From: Sneathiella chungangensis
GTDB lineage: Bacteria; Pseudomonadota; Alphaproteobacteria; Sneathiellales; Sneathiellaceae
Length of the DNA: 64,000 nucleotides
Reading direction: 5' to 3'
NCBI RefSeq assembly: GCF_009882935.1
Contig: NZ_WTVA01000015.1
Location: 753,108-817,107, forward strand
Numbering within the stretch: position 1 is the first letter of the stretch; the number at the start of each line of letters is the position of its first letter. Of the stretch, positions 1 through 64,000 are shown in pieces. The position numbers and the translations under genes are program-made. A model generated the notes under the pieces. The model did not search any database. It was not told where the DNA came from and saw only the letters and a list, made by a program, of their open reading frames with translations.

Positions 1-1
1 G

Positions 2-1192
2 AAGATCAACTCCGAAACCATTACGGCGATGGTCCAGACGTCAAACGGCACAAACTGGGTCAATATCGACAATATCGATATCCATAATACGGATTGGCAT
101 CAGTTCACGCTGACCTTCTCCGGCGATAATGGCGAGGCTGTTTTCTATGTCGACGGCGTTGAAGCGGCGACGGTCACGGGTCTTGACGGCGCCGTCCAGA
201 CCGGCAACCAGTGGCATGACTTCTTCGTTGGCGGTGAATACGGCGGCTCGTTCAACGGCCTCATCGATAATGTATCCTTTGCGCAAGGCGCCATTAACGG
301 CGACCAGGCCGAAGAGTTGTACAAGAGCATGGTCGAGAATACCGACGGTTCGACGAATGACGATGGTCAGGGTACGGACGATACGAATGACGATGATCAG
401 GGTACGGACGATACGACCGACGATACGACGGATGAAACCGAAACTCCGGATGAAACCGACACGACCGACGACGACACGACGCCCGATCCGCAGGATCCCG
501 ATGAAACCGAAACCGGAAATGACGATACCGATACGGGCGACTCGGATACGGATACCGGCGATAGCAATATTCCGGATCTCGACGACGAATTGGAAATCGC
601 CGCGCTCGACCAGGCCGCAACGGCCATCGGCGACGGTATTCTCAATCTCGGCCGGGGCGACGAATATTTCGGTCAGGATGACTTCACGGCAAGTGTCACC
701 TTCGCACTCGACGATCTTGACGCCGGACGGGGACGTCTGCTCTGGAACCACATGAATTACGGTATTCAGGTCCAGGACGATGACCTTATGGTCTACTTCG
801 CCGAAGACGGACAGAGGTTGCAGGTCTATACCTTCAAGGATGCCATCAAGGACACCGATTGGCACGACGTGCAGCTGGTTCTGGATGACGAGGCCGACAC
901 CTTCTCGATCTACTTCGACGGTGAACTGCTGCAGTCGCAGAGCGGCGTGACCGGAGGGGTTGCCGATCCGAAATGGTGGGATGTCACGGTGGGCGGTACC
1001 GCCTTCCAGAATAATGACGATTTCCAGGGACGGATCGCCGACTTCTCGATCATTGACGAGTCCCTCGATATTGACTCAGGCATGTCGGTGTTCGAACGGA
1101 CCGCCTATATCGACGCGCACGACGATTTGAACAGCTCAAATCTCGATGTGATCGGCGTCGCGCTTGTGGAAGACTCGCTCGACTTCGCGTAA
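2..1192 (+). CDS. Secreted LamG/concanavalin A-like domain protein, C-terminal part (5' end outside window)
   Basis: The frame is open to the window edge, so this is the 3' end of a longer gene; the ATG at 29 is probably internal. Counting from it, residues 1-97 and about 195-355 each resemble a LamG (concanavalin A-like) beta-sandwich, with phrases such as FYVDGVEAATV and IYFDGELLQSQ. They are joined by a low-complexity acidic linker of Asp, Thr and Glu (about 105-185), partly built from tandem repeats. No cysteines are visible, as is common for exported adhesins and glycan-binding proteins. The C-terminus ends SLDFA, loosely like a type I secretion signal (acidic region then a few hydrophobic residues). 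A type I secretion pair lies 3.6 kb downstream, so secretion by that route is a guess. LamG modules usually bind glycans; the missing N-terminus could hold a catalytic domain. Confidence 0.75.
   Translation, partial: KINSETITAMVQTSNGTNWVNIDNIDIHNTDWHQFTLTFSGDNGEAVFYVDGVEAATVTGLDGAVQTGNQWHDFFVGGEYGGSFNGLIDNVSFAQGAINGDQAEELYKSMVENTDGSTNDDGQGTDDTNDDDQGTDDTTDDTTDETETPDETDTTDDDTTPDPQDPDETETGNDDTDTGDSDTDTGDSNIPDLDDELEIAALDQAATAIGDGILNLGRGDEYFGQDDFTASVTFALDDLDAGRGRLLWNHMNYGIQVQDDDLMVYFAEDGQRLQVYTFKDAIKDTDWHDVQLVLDDEADTFSIYFDGELLQSQSGVTGGVADPKWWDVTVGGTAFQNNDDFQGRIADFSIIDESLDIDSGMSVFERTAYIDAHDDLNSSNLDVIGVALVEDSLDFA
356..415 (+). repeat. Two tandem 30-bp coding repeats in the acidic linker
   Basis: Bases 356-385 and 386-415 are the same 30-bp unit with one difference (ggt versus gat), encoding NDDGQGTDDT and NDDDQGTDDT. 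They are in frame and look like recent slippage or duplication in the spacer between two LamG-like domains. Confidence 0.9.
524..565 (+). repeat. Two tandem 21-bp coding repeats (DTDTGDS twice)
   Basis: Bases 524-544 and 545-565 both encode DTDTGDS with several silent changes, so this duplication is older than the one at 356-415. Asp-rich repeats of this kind often bind calcium outside the cell; that is inference here. Confidence 0.8.
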
Positions 1193-1214
1193 GCCGCGAA
1201 AAACGGACAAAAGA

Positions 1215-1249
1215 AAACCGGCGGTTCCGAAAGGGCCGCCGGTTTTTTT
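1215..1249. terminator. Bidirectional rho-independent terminator
   Basis: A perfect 10-bp stem (AAACCGGCGG at 1215-1224 with CCGCCGGTTT at 1236-1245) around an 11-nt loop is followed by a run of T on the plus strand. On the minus strand the stem leads into TTTTCTTTT. It lies between the convergent LamG gene and the glycosyltransferase ending at 1271, so it can serve both. Confidence 0.9.
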
Positions 1250-1270
1250 GTGAAAGCGCAGCGAAAACAG

Positions 1271-2248
1271 CTACTTAATTCGGCTCCCCCGCCAATCGCC
1301 CTCTTTTTGCTCCTGCTTTCGATACCGGAGCCCGAGAGCGATGAGCACGAACAAGGCCGCCGTCTTTATTCTGGGATGTGCAAAAAATTCCTTCAGGAGA
1401 ACCTTCAGAGCCGCGGATTTTTTCCCCGAAAGCGCAAGAAGCTTGCCGCAATATCTTACGGATGCCCGCTGGTTTTCCTCCAGCAATTCGACGCTTTTCT
1501 TGGCGACCGGCCGCGAGGATATGGCCTTAAGGACAGAGGTCAGACTATGAACGCGGCTTTCCCACATCGCCAACTGGTCCTGCGACAGGCTGTTCGCCCG
1601 GAGACGCCAGATCCCGCAGGGGTTTTCAATGAAAGCAAGATTGAACTGAACGAACAGCTCAAGCATGTAATTGAAGTCCGGGGTCATCCTATTTGCCGGG
1701 TCCAAAACGCATCCGTCTTTCAGGATCTGTTCTAGCGTGCTCCGCCGTGTCAGGCCGAAGTTGATCAGCGGAGAGGTTGCATCATACAGATAGGCTTGCA
1801 GAATTTCTCCGGCTTTATAAATGGTCAGTTCCGGGTTTTCCGGAATGTCACGATCGGTTATCGACGGGATCTGGTCGTCGAAGGCGCTGTGAAAGGCGCC
1901 GAAACAAAGCTGGATGTCGGGTCTTTCCGCAAGAACGCGCGATGCCGTTTCCATAAATTTCGGGAAAAGTATGTCGTCTCCGTCATGAAAGGAGATCAGG
2001 CTGCCGGTTGACGCCAAAAAGCCGGTGTTGCGGGCGCCCGCCACGCCCGTATTCGTTTCATGGCGAATATAGGTGATATGCTTCATGCGCTCCCCGAGCG
2101 CCGCCGGCAAATCGTCCGGGCCGCAGTCATCGACAACGATGATTTCATCGGGCACGCGGGTCTGGTTTAAAACAGCGTCAACTGTCTCGCAGATCGTGCC
2201 CGAGGAATTATACGCCGGGATAATAATGGAGATTGTTTCACTAGCCAT
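1271..2248 (-). CDS. Glycosyltransferase family 2
   Basis: A 325-residue cytoplasmic GT-A transferase that should add a nucleotide-activated sugar to the growing repeat unit. The N-terminus shows the GT2 pattern IIIPAYNSSGTI, the nucleotide-binding VVDD (Asp40/Asp41), NTGVAGARNTG (66-76) and the metal-binding DGDD at 89-92. The C-terminal third is basic with a short hydrophobic stretch near the end (ALFVLIALGL), possibly a membrane contact. The ATG at 2248 is preceded by AAGG seven bases upstream, overlapping the stop region of the preceding gene. It is last in a three-gene glycosyltransferase run (3312-4499, 2258-3217, this gene) and resembles its upstream neighbour along its length, suggesting gene duplication. 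Donor and acceptor sugars cannot be read from sequence. Confidence 0.9.
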   Translation of the reverse strand: MASETISIIIPAYNSSGTICETVDAVLNQTRVPDEIIVVDDCGPDDLPAALGERMKHITYIRHETNTGVAGARNTGFLASTGSLISFHDGDDILFPKFMETASRVLAERPDIQLCFGAFHSAFDDQIPSITDRDIPENPELTIYKAGEILQAYLYDATSPLINFGLTRRSTLEQILKDGCVLDPANRMTPDFNYMLELFVQFNLAFIENPCGIWRLRANSLSQDQLAMWESRVHSLTSVLKAISSRPVAKKSVELLEENQRASVRYCGKLLALSGKKSAALKVLLKEFFAHPRIKTAALFVLIALGLRYRKQEQKEGDWRGSRIK

Positions 2249-2257
2249 GACGTAGCC

Positions 2258-3217
2258 TTAATATTCCGCACCGCCATATTCAATCTTCTTTTTTTGAAGA
2301 CCCAACATGACCAACACCAGAACAGCAAATGTTTTTAAATCCGGTGACCGTCCGAGTTCCTTGACAAGGCACCGCATCGCTTTGTTTCGATCGCCGCCAT
2401 TTGCAAGAATGCGGGCATATTGACGCATTGCGGAGGCCTGCATTCGTTTGAGGAAAGCAACGTGAAAACGGGAGAGAGACAGGCGGTCCGCCAGCCCGAC
2501 AAGGGAGGCCACCGCCGCCGCCCGCGACGACCATATCTTGAGCTGGTCGCGTGAAATGCTGTCCGGGCGCAGGAAATAGACGCCCATCGGATTGTTAATC
2601 CAGAGCGTATCGTTTTTCGCCAGAATACGGACGAATAGGTGAAAATCCTCGTTGCTGAGAAGATCCGTCGGAAAGAGTCCGTCCGCCTCCACGATGTCAT
2701 CGAGTGCCGTTTTGCGGAAGATACTGAAAGAGGGAATGATCGCGCCCGTATGGTTCAGATAGTAGGTCAGTCCGTCGCCTTTGGGACGGGTTTCTATATC
2801 GGGGACCTGCTCGCGGTGGCTCGCCAGAATTGGTGCCGCGTCGCCATCGAAACATTTATAGAAGCTGGCGAAACAGGCGCCGGCCTTCTCATTTTTGTCC
2901 AGGGCATCAAGCGCGACCGCCAAAAACTCGGGGCACAGGATATCATCACCGTCGAGGAAAAAAATATAATCGCCAGTCGCCTCCGCAAAGCCGGTATTGC
3001 GGGTGTATCGAACCCCTTTATTTGTCTCGTGGCGGATAATCCGTATCTCGGGATCAAGGTCGCCGAGAAGCTCAGCGGCCGGGGTTGCGCTGTGATCGTC
3101 GACGATGATGATTTCGTCGGCCTTGCGCGTCTGACCGAGCAGAGAGTCGAGGGTGACGGGTAGTGTCGCATCGCAGTTATAGGTCGCTATGACGACAGAT
3201 ATCCGCTGGGTGGGCAT
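2258..3217 (-). CDS. Glycosyltransferase family 2
   Basis: A GT2 enzyme of 319 residues when started at the ATG at 3217. That start has GAAGGA six bases upstream; the longer frame back to 3238 has no comparable site. Motifs are VVIATYNCDATLP at the N-terminus, VDDHS, NKGVRYTRNTGF and the metal-binding DGDD about residues 89-92. The C-terminal tail has the same layout as the next gene, including a short hydrophobic stretch (FAVLVLVMLGL), so the two are probably paralogues. It lies 9 bp upstream of that gene and is almost certainly co-transcribed with it. The role is inferred: sequential addition of sugars to a lipid-linked repeat unit. Confidence 0.9.
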   Translation of the reverse strand: MPTQRISVVIATYNCDATLPVTLDSLLGQTRKADEIIIVDDHSATPAAELLGDLDPEIRIIRHETNKGVRYTRNTGFAEATGDYIFFLDGDDILCPEFLAVALDALDKNEKAGACFASFYKCFDGDAAPILASHREQVPDIETRPKGDGLTYYLNHTGAIIPSFSIFRKTALDDIVEADGLFPTDLLSNEDFHLFVRILAKNDTLWINNPMGVYFLRPDSISRDQLKIWSSRAAAVASLVGLADRLSLSRFHVAFLKRMQASAMRQYARILANGGDRNKAMRCLVKELGRSPDLKTFAVLVLVMLGLQKKKIEYGGAEY

Positions 3218-3311
3218 GCTCTTTCCTTCAGTCATCAAACAATCCGGGCGAAGCGCTGTCGTCTGTACAAGTCCCGCCTGTCATCCCGCGGCAGCCCGAG
3301 GTAACGATAAT

Positions 3312-4499
3312 TCAATGGATCGCCGATGGGCGGATCGGAGCATCGTCCTCCTGCCCGGAGCTGGTTTGCAGATCCGCGAGAATCGCGCTGAAGTCCGTCC
3401 GCCATCTGTCCCAGTTCAATTCGCTCACATATTTGTCGCGGGCATAACTGGCCATATCCCTTAGCCGTGCCTTGTCCCGCCAAAGGTCGAGGACGGCGTC
3501 GGCATAGTCTTCGCCGCTGGCGGACAGCGGCAACAGGATGCCGGATTTTCCGTCATCGACCACCGACGGGATGCCGCCCGTCATCGGCGCGATCACCGGT
3601 GTTGCGAAGGCGGCGGCCTCCGCAAAGACCAGGCCATATGCCTCGGCGCGCGTCGGCAGTACAAAGAGGGAGGCTTCGGAAAACAGCTTGTTATAGAGCG
3701 CAAACTGTTCAGGATCGTTCTTTCGGATATTCTCATAGACTGTGACACCCGCCGGCGGTTTTCCCGGAAACGGGTCACAGCCGACAATGGAAAGCTCAGC
3801 GGCTATTCCGTCTTTTCTGAGTTTCTCGAAGGCCGAGAGGATTATCTCGCCGCCCTTGCGATCCCAGTCTTTCCCCATGAAGAGGAGTCTTAACTCGTCG
3901 TCAAACTTCCGCGCGAGATAGGGCTCATCCACGCCCGGCAGCTCGCCGACATTTGCGCCAAGGCGGATAAACTGGAGCTTCGCGGGATTGGCGTCGTAAT
4001 CCTGCTGCGCCGATTTCATCGCCCATTGCGAGGGGAAGATGGAATAGGTGGAATTCTCGATGACGCGCCGCTCAATCTCGTTTCCTTCCCGCCATAGCCA
4101 TTTCGGAACACGGCTCACTTCCGGATAGTAATTCGTCATGACCGCATAGGTCGCATCGGAGATATGCAGGATGGGCGCGGAGGTTTTGATATTGGCAAGT
4201 TCCGGCGAGGCGGCAATGCCAATGACGACTTCCGGATCCGCCTGGTCAATTTTTCTCTGAATTTCGTGGCCAACGGCCTTGCTATAGGCGTTCGTAACCG
4301 ACAGATCGATACTCGAGCCGAACAATTTGGAAATATACCGGATCACTCTCGTCAGGCCGAGCAACAATCCCATTTTCTGCGCGCGAATAACGACCACGTC
4401 ATCAGAGATTTTCTTTATTTCACGGGTAATGAAATAAGGCGTCCCTGACCACGCGGACATATTCGTGGGGTCATGCCGTGAAACTATCGCAATCTTCAT
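3312..4499 (-). CDS. Glycosyltransferase family 4 (GT-B fold)
   Basis: A retaining GT-B transferase of about 395 residues. The N-terminal half begins MKIAIVSRHDP and carries the acceptor domain. The C-terminal half has the GT4 donor-binding signature: LLFMGKDWDRKGGEI, then LPTRAEAYGLVFAEAAAFATPV with the E-x7-E pair, then a GGIPSVVDDGKSGILL loop. I chose the ATG at 4499 because conserved sequence begins there; a TTG at 4514 in the same frame would add five residues. It is first in the run of three glycosyltransferases, with a 94-bp gap to the next gene. It probably builds part of the exopolysaccharide repeat; sugar specificity is unknown. Confidence 0.9.
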   Translation of the reverse strand: MKIAIVSRHDPTNMSAWSGTPYFITREIKKISDDVVVIRAQKMGLLLGLTRVIRYISKLFGSSIDLSVTNAYSKAVGHEIQRKIDQADPEVVIGIAASPELANIKTSAPILHISDATYAVMTNYYPEVSRVPKWLWREGNEIERRVIENSTYSIFPSQWAMKSAQQDYDANPAKLQFIRLGANVGELPGVDEPYLARKFDDELRLLFMGKDWDRKGGEIILSAFEKLRKDGIAAELSIVGCDPFPGKPPAGVTVYENIRKNDPEQFALYNKLFSEASLFVLPTRAEAYGLVFAEAAAFATPVIAPMTGGIPSVVDDGKSGILLPLSASGEDYADAVLDLWRDKARLRDMASYARDKYVSELNWDRWRTDFSAILADLQTSSGQEDDAPIRPSAIH

Positions 4500-4804
4500 T
4501 ACTCGCGCTTTCAATTCCGGAATTGGTAACCATCAATCTAGAGAAGTAAGGTTTAAAAAGTGTAAAATTGTTCCTTGTCCAAGACATCTCGCGGCTAATA
4601 TGTCATTTGAATGTTAAATAAAATCTGCGCAGATACAAAAAGCACTTGAAATGATGATGTTCAGAATGCGCACGGAGCCAGTACTTCAAAAAATTACGCC
4701 GGGGTTGCTTTTAAGCTTCCTCCATCAATCTATAGCAAACGCGCCGGAGAAAGAAAGGGTTTCCCCACGAGCCGGCGTAATTTGCACCAGACCGCCCGCC
4801 GCCC
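4500..4804. other. Gap between GT4 and the secretion operon
   Basis: About 305 bases without a credible gene. The part nearest the GT4 gene is AT-rich and presumably holds its promoter. The rest is dominated by the inverted repeat at 4691-4783. No start codon with a ribosome site and a coding-like frame was seen. Confidence 0.6.
4691..4783 (-). terminator. Long hairpin with perfect 12-bp arms downstream of the secretion operon
   Basis: Bases 4691-4702 (AAATTACGCCGG) are the exact reverse complement of 4772-4783, 69 bases apart. Read on the minus strand, the hairpin follows the stop of the HlyD-family gene at 4805 and is followed by a T-rich stretch, so it may end the secretion operon. The loop is much longer than in a normal terminator, so a structured RNA or the remains of a small mobile element is also possible. 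Confidence 0.45.
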
Positions 4805-6088
4805 TCAATCTTCCCTGAGCGCGCGGTTGAAGCTGAGAATGATCGGGTTCACGAAATAATCAAGCGCGGTCCGTTCGCCCGTTGCAATCATCACATCCGC
4901 CTGCATGCCCGGGCGCAGTTGCGTCACCTTGATATCCGCATTTTCAAGATTGTCTATCTGAACCCGCGCAAGATAATAGAAATTCCCGGTTCGATCATCT
5001 TCCAGGCTGTCGGCCGATACGCTCAAAACGGTTCCCTCCGCCGGCAGGGAGAAGCGCTGGCTGAAGGCGGGAAAGCGGATGCGCGCCTGGGCGCCGATAT
5101 AGACGGAGTCGATATCTTTGGTATTGACCTTTGCCTCGACGATCAGCTGGACGTTATCCGGAACAATATCCAGGACCGTTTCGCCCGGCTTGATGACGCC
5201 TCCGGTGGTATGGACCTGCAGGTTCACCACATAGCCATCGGTCGGCGCCCGGATTTCCGTCCGGTTCAGCACGTCTTCGGAGGCGCGCGTCTGCTCTTCG
5301 AGATCGAAAATTTGCGCCTGCACGTCACGCAGCTCCGCGACGACCTCATCCATCAGGCTGTTGTTGAGTTCGTTGATCTGCAGCTCGACCTCGCCGATCG
5401 CCTGCCGCGTCTGGGCAATTCTCGACACATTCTGGCTGCGATTGCCCTTCAGTTCGGCAAGACTCCGCTGCAAGGCGCGCAGCCGCGGGCGTTTGGCAAG
5501 GTTCTTCTCGACCAGGCTCTCGACGTCTTTTATCTCGTCGGCAATCAGCGAAATCTGCCGGTCGGAGGAGGAAACCTGTCCCTCCAGCCCCTTGATCTCC
5601 TCTTCCAGCTGTGACGCCTTCTGGCGGAGTATTGTGATCTGGCCTTCGCGCGACGTCCGCCGGGACTCGAAGATATTCTGCTGGCCCTGCATGGCCTCCT
5701 TTATGTTCGGCTCATCCTTGCGTTCCAGAAGCCATTCCGGAAAATCGATCTTGTCCAGACCGTCCCGCTCCGCGGTCAGGCGCGCTTTCTGGGCCAGGGC
5801 GACGGCGCGCCGGCTGCGGACGATTTCCATGGAGGCCTTGGATTGCACTTCGTCAAGAACGATCAGAACGTCGCCCTTCTTGACGATATCGCCGTCCTTG
5901 ACCTTGATTTCCGAGACAATGCCGCCCTCAAGATGCTGCACGGACTTGCGGTTTCCTTCCACGCTGACCACCCCCTGGGCGATCGCCGCGCTTCCCAAGG
6001 GGGCGAAAGCCGCCCATCCGACAAACGCGCCGAAGAAGAGGAAAATTATGACCAGGCCAAAAAGCACCGGCCCGCGTACATTCATCAT
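4805..6088 (-). CDS. Type I secretion periplasmic adaptor (HlyD/PrtE/PrsE family)
   Basis: The membrane-fusion protein of a type I secretion system, which links the inner-membrane ABC transporter to an outer-membrane TolC-like channel. It has 427 residues: a single transmembrane segment at about 8-30, a lipoyl-like half-motif (HLEGGIVSEIKVKDGDIVKKG, about 52-72), a long coiled coil (about 90-270), a second lipoyl half (ETVLDIVPD region), and the C-terminal family signature LRPGMQADVMI followed by an FNRALRED end. The ATG overlaps the TGA of the upstream ABC gene (ATGA), which implies translational coupling. No TolC-type gene is present in the window, so the outer-membrane partner is encoded elsewhere. 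Confidence 0.93.
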   Translation of the reverse strand: MMNVRGPVLFGLVIIFLFFGAFVGWAAFAPLGSAAIAQGVVSVEGNRKSVQHLEGGIVSEIKVKDGDIVKKGDVLIVLDEVQSKASMEIVRSRRAVALAQKARLTAERDGLDKIDFPEWLLERKDEPNIKEAMQGQQNIFESRRTSREGQITILRQKASQLEEEIKGLEGQVSSSDRQISLIADEIKDVESLVEKNLAKRPRLRALQRSLAELKGNRSQNVSRIAQTRQAIGEVELQINELNNSLMDEVVAELRDVQAQIFDLEEQTRASEDVLNRTEIRAPTDGYVVNLQVHTTGGVIKPGETVLDIVPDNVQLIVEAKVNTKDIDSVYIGAQARIRFPAFSQRFSLPAEGTVLSVSADSLEDDRTGNFYYLARVQIDNLENADIKVTQLRPGMQADVMIATGERTALDYFVNPIILSFNRALRED

Positions 6089-8145
6089 CTTTTGATTTCC
6101 TCGATATACTTCAATGCGCCCTCCTGATCGCCTTGGACGAACAGGGAGTAAATTTTCGAAATGTCTGAATCGCTGAGCGGATGGGACGTCAGCGACTGGA
6201 TTTTAGCCTTGATCTTTTCGCTCGGTCCCATGGTCAGCACAGTCGGTTTCTTTCGCGGCCCGCTGCCATTCATATGCACCCCGTTCGCCTTTTTCAGCGG
6301 CACCTTAGATAACGGCGCACTTCGTGTCGGTGTGAATTTTTTGGCAACCTTGATCCCCGCCGCGTCGGTTGGTTCGGGGGTTCGGACTTTCGTCCGCACC
6401 GGCTTATCCGCCTGATCTTTTTCTTTCCTCACCTGGATCGTCTGGTTCGGACCGGGCAGCGCCTTCTGCACACCCTGGAGCTTCATCATCACTTCATCGC
6501 GCGGACCGAATTCCTGAAGCATGCCGTCCTTGAGGACCAGGATCTTGTCGACATGGCGCAGGATATTCGGCCGATGGGCAATAACGATCACCGTCATGCC
6601 CTCGGCCCTGAGATTATCCATGGCGCGCATCAGCGCGGATTCACCGACGCTGTCAAGGTTGGCATTGGGCTCATCAAGTACCAGCAAGCTGGGATTGCCG
6701 TAAAGGGCGCGGGCAAGGGCAATGCGCTGCCGCTGTCCGCCCGACAGCGCCGCGCCGCCTTCGCCAATCTCGGTCTCGTAGCCCTTTTCCATCCGCAGAA
6801 CCATGTCATGGATGCCCGCCTTCTTGGCGGCGGCGATGACCAGCGCCGGATCCCCTTCGTTCATGCGGGCGATATTCTCGCGGATCGTGCCGGCGAACAG
6901 TTCGATATCCTGCGGCAGATAGCCGATATACTGGCCGCGGTCGTCGGCGCTCCATTCGGCGACATCCATCTCGTCGAGGCGGGCATGGCCGAAGCGCGGC
7001 TTGAGATTGCCGACCAGCAGCCGCACAAGCGTCGTCTTGCCGGCTGCCGTCGGACCGATAATGCCGAGCACCTCACCGGGTTCAAGGCGGAAATTGATAT
7101 TGCGAAGGATCGGCTCCTTCGTATTGATATGCGTATAGCTCAGCCCCTCAACCGAAACAGCGCCTTTCGGCCGGGGAAGCGGCATAATGTCCGTTCCCGT
7201 CGGCGGGCTGCTTTCCAGTTGCGCTTTCAGCCGGCCATAGGCCGCCCGCGCGGTCAGGAAGCCCTTCCAGGAACCGATCGCCTGCTCAACGGGGGCGAGG
7301 GCGCGGCCCATGATAATCGATCCGGCAATCATCGCGCCCGGGCTCATCTCCGCCCGGATGACCAGCCAGGCGCCCGCGCCGGTCACGCCGATCTGCAACA
7401 TCACGCGGACGAATTTGGACGCCGCCGAGAGGACGCCACCGCGGTCGCTGGCTTGCGCCTGCAGGGCCAGCGAATCAGCATGGCGGGTATTCCAGCGCTT
7501 GATCAGCTGCGGCATCATTCCCATCGCCTCGATGACGTCGGCATTGCGCGAGGCCGTCTCCGCCTGTTTCATCGCCACCATCTGCTGGCCGTTGGATTCA
7601 GCGAGAAGCTTGCGGGTGAAGCGTTCGTTGGCGATACCGATCGCGAGAAGGAAGACGGCGCCGATCAGGGAGATCCAGCCGAGAAGCGGATGCAGCAGAA
7701 ACATGACGCCAAGAAAAATCGGGGCGAAGGGCGCATCAAGGATCGGAAAAATGCCGGGGCCGGTCAGAAACGAGCGGAAGGTGCTGAGATCGCGAAGTCC
7801 CTGGACGCTGGCTTCCCGTCCCGTCGTCAGGCCGGACATGATACTTGCCGTCAGCGCCGCGCCGCCGACCTGGCCGTCCAGCCAGCGGCTCATCCTGACG
7901 AGAATAAAGGTGCGGACACCCTCAAGCATCGCCATGGTCAACAGAGCCAGGGCGGCAATCAGCATCAGCAATATCAATGTATCCGTGTTGCGGCTGGTGA
8001 TGACCCGGTCAAACACCTGCATCATGAACAGCGGGGCCGTCAACATAAGCAGGTTAATGGCCAGGCCGAAAACCGCTATGATGATGAAGACCCGGGAACA
8101 TTTGTCTAAAGTTTCCTTCAGAAGCGGGTTTTTCTGTATGCTCAC
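6085..8145 (-). CDS. Type I secretion ABC transporter (PrtD/PrsD family) with long basic C-terminal tail
   Basis: A fused permease-ATPase of 686 residues. Transmembrane segments span about 20-290. The nucleotide-binding domain shows Walker A GPTAAGKTT (364-372), signature LSGGQRQR (467-474), Walker B LLVLDEP (Asp491/Glu492) and the H-loop His524. Family members without the peptidase domain normally end near residue 560-580. This one continues for about 115 residues of Lys-, Arg- and Pro-rich, low-complexity sequence, ending in a short predicted helical segment (SDISKIYSLFVQGDQEGALKY). The start is GTG at 8145 with GAGGGA just upstream. It is coupled to the adaptor gene by a 4-bp overlap. Likely cargo are exported enzymes or adhesins acting on the polysaccharide, as known for PrsDE in rhizobia. 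Confidence 0.93.
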   Translation of the reverse strand: MSIQKNPLLKETLDKCSRVFIIIAVFGLAINLLMLTAPLFMMQVFDRVITSRNTDTLILLMLIAALALLTMAMLEGVRTFILVRMSRWLDGQVGGAALTASIMSGLTTGREASVQGLRDLSTFRSFLTGPGIFPILDAPFAPIFLGVMFLLHPLLGWISLIGAVFLLAIGIANERFTRKLLAESNGQQMVAMKQAETASRNADVIEAMGMMPQLIKRWNTRHADSLALQAQASDRGGVLSAASKFVRVMLQIGVTGAGAWLVIRAEMSPGAMIAGSIIMGRALAPVEQAIGSWKGFLTARAAYGRLKAQLESSPPTGTDIMPLPRPKGAVSVEGLSYTHINTKEPILRNINFRLEPGEVLGIIGPTAAGKTTLVRLLVGNLKPRFGHARLDEMDVAEWSADDRGQYIGYLPQDIELFAGTIRENIARMNEGDPALVIAAAKKAGIHDMVLRMEKGYETEIGEGGAALSGGQRQRIALARALYGNPSLLVLDEPNANLDSVGESALMRAMDNLRAEGMTVIVIAHRPNILRHVDKILVLKDGMLQEFGPRDEVMMKLQGVQKALPGPNQTIQVRKEKDQADKPVRTKVRTPEPTDAAGIKVAKKFTPTRSAPLSKVPLKKANGVHMNGSGPRKKPTVLTMGPSEKIKAKIQSLTSHPLSDSDISKIYSLFVQGDQEGALKYIEEIKR

Positions 8146-8482
8146 GCTTCCCTCAATAAGTCGAAACCAGCCATGGCTGGATCATATAAATAATCGGCGT
8201 CTTTGCCAACGCTGGATCACGGCAGATCCTACATAAAAAACGCTGAAAAAAGATTAATATTTTTTCTAAGAAACGCATTTCCAGGGGAAATTGTGACATC
8301 CCCGTTGCAATGCGCGCACAAACTATTGTTGCATTATGGCCATTTTTAGGGAAATACTGGATAAAAATATGGCGTTACCCTTAGAAATAGCGGATATGCT
8401 GTGTTACAAGGCTTCAATAAATGATTTTAACCGTTTCTGATAGGCATGTCAGAATTATTTAGACCAAGGGGGAGGCACTTAC
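8146..8482. promoter_or_regulatory. Divergent control region of the secretion operon and the export operon
   Basis: 337 AT-rich bases between two diverging transcription units, so promoters for both should lie here, though none is clear enough to place. A small inverted repeat is visible (TTCTGA at 8435-8440, TCAGAA at 8449-8454) 28 bases before the export gene start, a weak operator candidate. No gene was seen. Confidence 0.5.
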
Positions 8483-9115
8483 GTGTTTACACTTCAAAAG
8501 ATCAAGTCCGCAGCCACCCGGACAATCTTGATTTCACTGGCACTGTTTGTTTCTGCATGTGCCGCGAAAAACGAGGCGGCAACGCTTGCACCGGCATCGC
8601 TCTCACAGGCGCCCCAGTATGTTATCGGCCCGCAGGACGAGCTTGATGTTTTCGTATGGCAGAACCCGGATCTTTCGGTCACTGTCCCGGTGCGCCCCGA
8701 CGGCCGAATTTCAACGCCACTGGTTGATGACATGATGGCCGCGTCGAAAACGTCGCAGGTCCTTGCACGTGATATCGAGAAAGTCCTGTCCAAATATGTC
8801 AAGGATCCGCTCGTAACCGTAACGGTCAAGACCTTCAACGGTCCCTATGACCAGCAGATCCGCATTGTCGGCCAGGCCGCAGAGCCGAAGGCAATTCCGT
8901 ACCGCAACGAAATGACGGTTCTTGATGCGATTATCGCCGTTGGCGGTATGACAGAATTCGCGGCCGGTAACCGCGCCGTTATTGTCCGCAATGAAGGCGG
9001 CGAAAAGAAGTCCTACAATGTCCGTCTTGACGACCTGATCATCGATGGCGACGTGTCGGCCAATGTTCCGCTGCTTCCGGGCGATATCCTGATCATTCCG
9101 CAAAGCTGGTTCTAG
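8483..9115 (+). CDS. Wza-type polysaccharide export lipoprotein, XrtA-locus type
   Basis: Outer-membrane auxiliary export protein of 210 residues that should form or gate the channel for the polymer. It has a lipoprotein signal with lipobox FVSAC (Cys26), a polysaccharide-export domain from about 46 (YVIGPQDELDVFVWQNPDL, then VPVRPDGRISTPLV), and an SLBB-like beta-grasp domain from about 125 (IRIVGQAAEPKAIPY, LDAIIAVGGMTEFAAGNRAVI). It is short compared with E. coli Wza, as expected for the family found in exosortase loci. The start is GTG at 8483, fixed by a strong AAGGGGGAGG seven bases upstream. The outer-membrane barrel gene follows 66 bp later in the same direction. Confidence 0.93.
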   Translation: MFTLQKIKSAATRTILISLALFVSACAAKNEAATLAPASLSQAPQYVIGPQDELDVFVWQNPDLSVTVPVRPDGRISTPLVDDMMAASKTSQVLARDIEKVLSKYVKDPLVTVTVKTFNGPYDQQIRIVGQAAEPKAIPYRNEMTVLDAIIAVGGMTEFAAGNRAVIVRNEGGEKKSYNVRLDDLIIDGDVSANVPLLPGDILIIPQSWF

Positions 9116-9124
9116 GAGGAGTTG

Positions 9125-9141
9125 CGGCAAGCGGATTGCCG
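9125..9141 (+). other. Small hairpin between the export lipoprotein and barrel genes
   Basis: CGGCAA (9125-9130) and TTGCCG (9136-9141) form a 6-bp stem around a 5-nt loop, ten bases after the stop codon. There is no T run, so it is unlikely to be an intrinsic terminator. It may protect the upstream message or adjust expression of the downstream gene. Confidence 0.4.
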
Positions 9142-9181
9142 TGCGTACTGAGGGTGGAATCAATTAGAAGGTAGTCGCATT

Positions 9182-10648
9182 GTGCTAAATGCAAACCAGC
9201 TCGTTTTCAGAAGGAAGAAGTCACGGACTTCTCTGGCAATCGGATGTGCCGTTGCCGGAGGAGTTCTGGCAATGTCCGGAAACGCCCTTGCCGCGGAATG
9301 GATGTTCAATCCATATATCGGCGTGGACGAAATTTACACAGACAACGCCTTCGGAGATGCCAGCGACCGGAAAGACGATTTTATTACGCGTCTGAACACT
9401 GGCTTTGAAGTGACAGGCGTCGGTCGACGCCTGCAACTGACTGCCGCGTATGATCTCGGGTACGATATCTATTCGCGGTATTCGGAACTGAACGGGTTCA
9501 ACCACAATCTGCTGGCCTCCAGCAAGGTGGAATTTGTCTCCGAGCATCTGTTCCTGGACACGGACATCGCCCTGACGGAAGAGCGGTATTCCAGCGACGG
9601 ATCAACCGCTTTTTCCGACCGGACCACGTCGGGCGACAGCACGCGGGTTCTCAATACCCGCATCAGCCCCTACTATCAGCATGATTTCGGTGGCTACGCC
9701 ACGGGGATTGCGCGCTATACCTACAGCATGGTCGACTTCACCGATACGAATTCGGACATCGCATCAACGGAACCGTCGGATACCCGCACCAATCGGGTTG
9801 ACCTCAGCCTGCTGAGCGGCCGGGAATTTTCCAGGACGAAATGGGCGGCAGAGGCGTTTGCCTATGACAACCAGGTGAAAAACGGCGACGATCTCAAGCG
9901 GGCAACGTTCAAGGGCTCCGGCCAGATGCCGATCAACCGCTATGTCGCGCTGCTCGCCTCGGCGGGTTGGGATGAGTTCGACGGTGAGAATATCGACAAC
10001 AGCGCGATCAGCGGCGAGTTCTACAGCGGGGGCGTGCGCCTCACCCCGGGACCGCGGACCGATTTCAGCATTCAGGTCGGTCACCGTTTCGGCGGCGGCA
10101 TTGTTGACGCAGACCTGACATACCTGATTTCCAGCGAAGCAAGTTTCTTCGCGGGCTATCATGTCGACGTCGCGGGTTCCGGCTCCGCCTTCGCCAATAC
10201 GAGCAATCTGGACGAAAATGGCCGCCTCGTGAACCCGAACTATTTTTCGGGCGGTTATGCTGATGGCATTACAAAAACCAAGGCCTTTTCCATGGGTCTG
10301 GCCGGCGAGAAGGGAAGAAACATCTATTCCGCGTCGGCCAGCTATGTCATGCGCCGGTTCCTCGACGATGGCACGGATGAGGATGTCGTCTCCTTTGACG
10401 GCAGCTATACGCGGCAACTGTCAAGAAGGCTTGAATGGTCGCTGATGGGCGGCTATTCGGAAGTTATTGATTCCCAGGTTACCGGTGGCAGGGAACAGAC
10501 CTTCTACGGCGAGACCGGCATCCGTTATCAGTTTACCCCGACCCTTATTGGCGGGGTGGCCTATGGCCATTATAACAGCGATGCCGAAACCAGTTCTGAC
10601 AGCTTTCGGGAAAATACGATTTCAGTAACGCTCAGAAAAGAATTTTAA
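9182..10648 (+). CDS. Outer-membrane beta-barrel protein, exosortase/PEP-CTERM locus family
   Basis: 488 residues with a signal peptide (basic start, hydrophobic core AIGCAVAGGVLAMSG, cleavage near ALAA, about residue 38). The rest alternates short amphipathic strands with Asn/Asp/Ser-rich turns and ends in a strand closing with Phe (ISVTLRKEF), the usual outer-membrane barrel signature. It fits the barrel family described next to Wza-like genes in XrtA polysaccharide loci, which probably completes the outer-membrane exit port. The start is GTG at 9182 with AGAAGG upstream. It is second in a two-gene unit with the export lipoprotein and convergent with the ATPase gene downstream. Confidence 0.88.
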   Translation: MLNANQLVFRRKKSRTSLAIGCAVAGGVLAMSGNALAAEWMFNPYIGVDEIYTDNAFGDASDRKDDFITRLNTGFEVTGVGRRLQLTAAYDLGYDIYSRYSELNGFNHNLLASSKVEFVSEHLFLDTDIALTEERYSSDGSTAFSDRTTSGDSTRVLNTRISPYYQHDFGGYATGIARYTYSMVDFTDTNSDIASTEPSDTRTNRVDLSLLSGREFSRTKWAAEAFAYDNQVKNGDDLKRATFKGSGQMPINRYVALLASAGWDEFDGENIDNSAISGEFYSGGVRLTPGPRTDFSIQVGHRFGGGIVDADLTYLISSEASFFAGYHVDVAGSGSAFANTSNLDENGRLVNPNYFSGGYADGITKTKAFSMGLAGEKGRNIYSASASYVMRRFLDDGTDEDVVSFDGSYTRQLSRRLEWSLMGGYSEVIDSQVTGGREQTFYGETGIRYQFTPTLIGGVAYGHYNSDAETSSDSFRENTISVTLRKEF

Positions 10649-10654
10649 CCGCCT

Positions 10655-10716
10655 ACGCAGCGCCCGGACGATCCTGTCGGACTTTTCCCGAACCGGAGTT
10701 CCGGGCGTTTCTGCGT
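10655..10716. terminator. Probable shared terminator between convergent genes
   Basis: The whole 68-bp gap between the barrel gene and the convergent ATPase gene folds on itself: ACGCAG CGCCCGGA (10655-10668) pairs with TCCGGGCG (10700-10707) and CTGCGT (10711-10716), with a three-base bulge. T runs are weak, so it could act as a double-sided transcription barrier rather than a strong intrinsic terminator. Confidence 0.55.
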
Positions 10717-11667
10717 CTAGCCGTGTGACCGCAGCTTCTTGAAGATAAGCTTGGCAAGTTCCTTGTCATGAATGACGAGGGCGGGTTGCTCCTCCTCCGC
10801 CTCTTCCTTCGTCTGCACGGGAAGGCGGCGGGTTTCCTCAACCCCTTTGGGCGCGCCGACATCGAAAATGCCGTGCGTGCGCTTGTCCCGGATCACTTCA
10901 TCAACGATGGTGCCGTCGATTTCCGGCGCCATGCGCGCAAAGCCGTAAACCAGGCAGGTATCGCAAAGAATATTGATAATGCGGGGGATGCCGCGGCTCG
11001 CTTCAAACAGCTTTTCGCACGCCTCCATCGTGAACAGCGGCAAATCCCGACCGGCGATGTGAAGCCGGTGCTTGATATAGGCGTCGATATCCTCGGCGGT
11101 CAGCGGCGCCAGGTGAAAATCAGAGGCAATTCGCTGGGCGAACTGGACCAGCTCCGGCGCCTGCAGGAGCCCTTTCAGCTGCGGCTGGCCGACCAGAATT
11201 AATTGCAGAAGCTGGTCATTGTCGGCATTGATATTCGACAACAGCCGCAACTGCTCCAGCAATTTCGGGCCGAGATTCTGGGCTTCGTCGACAATCAGGA
11301 TCGTCCGGCGGCCTTCCGCATATTCACGGATCAGAAACTGCTGCAACTCGTCATGCAGCCCGACGTGGGACTTGCCTTCATAGGGCTGGCCAAAGGCCAT
11401 GAGAACCCATTGCAGCAGATCCCCGTCCTGGATGTTGGAAACCAGGCCAACGGTGAATTCCTCGTCCAGCCGGTCGAGAAGATGGCGGATAAGCGTAGTC
11501 TTGCCGCAGCCGATTTCGCCGGTAACGACGGTAAATCCGGCGCGGTTCATGACGCCATATTCCAGCATTGAATAGGCGAGCGAATGGCTGTGGCCCCAAT
11601 ACAGGTAATGGGGATCGGGGAGAATAGAAAATGGCTTCTGCGTCAGTCCGTAAAATTCTCTATACAT
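10717..11667 (-). CDS. XrtA/PEP-CTERM system-associated ATPase (ExeA/GspA-like AAA)
   Basis: A 316-residue cytoplasmic AAA ATPase starting MYREFYGLTQKPFSILPDP, the hallmark of the ExeA-like family found in exosortase polysaccharide loci. Walker A is GEIGCGKTT (50-58), Walker B is ILIVDEAQ (Asp127/Glu128), and a sensor-type GQPQL and an arginine-containing GIPRIINILCD stretch follow. The C-terminal 60 residues are charged and without known fold. Its exact role is not established; it is thought to energise or regulate assembly of the export machinery. It is encoded 58 bp downstream of prsT on the same strand and probably co-transcribed. Confidence 0.92.
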   Translation of the reverse strand: MYREFYGLTQKPFSILPDPHYLYWGHSHSLAYSMLEYGVMNRAGFTVVTGEIGCGKTTLIRHLLDRLDEEFTVGLVSNIQDGDLLQWVLMAFGQPYEGKSHVGLHDELQQFLIREYAEGRRTILIVDEAQNLGPKLLEQLRLLSNINADNDQLLQLILVGQPQLKGLLQAPELVQFAQRIASDFHLAPLTAEDIDAYIKHRLHIAGRDLPLFTMEACEKLFEASRGIPRIINILCDTCLVYGFARMAPEIDGTIVDEVIRDKRTHGIFDVGAPKGVEETRRLPVQTKEEAEEEQPALVIHDKELAKLIFKKLRSHG

Positions 11668-11725
11668 CTATGTCTGCTTTCACCCGTCAATCCGGATTGA
11701 TTAAAATAAAATACGCGTCATTCTT

Positions 11726-14161
11726 CTAATTCGTTTTCGGCAAGGCCTTGACGTCCGCCAGCGCTTTTTCCGCCGCCTCAGTTTGCGCGAAATGCTGCGT
11801 CCTGCCAAGCGTCACGGCCTGCTCCAGCTCGCGAATGGCTTTATCGCGGTTGTTTTCCGCCTTGTAGGCCATCCCCAGATGATAGCGCAGAATTGCGGCC
11901 TTCGGCTCATTCTCGACTGCCTTGCGCAGAAGCGGTATCGCCTGGTCATATTCGCCAAGCCGGTAATGTATCCAGCCAAGGGTATCGAGGAAATACGGCA
12001 CCTTCGAATTGCGGAATCGCTTGGCCAGCGTATAGGCACGCCGCAGGTCCCGCTCCTCATCGGAGTCCTCGGCGATCAGGCTCGCGAGGTTGTTGGCGAC
12101 AATTTCCGAATTCGGCCGCTCCTCCAGCAGCTTTTCGTAAATATTGATGGCGTCCCTGTAGGCGCCCTCCGACTCCAGCAGGCCCGCCTCGGTCATATTC
12201 AGGAGAAATCCGTTCGGGGAAACCTCAAGCCCCTGTTTCAGAATGGCTTTCGCATCCTCCTGCCGGCCCGTCGCCATATAATAGCGCGCCAGCATGACGT
12301 AACCGGATTCTTCCTTCGGGTCACCGGCGATGGCGTCGCGGATCAGCTTTTCCGCCGCTTCGGGATTCTTTTTCTGAAATTCGATATTCGCAAGCAGGGT
12401 TCGGGCAAGATAGTTATTCTGGCTTCTTTCCAGAACGCTTTCCAGAAATGTGGCCGCCTTCTCGACATCGCCGTCCCGGAGATAGGCCTCCACCAGCGCC
12501 TTCATGGCCTGGCCCGCTTCGGGCGTGACCTCGTAAGCCTTCTCGAAGGCATCCCGGCTTTCATCGAGATTTTGCAGGCCGGCCAGTGCCGCGCCGCTGA
12601 TCTGATAGGCGGCGGAGTCCATTTTATCCAGCGCCCGGATTTGCTCCGCAAGATTTTCGGCGGCGACCCAGTCCTGCTTTCTCAGCTTGACCTCGGCCAG
12701 CATTTTAAGAACGTCGGTTTGCCCGGGCGCGTTTTGCGCCATCTTCTCGAGCAGGCGCTCCGCCCGCTGAAGTTCGCCATGGCGGATGAAAAACTGCGCG
12801 TAAACAAGTCCGACCTGCGGCTGCTGCTTGCTGAACCGGTAGGCCGCCGAAAAACGGTCTTCGGCAAGTTCCAGGCTGCCATTGATTTCATGGGCCTTCG
12901 CCAGCAGGAGCGCCGCACGCACGGATTCCGGCTGCTGGCGCATGGAGGAGCGCAGGTTCGAAATCGCCGCATCGATCTTGCCCTGGTCAATCTGCATGGC
13001 GCCGATGAGGATAAGCGCGTCACTGCTGGTCGAGTCGATATCGAGGACATCCTCCGATAATTCCCACGCCTCGCTGAATTCCCCTTTGGCGAAATGAAGT
13101 TGCGCCAGCTTGTTGCGCGCCGCGATTTCATCCTCGACGGTTCTCGCCCGGTCGATGATGGAGCCCAGGATAACCATCGCCCGTTCGTCATCATTGGCGG
13201 CCTGCGCAAGGGTCGCGAGCGCAAAGCGATAGTCAACCACATCCGGATGCTGCTCGATGAGCTGTTCCAGTTCCGCCGCCGCGGCGTCATCGCCCTTCAC
13301 CGATTTAACGAAACGGACAACGTCAAGATTGGCCGCAACGTCTTCGGGATTATCCGTGGCGATCTTGCGGATTTCCTCTTCCGCTTCGACTTCCTTCCCG
13401 TTCTTCAAATAGAAGCGGACAAGGCTTTTGCGAAAGGCGTGGTTGTCCGGGTTATCCCTGATGAGTTCCTTGAAGACGGCGACAGCCTCGTCATTCCGCC
13501 CGAGGCTTTCAAGCGCCCGGATTTTCACGACCTGGAGCTGGGAATTTCCCGCCGTGTGCGAAAGCCCCTCATCCAGAATGGTCACAGCCTCCGCGGCCCC
13601 GCCGGTTGAGAGCTTCTCGGCGGCGAGGATCAGGATGGCGTCGATGTTGGACGGATCGACGGCAAGCGCCTCTTCCGCCGCGGCAATCGCGCCGGATTTG
13701 TCGCCAAGACGGAACATCACGGCAGATTTGAGCGCCAGCGCCTCGGGATGTTTCGGGGCGATCTCGTTAACATGGTCGCTGGTTTCCAGTGCATCTTCCA
13801 GACGCCCGGACAACAGCATGATCTTGCCGTATCGCACCTGCGCCTTCAGATGCTTGGGATCGATCTCGATCGCCTTGAGGATGTCGCCCGCATATTTGCG
13901 CCAGTTCCCCTCATGCTCCTCGACGAGTGCGAGTCCGTACCAGCCGTCTGCGAAATTTTCCCTGAGCTGCAAGGCATTGCGAAACTCGATGCCCGCCTTG
14001 ACGTAGTTGCCCTGCTCGATGAACGCCATGCCCGCTTCGTAATGGGCCTGCGCTTTCTCCTCCGGCGTGTCGCATGCTGCAAGCGTCATAAGGATAACCG
14101 CAAGCGCGATGCTGTTCACCAGCCGTGATTTAAAAAACGCGTAGGCACTTCCAAGGGTCAT
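11726..14161 (-). CDS. prsT: PrsT: TPR-repeat lipoprotein of exosortase polysaccharide loci
   Basis: 811 residues, a lipoprotein with lipobox LAAC (Cys30) followed almost entirely by tetratricopeptide repeats; YEAGMAFIEQGNYVKAGIEFRNAL is the first clear repeat and AIPLLRKAVENEPKAAI one of the last. The protein should sit in the periplasm on a membrane anchor and scaffold the envelope-spanning export complex. Length and layout match the PrsT family that co-occurs with XrtA, although most members I know of are somewhat longer. It is followed by the associated ATPase gene. The upstream 226 bp separates it from the Alg13-like gene and probably contains its promoter. Confidence 0.92.
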   Translation of the reverse strand: MTLGSAYAFFKSRLVNSIALAVILMTLAACDTPEEKAQAHYEAGMAFIEQGNYVKAGIEFRNALQLRENFADGWYGLALVEEHEGNWRKYAGDILKAIEIDPKHLKAQVRYGKIMLLSGRLEDALETSDHVNEIAPKHPEALALKSAVMFRLGDKSGAIAAAEEALAVDPSNIDAILILAAEKLSTGGAAEAVTILDEGLSHTAGNSQLQVVKIRALESLGRNDEAVAVFKELIRDNPDNHAFRKSLVRFYLKNGKEVEAEEEIRKIATDNPEDVAANLDVVRFVKSVKGDDAAAAELEQLIEQHPDVVDYRFALATLAQAANDDERAMVILGSIIDRARTVEDEIAARNKLAQLHFAKGEFSEAWELSEDVLDIDSTSSDALILIGAMQIDQGKIDAAISNLRSSMRQQPESVRAALLLAKAHEINGSLELAEDRFSAAYRFSKQQPQVGLVYAQFFIRHGELQRAERLLEKMAQNAPGQTDVLKMLAEVKLRKQDWVAAENLAEQIRALDKMDSAAYQISGAALAGLQNLDESRDAFEKAYEVTPEAGQAMKALVEAYLRDGDVEKAATFLESVLERSQNNYLARTLLANIEFQKKNPEAAEKLIRDAIAGDPKEESGYVMLARYYMATGRQEDAKAILKQGLEVSPNGFLLNMTEAGLLESEGAYRDAINIYEKLLEERPNSEIVANNLASLIAEDSDEERDLRRAYTLAKRFRNSKVPYFLDTLGWIHYRLGEYDQAIPLLRKAVENEPKAAILRYHLGMAYKAENNRDKAIRELEQAVTLGRTQHFAQTEAAEKALADVKALPKTN

Positions 14162-14387
14162 TGATCAAGCTTTCCGTCCCGATTGTATTAACTAACTTCG
14201 TTTCCCGCAAATAGGATATATATAACCAATTGCCGTATTCTTCGCGCTAAATCAGCGCCTTGGTGCACATAACATCAAATCCGGACAAACGCAAAACCAA
14301 CGAACGAAGGTCCCGGCCGCCGGATTGGACAAGAATAGGCCTGATTTCTCAAGATATGCTTAAATTCGCGCCTCGAAATCGCTCCGT

Positions 14388-14903
14388 TTATGTCAACTCT
14401 TGCGGTTTCCCATTATATATGAAGCTGCGGATGGCCTGAATCAACTGCGGCTCGGCGAACTGGCTGGCGGCCTCGTTGATTTTCGGGGGCGGATTGGCGA
14501 TCAGATGATCGAGGGTTGCGCCGAGTTCCGTTTCGTCCTTCGCCACATAAATGCCGGTGCGCCGCGAGAATTGTTCCGCCGTCGCGATCTGGTGATCGTT
14601 CCGGGTTTCCTTCAACGACCCCTTGCGCGGCATGATCAGCAACGGCTTCTTGAGGGTAAGCGCCGTGATAATCGTCCCCATCCCGGCATGGGCAACGATC
14701 AGGTCGGCCTGATCGAAGTTGCTTTTGAAGCTGTCGGGATCGAGAAAGCTCTGCCATTTGAAGTTTTTCGGGCGGTACCCGTCGTCGCCGAGCTCGGCGA
14801 CCTGCGCGAAAATATCCTGATAGCCCGTCGCGAGGGACCAGTCGTCAAGTCCCTCGATCAGGCGGTCAAAACGCAGTTCATGGCCAACGGTTACGAAAAT
14901 CAT
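14388..14903 (-). CDS. Alg13-like (GT28 C-terminal domain) glycosyltransferase catalytic subunit
   Basis: 171 residues starting MIFVTVGHELRFDRLIEGLD, typical of the donor-binding half of a split GT28 enzyme (compare eukaryotic Alg13 and bacterial EpsF/PssE-type proteins). ADLIVAHAGMGTIITAL and KPLLIMPRKGSLKETRNDHQ form the nucleotide-sugar binding region. I set the start at the ATG at 14903, which overlaps the TGA of the Alg14-like gene as ATGA; the same frame is open further upstream but there runs antisense-like through the neighbour. It should act with the next protein to add a sugar (often glucuronic acid or GlcNAc in relatives) to a lipid-linked acceptor. Confidence 0.9.
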   Translation of the reverse strand: MIFVTVGHELRFDRLIEGLDDWSLATGYQDIFAQVAELGDDGYRPKNFKWQSFLDPDSFKSNFDQADLIVAHAGMGTIITALTLKKPLLIMPRKGSLKETRNDHQIATAEQFSRRTGIYVAKDETELGATLDHLIANPPPKINEAASQFAEPQLIQAIRSFIYNGKPQELT

Positions 14904-15391
14904 ACGACAGACCCCTTGAATTCCGGCGCCCGTTTGCCGGCGCCGCCTGCAAGATGCTCCCATTGCGTCAGCCAGAGATCGGCGCAGCCCCCGGCTTTCT
15001 GGCCCGACAGGGACAGGGTGCCGGCGTTGGCGATGCTGTCGATCCAGATCGTGCGCGCACCCATCATCTTGCCGAGTTTCAGGGCAAAAAAGCCCGCCGC
15101 CGCGCCGGTCGAAATGATCACATCCGGCCGCTCGCGAAGAAGGATGAGGACAATCCCGAGCAGCTGCCGCAGCAGCCGGAATTTCTGCCAGCGATTGGCG
15201 TCCACGACACGGTAGAAGCGGGGTTCGGACTGTCCGCGCCGGGCGGCATCGGCAATCAGGTCTTCGCGATAGCCTTCCTTCGTCGTGACATAGACCGCAT
15301 CGCAATCATCCCAGGCGACGCGTAGCCGTTGCAGTTGCACCCAATGGCCACCGGCTGAAGATATCGCAAGAATCTTTGGTTTTTTTGGCAT
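14900..15391 (-). CDS. Alg14-like (PssD-type) glycosyltransferase membrane-anchor subunit
   Basis: 163 residues from the ATG at 15391 (a TTG two codons upstream is possible). It begins KILAISSAGGHWVQLQRL, with the family motif SSAGGH, continues with a hydrophobic helix (LLGIVLILLRERPDVIISTGAAAG) and a WIDSIANAGTLSLSG stretch. In this family the small protein anchors and completes the Alg13-like catalytic subunit. The two genes overlap by 4 bp, which favours equal synthesis of the two halves. The upstream neighbour is the polysaccharide deacetylase. Confidence 0.9.
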   Translation of the reverse strand: MPKKPKILAISSAGGHWVQLQRLRVAWDDCDAVYVTTKEGYREDLIADAARRGQSEPRFYRVVDANRWQKFRLLRQLLGIVLILLRERPDVIISTGAAAGFFALKLGKMMGARTIWIDSIANAGTLSLSGQKAGGCADLWLTQWEHLAGGAGKRAPEFKGSVV

Positions 15392-15420
15392 GGGCAATCG
15401 ATCTCTTTACTTACTATGAC

Positions 15421-16125
15421 TCAGGCATCCCGCATAAGCTGGCCAAAGGTGCGGACGGAATAGTTTTCCGCCTTCGCCATCTCAAGCAGCTTGCGCGTCG
15501 CGTCCAGCACGAAGCGGTTGCGCTCCTTGTCGGTTTTTCTCTCAAAATCATGGAGGAGAATGACCCCTCCACCGGCGTTCTTGACAGTCTCGGCCAGTTC
15601 GTCCACCGGTATGGTTTGTGGTTTGGTATCGGTTGAATCAATGGTCCACCACGCCATTTTCCGCCCCTTGAACAGGGTCTGGAGGAGCGTTGCCAGAGTG
15701 ATTTTGCCGTTCGGCGGGCGGAAATATTCGATCGGAACATTCTGGCGGCGAAGGCTGGCAAACCCCGCCTCGATATCGGCCGCCACTTTCCAGGGCATCC
15801 GTTTCCAGGCATTCAGATGGGCATAGGAATGACTTCCGACCTCATGGCCTTTCGCGACGATCTGCGGCACGACGTTCGAATTATTATCCACCTGAACCCC
15901 CAGCGCAAAAAACGTGGCGGGGGCGTCATATTCCGCAAGCAGATCGAGAAGTTCCGACGTGAAATTCGTGCTCGGCCCGTCGTCATATGTCAAGACAAGG
16001 GTATTGGTGGCGCGACAGAGCCGCTCCAGCTGCTTCACCTTCCTCATCCGGTAAAGATAGGGAAGTATTATCCAAAGTCCCGCCGCCGCGACGATCGCTA
16101 GGCCAAGACCAACAACTGCTAGCAT
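15421..16125 (-). CDS. Membrane-anchored polysaccharide deacetylase (NodB/CE4 family)
   Basis: 234 residues if started at the ATG at 16125, which has AGGGA six bases upstream; a longer frame to 16173 is less likely. One N-terminal transmembrane helix (VVGLGLAIVAAAGLWIILPYL) is followed by a CE4 domain with all main motifs: TYDDGPS (motif 1, catalytic Asp and metal Asp), HSYAH (metal-binding His pair), RPPNG (motif 3), WWTIDSTDTKP and LLHDF (motif 5 His). It should remove N- or O-acetyl groups from the polymer or its lipid-linked precursor, facing the periplasm. It leads the unit deacetylase - Alg14-like - Alg13-like. Confidence 0.92.
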   Translation of the reverse strand: MLAVVGLGLAIVAAAGLWIILPYLYRMRKVKQLERLCRATNTLVLTYDDGPSTNFTSELLDLLAEYDAPATFFALGVQVDNNSNVVPQIVAKGHEVGSHSYAHLNAWKRMPWKVAADIEAGFASLRRQNVPIEYFRPPNGKITLATLLQTLFKGRKMAWWTIDSTDTKPQTIPVDELAETVKNAGGGVILLHDFERKTDKERNRFVLDATRKLLEMAKAENYSVRTFGQLMRDA

Positions 16126-16404
16126 TTCCGTTCCCTGATAGGTTAAGTTCCAATCCCCGATGTCATGCATCAATATAGGTAACAGAATCTCGATATTTAG
16201 TTAATTTTTTTAAAACTCCGGCCATAAAATGGACAAGAGTGGATGCAAAAATTCCCATTGCAACAAGATATTAATTAAATTCGGCAATAGTCGGGACTGA
16301 TTTCTCCGTTGGCGGGATGGTCTCGACCGGCCGTGTCTTGCCCTACGGAACGTTAAATGGATTTTTCGCGTCAGAGAATATGTTAGTTTTAGGATCTTTA
16401 GTTT

Positions 16405-17382
16405 ATGAGCCTTATGTTGCAGCAGGAACCTGAACCGGTGCAGTCACCCAAGCTTTCCATCATCGTCATCAGCTATAACACGCGCGAGATGACGCTGAAG
16501 GCGCTGGACACCGCCTTTGCCCAAACCCGGGACACGCCGTTCGAGATGATCGTTATTGATAACGCCTCGACGGACGGCTCGGCGGAAGCACTCCAGGAGA
16601 AATATGCCGACAAGGCGACGGTGATGTGCCTTGACGAAAATCTCGGGTTTGCGGCCGCGAACAATCTCGCGGCGAAGGAGGCGACGGGGGACTTCCTGCT
16701 GCTTCTCAATCCGGACACCGAAGTGCTCGATGGCGCGATCGACAAGCTGGTGGCCTTCGCCGACGCCTATCCGGAGGCCGGGATCTGGGGCGGACGGACC
16801 CTGTTCGCGGATAAAAGCCTCAATCCGACGTCCTGCTGGTCCAACATGACCCTGTGGAGCCTGACCAGTCAGGCGCTTGGTTTTTCGTCGATGTTCCGCA
16901 GGTCCAGCTTTTTCAATCCCGAAGGCATGGGCGGCTGGGACCGCGAGGGTATCCGCGAGGTCGATGTCGTTACCGGCTGTTTCTTCCTGATCCGCCGCGA
17001 TTTCTGGAACCGCCTGGACGGTTTCGACAAGGCCTTCTTCATGTATGCGGAGGAAGCGGACCTCTGCGCCCGCGCGGCCAAGGCGGGCGCCAAGCCCATG
17101 GTCACCTCGGAGGCGACGATCATCCATCATGGCGGCGCGTCGGAAACGATACAGTCCGACAAGCTCGTTCGCCTGATCAAGGCGAAAATGACCCTCATCC
17201 ACAAACATTTCCCGCCGGCGACGCGTGGCATTGCCATGACACTCATGACCCTGTGGCCCTTGTCCCGATACATTGCGCATCAGCTTTTAGGCTGGATCGG
17301 GCGCGCCAAATCACGCGACGCCGCCAAAGTCTGGAAAAGCGTCTGGCAGCGCCGCAATATATGGTCGAAGGTGGCGGACTAA
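16405..17382 (+). CDS. Glycosyltransferase family 2 (rhamnosyltransferase-like)
   Basis: A 325-residue GT2 of the WbbL/rhamnosyltransferase type. It carries IIVISYNTREMTLKAL at the N-terminus, VIDNASTDGS (50-59), ENLGFAAANN and the metal-binding NPDTE (102-106), followed by GGRTLF and a second conserved block with VVTGCFFLIRRDFW and FFMYAEEADLCARA that is characteristic of this subgroup. The C-terminus carries amphipathic segments that may sit on the membrane. The gene diverges from the deacetylase unit across about 280 AT-rich bases. The donor could be dTDP-rhamnose by family analogy, but no rhamnose biosynthesis genes are in the window. Confidence 0.9.
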   Translation: MSLMLQQEPEPVQSPKLSIIVISYNTREMTLKALDTAFAQTRDTPFEMIVIDNASTDGSAEALQEKYADKATVMCLDENLGFAAANNLAAKEATGDFLLLLNPDTEVLDGAIDKLVAFADAYPEAGIWGGRTLFADKSLNPTSCWSNMTLWSLTSQALGFSSMFRRSSFFNPEGMGGWDREGIREVDVVTGCFFLIRRDFWNRLDGFDKAFFMYAEEADLCARAAKAGAKPMVTSEATIIHHGGASETIQSDKLVRLIKAKMTLIHKHFPPATRGIAMTLMTLWPLSRYIAHQLLGWIGRAKSRDAAKVWKSVWQRRNIWSKVAD

Positions 17383-17448
17383 CCGCGCCGAACATGCCCC
17401 GCGGGATCGAATTTGCGGTGCCCGGTCATTTTGAACTAATATGATCCT

Positions 17449-17464
17449 GGCATCTCATGATGCC
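17449..17464. promoter_or_regulatory. Palindrome just upstream of the beta-helix gene
   Basis: GGCATC (17449-17454) and GATGCC (17459-17464) are perfect inverted repeats around TCAT, ending 17 bases before the ATG at 17482 and next to its ribosome site (GGATGGAGGG). The position suits a repressor site or a small hairpin that limits translation initiation. Confidence 0.4.
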
Positions 17465-17481
17465 GAAGGGATGGAGGGAAA

Positions 17482-19350
17482 ATGCGCACGCGATATCTGA
17501 TAATTTTGCTCGCTTTATTCGGTATGACAGCAACGTCCCCGGCCTTTGCCAAGGATCTTTTCGTCGATTACGAAAATGGCAAGGATGAAAATGACGGCCT
17601 CACCCGGGAAACCCCCTGGAAGCATGCGCCGGGAGACCCGAATGCCGGCGGCAATGTGAGCCGGTATGATCTGGAGCCCGGCGATACCATCTATTTCAAG
17701 GGCGGCGTTGAGTATCTGGGCGGCATTACCTTTTCCGCCGGAGGGTCCCAATCAAACCCCGTAACCTACAAGGGAAACGGATGGGGCGAGGCGCAGGCGA
17801 TCATCAGCGGCGCGAAAAAACTGGCCGTCGATTTCAAGCCCTGCCAGTCGGCGGAGGATTGTTACGGCAATTCGAACTGGGAGAAGCTTTATAAAACCCG
17901 CATCGACGGGGAGGTCAATCCGCTGACGCCGATGTTTCTGTCCGGCAAACGGATATGGCTGTCCCGCGAACCCAACCAGCCCGACCCCTTCTGGTTCGAC
18001 GATTATGAACATTATGAATCCGTTGGCGGATGGGGCACGGAAATGACCGAAAGCTCGCTCATTCTCGGGTCCGACCTCGACGACACCTCCGATGAAAACT
18101 GGCGCAACGCCATTATTGCGCTCTGGATGAAACCGAACCAGGTCGTGCTCACGGACGTGACGGGGATTGATCGGGCGAGCGGGACCATCAATTTCGATCC
18201 GCCGGGCAATGAACCCTACACCGACCGGGACTCCTATTATGCGCTGTTCAACCGCCCGTCCGACATCGACCAGGTGGGCGAATATTTTGTCGATAATGAC
18301 ACCGGGGTGATCCTCCTCTGGCCGGAAAGCGCCGACGCGGCAACGAGCAATGATCTCAGCGTCAATGACCTTCCGGCGGCATTTGCGCTGAATGGGAACA
18401 GCAACATCGTCATCGAAGGATTTCATATCAGCCGTTATTTCGGCGATCATGACGGATGGCAGAGCGGAACCGCCGTTATCAACGGGAAAAGCCCGGTCCG
18501 CAATATCATCGTTCGCGATAACACTATCGACCATCTCCGGTCGGTGGAAGGCGTTGGCGCCATCCAGCTTGATAATTCGGCCGATTCCGTCATCAGCAAC
18601 AATGTCATTGCCAACTCTCAGAAAAGCTCGGGCATCCGGTTTAACGAGGCGCGCAATATCATCGTGCGGGATAATGTCATTGACCGGATCGGGCGCACCG
18701 GGATTCGCCTGATCAATACCGAGAACATGCAAATCTCGGGCAATCAGCTGTCCAATATTTACGGCATTCACGGAAACGGCATGTCCGTGTACCTGGAGAA
18801 CCGGAATATCCTCATCGCCGATAACATTCTGCGAAACGTGCCCTTCGCCTTTACCTATCACGGAACCGACGATGTCGACGAAGCCAACAATATGTGGCTG
18901 CTCAACAATGTGATTCTTGGTCCGGTGCGCAGCTGGGGAAGCCAGTTCGACAAAGTTACCTATCTCCACAATCTGATCTTCGCCGAAGATGAAGTGGGCA
19001 AGGCCGTGCAAATTTCCGGTTATGAGCCGCGGACGACCTTCAAGAACAATATTATTGACGGGATGATCGTGAAGCCGCCGGCGACGGACTGGACGATGTC
19101 GCACAATATCTATACGGCCCTGGCCTGGACGCAATCGCCGAAATACGGCTGGAGTATGGAACCCGAAAGCGACCTCGATGACGGGTTCGTTGACGATATT
19201 GAGAATTTCTCGAAAAAGCGGCCGGAGCTCGATATGCCGATTGGCGACAATATTTATGGATTGCTGCCGGTCCAGCTTTTCCCGCAGTATGATTTCAGCC
19301 GATGGAAGGAGGCAAAGCCCATCGGCCCGAGCTATACCGCCAAGCCCTAG
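17482..19350 (+). CDS. Secreted right-handed parallel beta-helix protein (possible polysaccharide lyase or epimerase)
   Basis: 622 residues with a clean signal peptide (MRTRYLIILLALFGMT to about Ala23 in SPAFAK). From about residue 300 it is a ladder of Asn/Ile/Val-rich repeats such as NIIVRDNTIDHL, NVIANSQKSSGIRF and NIIVRDNVIDRIGRTGI, the pattern of NosD/pectate-lyase-like parallel beta-helices. Such folds in exopolysaccharide loci are usually lyases, hydrolases or C5-epimerases acting on the polymer, but I see no motif that picks one. The N-terminal portion (FVDYENGKDENDGLTRETPW) is common at the front of this family. The start is ATG with GGAGGG nearby. The gene lies between GT2 and the asparagine-synthetase-like gene in the same direction. 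Confidence 0.88.
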   Translation: MRTRYLIILLALFGMTATSPAFAKDLFVDYENGKDENDGLTRETPWKHAPGDPNAGGNVSRYDLEPGDTIYFKGGVEYLGGITFSAGGSQSNPVTYKGNGWGEAQAIISGAKKLAVDFKPCQSAEDCYGNSNWEKLYKTRIDGEVNPLTPMFLSGKRIWLSREPNQPDPFWFDDYEHYESVGGWGTEMTESSLILGSDLDDTSDENWRNAIIALWMKPNQVVLTDVTGIDRASGTINFDPPGNEPYTDRDSYYALFNRPSDIDQVGEYFVDNDTGVILLWPESADAATSNDLSVNDLPAAFALNGNSNIVIEGFHISRYFGDHDGWQSGTAVINGKSPVRNIIVRDNTIDHLRSVEGVGAIQLDNSADSVISNNVIANSQKSSGIRFNEARNIIVRDNVIDRIGRTGIRLINTENMQISGNQLSNIYGIHGNGMSVYLENRNILIADNILRNVPFAFTYHGTDDVDEANNMWLLNNVILGPVRSWGSQFDKVTYLHNLIFAEDEVGKAVQISGYEPRTTFKNNIIDGMIVKPPATDWTMSHNIYTALAWTQSPKYGWSMEPESDLDDGFVDDIENFSKKRPELDMPIGDNIYGLLPVQLFPQYDFSRWKEAKPIGPSYTAKP

Positions 19351-19516
19351 GCAGGGCCGGCTGGCCTTTCCCTGAAACCAGGGTCGCCGGAAGATATGGC
19401 AACCCGGGAATGGCCGGCAACGTCGCGGTCGACAATCCGACGGCGTTGTAATAATAAAAGATTTATTGTTTACGGGTAATCATTCCTTCCCGCTGCAAAA
19501 TATTGAAGGAAACAGA

Positions 19517-20968
19517 GTGTACAAACAGTTCATCTGTGCGCGTACCAAGCTATCGCCGCCCGACGGCTTCCGGTCGAAGACCTATTTGGACTGGACTATC
19601 TGGGTCTCTCCCGGTTTACCTGTTTCCGAAATCCGCGATGGGGATGGCCGGGTTTTAGGGCTCCTGCTTGGCTGGTTCATCAAGGACGATGAATTTATCA
19701 GCAGTGACTCGGCAATTGAGATCGCGGCGGCGCCCTCGCGGAGCCGTAATCCCTTCAACTCCCTGTGCGGCCGGTTCGTCGTATTCTGTGAATATGATGG
19801 AAATCCATCGCTGTTGACCGATGCCGGCGCCCTGTTTCCGGTCGTGTATGACAAGTCGCGGGAAATCATCGCCTCCTCCTCCTGCATGATACCGGAGGTG
19901 ACCGCCGAGAACCGGGATCCGGCAACGATCGCCGATCTCGATCTCTTGACGGAGCGCGGCTGGTATCCCTTCGGCCTGACCGCCCATGCCGGAATAAGGC
20001 GGCTGCTTCCCAATCGCGCCCTCAATCTTGCCTCGTTCGACGCCACGCGAACCTGGCCCCTGGAAGACGAGGACGACTTTCGCAAGCATCACGGGGAAAG
20101 CGATGAAACGCTGTTGCAGAGATTATGCGAAAGCCTGAGCGGAAGAGTAAAAACCGTCACGGCGGCACAGCCGACAATCATGCATCTGACCGGCGGATGG
20201 GATACGCGCATGATGCTCTCCGCCGCCCGGGAAAGCATCCGCGATATCGATTTCAGAACCTACCGGACGGGCGGAAGCGGCGGCAAGCTGGACCAGCAGC
20301 TCGCCAGACTACTCTCGGACAGGTTCAAACTGAAACATGAATTCGTCGATTTGCTGCCCGTGTCGGAGGCGGAGCGGCGCGACTGGATGTGGCGCACGGG
20401 ATATTGCCTGAACGATCATGTTATCGGATTATCGACAACCGAATGCGGTGTCGCGCAAGCGGGCGAGGTTACGCTTGCCGGCGCCGCGGGCGAGGTTGCC
20501 CGCGCGTTCTACTGGAACTCCGATGATATCGGCAAGAGCCCGCCAACGCCGGAAATCTTATTGCAGAGGCTTGGATTTAAAAATACGGAAATCCTGAACG
20601 ACGAGGCAAGGCGATGGCTGGAGGGACTTCCGAAAGGAAGCGCCTGCTGGGTGTACGACCTCGCCTATATCGAATTGCGCCTGGGCTGCTGGGCGGGAGT
20701 CGCCATGACCGGCCATGATATTCCCCTGCCGTCTATTTCGCCCTTCAACAGCGTCGATACATTTCAGACAATGATGTCTTTTTCCGACCGCTATCGCGCC
20801 GACGGCGGCCTGTGCAAGGATATCGCGAAACGTCTTTGGCCGGAGCTTCTGTCCATTCCGATCAACCGGGCGGCGGGACTTAGAAAACTGCTTTTCGTTC
20901 GGCAGGAACTGTCGGCGACGATGCCGCCGGGCCTGAAGGAAATGCTTAAAAAATACCTGCGGCGATAG
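19517..20968 (+). CDS. Asparagine-synthetase-like protein with degenerate glutaminase half
   Basis: 483 residues from the GTG at 19517, which has GAAGGA six bases upstream; an in-frame TTG at 19466 lacks a good site. The first 125 residues resemble the Ntn glutaminase fold (GRFVVFCEYDG, DAGALFPVVYD), but no Cys follows the start, so the nucleophile of true glutamine amidotransferases is missing. The second half resembles the ATP-pyrophosphatase domain of asparagine synthetase, with LTGGWDTRM (about 224-232) where the family has SGGxDS. Relatives include beta-lactam synthetase and lasso-peptide cyclases, which adenylate a carboxylate and form an amide, and amidotransferases of O-antigen loci. 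A role in amidating or aminoacylating a uronic-acid sugar is a reasonable guess, unproven. Confidence 0.75.
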   Translation: MYKQFICARTKLSPPDGFRSKTYLDWTIWVSPGLPVSEIRDGDGRVLGLLLGWFIKDDEFISSDSAIEIAAAPSRSRNPFNSLCGRFVVFCEYDGNPSLLTDAGALFPVVYDKSREIIASSSCMIPEVTAENRDPATIADLDLLTERGWYPFGLTAHAGIRRLLPNRALNLASFDATRTWPLEDEDDFRKHHGESDETLLQRLCESLSGRVKTVTAAQPTIMHLTGGWDTRMMLSAARESIRDIDFRTYRTGGSGGKLDQQLARLLSDRFKLKHEFVDLLPVSEAERRDWMWRTGYCLNDHVIGLSTTECGVAQAGEVTLAGAAGEVARAFYWNSDDIGKSPPTPEILLQRLGFKNTEILNDEARRWLEGLPKGSACWVYDLAYIELRLGCWAGVAMTGHDIPLPSISPFNSVDTFQTMMSFSDRYRADGGLCKDIAKRLWPELLSIPINRAAGLRKLLFVRQELSATMPPGLKEMLKKYLRR

Positions 20969-20995
20969 GACGGCGGGCGCGGGCGCCATGACGCA

Positions 20996-21904
20996 TCACG
21001 CGCGCGTCCAGTGTTTGTTGGGATCTATATGGTCCTGCCCGCTGGCGAGAAACCCGAGCATAATCCGCGCACGGAAAAGGCGGCACCAGAACAACACGAC
21101 AATCGCCTTCAGCTTATCGGACATCCGGACAAGCCTTTTGTTCTTGAGCGCCTTGATACTATGGGGTACCGCCGAGGCGGCGGTCGCGAAACACAGCGCG
21201 AGCCACCGCGCGTTGAACCCCGGCTTCTGTTTCAGGACATTGAAGGTCATGGCGGATTGCCGTTTCCATTTTGCCCTGAGTTCGTCGAATGTCGCCCGCG
21301 CCGGATGCTTTACGATGCAATCGCCGCCATAGTGAAATGTTGCGCCGGCCGCAAAGGCCCGGTGACACCAGTCCGTATCTTCGGCGACATCGGATCGAAA
21401 CGGACCGACTTCGCGGAAAAGCGCGAGGCTTGTCCAGAGGTTCCCCGTCGCCGCTTCATTCTTCTTCGCGTAATTTTCCTGGTTCGTTGAATAGACGATA
21501 TCGAAGGCCTCGACGCTGTTTGGCCGTTCGTGCCGGGGATACATGACGATCTCTCCCGCCATCACGCTCCGTTCGCCTTGTTCTTTCATCCGCCGAAGGC
21601 CGTTTTTCACGAAATCCGGATCGATCAGGCAGTCGCAGTCGGTAAAGGCAAGAAACCGGCCCTGTGCGATCTCAACGCCCGCATTGCGCGCCGGCCCGGC
21701 CCCGCGTTTCGTTTCGACCACCAGACGCGCGTTCAGGTTATACTTTTCCAGCCCCTCAACCGGTTGGCGGGAATTGTTGTCGCAGACGATCACTTCAAAC
21801 TCGGCCTTGTCGCAGCTTTGCGCATCCAGCGACGCAAGACACGCCGCCAGACCGGCGGGGTCGTTGAAATGCGGGATAACGATGCTCAACTCGAAACGTT
21901 CCAC
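20996..21904 (-). CDS. Glycosyltransferase family 2
   Basis: A 302-residue GT2. N-terminal LSIVIPHFNDPAGL, VIVCDNNSRQ (38-47), the acceptor loop KRGAGPARNAGVEIAQG and the metal site TDCD (88-91) are clear. A second block, GNLWTSLALFREVGPF with EDTDWCHRA, is typical of the glycosyltransferases that use this fold in polymer loci. The start is a GTG without an obvious ribosome site, so the true start is uncertain by a few codons. It is the last gene of the unit FrhB-like - polymerase - GT2 and is convergent with the asparagine-synthetase-like gene, 27 bp away. Confidence 0.88.
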   Translation of the reverse strand: MERFELSIVIPHFNDPAGLAACLASLDAQSCDKAEFEVIVCDNNSRQPVEGLEKYNLNARLVVETKRGAGPARNAGVEIAQGRFLAFTDCDCLIDPDFVKNGLRRMKEQGERSVMAGEIVMYPRHERPNSVEAFDIVYSTNQENYAKKNEAATGNLWTSLALFREVGPFRSDVAEDTDWCHRAFAAGATFHYGGDCIVKHPARATFDELRAKWKRQSAMTFNVLKQKPGFNARWLALCFATAASAVPHSIKALKNKRLVRMSDKLKAIVVLFWCRLFRARIMLGFLASGQDHIDPNKHWTRA

Positions 21905-22011
21905 GATGATATATTAACCCTTTGATCCCAGTTCTTTTTCGTCGAGCCGGTCGGCTTGCATACACCGCATTCTTCCGCGATCCTGCCGCCCGTTCCAACC
22001 CGGTCCGGAAA

Positions 22012-23373
22012 TTATGATTTTGAAAGACCTGGTGGGTTGGAAACCGCCCCGGCCTGCTCTTGCGGTATCGGTCTCGGCGCCGTTCCGGGCCGCGCCTTTA
22101 CCGGCACCTCGTTCCAGGCAACGCCTGCGCTGGTCAGCATCCCGAGGAGTATGTTGGTCAACAGCAGCGGCGGCCCAAACAGTCCCACCGACATGCTGGA
22201 GACGTCCACCGCGATAAGCGCGCTTGTCAGGTAAAATATGAGTTTCCGGCGATACGGATCCATCGACTTTTTCCGCGCCTTTATCCCGTAGCGGACCGCA
22301 TTCACATGCGAGAACACATACATCAGGAGTGCCGGAATCCCGCCCTGAACGGCAACAACCACAAAATGGTTCACCAGGTCGATATGCTGCCGCCCGTCGA
22401 GCAGCCCGCCCCAATAGTTGATGTCCGTGCCGCCGGTCCCGACGAGCCAGTAATCGCGCCACTGCGCCACCGCGACCTCAAGAAGCTTGGTTCGATACCA
22501 GGCATTACCCGAGCTCAGCGCCAGATAGTCGATCAGGTGATAGAAATGCCGGTTGGACGCAAGCTCAAGGAATATCGCCAGCGCCACCAAACTATAAAGA
22601 GTCGGCTTGATCATGCTCGGGCGAAGAACATACAGATTGCAGATGATCAGCGTGATAATCGCAAGCCAGGGTCCGCTTGACATCGAGGACAGGCCGGCCC
22701 CGATGGCCAGGATGATCGTAATTGTGCACATCTTCTTCTTGCGCGGATTGCTGCGCAGGGCCCAGGCAATACCGGCAATCAGCATCATCGCCATGCCGAA
22801 AAAGATATGCACGGACGTACTGACCTTCGCCCGCATGATGCCAAGGCGGAATTCGGGCGCCTTGGGAATCCAGGACCAGGTCTTGTAGGCATCAAGGCCG
22901 GTATAGGGTGACGACGTCATAATGCCTTCCTGCCAGCCCATCACAAGCATCACGGCGGAAATGGCAAACAACGGAAAGACCATTGATCCGACATCCTGCA
23001 TGGAGCGAATGCCCAGCCGGGCAACGAAATACATCAGGACCGTATCGAAACCATAGCCGATCATCTCGGTGGTTTTGTCGAACCCTGCGCCGCCCAGAAA
23101 TGTCGAAAGGACGTACCACAGCCACAGAAAGAAGACGAGATAATCGACGGAACAGATATTTATCCGGATATTCCGGCCCTGGGCGACGAAGCGAACAAGC
23201 AGCGCCAGCGCGATAAGACGCGGCGCGGACATGTCCGCCGGTCCCAGCGGCACCCGGAGATATTCCGGCCAGATCAGCATGGAAAAGACGAGAATGCCGA
23301 CGGCCGCGCCGGGGCGCACCCAAAGGGCCATTATCCCAAAAAATACGGTTACAAATGCGGTTACGCCAACCAT
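22012..23373 (-). CDS. O-antigen ligase/polymerase family membrane protein (Wzy-like)
   Basis: 453 residues with about ten to twelve hydrophobic segments. A large periplasmic loop precedes the conserved pattern of the Wzy/WaaL family: LLEVAVAQWRDYWLVGTGG and HIDLVNHFVVVAVQGGIPALL, where an Arg and a His in this loop are usually essential. The likely role is block polymerisation of lipid-linked repeat units in the inner membrane after flipping. Its ATG overlaps the stop of the FrhB-like gene by one base (TAATG), pointing to coupled translation. Ligase and polymerase members cannot be separated by sequence; the polymerase reading follows from context. Confidence 0.87.
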   Translation of the reverse strand: MVGVTAFVTVFFGIMALWVRPGAAVGILVFSMLIWPEYLRVPLGPADMSAPRLIALALLVRFVAQGRNIRINICSVDYLVFFLWLWYVLSTFLGGAGFDKTTEMIGYGFDTVLMYFVARLGIRSMQDVGSMVFPLFAISAVMLVMGWQEGIMTSSPYTGLDAYKTWSWIPKAPEFRLGIMRAKVSTSVHIFFGMAMMLIAGIAWALRSNPRKKKMCTITIILAIGAGLSSMSSGPWLAIITLIICNLYVLRPSMIKPTLYSLVALAIFLELASNRHFYHLIDYLALSSGNAWYRTKLLEVAVAQWRDYWLVGTGGTDINYWGGLLDGRQHIDLVNHFVVVAVQGGIPALLMYVFSHVNAVRYGIKARKKSMDPYRRKLIFYLTSALIAVDVSSMSVGLFGPPLLLTNILLGMLTSAGVAWNEVPVKARPGTAPRPIPQEQAGAVSNPPGLSKS

Positions 23374-24656
23374 TAGCTCTTTTCCTTCGCCGGAGGCGTC
23401 CAGCTTTCAACCTCTATCTGTTTGTTGAGGCGCTTCCTGAAAATTCTGACGACCGTGCCGGTAATTGACTGCACTTTCTCGTAATTCGTCAGATTTGTCC
23501 ACCAGAACCGCGCCATGCGGAACCCGGTATATTTGGGAACGGCGGCGCCAAAAAGGCGGAGAAGATGAAGCCGCGCCCAGACATTTCCTCTCGTGCCGAG
23601 CAGGTTCGGCTGCGATCTTGGAAACAGCGAGGCGTCATGATTTTCAAGCGTGATATATCCCGCCTTTGCCGCCTCGAGAATAAAGTCGCGTCCCTTGCCG
23701 GTTCTGGCAACGATCAGCGACTTTCCCGTTTCCCCCTCTTCAATGTCACGATACCACGGATCGCCAACGGCGATATCGGCGAATTCTCCGGTATGGTCCG
23801 GGCAGATATAACAGCGCCATTGCCGGTATTTCTGCAAGAACCCCCAGGAGTCCGCATAGGTCATTTCCACCGACTTTTCCGCGCCGTCGTGATCGGTATA
23901 TATCGCCGTCCACATCCCCGGCCATCCGTTTCCGCGATACCGCAGGTTTTTGAGCCGTGACGGATCCTCGACGCCCGCCTTCTTCAGCAAGTCCAGCGTG
24001 CCTTTGGTCGACGGCGTGCCGGCGCAAAAGAAAGCAATGGTCACGCCGATCTTCCTGTCGAGTTCCGGGTCAATCAGTCGCGCCTTTTGAACGGCGGCAA
24101 CGTCGCAGGGCTTGCCGACGAAGGCGGCCGGAGCACTTTCTTTGACGACACGGTCCAGACCGTCGCAGGGGCTGGCCGGCGCATAGCGCGATCCTGTCGC
24201 CGCGGCCAGCTGCTCACGGCTTTTGCTCATCACCGTTTCATTGAGGTAGGGATAGTCCTTGCGGGCATTCGTGTGCAGCACGCCGGAGAATCCCTGTTGC
24301 TCGATCGCAAAGGTGGAAAGCGCCGTCGCCGCGCCGCCGCTTGACCCGCTGCCGCGAATTTCAGGATCGGACGCATATCCTTCCCAAACGTCGAGCACCG
24401 GCCCCCAGGCCGCCGCCATGTCTTTTTTCAGATGCGGCGTATCAAGGCTGTAGTCGTGTTTCAAATTGACGCCGGGGCAGGATTTCAGCGCCGCCCCCGT
24501 TTCATCGGCCGGATTTTCGCGGAGGAAAGGCCGCCGTCCGAGGTCCAGGGACTCCGCCATTTTGAACCGATCAGGCTCCATGAAGGCGCAAACACCGCAT
24601 CCCGTGCAAAGTTGATTGCGGACAACGTCCGTTATTCCCTTGATACGGTTACTCAC
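23373..24656 (-). CDS. FrhB-like iron-sulfur flavoprotein family (F420 hydrogenase/dehydrogenase beta subunit type)
   Basis: 427 residues starting GTG at 24656. The N-terminus has CTGCGVC (Cys17, Cys20, Cys23) with a fourth Cys in SCPG (Cys60), a 4Fe-4S ferredoxin-like site. The middle and C-terminal parts follow the FrhB N- and C-terminal domains (GSGSSGGAATAL, GKPCDVAAVQKARL, FFCAGTPSTKGT, RWRCYICPDHTGEFADIAVGDPWY). In bacteria without F420, members occur in surface-polysaccharide loci next to pyruvyl transferases and their reaction is not established. Here it starts a unit with the polymerase and a GT2, and a pyruvyl transferase lies two genes upstream on the same strand. A redox step on a sugar or on the ketal substituent is conceivable. 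Confidence 0.85.
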   Translation of the reverse strand: MSNRIKGITDVVRNQLCTGCGVCAFMEPDRFKMAESLDLGRRPFLRENPADETGAALKSCPGVNLKHDYSLDTPHLKKDMAAAWGPVLDVWEGYASDPEIRGSGSSGGAATALSTFAIEQQGFSGVLHTNARKDYPYLNETVMSKSREQLAAATGSRYAPASPCDGLDRVVKESAPAAFVGKPCDVAAVQKARLIDPELDRKIGVTIAFFCAGTPSTKGTLDLLKKAGVEDPSRLKNLRYRGNGWPGMWTAIYTDHDGAEKSVEMTYADSWGFLQKYRQWRCYICPDHTGEFADIAVGDPWYRDIEEGETGKSLIVARTGKGRDFILEAAKAGYITLENHDASLFPRSQPNLLGTRGNVWARLHLLRLFGAAVPKYTGFRMARFWWTNLTNYEKVQSITGTVVRIFRKRLNKQIEVESWTPPAKEKS

Positions 24657-24943
24657 TACTCAAATCCCTATATTTCTGGACGCGCCGACAGGCGGACCGC
24701 CGGCTGAACCCATTCTCTATCCGTTATTTCCAATTGGCCGTTCATATCGACGCCCTTGCGGCCGTCACCGATCCATAGAACCGAAATTCGGCATATTAAT
24801 CAATTCACCGCTGTCGATACTCACATGAAAAGAGTTTAAATTTGCATAAAATGAACGCTGAGACGCAAAAACTTTCCTTAAAATAGCGCAAAGTTTATCC
24901 CGGGCGGTTTCGTTTGGATGGCGAAAGAGAAAATTCCCCGTAC
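24657..24943. promoter_or_regulatory. Gap between flippase and FrhB-like gene
   Basis: 287 AT-rich bases breaking the minus-strand run. It probably carries the promoter for FrhB-like - polymerase - GT2. No gene, strong terminator or repeat was seen. Confidence 0.45.
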
Positions 24944-26395
24944 TTACTGTTCAATGCTGCCCGAAGTCGCCTGCGGCGTCTTGCCATGTTCCTTGACCCA
25001 GGCAATCAGGTCGGCGGCAAACAGCAACAAAACGGCCAGCGCCACCAGAGAGAAGGCCACCGCGCCGGAAATCTCCAGAACCGGGCTCAGTCCCGTCACC
25101 AGGTACAGCGACAAGATCATGGCCGCCGCCATCAGGGCGATAGAAATAATCATCGTCCCGTATAGAGAGGCAAGATGCAATCCCGTCACTTTCCGGATCA
25201 GGAAAATGAAGAAGACAGCGGCCAGGAATTCGCCGAAAACACCGCTCAGGACAATGCCGATCACGCCCCAGTCATTCCAGACCGAGAACAACGCCAGGGG
25301 CAGCGCGGTACTTCTGAGCATATTCGAATAGAGCGGCAGTTTCGTCTTTCCGCAGGCGACGGCAACCGTTGTCGGTCCCGCCTTGATCATCCGAATGCCC
25401 TGCATCAGGGCAAGCCAGGGGATGATATAGGCCCCGCCCAGGTATTTTTCGCCGAAAAGCACCACCGACAGGGACGGGCCGCCAAGGGCCAGCCCGACGG
25501 CCATTAATGTTCCGAGAATAAAGAACGCCTTGGTTGACGCCACGGCGCTTTTCCCAAGCAGTTCCGGATCCGTCTGGGTTTTGGCAATCATCGGCGTCAT
25601 GAGATTTTGCGCCGCACTCATCAGAACAATTGCCGGAAACAGCGTCAGCGTGAATGCCGCGCTGAACCAGCCCAGATTCTCCATATCATAGGCGATCCCG
25701 ACAATGCCGCGATCGGCCTGGAAAATGCCGAACATCAGTAATCCGTTCAGCATCAGGGGCCAGCCGAAGGTAAATATGCGGTGCAGATATTCCTTGTCCA
25801 TCGCCAGCTTGAACTTTCGCTCCGCCAGCAGAAAGGACAGCAGGACGGTGGTTACCGCCTGAATGGTAATGATCCAGAGCATCACCCGGTAGTCGCCGAA
25901 ATAAAGCGCAAGAGGCGCGGAGACCGCCAGCGTAATAACCTGCGGCACACTGCCGATGATGGCGAGGGGGCCAAACCGCATGGCCCGCTGAAACCGGGCG
26001 GAATCCATATGGACAAATCCGGTGATAAGGGGCAGCACGGCAAGCCACTGAAACGCCCAGACGACTTCCGGTAATTTGAACAGATGGGCAACCGGGCTGG
26101 CCACTGCATAGAGGACTATGGCGAGAAAAATTCCGCGCAGGATGTTAAACGCTTGCGCCGTCGCCTGCAGCTTGGGTTCATTGCCATCAACCGCCTGGAT
26201 AATCAGCCTGTCGACACCAAGGCCCGTCGCCATTTGTATCAACGCCATGGTGATGCCGAAGGTCGCGGCGATACCGTAGTCTTCGACGCTGATCAAACGG
26301 GTGATGATGATGTTGCGCGCAAAAGTGCAAATTGCGCCTATCGCGCTGCCTGATGAAAGAAGTAGCCCGCTTTTTATGAAGCCATGTAGACGCAA
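24944..26395 (-). CDS. Oligosaccharide flippase (Wzx, MATE-like superfamily)
   Basis: 483 residues with about fourteen hydrophobic helices and the Wzx-type N-terminus (GLLLSSGSAIGAICTFARNIIITRLISVEDYG). It should move the undecaprenyl-linked repeat unit across the inner membrane. The start is a TTG at 26395, one base after the stop of the pyruvyl transferase gene, which is unusual but fits tight coupling; no better start was found nearby. The gene follows the pyruvyl transferase directly, so decoration before flipping is plausible. Confidence 0.88.
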   Translation of the reverse strand: MRLHGFIKSGLLLSSGSAIGAICTFARNIIITRLISVEDYGIAATFGITMALIQMATGLGVDRLIIQAVDGNEPKLQATAQAFNILRGIFLAIVLYAVASPVAHLFKLPEVVWAFQWLAVLPLITGFVHMDSARFQRAMRFGPLAIIGSVPQVITLAVSAPLALYFGDYRVMLWIITIQAVTTVLLSFLLAERKFKLAMDKEYLHRIFTFGWPLMLNGLLMFGIFQADRGIVGIAYDMENLGWFSAAFTLTLFPAIVLMSAAQNLMTPMIAKTQTDPELLGKSAVASTKAFFILGTLMAVGLALGGPSLSVVLFGEKYLGGAYIIPWLALMQGIRMIKAGPTTVAVACGKTKLPLYSNMLRSTALPLALFSVWNDWGVIGIVLSGVFGEFLAAVFFIFLIRKVTGLHLASLYGTMIISIALMAAAMILSLYLVTGLSPVLEISGAVAFSLVALAVLLLFAADLIAWVKEHGKTPQATSGSIEQ

Positions 26396-26396
26396 T

Positions 26397-27737
26397 CTAG
26401 TTACTTTCTCTATTTTCAGGGCTGCGGGCGCTGGATAGATTTTTTATCGTATTCGCAATAATGGAGAGTTGGCTGTTGGTCCGCTCCTTGATTTCCGGGA
26501 GCGCTTTTTCAAGGGATTGCCTGATTTCCTTCCACCTCAGGAAAGACCCCTTCATGCCGTCGATAACCTCTTGCGTGTCCTGCTCGCGGGGATCGAAAAC
26601 CTCGCCGCCCTGACCGCAGGTGTCAAAAACGCCGCGGGTCTTGTCGCTGTAGGCGATGGCGGCCGCCGGAATGCCCTGCGACAGCGCCGCAATCGTCGAA
26701 TGCATTCTCGTGCCGCAAAACCAGTCCATCTTCGAGATCAGCCATTTGACCTGGTTCTGATCAAGGGTATCGGGCGAAACGAAGACGCGGCCCTGATATT
26801 TGTCTTCGAGGGTTTTCGCGACTTTCTCGCAGGCCGCATAGTCCGACTCCGTATATTGCCGTCCGCTCATCACATGCGGGATAAGGACAAGCCGCGCGCC
26901 CGTCTCCTCGAGCAGCCAGTTACAGAACCCGAGGATGATCTGCCCGTAATCCGCCTTGAAGTGATATCGGGAATAGGCGGCATCGGGATCATTATAGATC
27001 AGGCCGCTGACATTCAGGCCAACGAGGGGCGAATTCGTATCTGTTTCGGAAATCGTCTGCAGGAGCGCCGGATCGATCAGCTCCTCGGCGTTTCTGGCGC
27101 CAAGGGCGAAGGCAATATCCACCCCGCTTCTGTGCCGGTCCGCGTCGAATTCCTCGCCCAGCATGTTTTGCAGGATCTTGAAGCTGTTCGGGTCGCGGGC
27201 CCAGGCCATATCCGCGCCCTTCACCGCCTTGACCGCAATATCGTTGAATTTCGGATCGTAATAGGGGCCATAGGTTTGCGGCAGCAGGATCAGCGGGACA
27301 TGCCGCTTGAGCGTGATCAATTTGGGCCGGACGACACTCATGAAACGTTTGACGCCATAGATATCGCTGAAGCTGTCGCCGCCGGAGACATCAAGAACCA
27401 CATCGAACTGGTCAATATCGTGAATCACCGAATTCAGCAGGCCGCCAAGGGCGCCAAGATGCGAGGCGACGGAAATGGCAATGATATTTTCCTGCAGGTA
27501 ATAGCGGTGGCCGGCGCGAATGCCGATATGGTCGATATCGATCGTGTTGCCTTGCGAGAAATGATGGGTTTTCGTCCTTTTTCCAAGCTCGTTATCGAAG
27601 ACGGAAAAACGGGCATTCGGCAACAGCCGGGTAATGCCTTCGACGGTTGATGCGAAGAGAGCCGAGACGCCCATATTATAGGTGTCGGGAGCGGCGCCGA
27701 ACAACCCGATCTTGATTACAGATTCTTTTTCAGACAT
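26397..27737 (-). CDS. Polysaccharide pyruvyl transferase family protein
   Basis: 446 residues of the CsaB/WcaK-type pyruvyl transferase family, which adds pyruvate ketals to sugars using phosphoenolpyruvate. Recognisable features are IGLFGAAPDTYNMGVSAL at the N-terminus, DVVLDVSGGDSFSDIYG, the LLPQTYGPYYD region, LIPHVMSG and the C-terminal MDWFCGTRMHSTIAALSQG. The ATG has AGGAAA close upstream. It follows the exosortase gene by 40 bp and precedes the flippase by one base. Pyruvylation would give the polymer extra negative charge. The related FrhB-like gene lies two genes downstream. Confidence 0.9.
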   Translation of the reverse strand: MSEKESVIKIGLFGAAPDTYNMGVSALFASTVEGITRLLPNARFSVFDNELGKRTKTHHFSQGNTIDIDHIGIRAGHRYYLQENIIAISVASHLGALGGLLNSVIHDIDQFDVVLDVSGGDSFSDIYGVKRFMSVVRPKLITLKRHVPLILLPQTYGPYYDPKFNDIAVKAVKGADMAWARDPNSFKILQNMLGEEFDADRHRSGVDIAFALGARNAEELIDPALLQTISETDTNSPLVGLNVSGLIYNDPDAAYSRYHFKADYGQIILGFCNWLLEETGARLVLIPHVMSGRQYTESDYAACEKVAKTLEDKYQGRVFVSPDTLDQNQVKWLISKMDWFCGTRMHSTIAALSQGIPAAAIAYSDKTRGVFDTCGQGGEVFDPREQDTQEVIDGMKGSFLRWKEIRQSLEKALPEIKERTNSQLSIIANTIKNLSSARSPENRESN

Positions 27738-27777
27738 TTTCCTGTACTTACCTGACTAACCCTTCTGACCCAACCGC

Positions 27778-29319
27778 CTAGTCCGGCACATAGGCCGGGA
27801 GAACCTTGAACAATTCCTGGGCGAAACCGGTAAGCTCCCGGTCCGCCAGAACCTCCGACATCGTCGTTTCGATCGGCATGGTGAGACGGATGAGTGCGCC
27901 GTCGGTCCGCGCCGATGACAAACCGCCCCACAACAGATTGAACTTCGCAATATACTCGTTTGCAATATATTTTCCGCGTTGCTTGAACCAGTAATAGACA
28001 AGCAGCCTGTCCTCGCCATGGGTCACCAGCACGCGGTTGACCGGAACCTGCCGTTCTCCGTCCGTTATCGTGATTTCGGAAAGGTCCTCGATCTTCCAAC
28101 CGCCGGACGGGATGCAGACCCGCGGTGAATGCGGGGTGCTGCCGGCCGATTGTTGCTCGTAGTACCCAATGAATAACGTAACGGGCGGAACATTTCCGTC
28201 GCGGTAATGACCAAGAAAATAATCGCTCATATTGAGGATCGTCTGTTCGACCCCGGGCAGCACATCCTCCTCGGCGATCATATCGTTGATCTTGAGCGGG
28301 AAACTGTTGAACGCCCGCCGCTCCGGAATTTCCGGCGGAATGTTGCGCAGCGCCAAAATCGACGGGACAAGGACAATGCAGAGCAGCATCGCACCGATCA
28401 CGGGGCCCAGCCGCAACGGCTTTTCCTCGCGCTGCTCTTCCGGGACGGATACCTTGAGAACACCGCCGCCAATCGTCGCCTTCTCGCGTTTCGTCAGCGT
28501 CAGATAACAGATCGCCAGCATCACCGCGAAGGAAAACAGGAAAAACACCCAGCCTTCGAACAGATGGAAGAACCCGTCGGAGACGGCCGTGTCCGTCCAT
28601 TCGGCAAACGCGCCGGTGAGAAATATCCGCACGCTGTTCATAATGACCGAAACGACGGCGGCGAGCAGGACGAAGAGCCCCCGCTTCCACAGCGGCATGT
28701 CGAACAGCATCGCCAGCAGGACGCCAAGGCCGATCATCGGGTAAAGATAGCGCAGGCCCGCACAGGCCTCGACAACCGCGAGCTTGATGGTTCCCATGTC
28801 GATGATGTTGCCGTCCTGAAACACCGACAGCCCGGCGAAGCGCAGCAGGCCGACGCTCATATCCGTCGAGAGCAGTTGCAGGCCATAGGTCAGATTGGCG
28901 TTCAGAAATGCCGGGGGCGGCACGACGAAGGGAAGCAGGACGAGGGAGGGGAGGACATAACGGCCGTAGGTCACACCGCCGAAAACGACGAAAAGCCCAA
29001 GGATCATCAGCAGCAGGCTGATATGGCGGACATTGATGATCCCCGCCTTGATGGCCAGCGCATAGGCCGCCGCGGCAAGGATGCAGAAAACGAGCCCGGC
29101 CCAGTTGCCGCGCCTGTCATGGGACTGCAGCAGCGGCCGCCGAGCCCAGAGAAGATACAGCGCGACGACAAGCATGAGGGGTCCATGGCTGAACTCCTCG
29201 ACATTCATCCAGTCATGCCACAGCAGCAGGCCGTCGGGAATATAGATTAGCAGAACCAGGCACAGAAGGGCTGGCAGCAACAGTCGGGTGCGGTCAATCC
29301 TTTGTAATGCCAGTTCCAT
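27778..29319 (-). CDS. xrtA: Exosortase (XrtA/EpsH type) fused to a C-terminal EpsI domain
   Basis: 513 residues. The N-terminal 275 form an eight-helix exosortase with the conserved EEFSHGPL (His45), catalytic Cys186 in VVEACAGLRYL, Arg231 in MNSVRIF and FFHLFEGW (His252). A linker of about 40 residues is followed by one more helix and a periplasmic EpsI domain (about 310-513) with SPRVCIPSGGWKIED and VTHGEDRLLVYYWF. Exosortases are transpeptidases that recognise PEP-CTERM-like C-terminal signals and, with EpsI, support exopolysaccharide production. Assignment to the XrtA subtype rests on the neighbouring PrsT, associated ATPase, barrel and BY-kinase; another alphaproteobacterial exosortase subtype with fused EpsI is possible. 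It is in one transcript with the Wzz-like protein and the kinase. Confidence 0.9.
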   Translation of the reverse strand: MELALQRIDRTRLLLPALLCLVLLIYIPDGLLLWHDWMNVEEFSHGPLMLVVALYLLWARRPLLQSHDRRGNWAGLVFCILAAAAYALAIKAGIINVRHISLLLMILGLFVVFGGVTYGRYVLPSLVLLPFVVPPPAFLNANLTYGLQLLSTDMSVGLLRFAGLSVFQDGNIIDMGTIKLAVVEACAGLRYLYPMIGLGVLLAMLFDMPLWKRGLFVLLAAVVSVIMNSVRIFLTGAFAEWTDTAVSDGFFHLFEGWVFFLFSFAVMLAICYLTLTKREKATIGGGVLKVSVPEEQREEKPLRLGPVIGAMLLCIVLVPSILALRNIPPEIPERRAFNSFPLKINDMIAEEDVLPGVEQTILNMSDYFLGHYRDGNVPPVTLFIGYYEQQSAGSTPHSPRVCIPSGGWKIEDLSEITITDGERQVPVNRVLVTHGEDRLLVYYWFKQRGKYIANEYIAKFNLLWGGLSSARTDGALIRLTMPIETTMSEVLADRELTGFAQELFKVLPAYVPD

Positions 29320-29406
29320 TCATCCTCTCGCTACTGCTCCTTTTCCCATATCAACGCGGCAATTGCGGCAATTTTGCGACCGGAACCTCGGATCCGCCGT
29401 CTGGGT

Positions 29407-30222
29407 CTAGTAATAGTATGTTTTGGCGACTTCCGTTGATTTGTTCAGAACAACACCCAAGAGGTTACTCGATTGCAGCTGCCGGCGGCAGTCCTTGACT
29501 TCGCTGGGCTTTGTTTCGCCGCTGGCCACGACCATCAGGACGCAATCGACCTGGGGCAGGAAGGCGATGGCGTCGTCCGTTGATTTCAGGGGTGGCAAAT
29601 CGAAAATGCAGATGCGCTTCTCATAGCGGTCGCGCAAATCCGCCACGACGGACTTCACCTTGCGTGACGTCAGGATTTCCGTGGAGTTCTTGACAGGCCG
29701 GCGGTTCGGCAGCACGACGAAGCGCGGAATGCCGGGATTGACCAGCGTATCGTTGAATTCGATCTTGCCATCGAGATAGTCGGCGAAGCTGATATCCTTC
29801 GGCAGCCCGAGATAGGCGGCAACCTGTGGGCGGCGCAGGTCGAAATCGACAAGCAGGGCCGTATAGTCGGTTTGCTTCGCGATACTGAGCGCGAGGTTGA
29901 TGGCGACCACCGTCTTGCCGCAGGCCGGCGTCGGCGAGGTAATGGCGAGGGTCCGCCAGTTGTTCGCCTCCATCTTGGCCAGGACCTGCGTGCGCAGGAT
30001 ATCGAAACTGATCGAATTGGGATCTTCATTATCGATCGTGATGATCCGGTTTTCTTCCAGATGCCCAAGGTCGAGATCGACGACACGGGTCTGGTTATAG
30101 ACAATCGGTCCGTCAATGACATCCGCGCCCTTAACGGCCTTTCGCGCCGCACCGGGGGCATCGGTCAAACCGCCAGTCTTGCTTTCTCTGGCCTTCGCGA
30201 TTGCTTCTTTAATTCGTTCCAC
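29407..30222 (-). CDS. Bacterial tyrosine autokinase (CpsD/CapB-like, XrtA-locus type)
   Basis: 271 residues with the P-loop tyrosine kinase layout: Walker A SPTPACGKT (96-104), Walker A' VDFDLRRPQ (Asp126, Asp128), a Walker B-like IFDLPPL, and a C-terminal tyrosine cluster ending KTYYY. It works with the adjacent Wzz-like protein, whose cytoplasmic tail activates it; cycles of autophosphorylation set polymerisation and export. The tail has only three tyrosines. The N-terminal 60 residues are the linker typical of the stand-alone kinases of exosortase loci. It begins 12 bp after the Wzz-like gene and precedes the exosortase. Confidence 0.92.
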   Translation of the reverse strand: MERIKEAIAKARESKTGGLTDAPGAARKAVKGADVIDGPIVYNQTRVVDLDLGHLEENRIITIDNEDPNSISFDILRTQVLAKMEANNWRTLAITSPTPACGKTVVAINLALSIAKQTDYTALLVDFDLRRPQVAAYLGLPKDISFADYLDGKIEFNDTLVNPGIPRFVVLPNRRPVKNSTEILTSRKVKSVVADLRDRYEKRICIFDLPPLKSTDDAIAFLPQVDCVLMVVASGETKPSEVKDCRRQLQSSNLLGVVLNKSTEVAKTYYY

Positions 30223-30234
30223 GTGAACCCCCTA

Positions 30235-31878
30235 TTAAAGTGTGACGATGAGCCTGTCGAAGGCTACCCAGACCCGGTAGAAAAGGTCGTCCAGCGGCTC
30301 GTATAGATAATGCACCGCCGCCAGCAACCCGGCGATCAGCAATATTGGAATAAGCATATACACGACAACTTTCAGCCGATGGCGGATTGTTTCATCCTTT
30401 GTGTGAATATAGGGAATGGAAACAATCGGCGGATGCTTGAGAACGGCTTCGAGTTCCGACGCGCTGTGGATCCGCTTGTCAAGAAGCTCGACAAGGAACA
30501 CGCAGGCAACGCCAAGCGCGAAGGCGACAAATCCGCCAACACCCAGGATTTTGGTCCGGTTCGGCGAAACGGGCTCGGTGGGCACCACCGGCGGTTCCAG
30601 CATGACAAAGCGTTCCGCCTTTTTCTCTTCTTCGAGATTTTGCGAAAGCTGCGCCTGTGTCTGCTTGGATTCCAGCGAATTCAGTTTCTCCAGAAGGTCC
30701 GAATAGGTCCGGTTCAAGACTGTCAGGCCGCGTTCGACCTGCGGGATTTCGAGGATGATGGCCTCAAGATCGGCAATTTTCTTGGTCATCGTCGCGATCT
30801 GGCGGCGGGTTTCCGCGATTTTGTCATCTGCCGCGGCAAGCCGTATCTGCAGCGTCTCGACGAGCGGATTGAAGGCGGTGCTTGCCGCAGATTGATCCTG
30901 CGATGCGGCGGCGAGCGCGGCGGCCGCTTCCTCTTCAACCTGCTTTTCAAGCGCTTCAATGCGCTTTTTCAGCGCAATGACGTTGGGATGCGATTCCGTC
31001 AGGCGGGTCGATGCCTCAAGCAGCTGATCCTTCAGGCTCGAGAGATTTCGTGCCAGTTCCGTTTGCTCACCGGCGCCGCCGACGCGGCCCGTCCGCGCCG
31101 ATGTCAGCTCGATCTGCAGATACCGCTTGTCTTCTTCAAGCGCCCGCAAATCGCGGCGTAAATCGCGGATTTGCTGCTCGGACCGGTCCAGCATGCTCTG
31201 GCGCAGCCCAAGATGTTCGGGAAGCGCCTCCCGGTATTTCTGTTTATAGGCAACGATCTCGCTTTCAACCTGCGTCAACTGGCGCCGGACCTTTTCCGCC
31301 TCATCGGAGAGGAAGGCCGTCGCCTCGGAGGCGCGTTCAGTTCGTGTCCGCACATTCTCGCTCAGGAAAAGCGTGACAAGTTCATTTGCGACATCCGCCG
31401 CAATCTGTGGATTTTCATGATTGAAGGCGACCGTAAAAGCAATCGTCGTATCCCCTCTCCGGCGGGTACCGCTCATGGAGGAGGTAATGACGTCGATGCC
31501 GATTTCATCCTGCATCTTGCCGACAAGATCCGTTACCGTCAGAAACTTCCGGTCATCCCCATACACATTGTATTTGTCGATGATCTTGAGCAGGTTTTCC
31601 CGCGTCATCACCCGCTGCTCAATCACCCGGATGCGCTGATCCGGATCGGTCTGGATGGTTGACTCGATCAGATCAGGAGAAATCTGCTGCGTTTCGACGA
31701 GAATGGTGCCCCAGGACGAATAAAGCGGTGGTAAGACCAGGATAACCGCAAAGCTTCCGGCCAGAACCAGAAGAAAGGGGATCAGAAAGAACAGGAAACG
31801 CCGCCGCGCTGCCGAAATAATCCGCTCGATGTTGATCGGCGAAGCCTCTTCTTCATGTAAGGTGTAGTCTTGGCTCAT
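30235..31878 (-). CDS. Polysaccharide co-polymerase / chain-length determinant (Wzz/GumC, XrtA-locus type)
   Basis: 547 residues. One transmembrane helix lies at about 29-50, then a large periplasmic part with long coiled coils (about 165-410), a second helix near 440-462 after the Pro-rich EPPVVPTEPVSPNR, and a third near 505-527. This is the Wzz fold with the extra C-terminal helix seen in exosortase loci. It should set chain length and link polymerase, kinase and Wza-like exporter. It is first in the run Wzz - kinase - exosortase - pyruvyl transferase - flippase. Confidence 0.92.
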   Translation of the reverse strand: MSQDYTLHEEEASPINIERIISAARRRFLFFLIPFLLVLAGSFAVILVLPPLYSSWGTILVETQQISPDLIESTIQTDPDQRIRVIEQRVMTRENLLKIIDKYNVYGDDRKFLTVTDLVGKMQDEIGIDVITSSMSGTRRRGDTTIAFTVAFNHENPQIAADVANELVTLFLSENVRTRTERASEATAFLSDEAEKVRRQLTQVESEIVAYKQKYREALPEHLGLRQSMLDRSEQQIRDLRRDLRALEEDKRYLQIELTSARTGRVGGAGEQTELARNLSSLKDQLLEASTRLTESHPNVIALKKRIEALEKQVEEEAAAALAAASQDQSAASTAFNPLVETLQIRLAAADDKIAETRRQIATMTKKIADLEAIILEIPQVERGLTVLNRTYSDLLEKLNSLESKQTQAQLSQNLEEEKKAERFVMLEPPVVPTEPVSPNRTKILGVGGFVAFALGVACVFLVELLDKRIHSASELEAVLKHPPIVSIPYIHTKDETIRHRLKVVVYMLIPILLIAGLLAAVHYLYEPLDDLFYRVWVAFDRLIVTL

Positions 31879-32191
31879 ATTATTGCTCGAATTCGTTCAA
31901 TTCAATCGACTAAGAAAATTTCCGGCGGCGCATTGCCGCCCGCATTTATGGTTAGAATTTTACAACCATCCAAGCCGATCAACAAATGCCACAGGCCTTT
32001 TTAGGCTCAAAGAGTTAAGGAATGGTTGGTAACTGATATAAATTGGCAACATTGCGCTAAATTTTACTTTTCCCGCTACCCGTATCGGCCCGAAGGAAGA
32101 TTATTCATGGGCATAATACCACAGGGAAAACCATACAAAATCACATCCTCTTTGTCCGCATCAACGGCTTTGTTGTCAAGCGCTCATACGG
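31879..32191. promoter_or_regulatory. Control region of the Wzz-kinase-exosortase operon
   Basis: 313 AT-rich bases between the sugar transferase stop and the Wzz-like start, both on the minus strand. The promoter of the operon should be here. A GC-rich hairpin (GGCGGC at 31924-31929, GCCGCC at 31935-31940) lies 46 bases before the Wzz start in the leader. A 61-codon frame on the plus strand has no ribosome site or coding character and was not called. Confidence 0.5.
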
Positions 32192-33664
32192 TCAGTAGGC
32201 GTTTTTATTGATGAATCCGACGAACACCGTCATCACGAGTATCTGCAGATCGAAAAACAACGACCAATTCTCGACATAATAGGTATCGTAATTAACGCGG
32301 GCCTCCATTTTTTCAAGCGTGTCCGTCTCGCCGCGATAGCCCTTTACCTGCGCCCAGCCGGTAATGCCGGGCTTCACCTTGTGGCGGGCGAAATAGCCGT
32401 CAATCAGCGCCGAATATTCCTCGTTATGGTCGATGGCATGGGGCCGCGGGCCGACCAGGGACATGGTGCCGTTGACGACATTGAAAAGCTGCGGCAGCTC
32501 GTCAAGGCTCGTCCGGCGGATGAATTTGCCGACCCTGGTGATGCGCGGATCGTCCTTGGACGCCTGCACGGTTTTCTCCCGCTCTTCACCGTCGTGATAC
32601 ATCGAGCGGAACTTGTAGATTTCGAAAATCTTGTTGTTGTAGCCATAGCGCTTCTGCTTGAACAGGACGGGGCCCTTGCTTTCCATCTTGATGGCGATGG
32701 CGATGATAAGCAGCAGCGGCGAGAAGAGGAGCAGCGCCAGCGAACCGAGGATGCGATCCTCGAGCGCCTTGACGACGATCTTGAAACCGGAGAGGGGGGA
32801 GTCCACCACCTCGATCATCGGCAGGCCGCCGAAATGGTTGGGGGACGGCCGATGGGGAAACCGGAATCCGACCAGATCGGACACCAGATGCACATGGGCG
32901 GGAAGCTCGCGCAGGCGGCTGACAATTTCCAGCTGCCGCTCGTCGGCATTCCAGGGCAAGGCGACAATGATGTCATCGACATGGTTGTTCCGCACGAACT
33001 TGATCAACGCATCGAGATTGCCAAGGAGCGGATATCCGGCGACCGTCGGGCCGACGCGGCCGATGCGGTCATCGAAAATGCCGATCACCTTGTTCACCGT
33101 CGGCTTTTCATTTTCCAGTTGGCGCAGCAGCTGTTCCGTCTGCTTGCCGCCGCCCAGCACGACGATTTTCCGCGTGCAGATCCCGCGGTCCGCAAGGTAA
33201 TTGATGATAAAAAACGCGATGAGGCGGTAGATGACAATGACGGCGAACGACGACAGCCCGAAGCTGTAGAGCCAGATGCGGGAATATTCGTCCGACACCT
33301 TGAGCGAAAAGGCCACGGCCAGCAGCAGCATGAAGGTCGTCAGACAGACGATCGCCAGATTTGGAATATTGGTCAGCGGCGCCAGCAGCGTCGAGAAGGA
33401 GGAAATCCCCGCATAGCGGCCGAGAAAGAAGAAGACAATCAGCGCCAGAACCACGGCATAGAGATAACTCTCATGGGCGAACAGGCTGCTGCCGATCACG
33501 ACATAGTGGGAAACATATCCCGCCAGAAACAGCCAGAAAATATCGAGAAAATTGAAAATCCGCGACAGAACGCGCGACGACAGCGGATAGCCGCCCCCCT
33601 GGGAAGATACATTCTCGGAGGAAATCTTCTTACTGTTTAACCCGTTATCCGAAATCTTGTTCAA
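32192..33664 (-). CDS. Polyprenyl-phosphate sugar-1-phosphate transferase (WcaJ/PssY-like), initiates repeat unit
   Basis: 490 residues. Four to five transmembrane helices lie at about 38-158, a Rossmann-like domain starts KIVVLGGGKQTEQLL (166-180), a fifth membrane segment lies at 300-326, and the catalytic bacterial sugar transferase domain follows, with KQKRYG, KFRSMYHDGEE (351-361), SLDELPQLFNVVNG (386-399), SLVGPRPHA and HKVKPGITGWAQVKGYRGET (428-447). It transfers hexose-1-phosphate, often glucose or galactose, from UDP-sugar to undecaprenyl phosphate, the first step of the pathway. It is transcribed divergently from the VanZ gene and is separated from the Wzz operon by 313 bp, so probably has its own promoter. 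Confidence 0.93.
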   Translation of the reverse strand: MNKISDNGLNSKKISSENVSSQGGGYPLSSRVLSRIFNFLDIFWLFLAGYVSHYVVIGSSLFAHESYLYAVVLALIVFFFLGRYAGISSFSTLLAPLTNIPNLAIVCLTTFMLLLAVAFSLKVSDEYSRIWLYSFGLSSFAVIVIYRLIAFFIINYLADRGICTRKIVVLGGGKQTEQLLRQLENEKPTVNKVIGIFDDRIGRVGPTVAGYPLLGNLDALIKFVRNNHVDDIIVALPWNADERQLEIVSRLRELPAHVHLVSDLVGFRFPHRPSPNHFGGLPMIEVVDSPLSGFKIVVKALEDRILGSLALLLFSPLLLIIAIAIKMESKGPVLFKQKRYGYNNKIFEIYKFRSMYHDGEEREKTVQASKDDPRITRVGKFIRRTSLDELPQLFNVVNGTMSLVGPRPHAIDHNEEYSALIDGYFARHKVKPGITGWAQVKGYRGETDTLEKMEARVNYDTYYVENWSLFFDLQILVMTVFVGFINKNAY

Positions 33665-33826
33665 CGAATTTCTCCGACGTCAGGCGCTTTGAGAACGCAG
33701 CCCATTACCCTCTGGCCTATCCTGGTTGATGAAGCTTATCTCGACGGTGCCCGCAAAAAATACTATAACTTTTACAAACTCTTGCCGGTAATTTACACTG
33801 CTTAAGGTTAATTTTTCCTAAACTCA

Positions 33827-34231
33827 GTGGCGCCTGTAAAATCTATGTCTGTTTTAAACGTTAATGCGCAAAAAAGCGAACGAATTGCCTTTTATTTATG
33901 GGTCGCCGGCTTGTTCGCTCTGGTGATCTTATCTTTATTGCCGCCGGGGAGCGAGCCATCCTTCACCAATATTGTCGGTGACAAGATCAGGCATTTCACC
34001 GCCTATGCAATTTTGTCCCTGATTGCCTGTCACGCCGTCGGGACCTGGCGGTCACGCGCCACGCTTTGCGCCCTCACATTGATGGTAAGCATCCTCGTCG
34101 AGTTTCTCCAGCCTTTAACCGGCCGCGACTTTGAAGTTCTGGACATTGTGGCAAATATGTCCGGAATTCTGGCCGGAATGGGGATAATGTTTCTCCTGCT
34201 GCGCCGCCGCGCCGCGAAGGCCCCGGGCTAA
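33827..34231 (+). CDS. VanZ-family membrane protein
   Basis: 134 residues with four hydrophobic helices and the VanZ-like core DKIRHFTAYAILSLIACHAVG, then VSILVEFLQPLTGRDFEVLDIVANMSGILAGMG, including the acidic E-x-x-Q and D-x-x-AN residues of the family. VanZ is linked to teicoplanin tolerance in enterococci; the common bacterial members have no set role. It sits at the edge of the polysaccharide locus, divergent from the initiating sugar transferase. The start is GTG at 33827 or ATG at 33845; neither has a clear ribosome site. It overlaps the convergent lipoprotein gene by four bases. Confidence 0.82.
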   Translation: MAPVKSMSVLNVNAQKSERIAFYLWVAGLFALVILSLLPPGSEPSFTNIVGDKIRHFTAYAILSLIACHAVGTWRSRATLCALTLMVSILVEFLQPLTGRDFEVLDIVANMSGILAGMGIMFLLLRRRAAKAPG

Positions 34232-34794
34232 CGCTGTCTCAGGCTGCGATCCCATAGGGAAAACTGCACGCCGTAGCGGTCTTCGCGAATCTCGAGATAG
34301 GCGGTACCGACCTGCCATTTCAATGTTTTACCACCCTGTTGCACCTCTGGCGGGCCATATTTCTTCGCGAATTCCGCCGGTATTTCCGACTGCCGCAATG
34401 TCTGGTCCGGCAGGCTCGCATCGATTTTCCAGATCCGGTGCCCGTCCTCGGGCGGGGAGAAGCTGATCCGATAGCGGATGCGGCGGCCGTCGGCGGCATG
34501 CGGCGCCACGCAGACGAGCAGTTGGACGGGCCCGGCGGCGCCATCATACCGGCTTTCGGCGGCGCATTCGGCGCCCGCGATTTCCTCTGCAACCGCCCCC
34601 TCGCCGAGGCGATATCCGGTCTCGGTCAGGAGCGCGCCCGGCAAGGTCGCCGCCGGTGGCGGCGGCGGGGCGGTACAGCTGGTGACGCTCACCCCGGCAG
34701 CCATGAGAAGCGCGAAAAGCCGCAGAAAAATGCCCGCGCGGCTGCTTTCCTGCGATCGGGCAATTGGCACCGGACTCCTTGCGCCCTTTCCCAT
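34228..34794 (-). CDS. Small putative lipoprotein, unknown function
   Basis: 188 residues. A signal peptide ends in a lipobox-like VTSC (near residue 40), followed by a Pro-rich spacer (APPPPPAATLPG) and a compact domain containing two cysteines (GAECAAESRYDG, LLVCVAPHA) and a C-terminal strand-rich part (LKWQVGTAYLEIREDRYGVQFSLWD). I do not recognise a family. The ATG at 34794 directly abuts the stop of dusC (TAAATG). A GTG eight codons in, with AGGAG four bases upstream, would give a more usual signal length. It is probably co-transcribed with dusC. Confidence 0.65.
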   Translation of the reverse strand: MGKGARSPVPIARSQESSRAGIFLRLFALLMAAGVSVTSCTAPPPPPAATLPGALLTETGYRLGEGAVAEEIAGAECAAESRYDGAAGPVQLLVCVAPHAADGRRIRYRISFSPPEDGHRIWKIDASLPDQTLRQSEIPAEFAKKYGPPEVQQGGKTLKWQVGTAYLEIREDRYGVQFSLWDRSLRQR

Positions 34795-35769
34795 TTACGC
34801 CGCCGCCGGCAGGTCGGCCCGCGCCCTTTCGACATCCCGCAGGATATCGTCCGGGGTGTCATGGCGCCGGATCTTGAGGAACAGGTCGCCGGCATCGCCA
34901 TAGGTCCGCCCGAGCAACTTGATCCATTGCTTCAACCGCCCGGCCTCCCGCGGGGGATTATCCATGCCGCGGATGAGGGCGCGATACTCCGTGATCAGGG
35001 AAAGAATGTCTGGCCAGTCAAGCGCGGGCGTCGACGGCTGTCCCTTGCGGGCGGCGGCAATTTCCCGGCCAAGGCCCGGGCGCGCAATCACGCCGCGGCC
35101 AACCATCACGTCATCGCATCCACTGATCTCGCGGCAGATCGCATAGTCCGCCGCCGTCCAGATTTCCCCGTTGGCGACCACCGGAATGTCCAGCCGTTCC
35201 CGGATCGGGCGGAGGCAGTCCCAATGCGCGGGCGGGCGGTAACCTTCCATCTTGGTGCGCGCATGCACGGTAAGCTTGCCCGCACCGGCCGCCGCAACCG
35301 CCAGCGCATTGTCGAGGGCCAGCGCCTTGTCCGAGAAGCCGAGGCGCATTTTCGCGCTGACCGGCACATTCCCGGGCACCGCGCGACGCACGGCAGAGAC
35401 AATCTCATGCAGTCTTTCCGGCCATTGCAGCAGCGTCGCCCCGGCATCATGGCGATTGACGGTTTTGGCCGGGCAGCCGAAATTGAGATCGATCCCCGGC
35501 GCGCCAAGCTCGGCGGCGAAGGCAGCATTTTCCGCCATGACCTGCGCCTCTCCACCCATGATCTGCACATGCACCGGCACGCCCGCCGCCGTCTGGCCGC
35601 CCTGTTTCAGTTCCGGGCAGAGGTGATGGAACACGGAGGCCGGATAGAGATGCTGGCTGACGCGCACGAATTCCGACACGCACAGATCGAACCCGCCGAT
35701 CCGCGTCAGCATATCGCGCATATAGACATCGACGACCCCTTCCATGGGGGCCAGCGTCACTGTTGCCAC
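34795..35769 (-). CDS. dusC: tRNA-dihydrouridine synthase (DusC-like)
   Basis: 324 residues from the GTG at 35769, preceded by AGAGGA nine bases upstream; a longer frame extends to 35853 but begins with unrelated sequence. Features are TLAPMEGVVDVYMRDMLT (FMN phosphate/substrate end), CVSEFVRVSQ, NFGCPAKTVN with the catalytic Cys at about residue 99, the HARTKMEGYRPPAHW site, and VANGEIW with GCDDVMVGRG. The layout follows E. coli DusC, which reduces U16 of tRNA with FMN and NADPH. It is followed without a gap by the lipoprotein gene and diverges from amn. Confidence 0.92.
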   Translation of the reverse strand: MATVTLAPMEGVVDVYMRDMLTRIGGFDLCVSEFVRVSQHLYPASVFHHLCPELKQGGQTAAGVPVHVQIMGGEAQVMAENAAFAAELGAPGIDLNFGCPAKTVNRHDAGATLLQWPERLHEIVSAVRRAVPGNVPVSAKMRLGFSDKALALDNALAVAAAGAGKLTVHARTKMEGYRPPAHWDCLRPIRERLDIPVVANGEIWTAADYAICREISGCDDVMVGRGVIARPGLGREIAAARKGQPSTPALDWPDILSLITEYRALIRGMDNPPREAGRLKQWIKLLGRTYGDAGDLFLKIRRHDTPDDILRDVERARADLPAAA

Positions 35770-35884
35770 CGACTTTATTCCTCTATTTTCCTTGTCATAT
35801 TTTAATGGTAAAATCACACCGATCACAAAGAAAGATATTATCGGAGCTGTCATAGGGGCAGTTCAATGTAAAAGGAAGATTAAA

Positions 35885-37378
35885 ATGAGTGAATTTCTGA
35901 CCGGCACCGCCCAACCCCACGGAAATGCAACGGACCTTCAGGAATTCACCGACGCAGAGGCGGCGTTCGACTATATCAAGTCGCTCTATGAGGCGAACAT
36001 CGCCAAGGTCAAGCACCGCTTCGCGCGGTTCGAGGCCGGCGACAAGACAAGCCCGGCGGAACCCGGCTATTATCCCTATCTCGGCCTGACGGTGGAATCC
36101 ACCGACATCACCCGTTCCGGCAAGCGGTCCTACGGCAAGATCGACGCGGCGGGCACCTTCGGTACGACATTGACGCAGCCGGACCTGTTCGAGAGTTATT
36201 ACAAGGAGCAGATCCGCCTCATCCTCAAGAACCATCAGCGGCCGGTCTATGTCGGCCTCAGCAACCGGCAGATGCCGCTTCCCTTCGTGATCGAGGCCGC
36301 GTCGTCGAACGTGTCCGCCGATGACATTCCGGCGCTGCAGGCGATTTTCACGATGCCGGAGCTGGCCAATATCAACGACAGCATCGCCAACGGCACCTTT
36401 GTACCGGCCGAGGGGCTGCCGCGCCCGCTCGCGCTGTTCACGGCGGAACGCGTGGATTATTCGCTGGCCCGGCTTTCCCATTACACGGGCACGGTGCCGG
36501 AATATTTCCAGCGGTTCGTCCTGTTCACCAACTACCAGCGCTATGTCGACGAATTCATCGAATATGGAAAAAAGCAGGTACTGGAGGGGGATGAGTATCA
36601 CGCCTTCGTCGAGCCGGGGAATGTCGTCACCCCCAATCCGCAGCTGACGGACAGGCCGCCGACCGGCACGCCGCCGGGGCATCTTCCGCAGATGCCCGCC
36701 TATCACCTTGTAGGGGAGCGGCATATGGGCATCACGCTCGTCAATATCGGGGTCGGGCCGTCGAATGCGAAGACGATTACCGACCATATTGCCGTGCTGC
36801 GGCCCCATTGCTGGCTGATGGTCGGTCATTGCGGCGGCCTTCGCCATACGCAGCGGCTCGGCGATTTCGTCCTCGCCCATGCCTATGTGCGCGAGGATCA
36901 TGTGCTGGACGAGGATCTGCACCCCTCGATCCCGCTTCCCGCCATCGCCGAGATCCAGGTCGCCCTCACCGACGCGGTGGCGCGCGCCGCCGATCTCTCC
37001 ACGGGCGGCGCCGATATCAAGGAGCATTTCCGCACCGGCACCGTCTATACGACCGATGATCGGGACTGGGAGCTGCGCCATAAAGACCTCGCCATCCGCT
37101 TCAACCAGTCGCGCGCGATTGCCGTCGATATGGAGAGCGCGACCATCGCCGCCAACGGCTTTCGCTTCCGCGTGCCCTACGGCACCCTTCTATGCGTCTC
37201 GGACAAGCCGATCCATGGCGAAATCAAGCTGCCCGGCATGGCCAATAAATTCTATCAGGACCGGACGGCCAAGCATCTGCATATCGGGATCGATACGCTG
37301 CGGCAGCTCCGCCTGCGCGGGGTGGAGAGCCTGCATTCGCGGAAATTACGGAGTTTCGACGAGCCGGCCTTCCGCTAG
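35885..37378 (+). CDS. amn: AMP nucleosidase
   Basis: 497 residues from the ATG at 35885, which has AAGGAAG eight bases upstream; the same frame is open to 35744 but overlaps the dusC start. Hydrolyses AMP to adenine and ribose-5-phosphate. The N-terminal part (about 1-180) is the AMP nucleosidase-specific domain; the C-terminal phosphorylase-like domain includes ITLVNIGVGPSNAKTITDHIAVLRP, MVGHCGGL and the AVDMESATIAANGFRF motif near the active site, as in E. coli Amn (484 residues). It converges with the alpha/beta hydrolase gene with a 4-bp overlap. Confidence 0.94.
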   Translation: MSEFLTGTAQPHGNATDLQEFTDAEAAFDYIKSLYEANIAKVKHRFARFEAGDKTSPAEPGYYPYLGLTVESTDITRSGKRSYGKIDAAGTFGTTLTQPDLFESYYKEQIRLILKNHQRPVYVGLSNRQMPLPFVIEAASSNVSADDIPALQAIFTMPELANINDSIANGTFVPAEGLPRPLALFTAERVDYSLARLSHYTGTVPEYFQRFVLFTNYQRYVDEFIEYGKKQVLEGDEYHAFVEPGNVVTPNPQLTDRPPTGTPPGHLPQMPAYHLVGERHMGITLVNIGVGPSNAKTITDHIAVLRPHCWLMVGHCGGLRHTQRLGDFVLAHAYVREDHVLDEDLHPSIPLPAIAEIQVALTDAVARAADLSTGGADIKEHFRTGTVYTTDDRDWELRHKDLAIRFNQSRAIAVDMESATIAANGFRFRVPYGTLLCVSDKPIHGEIKLPGMANKFYQDRTAKHLHIGIDTLRQLRLRGVESLHSRKLRSFDEPAFR

Positions 37379-38268
37379 CCCGCGCGGTTGGCGGCGAGAT
37401 GCGGGATCAGCAGGCCCGCCAGATGATCACAGAGCGCGGGTGAGAGATCATGCCCCATGCCGTCCACCAGTTCCAGTTTTGCACCGGGGATCAGGCGCGC
37501 CGTATCCTCCCCGGCGGCGTAGGGGACAAGCGGATCATCCTTGCCGTGAATCACCAGGGTTGGCGCCGTGACGCCGGGAAGCTCCGATACCCGCGGATTG
37601 GCGGCAAGCACAACCGCATACTGGCGCAGATAGCCGGTCGGGCAATAGCTGCGCACCACACAGGCGCGGATATGCTCTTCCAGCGCCGCGCGATCCCAGC
37701 GGAATCCCGGGCTGCCGATCACGTCATTCACCTGCAGCCCAAAGGCGACCACATCCTCGACCGCCTGGCTGGCCGGCGCCGACATCAGCACCGAGGTTGC
37801 GGCGGGGGTCGACGGCGGCAGGTGGCGGTTGCCGCTCGATGACATGATGGAGGTCAGGGAATACAGCTTTTCGGGATAGAAAATCGCCATCAGCTGCGCG
37901 ATCATCCCGCCCATCGACATGCCGACCATATGCGCGCGATCGATCCCGAGCCCGGCCATCAGCCCGGCGACATCGGCGGCCATATCGCTCAAATGATAGG
38001 GAACCTCGGGCGGCTGCCCCGTCTGCAGCTGCTGCATGAGCCGCGGCAGATCCGGCAGGCCCTTCTGCTCCAGCTTCTGGGAGAGGCCGATATCGCGGTT
38101 GTCGAACCGCACCACATGGAATTTCTCCGCCGCGAGCGCCTCGCAGAAGGCGGCGGGCCAGTCAATCAGCTGGAACCCCAGCCCGGCAATCAGGATCACC
38201 GCCGGATCGGACGAGGCGCCGAATGTCTCATATTCAAGGGAGAGGCCGTTGCTGATCAGGTTTGCCAT
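37375..38268 (-). CDS. Alpha/beta hydrolase
   Basis: 297 residues of the alpha/beta hydrolase fold with a complete triad: nucleophile Ser118 in GMSMGG, Asp in IHGKDDPLVP (about 244-245) and His273 in DGMGHD. The oxyanion region is ILIAGLGFQLIDW. The family includes esterases and the aclacinomycin methylesterase type; the substrate cannot be told. It is downstream of trxA on the same strand but separated by a terminator, so probably has its own promoter. Confidence 0.88.
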   Translation of the reverse strand: MANLISNGLSLEYETFGASSDPAVILIAGLGFQLIDWPAAFCEALAAEKFHVVRFDNRDIGLSQKLEQKGLPDLPRLMQQLQTGQPPEVPYHLSDMAADVAGLMAGLGIDRAHMVGMSMGGMIAQLMAIFYPEKLYSLTSIMSSSGNRHLPPSTPAATSVLMSAPASQAVEDVVAFGLQVNDVIGSPGFRWDRAALEEHIRACVVRSYCPTGYLRQYAVVLAANPRVSELPGVTAPTLVIHGKDDPLVPYAAGEDTARLIPGAKLELVDGMGHDLSPALCDHLAGLLIPHLAANRAG

Positions 38269-38292
38269 GGGCGGGAGGTCCCTTTTCCGTAT

Positions 38293-38321
38293 AAAAAAGC
38301 GGACCAGAATGGCCCGCTTTT
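38293..38321 (-). terminator. Intrinsic terminator of trxA
   Basis: AAAAGCGG (38295-38302) pairs with CCGCTTTT (38314-38321) around an 11-nt loop that can pair further. Read on the minus strand it ends in TTTTTTAT, 25 bases past the trxA stop. Confidence 0.8.
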
Positions 38322-38345
38322 CAGTGTTTTATCTCGAATTTTTCG

Positions 38346-38666
38346 TTAGCCCGCCGACTTGATCCAGTCTTCGATGGCACTTTTCGGCGAGGCGCCGACT
38401 TTCGTCGCCGCAATCTGTCCGTCCTTGAACAGCATCAGCGTCGGAATGCCGCGCACGCCGTATTTCGTCGGCGTATTCGGATTTTCGTCGATATTAATTT
38501 TGGCGATTTTCAGATTATCGCCCATTTCCTGGGAAATTTCGTCAAGCGCCGGGGCAATCTGCTTACAAGGACCGCACCATTCGGCCCAGAAGTCGACCAA
38601 AACCAGGCCAGAGCTATCCAGGACATCCTCTTTGAAGGAAGCGTCGGTGACTTTCGTAGTGGTCAT
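38346..38666 (-). CDS. trxA: Thioredoxin
   Basis: 106 residues, the standard length, with active site WCGPC (Cys31, Cys34), [12 protein letters not shown], the cis-Pro loop IPTLMLF and a C-terminal DWIKSAG. Cytoplasmic disulfide reductase recycled by thioredoxin reductase. The start has GAGG five bases upstream. It follows addA after 105 bp, an arrangement seen in other alphaproteobacteria, and is closed by an intrinsic terminator. Confidence 0.97.
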
Positions 38667-38771
38667 AATATCCTCATTTCAGGCAATAAATTACAAGTTC
38701 TCCGGCACCCCGGCGGAAACTCTTCCCTGTTATAATTACGTATCCCCCCCGCCGACGTCAAGAGAGCAAGA

Positions 38772-41700
38772 TCACAGAAATTCCGGCGGCAGGGTCATCA
38801 GATGCGGACCCTCCGTCCATAAAAGCGCGCATTTCACGGCTTTTCCGGGATACATTTCCATGAGCGCGCGGCGGTATAGCGACATCTGCCTTATATATAT
38901 GGCAGGAACGGCGTCAATTGCCCGCGGGGACGGGCGGTTGGTCTTGTAATCGACAATGAGAATCTCGTCCTCGCCGACCATCAAACGGTCGATCTGGCCG
39001 GACATGACGCGGCCCTCGAACACGCCGCTGACCGGCACTTCGGCCCGGCTGGCGGGTCCGAAAATCGCGGAGAATTCCGGATCATTGATGACCCGCAGGG
39101 TTTCGCGCAGGATTTCCTCCTGCTGGGCGTCGTCCAGCCCGTGCAGCGGACGGGCAAGCCAGGCCCGCGCCGCCCGCTCGCGATTTGCCGCGGCAATTCC
39201 CGGCAGGGTTTCGAGCAATCGGTGAATGAGCAGGCCGCGATGGAAGCGGCGGCCGTCGTCCGGGCCGAGCGGCGAAGACACCTCGGCCTCATCCATGTCA
39301 CGCGACGGCGTCAACGGCCGCGGCGGGGTCGGTTCCTCCGGCGCCGGGCGGTGGATCCAGGCGGGCAGGCTTTCCGGGGAAGGCGGCGCCTCGACCACGG
39401 CCTCGCTCGCCTCGGGCGCCGTGCCGCCGGACCAGCGCCGGGCAACCTCGCCCCAGGGAAGCGCGACTTCCTCGACCCCCTCGCCGAAGGCCGGGTCGAT
39501 CAGCTCATACCAGCAATCGGCAGGCCGTTTATTCTTTCCTTCCCAGCCGCAGATATAAAGCCGGTCCTCGGCGCGGGTGAGCGCGACATAGAGCAGGCGT
39601 TTCTTTTCCTCGAGCTGTCGCGCCTTGGCGCGCGCCCGGGCCTCCGCCGTCAGGGGATCGTCATTCGCCGTCTTGACCGGCCAGAGCGGGAACGGCGTGT
39701 CATCCTCCGTCCAGAAAACGGATGGCTGCGCGCGCGTCCCCTGGCAGGTATCGGGCAGGAAGACGATCGGCGCCTGCAATCCCTTGGAACCGTGGACGGT
39801 GAGAATGCGCACCTCGTCCCGGCCCTGCTCCATATCGCGCTTGATTTCCGCCGCGCCCGCCTCGATCCAGTGCAGGAAACTCTGGAGCGAGCTTGCCTCC
39901 GTCCGCTGATAGCCGAGCGCGAGGGAGAGAAATTCCTCGATCGGGTCCGCCGCCTCCTGTCCCAGCCGGGCGAGCAGCTTCCGGCGGCCGCCGAGCCGCC
40001 CGAGAATATCGGCAAAAAATTCATAGACCGGGACGAAATCGGCGCGCGCCAGCAACTCGCGAAGCAAGTCCCGCGCGCCATCGAAGACGGGAAGGCCTGT
40101 CCGGTTTTCCCTGAGCGCCCGCCAGAGGCTGCCCTTGCGCCCATAGGCAAGTTCAAACAGCTGGTTGTCATCGCAGCCGACAAAGGGGCTTTTGAGGACA
40201 ATCGCGAGATTGAGATCATCCTCGGGCAGCAGCACGAACCGGGCGAGCGCGAGAAGGTCCATCACCGCCAGCTGTTCGGTCAGCACCATCCGGTCCGTTC
40301 CGGCGACCGGAATCCCGGCAATTTTCAGCGCCCGCACCACATGGCCGAAAAAGGCGTTGCGGCTCTGCACGAGAATCATGATGTCCCGGGGCGCAATCGG
40401 CCGGCCGGTCGCGCTCAGAACCTCGCCCTTGTCCAGCCAGTCGCGGATCTGGAGCGCGATATTCTTGGCGAGCTGGGCCGGCGGCTTGGCGTCGAGATTT
40501 TGCGCCATCGGCATTTCCCACGGATCGCCCGCGGCGGCCTCCGGCGGTTTGACGGTCGGCCAGATCTCGACAAGGCCCGCCTCGCCGGCGCGGCGCACCA
40601 GATGCGTCACCACATCGCCCGACGCCGTCAGGCCGGTGCGCGCCGGTTCCTCGGCAAAGACCCGGTCGACAAGGTCGAGCACGGTCTCGGTCGAGCGGAA
40701 GGAAAGGTCGAGGGGAACATTCTGCCATGCCTTACCGGCGGCGCGCGCGCGTTCCTGGAACTGGCGGCGCATCACATCGAAGGCCGCCGGATCGGCGCCC
40801 TGGAAGGAGTAGATCGACTGCTTCTCGTCGCCGACGACGAACAGCGTCCGTTCCGCCGCGACGGCGCCCTCCCCGGCGAAGAATTCCTCCGCCAGCGCGG
40901 CGATCACCTGCCATTGTTCGGCGCTGGTATCCTGCGCCTCATCGACGAGGATATGCTCGATCCCGCCATCGAGCTTGTACATCACCCAGGGCGCGACGCC
41001 ATCACCGGTCAGCAGATCGCGGGTCTTCAGGATCAGGTCGTCATAATCGAGCCGCCCGCGCCGGGCCTTCTCCGCTTCATAGCGATCGACCAGCGCCATG
41101 CCGAGGCGGATCAGCGCCGCCGTCGACGCCAGCACCCGCGCCTTCCGGATCGTCTCCCGCACCTTTTGCAGCCGCTCCGCCTCCGCGCCCAGAATATCAA
41201 GAATTTCCGGCCAGGCGTCGGAAACCTTTTTCGTCGCCAGCTTGGCGCGGATATGGCCCGTCTGCGTGAAAAAGGCCGAGACATAGCTCCAGAACAGGGC
41301 CGGCCGCTGTTCCGGCTTGAGGAGCCATGGCGCCATCATCTCCGCCATCGCGACGTCGGTCTTGCTGCCCATCAGCAGGCGATCGACGGCGCGGCGAAGC
41401 GAGGGGGCATCGAAGGTCGTCTCGCGCGAGGCGCGGGTGATCAGATGCTCTTCGGTGAGGGCTTCATCGATGCCGATTTTCTTCGCCAGCGCCGAAATCA
41501 CGTTATTCACGCCACCGAAGGCGCGCCGGAGGCGCAAAAGCCGGCTTCGCTTGTTGCCAAGGTCTTTCAGAAGCGCGGTGAAATTATCCTCGCTGACTTT
41601 CTCGCTCACCAGGCGGAGCGCCGCGCCGAGGGCAGCATTTTCCGGCCGCTGGCAGTCCAGCAGGGTATCATCGCGGGCGATCTGCATGATCTCGTCCGCG

Positions 41701-42161
41701 CTGCGGTCATCCATCACCTCGAAATTGGGCGACAGCCGGGCCTCCAGTGGGAAGCGACCAAGGACGGATTCGCAAAAGGAATGGATCGTCTGGATCTTGA
41801 GCCCGCCCGGCGCATCGAGGACGCTGGCGAAAAGACGGCGGGCCCATATTTTCTCGGGCCCCTTCGCCGGACGGCCCAGAAGGTCGATAAGGCTCTTCTC
41901 AAGCTCCGCGTCGGTCATCACCGACCAGCCGCCCAGCACGCCATTGAGGCGGTTGGCCATTTCCGCGGCCGCCGCCTTGGTATAGGTGATGCAGAGAATC
42001 TTCTCGGGCGGCGTGCCCGCGAGCATCAGCCGCAGGCTGCGTTCGACCAGCACCCGGGTCTTGCCCGATCCGGCGGAGGCCGACACCCAGACGGATTTCG
42101 CCGGGTCCGCCGCCTGTTTCTGGCGGGCGATGCCGTTCTCGACGAGGGCGGTGTGGTTCAT
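38772..42161 (-). CDS. addA: AddA: double-strand break repair helicase-nuclease, helicase subunit
   Basis: 1129 residues from the ATG at 42161, which has AGGAGGAGA just upstream and overlaps the addB stop (ATGA). UvrD-type helicase with WVSASAGSGKT (Walker A Lys at residue 34), LDYDDLI, VDEAQDTSAEQW, FVVGDEKQSIYSFQGADP, TVHGSKGLQAPIVFLPDTC and YVALTRAEDRLYI. At the C-terminus is a RecB-like nuclease with EILIVDYKTNRP. With AddB it resects double-strand ends and prepares them for RecA, the equivalent of RecBCD. It is the last gene of a tightly packed operon that includes murU and amgK. Confidence 0.96.
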   Translation of the reverse strand: MNHTALVENGIARQKQAADPAKSVWVSASAGSGKTRVLVERSLRLMLAGTPPEKILCITYTKAAAAEMANRLNGVLGGWSVMTDAELEKSLIDLLGRPAKGPEKIWARRLFASVLDAPGGLKIQTIHSFCESVLGRFPLEARLSPNFEVMDDRSADEIMQIARDDTLLDCQRPENAALGAALRLVSEKVSEDNFTALLKDLGNKRSRLLRLRRAFGGVNNVISALAKKIGIDEALTEEHLITRASRETTFDAPSLRRAVDRLLMGSKTDVAMAEMMAPWLLKPEQRPALFWSYVSAFFTQTGHIRAKLATKKVSDAWPEILDILGAEAERLQKVRETIRKARVLASTAALIRLGMALVDRYEAEKARRGRLDYDDLILKTRDLLTGDGVAPWVMYKLDGGIEHILVDEAQDTSAEQWQVIAALAEEFFAGEGAVAAERTLFVVGDEKQSIYSFQGADPAAFDVMRRQFQERARAAGKAWQNVPLDLSFRSTETVLDLVDRVFAEEPARTGLTASGDVVTHLVRRAGEAGLVEIWPTVKPPEAAAGDPWEMPMAQNLDAKPPAQLAKNIALQIRDWLDKGEVLSATGRPIAPRDIMILVQSRNAFFGHVVRALKIAGIPVAGTDRMVLTEQLAVMDLLALARFVLLPEDDLNLAIVLKSPFVGCDDNQLFELAYGRKGSLWRALRENRTGLPVFDGARDLLRELLARADFVPVYEFFADILGRLGGRRKLLARLGQEAADPIEEFLSLALGYQRTEASSLQSFLHWIEAGAAEIKRDMEQGRDEVRILTVHGSKGLQAPIVFLPDTCQGTRAQPSVFWTEDDTPFPLWPVKTANDDPLTAEARARAKARQLEEKKRLLYVALTRAEDRLYICGWEGKNKRPADCWYELIDPAFGEGVEEVALPWGEVARRWSGGTAPEASEAVVEAPPSPESLPAWIHRPAPEEPTPPRPLTPSRDMDEAEVSSPLGPDDGRRFHRGLLIHRLLETLPGIAAANRERAARAWLARPLHGLDDAQQEEILRETLRVINDPEFSAIFGPASRAEVPVSGVFEGRVMSGQIDRLMVGEDEILIVDYKTNRPSPRAIDAVPAIYIRQMSLYRRALMEMYPGKAVKCALLWTEGPHLMTLPPEFL

Positions 42162-45145
42162 TCCGTCTCCTCCTCGCCGCTCGACCATTCCTTGACGCGG
42201 GCAAGATGATCATAATCGTTGAACCGGTAGGGCAGATCCGGGCGCGGACAGCTCAGATAGGGCGTTGCCTGGCGGTCGAACTGCGCGATCAGCCGTTGCA
42301 GCCCGTCATAGGCCTCGCGCGCCAGATCCTCGGCGGCGGGGCCCTGCCGCCCGGCCGCATCGGAGAATTTCCCCGCCGGATCACCGCCATTCAGCTGAAT
42401 ATAGGCAAGCTCCGTCACCGGGGCGACGGTCACGCCGGGGAAGCCGTTACGGGCCAGCATTGCCGCCTCGAGCGCGAGCTGCGGCGAGACGCCGGTCGTC
42501 ACCTCGCTCACCGACGGCGGCGCGCCGGTCTTGTAATCGAGGATGGCAAGCGTCCCATCGCCGAGGGACTGATCGATCCGGTCGGCGGTGCCGCTCAGGA
42601 TAAAGGCCGCCTCCGGCGCCGGGATGGCAATTTCGCCCTTCGCCTCGGTCCTGATCGTCCGGTATATCTTGCGGCGCGCGGTCTCGAAGCCGACGAACCA
42701 GTCGGCGATCCGCTCGAACTTCGGCCACCAGAAGGCCCAGACAGCCGGATAGGAGAGCGCATCGCCAAAGGCCTCGCGCCCGAAATCGAGCAGCCGGTCC
42801 CGCGCATCCGGCGGCAGCTTCACCGGGTAATAATCGACGAATTTCTCCAGCGCCGCATGGATGAAGGTGCCGCGATCCGCGACGGAGGGGTCCATGGCGA
42901 TCTCCTCCAGCGGCGTCAGCTTCAGAATCTGTTCGGCGAAGATGGAATAGGGATCCTTGATCCATTTCTCGATCCGCGTCACCGAGAGGCGGCGGGGGCG
43001 CGCGGTCACCGGCGGGGTCGGCCGGGGCGCGAGGATGGGCGCATAGGTCTCCGGCTTGTCGAGCTGCCGCTGCCAGTCGAGAACGCGTTCCGCGCCGGTC
43101 TGTTCAAGGGCGAGGCCGAATTTCTCAAGCAGCGTCTTGATCCGCAGCAGCCAGCGCGAGGGCACGGTCGGCGTGCCGTCCATCTTGCCGGCGCGGGTCA
43201 TGACCACCTCTCTTGCGCCGAAGGCCTGCTGGAAATCATGGGCGGAAAGGCCGATTTTCTGTTCCGGCAGCGGCAGACCGAATTTTTCCCGCATCGGCCG
43301 GCTCATCCAGGGGTCACTCCCCGCATCGGGCGGCCAGCTTCCTTCATTGAGACCGCCGAGAATGACGAGATCGGCGCGGCCAAGCCGTCCCTCGATCGGC
43401 CCCCAGATCTGCAATCGCGGATGCAGGCCATATTGCGGCCGCACCATGCGCCCGCGCATCAGGTTGTCGAGCAGCTCCGGCCAGGCGGCGGGGTCGAACT
43501 CGTCCAGCACATCGGCGGCGCGGAGAAGCTCGGAGATGAAACCGGCCGCCGCCTCGCCGAAATTCCCCTGCCAGAGCGCCGGCAGCCCGGTCTCCTGCGC
43601 GGTCGAGAGCCGTTCGGCAAAGCGGATGAACAGGCGCAGGAATTCGGCGAAATCGATCTCATCGTGCCGCACCAGATCCTCAAGCGGCGCGGCGAGCGCG
43701 ACAATCCCCGAGAACCAGCTCTTGAGCTCCTCGCCTGCCCCGCTTTCCCTCAGCGCCCGCTCGATGCCGCCAAGGCCCGAGGCCGGGCGCGGACCGCGCA
43801 GGATCGCCAGCTCCAGCTCGCGCACATGGCGGCGGAAGGCCTCCGGCGCCGCGCCGCCCGCCGCCAGCGGATGCTTGAGCGCCGACAACAGCGCCACCGG
43901 TTCCGCCTCGCTCTCGATCAGCCGGGCGAGAAGGCGCAGGAACACGCCGGGTGGCGACTGGTCGAGACTGATGCCGGCGCTGTCGTCCACCTCGATATCC
44001 CAGCGCCGCAACTCGGCGCCGACCCGGCGCGAAAGGTCGCGGTCCGGGGTGATCAGCACCGCCGTCTTTTCCGGTGTTTCCAGCGCCTCCCGCATCAGAA
44101 GGGCAATCGACTGCGCCTCGCTCTGGGCATCGAGGCAATCAAGCAGGCGAACCCCGTCGAGCGCCGCTTTTTCGGGCGGTTCCGCAGACTGCCACTGGTC
44201 GCTGGTCGTTGCCGGGCGCAACGCTTCAGAGAGCAGCGACATTCGCGCCGCGCTTGAGGAGAGCGCCGCCGCGTCCGTAAGATCCGCAACATCCTCCCGC
44301 GTGATCCCGAGCCTGTCGAGAAGCAGCGCGAGGCCATGCTGGGCATGGCCGGGATCCTTCTGGACCGCCTGCCAGCTTTTCTCATCGAGATGGCGGTCAA
44401 GCCCCGGCAGCACCACCGCGCCCTGCTCCAGCCCGGCCACCGTCTTCAAAAGCAGCGCCGTCGCCGGGATCGAGCCGGTGGAGCCGACGGCGTAAACCGG
44501 CCCCGGCGGCGGATTTTCCCGCCAGTGCCGCACTTGCGCGCGCAGCAGCAGATCGCGGCGAAGCGCCGGATCGACCGCGCCCTCCGCCTGCAGGATCGCC
44601 GGCCAGTTGAGGCTCAATATCTCGAGGAATTCCAGGGTCACCTGCCAATGGGCCGCATATTCCGACGGCACCAGGTCATTCAGGCCCTTGAGATCCAGCC
44701 CCTCCGTCTGTACCTGATCGAGAAAGCGGGCAAGCGCGGCGGCAAGACCGGCGGCATCGGCGATGCTTCCGTCGGTGCCGCCGCGCGCCTGGATCAGGCG
44801 GCTCAGCAGCAGCTGGCGACGGAGCGGATCGATCGCCGGCGGCAGGGACAGCAGTTCCTCCGCCGCGCCGCCGATGCCGATATCGCTTTCGAGCAGCAGC
44901 TCATCCTCCTCGACATCGCCGATGGGCCGCATGCGCGGCAGCATCAGCGGCTTTCCCGCCGTCTCCCGCAAGAAGGCATTCTGCAGCGCCCGCGCCGCCC
45001 GGCGGGTCGTCGTGAGAACGGTGACATGGCTGAGGTCGGTACCGCTGGCGCCATGGCGCCGCAACAGCTCCCGCGCCAGCACATCGACGAAACTGTACTG
45101 CGTCGGAATATTGTAAACTTCCGGAGTTTTCGCCGTTTCCGCCAT
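42158..45145 (-). CDS. addB: AddB: double-strand break repair protein, alphaproteobacterial type
   Basis: 995 residues. Partner of AddA. The N-terminus (VTVLTTTRRAARALQNAFL) is the inactive helicase-like part of the alphaproteobacterial type; the middle includes LGGLNEGSWPPDAGSDPWMSRPMRE; the C-terminal nuclease shows GTADRIDQSLGDGTLAILDYKTG. Only one Cys is visible near the C-terminus (SCPRPDLPY), so the iron-sulfur staple of Bacillus AddB appears absent. The ATG overlaps the murU stop by one base (TAATG). Confidence 0.95.
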   Translation of the reverse strand: MAETAKTPEVYNIPTQYSFVDVLARELLRRHGASGTDLSHVTVLTTTRRAARALQNAFLRETAGKPLMLPRMRPIGDVEEDELLLESDIGIGGAAEELLSLPPAIDPLRRQLLLSRLIQARGGTDGSIADAAGLAAALARFLDQVQTEGLDLKGLNDLVPSEYAAHWQVTLEFLEILSLNWPAILQAEGAVDPALRRDLLLRAQVRHWRENPPPGPVYAVGSTGSIPATALLLKTVAGLEQGAVVLPGLDRHLDEKSWQAVQKDPGHAQHGLALLLDRLGITREDVADLTDAAALSSSAARMSLLSEALRPATTSDQWQSAEPPEKAALDGVRLLDCLDAQSEAQSIALLMREALETPEKTAVLITPDRDLSRRVGAELRRWDIEVDDSAGISLDQSPPGVFLRLLARLIESEAEPVALLSALKHPLAAGGAAPEAFRRHVRELELAILRGPRPASGLGGIERALRESGAGEELKSWFSGIVALAAPLEDLVRHDEIDFAEFLRLFIRFAERLSTAQETGLPALWQGNFGEAAAGFISELLRAADVLDEFDPAAWPELLDNLMRGRMVRPQYGLHPRLQIWGPIEGRLGRADLVILGGLNEGSWPPDAGSDPWMSRPMREKFGLPLPEQKIGLSAHDFQQAFGAREVVMTRAGKMDGTPTVPSRWLLRIKTLLEKFGLALEQTGAERVLDWQRQLDKPETYAPILAPRPTPPVTARPRRLSVTRIEKWIKDPYSIFAEQILKLTPLEEIAMDPSVADRGTFIHAALEKFVDYYPVKLPPDARDRLLDFGREAFGDALSYPAVWAFWWPKFERIADWFVGFETARRKIYRTIRTEAKGEIAIPAPEAAFILSGTADRIDQSLGDGTLAILDYKTGAPPSVSEVTTGVSPQLALEAAMLARNGFPGVTVAPVTELAYIQLNGGDPAGKFSDAAGRQGPAAEDLAREAYDGLQRLIAQFDRQATPYLSCPRPDLPYRFNDYDHLARVKEWSSGEEETE

Positions 45146-45873
45146 TATGCCCCCGCGATCCTGCGGCTTGCCTCGTCCAGCGCGTCGGGCGTGCCGACAT
45201 GCAGCCAGTCGCCCTCATGCAGCAGGCCGTAAAGCCGCCCCCCGGCGAGCGCCCTGTCATAGAGGAGGTTGAGCGAGAAGGGCCCGGCCGGCGTCTCGTC
45301 AAACAGCGCGGGGTTCAAAAGCTGGACGCCGGTGAAAAGATAGGGCGCGCCCTCGCCCTTGATCCGGCGCGTGAGCCGTCCCTTGGGGTCTATATGGAAA
45401 TCGCCCGCCCCGGCGTAGCCGACAGCCGTCTTGACCGGATGGAGGAGCAGGAGGGCGTCCATCTCCGCGCTGTCCCAGCGTTCATACATCTGCCGGAGGG
45501 AACTCGCGGCGCGATCGCGGACAATGACATCGGAGTTGAGGACGAAAAAGGGCGCATCGCCCAAGAGAGGCAGCGCCTTCCTGACCCCTCCCCCGGTCTC
45601 GAGCAGGGACGCGGTCTCGTCGGAAATTGCGATATCGAAGCCCGCAACGCCCGCCAGATAATCCGAAATCTGCGCCGCCAGATGATGTTTGTTGACGACC
45701 ACCCGCCGGATTCCGGCGGCGGCGAGAAGATCGAAGCAGTAATCGATGAGGGCGCGCCCGGCGACCTTGACCAGCGGCTTCGGCGTGACGTCGGTGATCG
45801 GGCGGAGCCGGGTGCCGAGCCCGGCGGCGAGGATCATCGCCCGTATGTCAGAAATATCCGGCAGTCCCGTCAC
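45145..45873 (-). CDS. murU: N-acetylmuramate-1-phosphate uridylyltransferase (MurU-like nucleotidyltransferase)
   Basis: 242 residues with the nucleotidyltransferase signature MILAAGLGTRLRPITDVTPKPLV near the N-terminus, VLNSDVIV at the metal site and a compact C-terminus. In Pseudomonas MurU makes UDP-MurNAc from MurNAc-1-P, bypassing de novo synthesis, and works with AmgK, which is encoded just upstream here. The GTG start overlaps the amgK stop (GTGA). Assignment to MurU rather than a general sugar-1-P transferase rests on this pairing. Confidence 0.88.
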   Translation of the reverse strand: MTGLPDISDIRAMILAAGLGTRLRPITDVTPKPLVKVAGRALIDYCFDLLAAAGIRRVVVNKHHLAAQISDYLAGVAGFDIAISDETASLLETGGGVRKALPLLGDAPFFVLNSDVIVRDRAASSLRQMYERWDSAEMDALLLLHPVKTAVGYAGAGDFHIDPKGRLTRRIKGEGAPYLFTGVQLLNPALFDETPAGPFSLNLLYDRALAGGRLYGLLHEGDWLHVGTPDALDEASRRIAGA

Positions 45874-46829
45874 GATTTTCCCTCCCCGATGGTGAGCGCG
45901 AGCCAGTTCTGCAGTCCCGCAAGGCCCGGATGCGCCAGATTGGCCGCAAGATGCTTCTGCATGCGCGGGATCATGTCAAGATATCGCGTCTTGCCGTCGA
46001 CTTTGGCGAGGCGGGTGAAAATCCCGAGGATGCGGAGCGCCCTGTGGGCGCCGAGGATGGCGTAGGATTCGCGAAACGCCGCCTCCTCGATCCCCGTATT
46101 GTCGAGATAGTGATAGACCAGCTCCGCCGCCATCGGCTCGGTGACGTCGCGGCGGGCATCCTGGAGCAGGGAGACGAGATCATAGGCGGGCGGCCCTTTC
46201 AGCGCATCCTGGAAATCAAGAAGGCCGAGCGCCTTCACCCCGTCCCGGTCGTTCAGATACAGAAGGTTTTCCGAATGAAAATCCCGCAGAAGCATGACCT
46301 CCGGCCCGGCGCGCATGCGGGGCAGCAGATTGCGCCAGATATCGTCATAAAAGGCGCGCGGCTCGGCCTCCAGCGGGTGACCGAGCTTTTCGGCGAGGTA
46401 AAAATCAACGAACAGGGCGTTCTGCGCCATCACATAGTCATCGGAGAAGTGGGGCAGGAATTCGGGCGGCTTTGCGGCGGCAAGGTCAATCAGGAAATCG
46501 ACGGCAAGGCGGTAGAGCTCTTTTTCCGGCGCGCCCGCCTCGATCAGCCGCGCAAAGATATCGTCGCCAAGATCCTCCAGCAGCAGGAAACCGTTTTCCC
46601 GATCCTCGGCGATCACCTCCGGGGCGCTATAGCCGCGGGCCCGCAGCGCCTCGGCGATATCCGCGAAAATGCCGACATTCTCCGGCGGCGGCGTGTCCAT
46701 CAGGATCAGCGGCCGGTCCGCGGAAAGTCTCTCATAGCGGCGCGCGGAGGCATCACCGGCAAGCGGCCGGCGGTCCGCCTCGCCGAGCCCGTGATCGTTC
46801 AGGAAACCGGCGCGCAGGCGCTCACGCAT
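45870..46829 (-). CDS. amgK: AmgK-like sugar kinase (N-acetylmuramate / N-acetylglucosamine anomeric kinase)
   Basis: 319 residues of the aminoglycoside phosphotransferase fold: ASARRYERL (nucleotide loop), FLLLEDLGDD, the catalytic LLRDFHSENLLY and the metal-binding LLDFQDALKGPPAYD. In peptidoglycan recycling it phosphorylates C1 of MurNAc and GlcNAc so MurU can make the UDP sugar. It overlaps tsaE by 8 bp and murU by 4 bp. Together the two suggest that this organism recycles cell wall without the MurQ route. Confidence 0.9.
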   Translation of the reverse strand: MRERLRAGFLNDHGLGEADRRPLAGDASARRYERLSADRPLILMDTPPPENVGIFADIAEALRARGYSAPEVIAEDRENGFLLLEDLGDDIFARLIEAGAPEKELYRLAVDFLIDLAAAKPPEFLPHFSDDYVMAQNALFVDFYLAEKLGHPLEAEPRAFYDDIWRNLLPRMRAGPEVMLLRDFHSENLLYLNDRDGVKALGLLDFQDALKGPPAYDLVSLLQDARRDVTEPMAAELVYHYLDNTGIEEAAFRESYAILGAHRALRILGIFTRLAKVDGKTRYLDMIPRMQKHLAANLAHPGLAGLQNWLALTIGEGKS

Positions 46830-47310
46830 CGCCGACCTCCATCAGCGGGCGCAGCCGCGCGCGCCAGCGCTCATCGCCGGAGAAGGTGAAAACGCGGGCC
46901 CCCGCGCCGTCCTTTTCCGCCGTGATCTCGACCAACAGGTGATTTTCGGGCAGATAGCGGCCCAGCCGGTCCGGCCATTCGATGAGCGACACGCCCTGAT
47001 CGAAGGCCTCATCGATATCGAGCTCCAACGCCTCTTCCGGGCTTTCGAGCCGGTAGAGATCATAATGATAGAGGCAATAGTCATCGAAATCATAGGTGAG
47101 CAGCAGGTTGTAGGTGGGGCTCGGGACGTCGATCTCCTCGCGGGCGAGATGGCGGATCACGGCCCGGGCAAAGGCGGTTTTCCCCGCGCCGAGCGTGCCG
47201 CCAAGGGCGATAACATCGCCCGGCTTCAGGAGATCGGCAAGGCGCGCCGCGATCGACGCGGTATCACCGAGGGAGGCCGCGCGGCAGCGGAATATCGCCG
47301 GATGCGCCAT
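46822..47310 (-). CDS. tsaE: tRNA threonylcarbamoyladenosine biosynthesis ATPase TsaE
   Basis: 162 residues with Walker A GGTLGAGKT (37-45), VPSPTYNLLLTYDFDDYCLYHYDLYRLES and a C-terminal VEITAEKDGAGARVFTF end. It drives the TsaB-TsaD complex that makes t6A at position 37 of ANN-decoding tRNAs. Eight bases separate it from the histidine kinase gene upstream, and it overlaps amgK, so it belongs to the same transcript. Confidence 0.95.
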   Translation of the reverse strand: MAHPAIFRCRAASLGDTASIAARLADLLKPGDVIALGGTLGAGKTAFARAVIRHLAREEIDVPSPTYNLLLTYDFDDYCLYHYDLYRLESPEEALELDIDEAFDQGVSLIEWPDRLGRYLPENHLLVEITAEKDGAGARVFTFSGDERWRARLRPLMEVGDA

Positions 47311-47318
47311 GGCGCCCG

Positions 47319-49418
47319 TCAGGAGTTTTCCGCCATCGCCAACGGGTCGGCGGCGACGGAGGCGGGAAGATAGCAGGAAACGGTGGTGCCGATATTCTCC
47401 TCGGATGTCAGCTCGACCCGGCCGCCATGCAGCTCGACGAAGCTCTTGACCAGCGACAGCCCGAGACCGGCACCCGCATTCTGCCGCGTCGTGTCGCCCT
47501 TGGAGAAGCGCTCGAAAATCTGCTCGATCTGGTCCTCGGCAATCCCCTTGCCGTTATCACGGACGGTCATCACATAGCCGTCCGGCGTGCGGTGCGCGGC
47601 CAGCACGATCTCGCCTTTCGAGGGCGTGAATTTGATGGCGTTGCTGAACAGGTTGAAGATCACCTGCTTGACCCGGCGCTCGTCCACCTCGACGACGCCG
47701 AGGTCCGCGTCGATCTCCGTCCTGATCTCGAGATGGCGCTTCTTCGCCCGCTCCTGCACCATGGTCACGACATTGTTCAGCGTCGCGGCAAGATCGACGG
47801 GCGTCTTTTCGAGCTCCATCCGGCCTGCCTGGATATTGGCCATGTCGAGGATATCGTTGATCAGGAGCAGCAGATGGTCGGAGCTGTCGAGGATGCCCTG
47901 GCCATATTCCGCCTGTTTGGGATTGAGCGGGCCGAAAAACTCCTTCACCAGGATTTCCGCAAAGCCGATGATGGTGTTGAGCGGCGTGCGGAGCTCATGA
48001 CTGACGCTCGCCACGAATTCGGTCTTCATCTTGTCGGCGGCCTCCAGCGCCTCGTTGCGTTCGCGCAGCGCGCGCTGGGCCCGGAGTTCATGGGTGACAT
48101 CGATATAGGTGAAGAGGACATTGCCGTCCGGCAGCGGCACCCGGTTGAAGTCGATGATATTCCCGCCGTTATTCTCGAGCCGGCCGCTCGCCGCATCCCG
48201 GCGGGTGACGTTGGCGATATATTTCTCGCGCAGCTCATCGCTCCAGTTGAGGTTGTTTCTTTCCAGATGGCGGTCGATGATCTGCGAAATATGGATATCT
48301 TCCGTGAGGAAGTCCTCATCGATATCCCAGATGGCGCAGAAGGCCGCATTGAAAAGCTTGAGCCGCGCATCCGAGCCGAACACCGCAACCCCCTCATAGA
48401 GATTGTCGAGGGTGGCGCGCTGCACCGCGATCTGGGTGTTGCGGGCGCGCTCCAGCACCACCTTGTCCGTCACATCCTCGAACAGGAAGAGCAGGCCGCC
48501 GAAGGGGTGCGGCGTGATGATGGTGCGCAGGACCGTCTCGTCGGGGAGTTGCACCAGTTCTTCGCGCATTTCGATGACATTGGTGAAGAGGGCGCGGCGC
48601 TTTTCCTTGTAGGAGGCAAAATCCGCCTGTTCGGGAAGCCGGCGAAGCTCCCGCTGTTTGTCGAGGACCTCACTGATCGTCGGTTTGCCGTACAGGAAGT
48701 CATCGCTGATGCGCCAGAGCTTGGCATAGGTCTGGTTGAAGAATTCAAGCCGCTGGTCGGGCCCGTAGATGGCGATGGCGGTGGCGATATTCTCCAGCAC
48801 GTCGGCATGGCCGTCGATGTGGCGCTTGAGCTCCGCCGACAGTTCCGCCTCCGCCGTGGTATCGAGGGCGAAACCGGCGAGCTGGTTGTCATAGTCAAGG
48901 GGCGTTTCGACGATCTTGAAACTGAGCCGGTCGCCCTCGACGATATAGCGGCGCGTCTCGCTTTGCGTCATGCCGGTCACCCGGGCCTTTGTCGCCAGCT
49001 TGCGCGCCTGGTCGGGATCGCGGCTCGGCGCCAGTTCGGGCACCGAGGCGGCATTTTCCTCCAGCCCGACGATTTCCTCATATTTGCGGTTCCGCCAGAT
49101 GATGGTCGAATTCTGGTCGCGCCGCCAGATGGGGATCGGCGCGGCGTTCAGAAGCTCGATGAAATCGTCGCGTTCCTCGCGCGCCGTGGCGAGGGAGGAT
49201 TTCAGCGCGATCATTTCCGCCTGGGTGCGTTCCTGCTCCGCCTTCAGCGCCTCGATCGTCTCCTCGCTGGCCTGCAGCCTCTCGCCGTCGCGGTCATTCT
49301 GGGCGAGCAGCGCCAGCGCCTTCTTGCGCATCACGAAGACAGCCATCAGCAAACCGATAACAGCAAGCGACAGCAACCAGACCAGTGTCAGCTGTGTTGA
49401 GGTTAAATTTTCTATCAT
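47319..49418 (-). CDS. PAS-domain sensor histidine kinase
   Basis: 699 residues. One N-terminal transmembrane helix (about 11-29), a coiled coil (30-85), then three PAS-like regions: about 87-190 (AAPIPIWRRDQNSTIIW), 205-320 (ATAIAIYGPDQRLEFFNQTY) and 335-445 (EGVAVFGSDARLKLFNAAF). These are followed by HisKA with His474 in FVASVSHELRTPL, and HATPase with N box NLFSNAIKF, DNGKGIAEDQ and GAGLGLSLVKSF. There is no receiver domain and no response regulator gene beside it, so it is an orphan by position. It heads the tsaE-amgK-murU-addBA run and has an upstream gap with the ahcY terminator. Confidence 0.92.
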   Translation of the reverse strand: MIENLTSTQLTLVWLLSLAVIGLLMAVFVMRKKALALLAQNDRDGERLQASEETIEALKAEQERTQAEMIALKSSLATAREERDDFIELLNAAPIPIWRRDQNSTIIWRNRKYEEIVGLEENAASVPELAPSRDPDQARKLATKARVTGMTQSETRRYIVEGDRLSFKIVETPLDYDNQLAGFALDTTAEAELSAELKRHIDGHADVLENIATAIAIYGPDQRLEFFNQTYAKLWRISDDFLYGKPTISEVLDKQRELRRLPEQADFASYKEKRRALFTNVIEMREELVQLPDETVLRTIITPHPFGGLLFLFEDVTDKVVLERARNTQIAVQRATLDNLYEGVAVFGSDARLKLFNAAFCAIWDIDEDFLTEDIHISQIIDRHLERNNLNWSDELREKYIANVTRRDAASGRLENNGGNIIDFNRVPLPDGNVLFTYIDVTHELRAQRALRERNEALEAADKMKTEFVASVSHELRTPLNTIIGFAEILVKEFFGPLNPKQAEYGQGILDSSDHLLLLINDILDMANIQAGRMELEKTPVDLAATLNNVVTMVQERAKKRHLEIRTEIDADLGVVEVDERRVKQVIFNLFSNAIKFTPSKGEIVLAAHRTPDGYVMTVRDNGKGIAEDQIEQIFERFSKGDTTRQNAGAGLGLSLVKSFVELHGGRVELTSEENIGTTVSCYLPASVAADPLAMAENS

Positions 49419-49514
49419 CCCTGCCGGCTCAACGCCATTATCTGACTATTCCACCATAATGGGGCCGCTTTTATGGTGTCACCCGTAGTATGCGGCGCAA
49501 TTTGTTAAAGAATA

Positions 49515-49553
49515 GAAAAAAAATGGCCGGAGGGATAGTCCTGCCGGCCATTT
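49515..49553 (-). terminator. Intrinsic terminator of ahcY
   Basis: AAATGGCCGG (49521-49530) pairs perfectly with CCGGCCATTT (49544-49553), with an inner AGG/CCT extension. On the minus strand the stem is followed by eight T and more T-rich sequence. It lies 33 bases after the ahcY stop. Confidence 0.93.
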
Positions 49554-49585
49554 CTGTCAATCCTGAGATTTTTGTCCGCTCATGT

Positions 49586-50881
49586 CTAGTAGCGATAGTG
49601 ATCGGGCTTGAACGGGCCGGCCTGCGGCACGCTGATATATTTCGCCTGCTCTGGCGTCAGTTCCGTGAGTTTCGCACCGAGTTTGTCAAGATGCAGCCGC
49701 GCCACTTTCTCGTCGAGATGCTTGGGCAGCACGTAAACCTCGTTCTTGTAGTTCGCATGGCGCTCCCAAAGCTCGATTTGCGCCAGCACCTGGTTGGTGA
49801 AGGACGCGCTCATCACGAAGCTCGGATGGCCGGTCGCGCAGCCGAGATTGACCAGGCGGCCTTCGGCGAGAACGATCAGACGCTTGCCATCGGGGAACTC
49901 AACCTCATCGACCTGCGGCTTGACATTGTGCCAGGGGTAGTTGCGCAGCGCGTTGATCTGGATCTCGCTGTCGAAATGGCCGATATTGCAGACGATCGCC
50001 CGGTCCTTCATTTCGCGCATATGGTCGATGGTGATCACGTCGATATTGCCGGTGGTCGTGACAAAAATGTCGCCATGTTTCACCGCGTCGTCGAGGGTAA
50101 CGACCTCATACCCCTCCATCGCCGCCTGCAACGCGCAGATCGGGTCGATCTCGGTGACCAGCACGCGGGCGCCCTGGCTCCGGAGTGAGGCGGAGGAACC
50201 CTTGCCGACGTCGCCGTAGCCGCAGACAACCGCGACCTTGCCGGCGATCATCACGTCGGTTGCCCGCTTGATCCCGTCAACGAGGCTCTCGCGGCAGCCA
50301 TAGAGATTGTCGAACTTCGATTTGGTGACCGAGTCATTGACGTTGATCGCCGGAACCTTGAGCGTGCCCGCCTTCGCCATTTCATAGAGGCGGTGAACGC
50401 CGGTCGTGGTTTCCTCCGACAGGCCCAGAACATCCTTCATCAATTCCGGATACTCGTCATGCATGACCTGTGTAAGGTCGCCGCCGTCATCGAGAATGAG
50501 GTTGGGACGCCAGCCGTTCGGCCCCTCGATCGTCTGGATAATGCACCAGAGCGCCTCTTCCTCGGTTTCGCCCTTCCAGGCAAAGACCGGAATTTCCGCA
50601 GCCGCGATTGCCGCCGCCGCCTGATCCTGGGTCGAGAAGATGTTGCAGGACGACCAACGCACTTCGGCGCCGAGCGCCGTCAGCGTCTCGATCAGGACCG
50701 CCGTCTGGATGGTCATGTGCAGACAGCCGGCAATGCGCGCGCCCTTGAGCGGTTTTTTCGCGCCGAATTCCTCGCGCAGCGCCATCAGGCCCGGCATTTC
50801 GGTTTCCGCAATTTTGATTTCCTTGCGTCCCCAGTCGGCCAGCGACAAATCCGCGACCTTGTAGTCTTCAAATTTCGTCAT
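49586..50881 (-). CDS. ahcY: Adenosylhomocysteinase
   Basis: 431 residues. Splits S-adenosylhomocysteine into homocysteine and adenosine and so clears the inhibitor of methyltransferases. Features are [16 protein letters not shown] near the N-terminus, the Asp-Lys region [14 protein letters not shown]-binding [18 protein letters not shown], and the C-terminal [15 protein letters not shown] with KPDHYRY, the conserved dimer tail. Length is the shorter bacterial form without the approximately 40-residue insert. A possible operator lies 110-130 bp upstream. Adenosine and AMP turnover by amn elsewhere in the window is related only loosely. Confidence 0.96.
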
Positions 50882-50991
50882 TTTCTGCTCTTTCGCGTCA
50901 ATTTCTCATCATAGCGGAGCGCCCTTGCGATCAGCCGGGCCGGCCGCGATTGCCGATTGTATAGCAATCCTGCCCCGCTTTAGCAATAGTC

Positions 50992-51021
50992 ATATAAAGA
51001 AATATTTATATCGTTATAACG
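50992..51021. promoter_or_regulatory. Adjacent palindromes upstream of ahcY
   Basis: ATATAAA (50992-50998) and TTTATAT (51005-51011) are perfect inverted repeats with a 6-bp spacer, directly followed by the perfect palindrome CGTTATAACG (51012-51021). The pair lies in the 158-bp gap between ptsH and ahcY, about 110 bp before the ahcY start. The size suits an ArsR-type winged-helix dimer, and SAH-responsive ArsR regulators (SahR) are known to control ahcY in other proteobacteria; that link is inference. Confidence 0.5.
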
Positions 51022-51039
51022 ACAAATGCTGTCGAAATT

Positions 51040-51303
51040 TCACTCCTCGCCGAATTTGTCGGCGACCAGTTCGGTGATGGCGTCAAGGGCGGGCGCCGCC
51101 TCGGGGCCCGAGACGGTCACGGAAATGGTTGTGCCAGTGGCGGCGGCGAGCATCATCAGCCCCATGATCGACGCGCCCGACACTTCGCTCTCGCCCTTGG
51201 TCACGCGGATGTCGGCATCGAATTTCTCGGCGCATTTGACGAATTTGGCCGCGGCGCGGGCATGCAGGCCCCGGGCATTTCCGATCACCAGGTCACGCTT
51301 CAT
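51040..51303 (-). CDS. ptsH: HPr-family phosphocarrier protein
   Basis: 87 residues from the ATG at 51303 with AGGG nine bases upstream (a GTG two codons earlier is possible). The phosphorylated His is in GLHARAA (His14) and the regulatory Ser in SGASIMGLMML (Ser45), so both PTS and HprK inputs can be received. In alphaproteobacteria this incomplete PTS has no sugar permease role and relays carbon or nitrogen status. It is downstream of EIIA by 36-42 bp. Enzyme I is not in the window. Confidence 0.95.
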   Translation of the reverse strand: MKRDLVIGNARGLHARAAAKFVKCAEKFDADIRVTKGESEVSGASIMGLMMLAAATGTTISVTVSGPEAAPALDAITELVADKFGEE

Positions 51304-51344
51304 GATCACGGGCCCTGTCTCGGCAAAAGCTGGCGCGCCGCATG

Positions 51345-51749
51345 TTACGATTTGTCGGCGAGCAGGTGGGAGGCAACATTGATATATTTACGCCCCGATT
51401 CCTGCGCCGCGGCAACCGCATTCGCCATATTGTCCTCGGTCCGCACGCTCGCCAGCTTGATCAGCATCGGCAGGTTGACGCCGGCGATCACCTCGACATT
51501 CGCCCGCTCCATCACCGAGATCGCCAGGTTCGACGGCGTGCCGCCGAACATATCGGTCAGAATGATCACGCCGGCGCCGCTCTCGACATCGGAGACGGCC
51601 GCGAGGATGTCCTGGCGCCGCTGCTCCATATCGTCGTCCGGCCCGATCGAGATGGCGCGAACCTGTGTTTGCGGCCCGACCACATGCTCCGTCGCATTGA
51701 CGAATTCTTCCGCCAGCCGGCCGTGGGTCACCAATACCATTCCGATCAT
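51345..51749 (-). CDS. PTS EIIA-Man type protein, regulatory
   Basis: 134 residues with the active His9 in VLVTHGRLAEE, the FGGTPSN loop characteristic of the mannose-family EIIA, and VIAGVNLPMLIKL. There is no EIIB or EIIC partner, which is normal for alphaproteobacteria where this protein takes phosphate from HPr for signalling. It lies between rapZ and ptsH in the chvI-chvG-hprK-rapZ-EIIA-ptsH run. Confidence 0.94.
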   Translation of the reverse strand: MIGMVLVTHGRLAEEFVNATEHVVGPQTQVRAISIGPDDDMEQRRQDILAAVSDVESGAGVIILTDMFGGTPSNLAISVMERANVEVIAGVNLPMLIKLASVRTEDNMANAVAAAQESGRKYINVASHLLADKS

Positions 51750-51791
51750 ATTTCCCTCATCTTCCGTTGAAATGGCACGTCTTGCTCACGT

Positions 51792-52688
51792 TTACGTCGT
51801 TCTGGCATCGGACAGATCGCGATGCACCAAATTTGCAAAATAACCGGATTTTACCACGAGGTCATGGATTTTTTCTGCAACACAGACAGAGCGATGCCGC
51901 CCGCCGGTGCAGCCGAAGGCGATGGTGAGATAGGATTTCCCCTCCTCCACATAGCGCGGCAGCAGCAGCAGGATCAGTTTTTCCACCTGGTCCATGAAAT
52001 CGGTAAAGGCCGGATCGCGGGCGATGAAGTCCGCGACGTCGCTATCCTGGCCGGTCATCGGCCGCAGCCGGTTATCATAAAAGGGGTTTTGCAAAAACCG
52101 CACGTCGAACATCAGGTCGGCCTCCCTCGGGATGCCGTTGATATAGGAGAAGGACATCACCGTCACCGACAGCCGGGAGGAGCGTTGCAGGCTGAAATGA
52201 CCGGTCAGGATGCGCTTGAGTTCGGGCAGCGACAGGTTGGTGCTGTCGATCCGGAGGCTCGCCGCATCCTTGAGCCCGGCAAGACGCTGTTTTTCCTGGC
52301 GAATTCCGTCACCGACCGGGCGATCCGCGGCCAGCGGATGGCGCCGCCGGGTTTCCGTGAAGCGGCGCTGCAACACCGCCTCGTCGCAATCCATGAAAAG
52401 CAGCCGCACCGGGTCATTGCCTTTTTCGCGCAGCTCGTCAATCACCGCCAGCACCTGCTCGGTCGAGAAACCGCGCGTCCGCAAATCGATGCCGATCGCG
52501 AGATTGGCGCCGCCGCCCTCGCCCGCCTCATCGACCATGCGCGTCAGCAGCGACAGCGGCAGGTTGTCGGCCACCTCCCAGCCCATATCCTCAAACTGGC
52601 GGAGCGCCGTGCTTTTCCCCGCGCCCGAAAGCCCGGAGACGATAACAACCTGATTTGGGGATCGATTATCGGGGTCCATGTTATTCAT
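51792..52688 (-). CDS. rapZ: RapZ (RNase adapter / nucleotide-binding protein YvcJ family)
   Basis: 298 residues. N-terminal P-loop GLSGAGKS (19-26), followed by WEVADNLPLSLL and IGIDLRTRGFS; C-terminal domain with DVRFLQNPFY, AFGCTGGRHRSVCVAEKI. In enterobacteria RapZ senses glucosamine-6-P and guides RNase E to a small RNA; in other groups it binds nucleotides with less clear output. It overlaps hprK by 8 bp, which ties it to the phosphotransfer block. Confidence 0.95.
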   Translation of the reverse strand: MNNMDPDNRSPNQVVIVSGLSGAGKSTALRQFEDMGWEVADNLPLSLLTRMVDEAGEGGGANLAIGIDLRTRGFSTEQVLAVIDELREKGNDPVRLLFMDCDEAVLQRRFTETRRRHPLAADRPVGDGIRQEKQRLAGLKDAASLRIDSTNLSLPELKRILTGHFSLQRSSRLSVTVMSFSYINGIPREADLMFDVRFLQNPFYDNRLRPMTGQDSDVADFIARDPAFTDFMDQVEKLILLLLPRYVEEGKSYLTIAFGCTGGRHRSVCVAEKIHDLVVKSGYFANLVHRDLSDARTT

Positions 52689-53112
52689 AGCCTGTGAGCA
52701 GCGGATCCTGTCGAAGCGCCAGCCGGACGATGGCCGCCGCCGACGCCATGAAGGGATCGAGGACGCGCCGCGGAACCTCTATTCCTTCAAATGTTTCGAC
52801 ATCGGCATCGGGCATGCGTTCGATGGTCTCATAGGGCCTCAAATCGAAGACGAGCGCAAGCGGAATATCCTGAACGGCGGCAAGCGGCATAAGGCCGAGG
52901 CCCCGCACTTCCAGCCGCCCCGCAATCCCGGCGGGCGCCGAGAGGAAGGCCGCGCCGTCACGGACATGGATTTCCGTATAGTCATCGGAAATAAGCTGGC
53001 CGCCGCCATCGATGAGCCGGAGCGCAAGGTCCGACTTGCCGGCACCCGAGGGCCCGCGCAACAGGACGCCCCTGCCCTCGATCGCAACGGAACTGGCGTG
53101 ACATCTGATCAT
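52681..53112 (-). CDS. hprK: HPr kinase/phosphorylase, short alphaproteobacterial form
   Basis: 143 residues, only the catalytic C-terminal domain of the longer Gram-positive enzyme. Walker A is GPSGAGKSD (20-28), then LISDDYTEI with the HprK acidic residues. A short GIAGRLEVRGLGL stretch corresponds to the HprK signature region. It phosphorylates the Ser of HPr. It is encoded right after chvG with a 23-bp gap, an arrangement conserved in alphaproteobacteria and linking the envelope-stress two-component system to the PTS. Confidence 0.94.
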   Translation of the reverse strand: MIRCHASSVAIEGRGVLLRGPSGAGKSDLALRLIDGGGQLISDDYTEIHVRDGAAFLSAPAGIAGRLEVRGLGLMPLAAVQDIPLALVFDLRPYETIERMPDADVETFEGIEVPRRVLDPFMASAAAIVRLALRQDPLLTGYE

Positions 53113-53135
53113 GCGCGGAGCCTAGATACTTGTGC

Positions 53136-54809
53136 CTATCTTGGCAACTTTATAAGGAACTGCGCGCCCAATATCGTGCCGTTGTCGTCGGTCCGGTTGC
53201 GGGCGGTGATGGTGCCGCCATGCGCCTCGACGATCAACCGCGAAATGCTGAGGCCAAGGCCGGAATGGCGGCCGAACCCCTCAGCCTTCGGCCGTTCGGT
53301 GTAAAAGCGGCTGAAAATGGCTTCAAGCTTGTTCTCCGGGATGCCGGGTCCGTCATCCTCGACGGAGAGCTCGACGGTTTTCTCGCGGGTTTCCAGCCGG
53401 ATCACGACCCGGCCCGTCTCCGGCGAGAAGGAGATGGCGTTATCGATGAGATTGCGCAGCACCTGACCGAGGCGGCCCGGAAGCCCGTTGACGGTCACGT
53501 CCTTACTCGGCCGCTTGAAGTCGAAGGAGATGGAGCTGAACATCTGCGTCGTCCGGTAGCCGTCCAGCACGCCTTCGACCAGCTTGATCAAGTCAACCGG
53601 CACGCCTTCGGCGCGCGACAGCTCGGCATCGAGGCGGCTGGCGGCCGAGATATCGGTGATCAACCGGTCGAGCCGCTTCACATCGCTTGCGATCACCACG
53701 CGGAGTTTCTCGCGCGTTTCCTCATCCTTCACCCGTTCGAACGCCTGCACCGCGGTGCCGAGGGAGGTCAGCGGGTTTTTCAGCTCATGCGCCACGTCGG
53801 CGGCAAAGGCCTCGATCGCGTCCAGCCGGTCATAGAGCGCCGTCGTCATCGCGCGGAAGGACGCCGAGAGGTCGCCGATTTCGTCCTTGCGATCGGAAAA
53901 GTCGGGAATCACCATGCGCCGCCCGATCCCGCGCCGCACCTTGTCCGCCGCCTCGGCCAGCACATGGATCGGCGAGGCGATGGTGCGGGCAAGGAACAGC
54001 GAGAGCAGCAGGGTAATCACCAGCGTCACCGCGAAGACGATCAGGGTCGTCACCTGCGCCGAGCGCACGGCATCGTCGATGCTGCTGCCGCTTTCGGTCA
54101 GCAGCAGGCCGCCGAGAATATGCTTGAACCCCTGCACGGGCACGGACACGGAGAGCACCAGCTCCCCCTTTTGCGTTTGCCGGGTCATGCGGCCGTTATC
54201 ACCATTGATGGCGGTGCCGATTTCCTGGAAATCCGCGCCGCTCGGGATCGGATTGCTCGGGAAGAGCGGATAGTCATATTTCGTCGGAAACAGCTTTTCC
54301 CAGCCGTCGTAGAGTTCCTCGAAGAAGAGGCGGACGGGGCTTTTGACCTCCGGCGGCGGCAGCTCCTCGGAGACGATATTGCGGCCCGCGGAAATCAGCC
54401 GGCGGCTGTCGGCAATCAGCACCCCCTCGCGATCAAAGAGGAGCGCCGGGGTGTTGGTGATGATGGACAGGCGCCGGAGCACCCGCTTGATCGGCAGGGA
54501 ATCGAGCGTCAGATACTGCACCTGACCGTCGAGGGAGACTTCCTGAAGCGCCGCCTCGCCCAGCGCACCGGCGATCATCCGCCCGTTTGTCGTGAGCGCC
54601 TGAAACCGCGCCTCGATCAGCCCGTCGCGGAACTGGTCGAGGTATAGAATTCCGCCCGCCAGAAAAATAACGGAAAAAAGGTTGATCGCCATGATCCGGC
54701 GACCGAGGGACGAGAAGGGGCCGCGCCGCACCTTCTGTTCCTTCTCACGCTTTTCCGCTTTTCTGTCAGGAACCGATTTTCCCACATAGGGCTTGGCGTC
54801 TGCAGTCAT
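53136..54809 (-). CDS. chvG: Sensor histidine kinase ChvG (ExoS family)
   Basis: 557 residues. Cytoplasmic basic N-terminus, first membrane helix about 40-58, a periplasmic sensing domain (about 60-250), second helix about 255-275, HAMP (275-330), HisKA with His341 in FAADVAHELKNPLTSL, and HATPase with NLIDNAISFSP, DDGPGIPE and GLGLSISRLI. ChvG responds to acid or wall stress and is held in check by ExoR in rhizobia. ExoR is not in the window. It lies 21 bp after chvI. Confidence 0.95.
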   Translation of the reverse strand: MTADAKPYVGKSVPDRKAEKREKEQKVRRGPFSSLGRRIMAINLFSVIFLAGGILYLDQFRDGLIEARFQALTTNGRMIAGALGEAALQEVSLDGQVQYLTLDSLPIKRVLRRLSIITNTPALLFDREGVLIADSRRLISAGRNIVSEELPPPEVKSPVRLFFEELYDGWEKLFPTKYDYPLFPSNPIPSGADFQEIGTAINGDNGRMTRQTQKGELVLSVSVPVQGFKHILGGLLLTESGSSIDDAVRSAQVTTLIVFAVTLVITLLLSLFLARTIASPIHVLAEAADKVRRGIGRRMVIPDFSDRKDEIGDLSASFRAMTTALYDRLDAIEAFAADVAHELKNPLTSLGTAVQAFERVKDEETREKLRVVIASDVKRLDRLITDISAASRLDAELSRAEGVPVDLIKLVEGVLDGYRTTQMFSSISFDFKRPSKDVTVNGLPGRLGQVLRNLIDNAISFSPETGRVVIRLETREKTVELSVEDDGPGIPENKLEAIFSRFYTERPKAEGFGRHSGLGLSISRLIVEAHGGTITARNRTDDNGTILGAQFLIKLPR

Positions 54810-54830
54810 ACAGTCAGAACCGTTCCCGTG

Positions 54831-55547
54831 TTATTTTTCCTTGAACCGATATCCGACGCCATACAATGTTTCGATGGCGGAAAAGTCGGGGTCCGTTGCC
54901 TTGATCTTCTTGCGCAGCCGCTTGATATGGCTGTCGATTGTCCGATCATCCACATATATATTGTCATCATAGGCCGCGTCCATGAGCTGATCGCGGCTTT
55001 TTACATGACCCGGGCGCAGCGCCAGCGCATGCAGCAGCATGAACTCGGTCACCGTCAGGGTCACTTCCTTGCCGTCCCAGAAGCACGCATGCCGCACGCT
55101 GTCGAGTTTCAGCTTGCCGCGCAGCAGGATATCTTCCTCGCCTTCGCCCGGGCTTTCCTTGCCGGCGCCGTGACGCCGCAGGACCGTGCGGATCCGCTCG
55201 ACCAGCAGGCGCTGCGAGAAGGGTTTGCGGATATAATCGTCGGCGCCCATCTTGAGGCCGAGAAATTCGTCGATCTCGTCATCCTTGGAGGTCAGGAAGA
55301 TCACCGGCAGGCTGCTGGTGCGGCGCAGCCGGTTGAGCAGCTCCATCCCGTCCATGCGCGGCATCTTGATGTCCAGCACGGCGAGATCCGGCGGGCTGTC
55401 GGCGAGGCCCTTGAGCGCCTCCTCCCCGTCGGAATATTTATCCACCTCGAACCCTTCGCTTTCGAGAAGGATTGAAACGGTGGTCAGGATATTCTGGTCG
55501 TCATCGACCAGGGCTACTTTCGTGGCCATGTCAGTCCCCAGAGTCAT
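54831..55547 (-). CDS. chvI: Response regulator ChvI (OmpR family)
   Basis: 238 residues. Receiver domain with [11 protein letters not shown] and phospho-acceptor Asp59 in [11 protein letters not shown], then [13 protein letters not shown]-terminal winged helix with [27 protein letters not shown] and [15 protein letters not shown]. The ATG at 55547 has AAGG seven bases upstream; an ATG six codons later also has a GGGGA site, so two starts are possible. In relatives ChvI controls exopolysaccharide, motility and acid-response genes, which fits an organism with this polysaccharide locus. It diverges from the HugZ-like gene across 188 bp. Confidence 0.95.
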
Positions 55548-55735
55548 GTCATCACCTTATTCTATGATCTGTCGCCGGTAATTGCCATCTACATTTCGTC
55601 AAAATAAGGCAAGAGAATGTCCAAGCCGAAAATAGCGGGCCGCCGCCATCAAAAAACCTTGTTCTCCGCCGATTTTATTCCACGGGGAGAAAAAATACCT
55701 TTTGCATTTCGCGGCGAATTCCGCAAAACAGACGC

Positions 55736-56458
55736 ATGATGGATTCGGCAACAACAGATGCCCGCGCGGCAACGGTGCGAAAACTGCTCCGGACGGCGAC
55801 CACCGCGTCGCTGGCCACCGCCATGCCGACCGGCGCGCAGCCCTATGCGTCGCTGGTGCTGATGGCGACGGACCCGCAGGCGCGGCCGCTGCTGCTGCTT
55901 TCCGATCTCGCCGTTCACAGCAAGAATATCGCGGCAGGCCCGGCTGTCTCGCTGCTGATCGCGGAGGATCCGGCGGATCGCGACCCGCTGACCCTGCCGC
56001 GCATCTCCCTTGAAGGATCGCTGCGCAAGGTCGAGGACAGCGGCCTGTTAGCGCGCTACGTCAACCGCTATCCCTCGGCCCGCGATTTCGCCGGCTTTCG
56101 CGATTTCAATTTATACCGGATGGAGGTCGCGCGCGCGCATCTGGTTGCCGGATTCGGCGACATTCACTGGATTGACGCGCGTGATTTCCTTCTCGACCCG
56201 GGTTTTCCCACCGATATCGATGTCGAGAGCGATATTATCGAGCATATGAACAAAGATCATGCGGATGCCGTGCAGACGCTGGCTGCCGCCGCCGGGCCGG
56301 AACCGGACGGAGCCTTTGAAATGTGCGGCGTTGACCGCGACGGCATCGATCTGCGCTGCGGCTGGCGCTACCGGCGGATTCTTTTCGACGCGCCGGTTTC
56401 AACCCCGGGCGACGTCCGGAAAAGCCTTGTCAGGATGCTGAATAACGAAAGAAATTAA
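55736..56458 (+). CDS. HugZ/pyridoxamine-phosphate-oxidase-like protein with DUF2470 domain
   Basis: 240 residues. N-terminal split-barrel flavin or heme fold (about 10-155: ATTASLATAMPTGAQPYASLVL, LLLLSDLAVHSKNIAAGPAVSLLI) and a C-terminal DUF2470 domain (about 165-238) opening DIIEHMNKDHADAVQTLA. HugZ-type proteins bind heme and help break it down; many members are simply flavin-binding. No heme-uptake genes are nearby, so the function is uncertain. Two ATG codons are adjacent at the start. It is upstream of pckA by 179 bp on the same strand. Confidence 0.85.
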   Translation: MMDSATTDARAATVRKLLRTATTASLATAMPTGAQPYASLVLMATDPQARPLLLLSDLAVHSKNIAAGPAVSLLIAEDPADRDPLTLPRISLEGSLRKVEDSGLLARYVNRYPSARDFAGFRDFNLYRMEVARAHLVAGFGDIHWIDARDFLLDPGFPTDIDVESDIIEHMNKDHADAVQTLAAAAGPEPDGAFEMCGVDRDGIDLRCGWRYRRILFDAPVSTPGDVRKSLVRMLNNERN

Positions 56459-56558
56459 CAATATTTTTAACTGTTGGGTATTAAGTAGCATAAATCTAAG
56501 GGAAATTTGTAACAGCCGCGAAAAAAGCGGGATCGGGAGTCAGTTTTTTGGTGATAGT

Positions 56559-56587
56559 TATGTTGCGCCGGTATATCAAGCAACATA
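56559..56587. promoter_or_regulatory. 8-bp inverted repeat upstream of pckA
   Basis: TATGTTGC (56559-56566) and GCAACATA (56580-56587) are perfect inverted repeats with a 13-bp spacer, ending about 50 bp before the pckA start. The gap otherwise holds AT-rich sequence. A LacI-type or OmpR-type dimer site, or a leader hairpin, would fit. Confidence 0.5.
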
Positions 56588-56637
56588 TTCTGTAACGAAA
56601 CGCCTGAAAACGGGCCCTCTTTATACAGCACTGGAGA

Positions 56638-58251
56638 ATGAATGTGGAGCAGTTAGGACCCCATAAGAGCAATTATGGGCTTGAGACGAATGGTCTTGGA
56701 AATGTCGGCAAGGCATACTGGAATCTGTCAACGCCAGCCCTTTATCAGGAAGCCCTCACCCGCGGAGAGGCTTCTCTTGCCGCCGGCGGGCCTCTCGTCG
56801 CCCTGACCGGCCAGCATACCGGCCGCTCCGCCAATGACAAATTCATCGTCGAGGAGCCGAGCAGCCAGAAGGATATCTGGTGGGGCAAGGTCAACAAACC
56901 GATCCAGGCGGACAAGTTCGCCGCCCTGCACCAGAAAATGTGCGACTATCTCGCCGGGAAGGACGTTTTTGTTCAGGATTGCTACGCCGGCGCCGATGCG
57001 GCGCACCGCCTGCCCGTCCGGATCATCACCGAATGCGCGTGGCACAATCTCTTTGCCCGCAACATGTTTATACAGCCAAAGGCCAGTGAGCTGGCGAATT
57101 TCAAGCCGGAATTCACGGTGTTGCAGGTTCCCTCCTTCGAGGCGGACCCCGCCGTTGACGGCACCCGCTCGGAAGTGTTCGTCCTCGCGGATTTCGCGAA
57201 AAAGCTGGTGATTATCGGCGGCACTTCCTATGCCGGCGAGATCAAGAAATCGGTTTTCTCCATTCTCAACTACCTGCTTCCGGCAAAAGATGTGCTGCCG
57301 ATGCATTGCTCCGTCAATGTCAGCGACGAAGGGAACTCCAGTGTCTTCTTCGGCCTGTCTGGCACCGGCAAGACCACTTTGTCCGCCGACGCCAGCAAGA
57401 TGCTGATCGGCGATGACGAGCATGGCTGGTCCGATGACGGCGTCTTCAACTTCGAAGGCGGCTGCTACGCCAAGGTGATCAAGCTCTCCAAGGAAGCGGA
57501 GCCGGAAATCTTCGAGACGACGCGCCGCTTCGGCACGGTGCTTGAAAATGTGGTGATGGACCCGGCGACCGGCGAGCTCGACCTCGACGACAACCGCTAT
57601 ACGGAAAATACCCGCGCCTCCTACCCGATCGACTTTATCCCCAACGCCTCCGATACCGGCGTTGCCGGCAATCCGACCAATGTGGTGATGCTGACGGCGG
57701 ACGCCTTCGGCGTGCTGCCCCCGATCTCGAAGCTGACGCCGGAACAGGCGATGTACCACTTCCTGTCGGGCTATACCGCGAAGCTGGCCGGCACGGAAAA
57801 GGGCCTTGGCAACGAGCCGCAGGCGACCTTCTCCACCTGCTTCGGCGCGCCGTTCATGCCGCGGCATCCGGCGGTCTACGCCAAGCTTCTCGGCGAGAAG
57901 ATCGCCAAACATGGAGTGAATTGCTGGCTGGTCAACACCGGCTGGACCGGCGGTGTCTACGGCACCGGCCACCGCATGCCGATCGCTCATACCCGCGCGC
58001 TTGTCAATGCCGCGCTCGACGGGACGCTGGCCGCGGTGGAAACCGAGAAGGACCCCTTCTTCGGTCTCGCCATGCCGACCTCCTGCCCGGGCGTGCCCTC
58101 CGATATTCTCAACCCGCGCAATACCTGGGCGGACAAGACGGCCTATGACGCGAAGGCGAAAGACCTCGTCTCCCGCTTTATCGAGAATTTCGAGCAGTTC
58201 ACCGATTATGTCGAGGATGATGTGTTGCAGTCGGCGCCGAAAATCGCCTGA
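56638..58251 (+). CDS. pckA: Phosphoenolpyruvate carboxykinase (ATP)
   Basis: 537 residues, the usual size of the ATP-dependent enzyme. Converts oxaloacetate and ATP to phosphoenolpyruvate, the entry to gluconeogenesis. Motifs are [36 protein letters not shown], kinase loop [13 protein letters not shown] (from 239), metal site [21 protein letters not shown] and [12 protein letters not shown]-like [12 protein letters not shown]. The ATG at 56638 has GGAG only one base before it; a GTG two codons later (56644) has the same GGAG seven bases upstream and may be the real start. Ends before a strong terminator. Confidence 0.96.
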
Positions 58252-58276
58252 CGCGCAGCCTCCCGACCACCCCATG

Positions 58277-58304
58277 AAACCCGGCCCCATCGGCCGGGTT
58301 TTTT
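58277..58304 (+). terminator. Intrinsic terminator of pckA
   Basis: AACCCGGCC (58278-58286) pairs with GGCCGGGTT (58292-58300) around CCATC, followed by six T. It lies 26 bases after the pckA stop and abuts the convergent permease gene. Confidence 0.95.
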
Positions 58305-58305
58305 A

Positions 58306-59202
58306 TTACCGCGCCCGCAATCCTTCCGGTTTCAGCACCAGCACCAGCGTCAGCGCGCAGAAGGCCGCGACGTCGCGATAGGCAAGATCGAGATAGGCGG
58401 ACCAGAAGGTCTCGAACAGGGCGAGCGCGGCGGAGGCGATCAGCGCCCCGGTGAGCGAGCGAAGCCCGCCGATCACCGCGATAAACATGGTTTTCAGGCC
58501 GATCACCGTGCCCATCACGAAACTCGCGCTCCCGTAGAGCAGCGCGATCAGCGATCCGCCAAGCGCGGCGGCAAGGCTCGCCAGCACGAAGGAGGCCGCG
58601 AGGATCAGCGGGATATTCGCGCCGCAGAGCGCCGCCATATGCAGATCCTCCGCGCAGGCCCGCCAGTAAACGCCGAAGCGGTGCCGCTTCATCAACAGGA
58701 TAAGCATGACGACAACGGCGAACGCGACGGTGACCGCCACGATCTGCAGCGCCGTTATCTGGACCGGGAATTCTCCGGCGCCGGCGAGCGAAACCGGGTC
58801 GGCGAAGATCGGGCGGAGCCAGAGTTCCCGGGAGTTGTTGATTAGCCGCATGGTCTCCTCCAGCACAATGGCAATCGCGATGGTCGCGATCAGCATGGCC
58901 TGCACGGGCCGGGCGACAAGCCGCCGGAGCGCAAGATGATGCAGCGAGAACCCGAGAAGCGTCGTATTGGCAAGGGCAATCACGACGCCGGCGAGAACCA
59001 CGGCGAGCAGCGGCCAGAAGGTCACCCCTTCCAGCAGCGAGATCATCATGATCGTGACATAGGCCGCCCACATGGCAATGGCGCCGAAGGCGAGGTTGAT
59101 GCGATTCGTCACGCCGTAAAACAGCACAAAAGCCGCCGACAGCAACGCATAGATTGCCGTTACCTGCACCGCATTCAACAGCTGCTGAAAAACGTAAAGC
59201 AT
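58306..59202 (-). CDS. Branched-chain amino acid ABC transporter permease (LivH type), without partners
   Basis: 298 residues with eight hydrophobic segments. It follows the LivH pattern: FQQLLNAVQVTAIYALLSAAFVLFYGVTNRINLAFGAIAMWAAY at the N-terminus and GTVIGLKTMFIAVIGGLRSLTGALIASAALALFETFW near the end, which contains the EAA-like coupling region. It should import branched-chain amino acids, urea or short amides with LivM, LivF, LivG and a binding protein, but none is next to it: pckA is convergent on one side and a lipoprotein gene divergent on the other. The permease reading is secure; substrate and function are not. Confidence 0.88.
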   Translation of the reverse strand: MLYVFQQLLNAVQVTAIYALLSAAFVLFYGVTNRINLAFGAIAMWAAYVTIMMISLLEGVTFWPLLAVVLAGVVIALANTTLLGFSLHHLALRRLVARPVQAMLIATIAIAIVLEETMRLINNSRELWLRPIFADPVSLAGAGEFPVQITALQIVAVTVAFAVVVMLILLMKRHRFGVYWRACAEDLHMAALCGANIPLILAASFVLASLAAALGGSLIALLYGSASFVMGTVIGLKTMFIAVIGGLRSLTGALIASAALALFETFWSAYLDLAYRDVAAFCALTLVLVLKPEGLRAR

Positions 59203-59291
59203 GGACAGGCCGGGACGGCTCCTTCGGATGATGGACAGGACCAGGCGTGAAGCGTATCATAATTGCATGGCGACGCAGGGAGAATTTCGCA

Positions 59292-59795
59292 ATGAGGATC
59301 AAGGCGGCGGTGTTGCTGATGGCGGGGATGCTGCTGGCAGGATGCGGCGACGATCCCGGCACGCCCTATCTCGAGTTCACCGGCGGCGGCTTCATCTTCA
59401 ACTACCGCATCGGCGAGGCGTTCTACGGATTTGTCGTGAAACCCCACCGCGAGATACCGGAAGGCACTGAAATCATTGCGGAATTCGAAGACCCGGCCGG
59501 CGGGGACCCGATCATCGTCACGGCCCTCGCCAAGCCGTCGCAGCTGCAATATATGTTCCGCACGCCCGGCGTTCAGGGTGTCGTCAAGGACCGCCCCTAC
59601 AAGGTCTCCGTCAGCCTGAAGGAACCGGGAACCGGGGAGACGCTCGCCGTTTATTCCAAAGAATTCAAGTCCAGCATGGACCAGTCCGACCTTCCCGGTG
59701 TTGCGCTCACCGTCGGCCCCGGATATCATCCGAACCCGGCGCTTTTCGACGCGGGCGAGAAGGCCTTCGTCATACCGAAAGCGGGCAAGCACTAA
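59292..59795 (+). CDS. Lipoprotein of unknown function
   Basis: 167 residues from the ATG at 59292 with AGGGAG nine bases upstream; the same frame starts 15 codons earlier but without such a site. Signal peptide MRIKAAVLLMAGMLLAGC with lipobox LAGC (Cys18). The mature part is a beta-rich domain (YLEFTGGGFIFNYRIGEAFYGF, TEIIAEFEDPAGGDPIIV, KPSQLQYMFRTPG, YKVSVSLKEPGTGETLA) that might be an Ig-like fold; I do not recognise a named family. It diverges from the LivH-type permease and is followed by an AEC transporter. Confidence 0.8.
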   Translation: MRIKAAVLLMAGMLLAGCGDDPGTPYLEFTGGGFIFNYRIGEAFYGFVVKPHREIPEGTEIIAEFEDPAGGDPIIVTALAKPSQLQYMFRTPGVQGVVKDRPYKVSVSLKEPGTGETLAVYSKEFKSSMDQSDLPGVALTVGPGYHPNPALFDAGEKAFVIPKAGKH

Positions 59796-59892
59796 AACCG
59801 ACAGTATTCCGCCGGCGGACCGGCGGGCGATCGACCACACAGCGGGCCGGCGGAGAACCGAAGCCTGAAAATAAACAGGGGACAAAAACGAC

Positions 59893-60825
59893 ATGTGGGC
59901 GATATCGCTTTCCGTGCTGCCGATATTCCTGTTGCTTGTTCTTGGCAACCTGCTGCGCCGGAACGGGTTTCCGGGCGGCGATTTCTGGCATCACGCGGAC
60001 CGGATGGTCTATTGGGTGCTGTTCCCGGCCCTGTTATTCTACAATACAACGACCGCGCCGTTCAGCGATGACCTCGTGGGCAGCTACGCCCTTGCCCTGC
60101 TGGGTGGTCTTGCGGTGACCGGTCTTGCGTCGCTGCTGATCGTCCGGATATTCCGTATTGACCGCCGCATCGGCGGCGCGGTGTTTCAGGGCGCGGCGCG
60201 GCACAACACCTTTATCGCCTTTGCGGTTGCCGACTATCTGTTCGGGCCGGAGGGGCTTTTGCTTGCCGCCGTCGCCACCGCCGTCCTTGTGCCACCGACC
60301 AATCTGTTCTGCGTGACCGTTCTGGTTACCTATCAGGGCCGGACCGGCAGCCACTCGCTCAAGCGGCGGCTGATCGGGGAAATCGCCCGTAATCCGCTGC
60401 TGATCGCCATCGCCATCGGCGCCTTTCTCAATTTTTCCGGGATCGGCCCCCTGCCCGTCATCAGCAATTTTGCCGGGCTTCTGGCAAAGGCCGCCCTGCC
60501 CTTCGCTCTCCTGTGCGTCGGCGCCGGCCTGAAGATCAAGGCAATCCATACCGGCGCGACCTATGTCCTGATCTCTACGGTTCTGAAACTTGTGCTGTTC
60601 CCGCTGGTTATCGCCGGCGCGGCCATCGCCACGGGGATGGAGGGGGTTGCGGCGATGATCCTGATCATCTACGGCACGATTCCGACGGCCAGTTCCGGCT
60701 ATGCGCTGGCAAAGCTACTTGGCGCGGATGCGGAAGTGATGGCCGGAATCATTACCATCCAGACCATAATCTCCATGATCACCCTGCCCCTGTCGCTCAC
60801 CCTCGCCGCCGCCTATTTCATGTAA
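59893..60825 (+). CDS. AEC family transporter (auxin efflux carrier-like)
   Basis: 310 residues with about ten hydrophobic helices in two repeats of five, the AEC/BART layout. It starts with an N-terminal LPIFLLLVLGNLLRRNGF, contains the conserved helix RHNTFIAFAVADYLFG and AALPFALLCVGAGLKI, and ends in MAGIITIQTIISMITLPLSLTLAA. Bacterial members export or exchange small organic acids such as malate; the substrate is not readable. AGGGGA lies ten bases before the ATG. It ends two bases from the convergent moeB stop. A GC-rich hairpin without T run (59809-59826) lies in the gap before it. Confidence 0.9.
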   Translation: MWAISLSVLPIFLLLVLGNLLRRNGFPGGDFWHHADRMVYWVLFPALLFYNTTTAPFSDDLVGSYALALLGGLAVTGLASLLIVRIFRIDRRIGGAVFQGAARHNTFIAFAVADYLFGPEGLLLAAVATAVLVPPTNLFCVTVLVTYQGRTGSHSLKRRLIGEIARNPLLIAIAIGAFLNFSGIGPLPVISNFAGLLAKAALPFALLCVGAGLKIKAIHTGATYVLISTVLKLVLFPLVIAGAAIATGMEGVAAMILIIYGTIPTASSGYALAKLLGADAEVMAGIITIQTIISMITLPLSLTLAAAYFM

Positions 60826-60827
60826 GG

Positions 60828-61610
60828 CTACGATAACCCGGTGATCGACGGGCTGTTGCCGCAGAGCGGGCAGTTTGGATCGCGGGGAACCTTGATCTTT
60901 CGGAATTCGGCGGCCAATGCGTCGTACAGCAGGAGGCGGCCCGAGAGCCCCTCCCCGATGCTGAGCAGTTCTTTTACCGCCTCCACCGCCTGGACCGATC
61001 CGACCACACCGGCGAGCGCGCCGAGGACCCCCGCCTCCCCGCAGGTCTGCGCCACATCGGGCGGCGGCGGCACGGGAAACAGGCAGCGATAACAGGGATT
61101 CGCGCCCTCCTCATAGGCCTTGAAGGTGGTGATCTGCCCGTCGAACTGCAAAATCGCCCCGGAAACCAGGGGTTTTTTGCCGAAATAGCAGGCATCATTG
61201 AGCAGGAAGCGGGTTTCGGAATTATCGGTCCCGTCCGTCACCAGATCATAACCCGCGATGATCCGCGCGGCGTTGTCCGCCGTCAGCCGTTCCTTATGCG
61301 CGATCACCGTCACGTCCGGATTGAGGCGGGCGACGGACTGGGCTGCGCTTTCCACCTTCGACGCGCCGATATCCGCCGTGCCATGGGCGATCTGCCGCTG
61401 CAGATTGGAGAGATCCACCGCATCGTCATCGATGATCCCGAGGGTGCCGACCCCCGCCGCCGCAAGATAGAGCGCGAGCGGCGAGCCCAGCCCCCCTGCC
61501 CCGACGATCAGGATTTTCGATCTGAGAAGTTTCTGCTGACCCGCGCCACCGATCTCGCGCAGGATGATATGGCGGGCGTAGCGGTCGAGCTGGTCATCGC
61601 TGAGCGCCAT
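60828..61610 (-). CDS. moeB: Molybdopterin-synthase adenylyltransferase MoeB (HesA/ThiF family)
   Basis: 260 residues from the ATG at 61610; the frame extends upstream into cysK but without homology. It carries RYARHIILREIGGAGQQKLL, the nucleotide loop GAGGLGSPLALYLAAAGVG, DDAVDLSNLQRQ, TDGTDNSETRFLLND and two zinc Cys pairs (CYRC, CPLC). It adenylates the C-terminus of the small sulfur carrier MoaD (or ThiS). It lies four bases downstream of cysK and completes the coaBC-dut-rrf2-cysK-moeB run. Confidence 0.93.
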   Translation of the reverse strand: MALSDDQLDRYARHIILREIGGAGQQKLLRSKILIVGAGGLGSPLALYLAAAGVGTLGIIDDDAVDLSNLQRQIAHGTADIGASKVESAAQSVARLNPDVTVIAHKERLTADNAARIIAGYDLVTDGTDNSETRFLLNDACYFGKKPLVSGAILQFDGQITTFKAYEEGANPCYRCLFPVPPPPDVAQTCGEAGVLGALAGVVGSVQAVEAVKELLSIGEGLSGRLLLYDALAAEFRKIKVPRDPNCPLCGNSPSITGLS

Positions 61611-61614
61611 GGCG

Positions 61615-62568
61615 TCACAGACCGTCGAACAGCGCGGTCGTGAGATACCTTTCGGCGAAGGACGGGATGACGACGACGATGGTCTTGCCCTCCATTTCCT
61701 TGCGCTCGGCGATTTCCAGCGCCGCCGCAACCGCCGCGCCGGAGGAAATGCCGACGGGAATACCCTCAAGCCGCGCCACCTCGCGGGCGGTTTCAAAGGC
61801 GGTCTCGTTGCCGATGGTCAAAATTTCGTCGATCAGGCTTTCATCGAGGTTTTTCGGCGAAAATCCGGCGCCGATGCCCTGGATCTTATGCGGACCCGGT
61901 TGCCCGCCGGACAGGACGGGGCTGTCCTCCGGTTCCACCGCGACGATGCGGATCCCCGGGTTTTTCGCCTTCAGGAAGCCGCCGACGCCGGTCAGGGTTC
62001 CGCCCGTGCCGACCCCCATGACGACCACATCAACCTTGCCCTGCGTATCTTCCCAGATTTCCTCGGCGGTGGTGACCCGGTGAATGGCCGGATTGGCGGG
62101 ATTTTCGAACTGCTGCGGGATGACCGCATCGCCGATCTGCTTCTTCAGCTCCTCCGCCCGGGCGATCGCCCCGTCCATGCCCTTGGCCGCGTCGGTCAGC
62201 TCGAGATTGGCGCCGAGCAGCTTCAGCATCTTGCGCCGCTCTATCGACATGCTCTCGGGCATGACCAGCGTCAGGTGATATCCCTTCGCCGCGCAGACGA
62301 AGGCGAGGCCGATCCCGGTATTGCCCGACGTCGGCTCGATAATCGCCGTATTTTCCTTGATCAGGCCCGCCTCTTCCATCGCCTCGATCATGGCGGCGGC
62401 GATGCGGTCCTTGACCGAAGCGAGGGGATTGAAAAACTCCAGCTTGAGGAGGATATTCACCTTCGCCGGCAGGTCGGCGGCGATGCGGCGCGCCCGCACG
62501 AGAGGCGTTGCGCCAATGGTGTCAACGATCGAGTCATAGATTTTTCCGCGCGGGGGATCATTTTTCAT
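61615..62568 (-). CDS. cysK: Cysteine synthase A (O-acetylserine sulfhydrylase)
   Basis: 317 residues. Joins sulfide with O-acetylserine to give cysteine. The PLP lysine is Lys53 in LASVKDRIA; the substrate loop is [11 protein letters not shown], the phosphate-binding [13 protein letters not shown] follows and [11 protein letters not shown] comes near the C-terminus. It is followed by moeB after four bases and preceded by an Rrf2 regulator by 28 bp, which probably controls it. Confidence 0.96.
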
Positions 62569-62596
62569 TTATCTTCTCAACGTCTTGTTTTTTAAC

Positions 62597-63046
62597 CTAT
62601 ATTTCGAAATGCGAGCCGTCGCTTGGCGCCTCCACCCGGCCCTTTTTCATGGCCCGCTGACAGAGGTCCTCAAGCGTTACGCTGTCAAGCTCCGCAAGCA
62701 GGCTGGCCTGGGCATCGTTCCAGAGCGGGCCGACGACTTTCTGCCCGATCTCGGAGGTGAAAATCTGCGCCTCCTCCTCCGCTTCCGCGGCGCTGATCAC
62801 CCGGATGACATCGCCCGCCGTGATCCGCCGCCGCTCCCGCGCGAGCCGGTAGCCGCCGCGCGGGCCGCGCACGCCTTTCAGGATGCCGCCATGCACGAGC
62901 TGTTGCATCACCTGCTCGAGATAGCGCAGCGGAATCCCCTGCCGTTTGGTGATTTCCTTCGATTGCACCGGGTCGGGACGGGCGTTGAAGGCGATATCGA
63001 CCACCGCCTCCAGTGCATAGAGCATTTTTTTCGGCAGATGCAGCAT
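62597..63046 (-). CDS. Rrf2-family transcriptional regulator without iron-sulfur cysteines
   Basis: 149 residues. N-terminal winged helix (MLHLPKKMLYALEAVVDIAF, IPLRYLEQVMQQLVHGGIL, RGPRGGYRLAR), the Rrf2 pattern. IscR and NsrR relatives bind a cluster with three cysteines in the middle of the protein; here only one Cys occurs, near the C-terminus (EDLCQRA), so no cluster is expected. Placed directly before cysK it resembles CymR of Firmicutes, a cluster-less Rrf2 protein that controls cysteine genes with CysK as partner. That comparison is inference. It lies two bases after dut. Confidence 0.92.
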   Translation of the reverse strand: MLHLPKKMLYALEAVVDIAFNARPDPVQSKEITKRQGIPLRYLEQVMQQLVHGGILKGVRGPRGGYRLARERRRITAGDVIRVISAAEAEEEAQIFTSEIGQKVVGPLWNDAQASLLAELDSVTLEDLCQRAMKKGRVEAPSDGSHFEI

Positions 63047-63048
63047 GG

Positions 63049-63513
63049 TCAGCCCGCCTTTTCCGCAACGCCGGTGGAGCCGAAGCCGCCCTCGCCGCGC
63101 GCCGTCTCGTCAAGGCTGGCGACTTCGCGCCAGGACGCCTGCAATACCGGCGCGATCACCAACTGCGCGATCCGGTCGCCGCGCCCGATGACAAAGGTTT
63201 CCTCCCCCGTATTCAGGAGGATGATCCCGACCTCGCCCCGGTAATCGGCATCGATGGTGCCCGGGCTGTTGGGCAGCGTAATGCCCTTTTTCAGCGCAAG
63301 ACCGGAGCGCGGGCGAACCTGCGCCTCGAACCCTGTCGGCAGCGCCATCTTGAAGCCCGTCGGGATCAGCGCCCGGCCGCCCGGCGGAATTTCGACAGGC
63401 GCCTCGACGGCGGCGCGGATATCCATGCCGGCGCTGTCCGCTGTCTCGTAGGACGGCAGCGGCAGGCTTTCGCCATGGGGCAGGCGGGTGATCGAGATTG
63501 TTACGTCAGTCAT
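63049..63513 (-). CDS. dut: dUTP diphosphatase
   Basis: 154 residues, the usual trimeric dUTPase. The five motifs are visible: SAGMDIRA (27-34), [11 protein letters not shown] (68-78), [18 protein letters not shown] (84-101), [10 protein letters not shown] (111-120) and the Gly-rich C-terminus [10 protein letters not shown] (139-148). It converts dUTP to dUMP and pyrophosphate. The ATG overlaps the coaBC stop (ATGA), a common pairing in alphaproteobacteria. Confidence 0.97.
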
Positions 63514-64000
63514 ACATCAACACCTTGAAAAAACGTCGTTATTCGGGCCGCGAGGTCGCGCGCGACGGCGTCCTTGCTCTGCTTCGGCCAATCCTCGACC
63601 CCCTCGCGGGTCAGCAGGAACACATGGTTCTCGTCACCGCCGAAGGTGCCGGTTCCGGTCCCGACATCGTTGGCGACGATCCAGTCGCAGCCCTTGCGGG
63701 CGAGCTTTGCCTTGCCGTTCTCGATGATCGCCTCGGTCTCCGCCGCGAAGCCGACCACCAGCGCGGGACGGCCCTGCGTCAGCGCGCTGACCGTTGCCAG
63801 GATATCGGGATTTTCGGCAAGCGACAGGCTGGGGAGCCGGCCTTCTTTCTTCTTGATCTTCTGGTCCGCCTCGCTGGCCACCCGCCAGTCGGCGACGGCG
63901 GCCGCGAAAATCGCCGCATCGACGGGAAGCGCGGCCTCGCAGGCGGCCAGCATGTCGTTTGCGGATTCAACATTCTGCCGGGTCACGCCGCGCGGGGAGT
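63510..64000 (-). CDS. coaBC: CoaBC, C-terminal part (phosphopantothenoylcysteine synthetase), cut by window edge
   Basis: The frame runs past the end of the window, so this is the C-terminal portion of the bifunctional enzyme. Present are [20 protein letters not shown], the [19 protein letters not shown] stretch with the lysine pair of the CoaB active site, [23 protein letters not shown] and DWIVANDV. CoaB ligates 4'-phosphopantothenate to cysteine using CTP, and CoaC decarboxylates the product; the decarboxylase half is not visible. It is first in the run coaBC-dut-rrf2-cysK-moeB, so cysteine use and synthesis share a transcript. Confidence 0.95.

Follow-up and report, generated by a model that had tools for sequence, protein, structure and literature searches.

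A cysteine-less family of asparagine-synthetase-like proteins, a candidate for amide formation on bacterial polysaccharides

The gene at positions 19517–20968 of the window, the 64,000-nucleotide stretch of Sneathiella chungangensis DNA analyzed here, encodes a member of an uncatalogued family of Cys-less proteins related to asparagine synthetase (AsnB) that is found in both bacteria and archaea. The reading we favor, with a confidence that falls just short of even, is that this protein would be an amide synthetase that uses ATP to couple an amine, one not supplied by a glutaminase of its own, to a uronic acid of the polymer made by the surrounding exopolysaccharide locus. Uronic acids joined through amides to amino acids or amines are common in bacterial polysaccharides, yet to our knowledge few enzymes have been established for making them; the Cys-less family is a candidate for this role. 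In addition, nearly isosyntenic loci of one genus that differ in the kind of amide-forming enzyme they contain amount to a natural experiment.

The gene is an intact plus-strand reading frame of 483 codons, running from a GTG start at 19517 to a stop at 20968, with a Shine-Dalgarno-like stretch (AAGGAAA) just 5′ of the start. The first-pass annotation had noted that no cysteine follows the initiator methionine, and this holds for both readings of the frame: the GTG start gives MYKQFICAR, and the longest reading, from a TTG at 19466, gives MFTGNHSFPLQ... An upstream start that would place a cysteine at position 2 is excluded, as no start in this frame gives one. The same is true of the family, which we aligned in 59 rows: the window protein plus 58 members, out of 67 such open reading frames in loci L037–L094 (nine short or weak frames, the plasmid relatives and some other genomes were set aside; here and below, L numbers are homologue loci and G numbers genomes, G000 being the window's own). 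With the starts of the other 58 rows assigned mechanically, none of the 59 begins with Met-Cys and two have a cysteine in columns 3–6; the residues at window positions 4 and 5 are well kept, Q in 52 rows and F in 49. The GC content of the gene (0.58; GC3 0.70) is similar to that of neighboring genes and thus gives no sign of recent import.

Searches with the window protein alone returned no family from Pfam or NCBIfam and only chance matches among PDB sequences, so the fold was examined through the family alignment. The resulting AlphaFold2 model is confident (mean pLDDT 93.4) and predicts the full AsnB/beta-lactam-synthetase fold, with an Ntn and an ATP-pyrophosphatase domain. The top four solved structures, carbapenam synthetase (Z 22.0, rmsd 4.4, 391 residues aligned), beta-lactam synthetase (Z 21.8, rmsd 4.2, 369 aligned), E. 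coli AsnB (Z 21.4, rmsd 4.1, 365 aligned) and TsnB9 (Z 20.8, rmsd 4.0, 401 aligned), are tied within 1.2 Z units and span about residues 2–451; human ASNS matches at Z 18 and single-domain ATP-pyrophosphatases at about 11. Likewise, hhalign against a three-row AsnB profile gives a probability of 97.7 (E 1.5e-12), and the family profile finds beta-lactam synthetase (E 4.2e-4) as the sole AsnB-class PDB sequence at E < 0.001. The Cys-less AsnB/beta-lactam-synthetase architecture proposed at first pass is supported by these comparisons. A particular likeness to lasso-peptide cyclases, proposed at the same time, is not: NF033561, the model for lasso/albusnodin-type macrolactam cyclases, is touched by 7 of the 59 members at E ≤ 0.1 (best 9.1e-8), and the window protein has no match to it; nor did a RiPP precursor or leader peptidase catch the eye among the annotated neighbors. 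Some other members reach the models of the canonical enzymes (PF00733 in 4/59 at E ≤ 0.01, TIGR01536 in 9/59 at E ≤ 0.1). Held against the features of a canonical class II glutamine amidotransferase, the window protein lacks Cys2 and matches none of TIGR01536, TIGR03108 and PF00733. A stray PADLOC match of one member to typeIV_Cas6 was disregarded.

Beta-lactam and carbapenam synthetases, the closest solved folds, share both domains with the window protein, and their Ntn domain also lacks the cysteine. However, the window protein is only 11–13% identical to them in the fold alignments and has no conserved lysine at the aligned place, and its gene lies in an exopolysaccharide locus (Wza, Wzx, Wzy-like, Wzz-like, sugar transferase, XrtD) and not in a beta-lactam cluster. 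With E. coli AsnB, both domains and the ATP loop can be aligned. The features of the gene are as follows:

19517..20968, plus strand: probable Cys-less AsnB/beta-lactam-synthetase-like amide synthetase (open reading frame, model, fold matches, hhalign to AsnB)
20186..20209, plus strand: ATP-pyrophosphatase loop LTGGWDTR, residues 224–231 (paired by hhalign with AsnB SGGLDSS)
20480..20494, plus strand: G322–E326, a second probable Mg/ATP site (paired by hhalign with AsnB SGEGSDE)
20858..20866, plus strand: P448-I-N450, opposite AsnB R-x-K (hhalign pairing extended ungapped by hand)

The ATP loop had been read as LTGGWDTR in the first-pass annotation, as it is here, and the protein had been labeled degenerate, a label that has to be given up. 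The signature LT[AG]Gx[DE][ST]R is itself conserved across the 59 rows (T/S225, G227, [DE]229 and R231 in 58 each, [ST]230 in all), so that the SGGxDS motif of the superfamily is present as a conservative variant. Outside the loop, R162, R178, D/E381 and E386 are kept in every row, G322 in 58 and E/D326 in 49. With its family signature conserved and the ATP site kept, the protein is a regular member of its family and not a decayed AsnB, and the conservation of the loop, D381 and E386 (58–59 of 59) and of E/D326 argues for an active enzyme. The differences from AsnB are the absence of Cys2, the form of the loop (T/S-A/G-G-x-D/E-S/T-R) and the site, P-x-N in the family, opposite the R-x-K motif near the end of the AsnB synthetase domain, which we take to carry the catalytic lysine. 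The lysine position, 450 in the window protein, is N in 48 of 59 rows and K or R in one, and the chemistry may thus differ from that of AsnB. Position 451 is R or K in 40 of 59, and this shifted basic residue may do the work of the AsnB lysine, at a place where the fold alignments stop within a few residues of 450 and disagree in register.

The unconserved lysine position also bears on a different explanation, namely that the enzyme activates a carboxylate that is not part of a sugar, or forms a bond other than an amide, as might be imagined from LarE, QueC and the hydroxyamidotransferases of the wider superfamily. Weak matches of members to LarE (12/59) and QueC (5/59) at E ≤ 0.1 would fit this, as would the presence of TsnB9, a hydroxyamidotransferase, among the top folds. 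We nonetheless regard it as improbable: the two-domain AsnB/beta-lactam-synthetase matches score Z 18–22, against 11 for the single-domain ATP-pyrophosphatases, and the enzyme with which the window gene is exchanged in related genomes is an amidotransferase.

The context of that exchange is the exopolysaccharide locus of the window, which in addition to a TPR protein, a deacetylase and glycosyltransferases contains the following:

4805..8145, minus strand: type I secretion-like HlyD and ABC transporter (Pfam)
8483..11667: Wza-type export protein (plus), BBP2-like porin (plus) and XrtA/PEP-CTERM ATPase-like AAA protein (minus; Pfam; TIGR03015 289.8 bits, under the cut-off of 324.5)
17482..19350, plus strand: right-handed beta-helix protein with a signal-peptide-like N-terminus as judged by eye (Pfam Beta_helix, E 5.6e-12)
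20996..21904, minus strand: glycosyltransferase family 2 (GT2), the other border of the swapped slot (Pfam GT2, 9.4e-22)
22012..23373, minus strand: Wzy/O-antigen-ligase-like polymerase (Pfam Wzy_C, 1.6e-5; 25.2 bits, below the cut-off of 31.7)
23373..24656, minus strand: FrhB/FdhB-like protein (Pfam PF04432, 2e-33)
24944..26395, minus strand: Wzx flippase (Pfam Polysacc_synt_3, 1.6e-41)
26397..27737, minus strand: polysaccharide pyruvyl transferase (Pfam, 9.3e-28)
27778..29319, minus strand: exosortase XrtD (VPLPA-CTERM type) fused to an EpsI domain (TIGR04152, 452.8 bits against a cut-off of 400; Pfam Exosortase_EpsH and DUF3485)
29407..31878, minus strand: ParA/BY-kinase-like and Wzz-like chain-length proteins (Pfam CbiA, 7.5e-6; Wzz/GNVR weak, below cut-off)
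32192..33664, minus strand: initiating sugar transferase (Pfam Bac_transf, 3e-70)

The beta-helix gene ends 166 bases upstream of the Cys-less gene, and the beta-helix and glycosyltransferase neighbors that had been pointed out earlier are both confirmed by these matches. No uronate-making gene was recognized in the scanned part of the window, which counts against the reading we favor.

It is informative to examine the same slot in other members of the genus. The beta-helix gene was found in 7 of 24 genus genomes, five of which carry a canonical enzyme and two the Cys-less one. The latter, sought at E ≤ 0.001 in 60 genomes that included the 23 other genus genomes, occurs within the genus in G000 and G012 (2/24). 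When the canonical amidotransferase of G017 was used as query, 11 of the 24 genomes matched at E ≤ 1e-10, and the strong matches (at least 89% identity) are those in G002, G007, G017, G019 and G021, which are the other five beta-helix carriers. At these thresholds none of the 24 genomes has both enzymes. In G017, G002 and G021, whose loci were read directly, the slot between the beta-helix and GT2 genes holds a 630-amino-acid enzyme (MCGLAGF...) encoded on the minus strand, opposite to the plus-strand Cys-less gene that holds the slot in the window; in G007 and G019, match coordinates place the beta-helix and canonical genes 27 bases apart. The canonical enzyme has Cys2, the loop SGGLDSS and an R-x-K (RPKSNF), passes TIGR01536 and has TIGR03108 as its best NCBIfam match, below cut-off, whereas the window protein has no NCBIfam match; the two proteins are about 21% identical over 145–158 amino acids. 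A remnant of a canonical gene in the window slot was also considered and rejected, the only match being weak (20% over 280–293 amino acids, E 0.38–0.65) and taken as remote homology of the Cys-less gene itself.

Around this slot the loci are similar. From the ABC transporter through the FrhB-like gene, the products of the window are 61–95% identical to those of the three congener loci (type I ABC 85–92%, Wza 91–93%, AAA 93–95%, TPR 73–75%, beta-helix 61%, GT2 71–72%, Wzy 75–76%, FrhB-like 74–76%). Wzx, the gene expected to track the repeat unit, is 46–50% identical in G017 and G021 over the 125–195 amino acids covered (it lies beyond the stretch available for G002), as if the exported repeat unit differed. 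These observations suggest that Cys-less and canonical enzymes have been swapped, putting different nitrogen groups on much the same polymer. Such a swap with a canonical amidotransferase points to amide chemistry on the polymer of this locus, and the polymer amide that had been suggested earlier gains support, as the likely product, from the five congeners. Less can be drawn from G012: the genome is only 70% complete, and its Cys-less gene occupies another place in the locus, next to type I secretion genes, so that its lack of a canonical gene is weak evidence. The beta-helix gene of G012 is cut by a contig end. G004 and G014 have a canonical enzyme that is 59–60% identical and shares a contig with a diverged Wzy. 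As a separate observation, the congener Wzy match in L149 (G007:C225) contains two in-frame stops in the assembly.

The exactness of the slot swap with a TIGR03108/WbpS-like enzyme and the 61–95% identity of the flanking genes are also what one would expect if the window enzyme made a plain uronamide (CONH2), like its canonical counterpart, and the loss of the cysteine changed only the source of nitrogen, to free ammonia or a separate glutaminase. AsnB-type synthetase domains do accept free ammonia, which counts for this explanation. Still, we think it unlikely. The absence of Met-Cys starts from all 59 members, together with near-invariant residues of their own from alphaproteobacteria to haloarchaea, makes the group look like an old, specialized family and not the outcome of a recent loss. 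Wzx, moreover, has diverged further than its neighbors. The position of AsnB Glu348, which we take to be the catalytic base, is variable in the Cys-less family; this is a weak point against a plain uronamide, since the canonical congener enzyme has Met there too.

Our preferred reading, an amide formed with another amine, can be outlined as follows. A carboxylate would be adenylated by the ATP-pyrophosphatase domain at the C-terminus. The most likely one is the carboxyl at C6 of a hexuronic or N-acetylhexosaminuronic acid, presented as a nucleotide sugar, a lipid-linked unit or the polymer, and an amine would then attack the acyl-adenylate to give the amide. The N-terminal Ntn fold would be retained as a scaffold that does not hydrolyze glutamine. 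As the glutamine-hydrolyzing cysteine is absent, the nitrogen would probably come from some other amine, such as an amino acid, an amino sugar or a small amine. Within the genus, the Cys-less enzyme would stand in for the canonical glutamine-dependent amidotransferase of the five congeners.

Known uronamide-forming enzymes are of the same superfamily and also belong to polysaccharide loci. Passages of one paper report that the linking sugar of Porphyromonas gingivalis loses its uronamide when PGN_1234 is deleted, that TIGR03108 is the top match of both asparagine synthases compared there, and that such genes lie beside exosortases (PMC7468200); WbpS is described, in passages of two others, as turning uronic acids into uronamides (PMC3684757, PMC6025236). 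A TIGR03108-like enzyme fills the slot in the congeners, and a uronic acid substrate is likely common to these enzymes and the window enzyme. Consistent with this, a G000 gene that most resembles UDP-ManNAcA dehydrogenase and Cap5O is located 33–34 kb upstream of the slot; in G017, G021 and G002, PF03721 matches occur at a similar distance from it. Genes that by eye have a housekeeping look intervene, and the link from dehydrogenase to slot is one that we infer; a carboxyl-bearing amino sugar is a reasonable candidate for the substrate.

A search of genome contigs, one genome per species, found no relatives with the single window protein as query; with a five-row alignment it found 58 loci. 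Judged by their record titles and tree labels, these belong to Proteobacteria, Thermodesulfobacteriota, Myxococcota, Verrucomicrobia, Planctomycetota, Chloroflexota, Actinomycetota, Bacteroidota and archaea. Plasmids and genomes of the class supplied more relatives, and a scan of viral contigs for the family found none. Searches of open-access literature showed no publication on the family among the results that they listed, which does not imply its absence from print. In the window genome itself there is no AsnB-type match, the three PF00733 matches resembling MnmA, GuaA and ArgG by eye.

The neighborhoods of the homologues were surveyed, as the first-pass annotation had proposed, and they are enriched in polysaccharide genes. 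One or more core polysaccharide genes lie within 10 kb in 43 of 68 homologue loci, compared with 3 of 40 controls (Fisher p 5e-9), and two or more in 31, compared with none of the controls (p 2e-8); seven loci supplied reference proteins and so count by construction, and without them the first figure is 36 of 61. As controls we took 40 stretches, each of 20 kb and placed at a round coordinate, from seven alphaproteobacterial genomes; they were not matched for phylum. The core count used 13 reference categories and left out BBP2, AAA22, deacetylase, FrhB, Xrt, BYkin, Wzm, Wzt, wecB, wecC, RmlA, RmlB, SGNH, FkbM, GtrA and two secretion categories; an alternative count by BLAST clusters gives 36 of 68. 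Pfam alone gives a more modest picture: its matches to nearest neighbors, upstream and downstream respectively, include GT2 (5 and 7), Wzy_C (5 and 5) and beta-helix (6/62 and 3/64; 9/126 together). Type I secretion as a conserved partner was rejected, ABC-transporter matches occurring within 10 kb in 9 of 68 loci against 10 of 40 controls; type I secretion genes do lie near the enzyme in L037, L071, L077 and L010.

The remaining 25 of the 68 loci lack any core polysaccharide gene over the length that was read (7 of them with less than 12.5 kb of flank), and a strict link between family and polysaccharide therefore does not hold; the earlier annotation had held that homologues without polysaccharide genes would speak against its reading, and such homologues do occur beside the majority that have these genes. 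These loci lend some weight to the explanation that the gene is not a polysaccharide enzyme at all but cargo within the locus, or catalytically dead. So does the finding that no Pfam family turns up more than twice among the 94 near neighbors scanned (108 listed) at 32 loci provisionally classed as non-EPS, and so does the patchy presence of the family, with 17 of 387 genomes of the class matching at E ≤ 1e-5 and five, the window's own included, at E ≤ 1e-20. Against it stand the enrichment itself, the near-invariant active-site residues, the beta-helix gene that adjoins the enzyme in 15 loci, and the nearest tree relatives of the window protein (L037 and L038, SH-aLRT 98), whose neighbors include Wza, type I secretion genes and a sugar transferase. 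We consider this explanation very improbable. In one locus of the 68, L065, which is outside the genus, an AsnB-type gene lies eight genes from the Cys-less one; their co-occurrence would agree with different products, but it means that the two kinds are not alternatives everywhere.

Beta-helix proteins of three families are found in 20 of the 68 loci, directly adjoining the enzyme in 15, and in none of the 40 controls, a count that leans high because the profiles were built from these same loci. The reverse comparison, from the beta-helix side, has little to say, as the families occur in 3, 0 and 4 of the 387 class genomes, too rare to inform. Two or three separate beta-helix families adjoin the enzyme by lineage (window 17482–19350, L071:11536–12447, L010:13197–15239), and for the smaller, L071-type family a search of PDB sequences gave nothing at E ≤ 0.1. 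For the window beta-helix protein, AlgE C5 epimerases are the first structure matches (Z 30.3, 293 aligned, rmsd 2.6). The best 50 entries all lie at Z 26.9–30.3 with tailspikes and inulin transferases among them, and with scores this crowded on a model of pLDDT 70.4 we claim no activity for it. A beta-helix enzyme that modifies an exopolysaccharide, WceF, is described in PMC7949094. A broader and more doubtful speculation is that the widespread Cys-less family attaches amines or amino acids to carboxyls of secreted polysaccharides, that the genus trades it with canonical uronamide synthases, and that the beta-helix partner recognizes the modified chain. If this were true, close relatives among the strains would share a largely similar polymer but differ in the amides on it.

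A few loci have features of their own. In the rhizobial locus L061 (17186–19988), a ligase passes TIGR03098 and a PLP decarboxylase passes TIGR03099, both "exosortase A system-associated"; the models were run on L061 only, and similar genes are recognized by sequence cluster in L009, L066, L068, L078, L085 and L087. The window exosortase has no BLAST match in these rhizobial loci. One guess is that an adenylating ligase paired with a decarboxylase would be suited to producing an amine donor. In four of the 25 loci that lack core polysaccharide genes (L045:9677–14496, L046:8447–12879, L062:8374–11419 and L067:9689–13145), the family gene is present in two or three tandem copies, among neighbors that look like housekeeping genes. 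In L038 (10233–10976), the protein after the Cys-less relative has, by eye, a VPLPA-like tail. Finally, in L012 (10756–13170), from an E. coli plasmid that also carries capsule genes, the domain is fused to an N-terminal part that by eye resembles an alpha/beta-hydrolase, and the fusion sits just 3′ of the genes for ManNAcA synthesis annotated as wecB and wecC.
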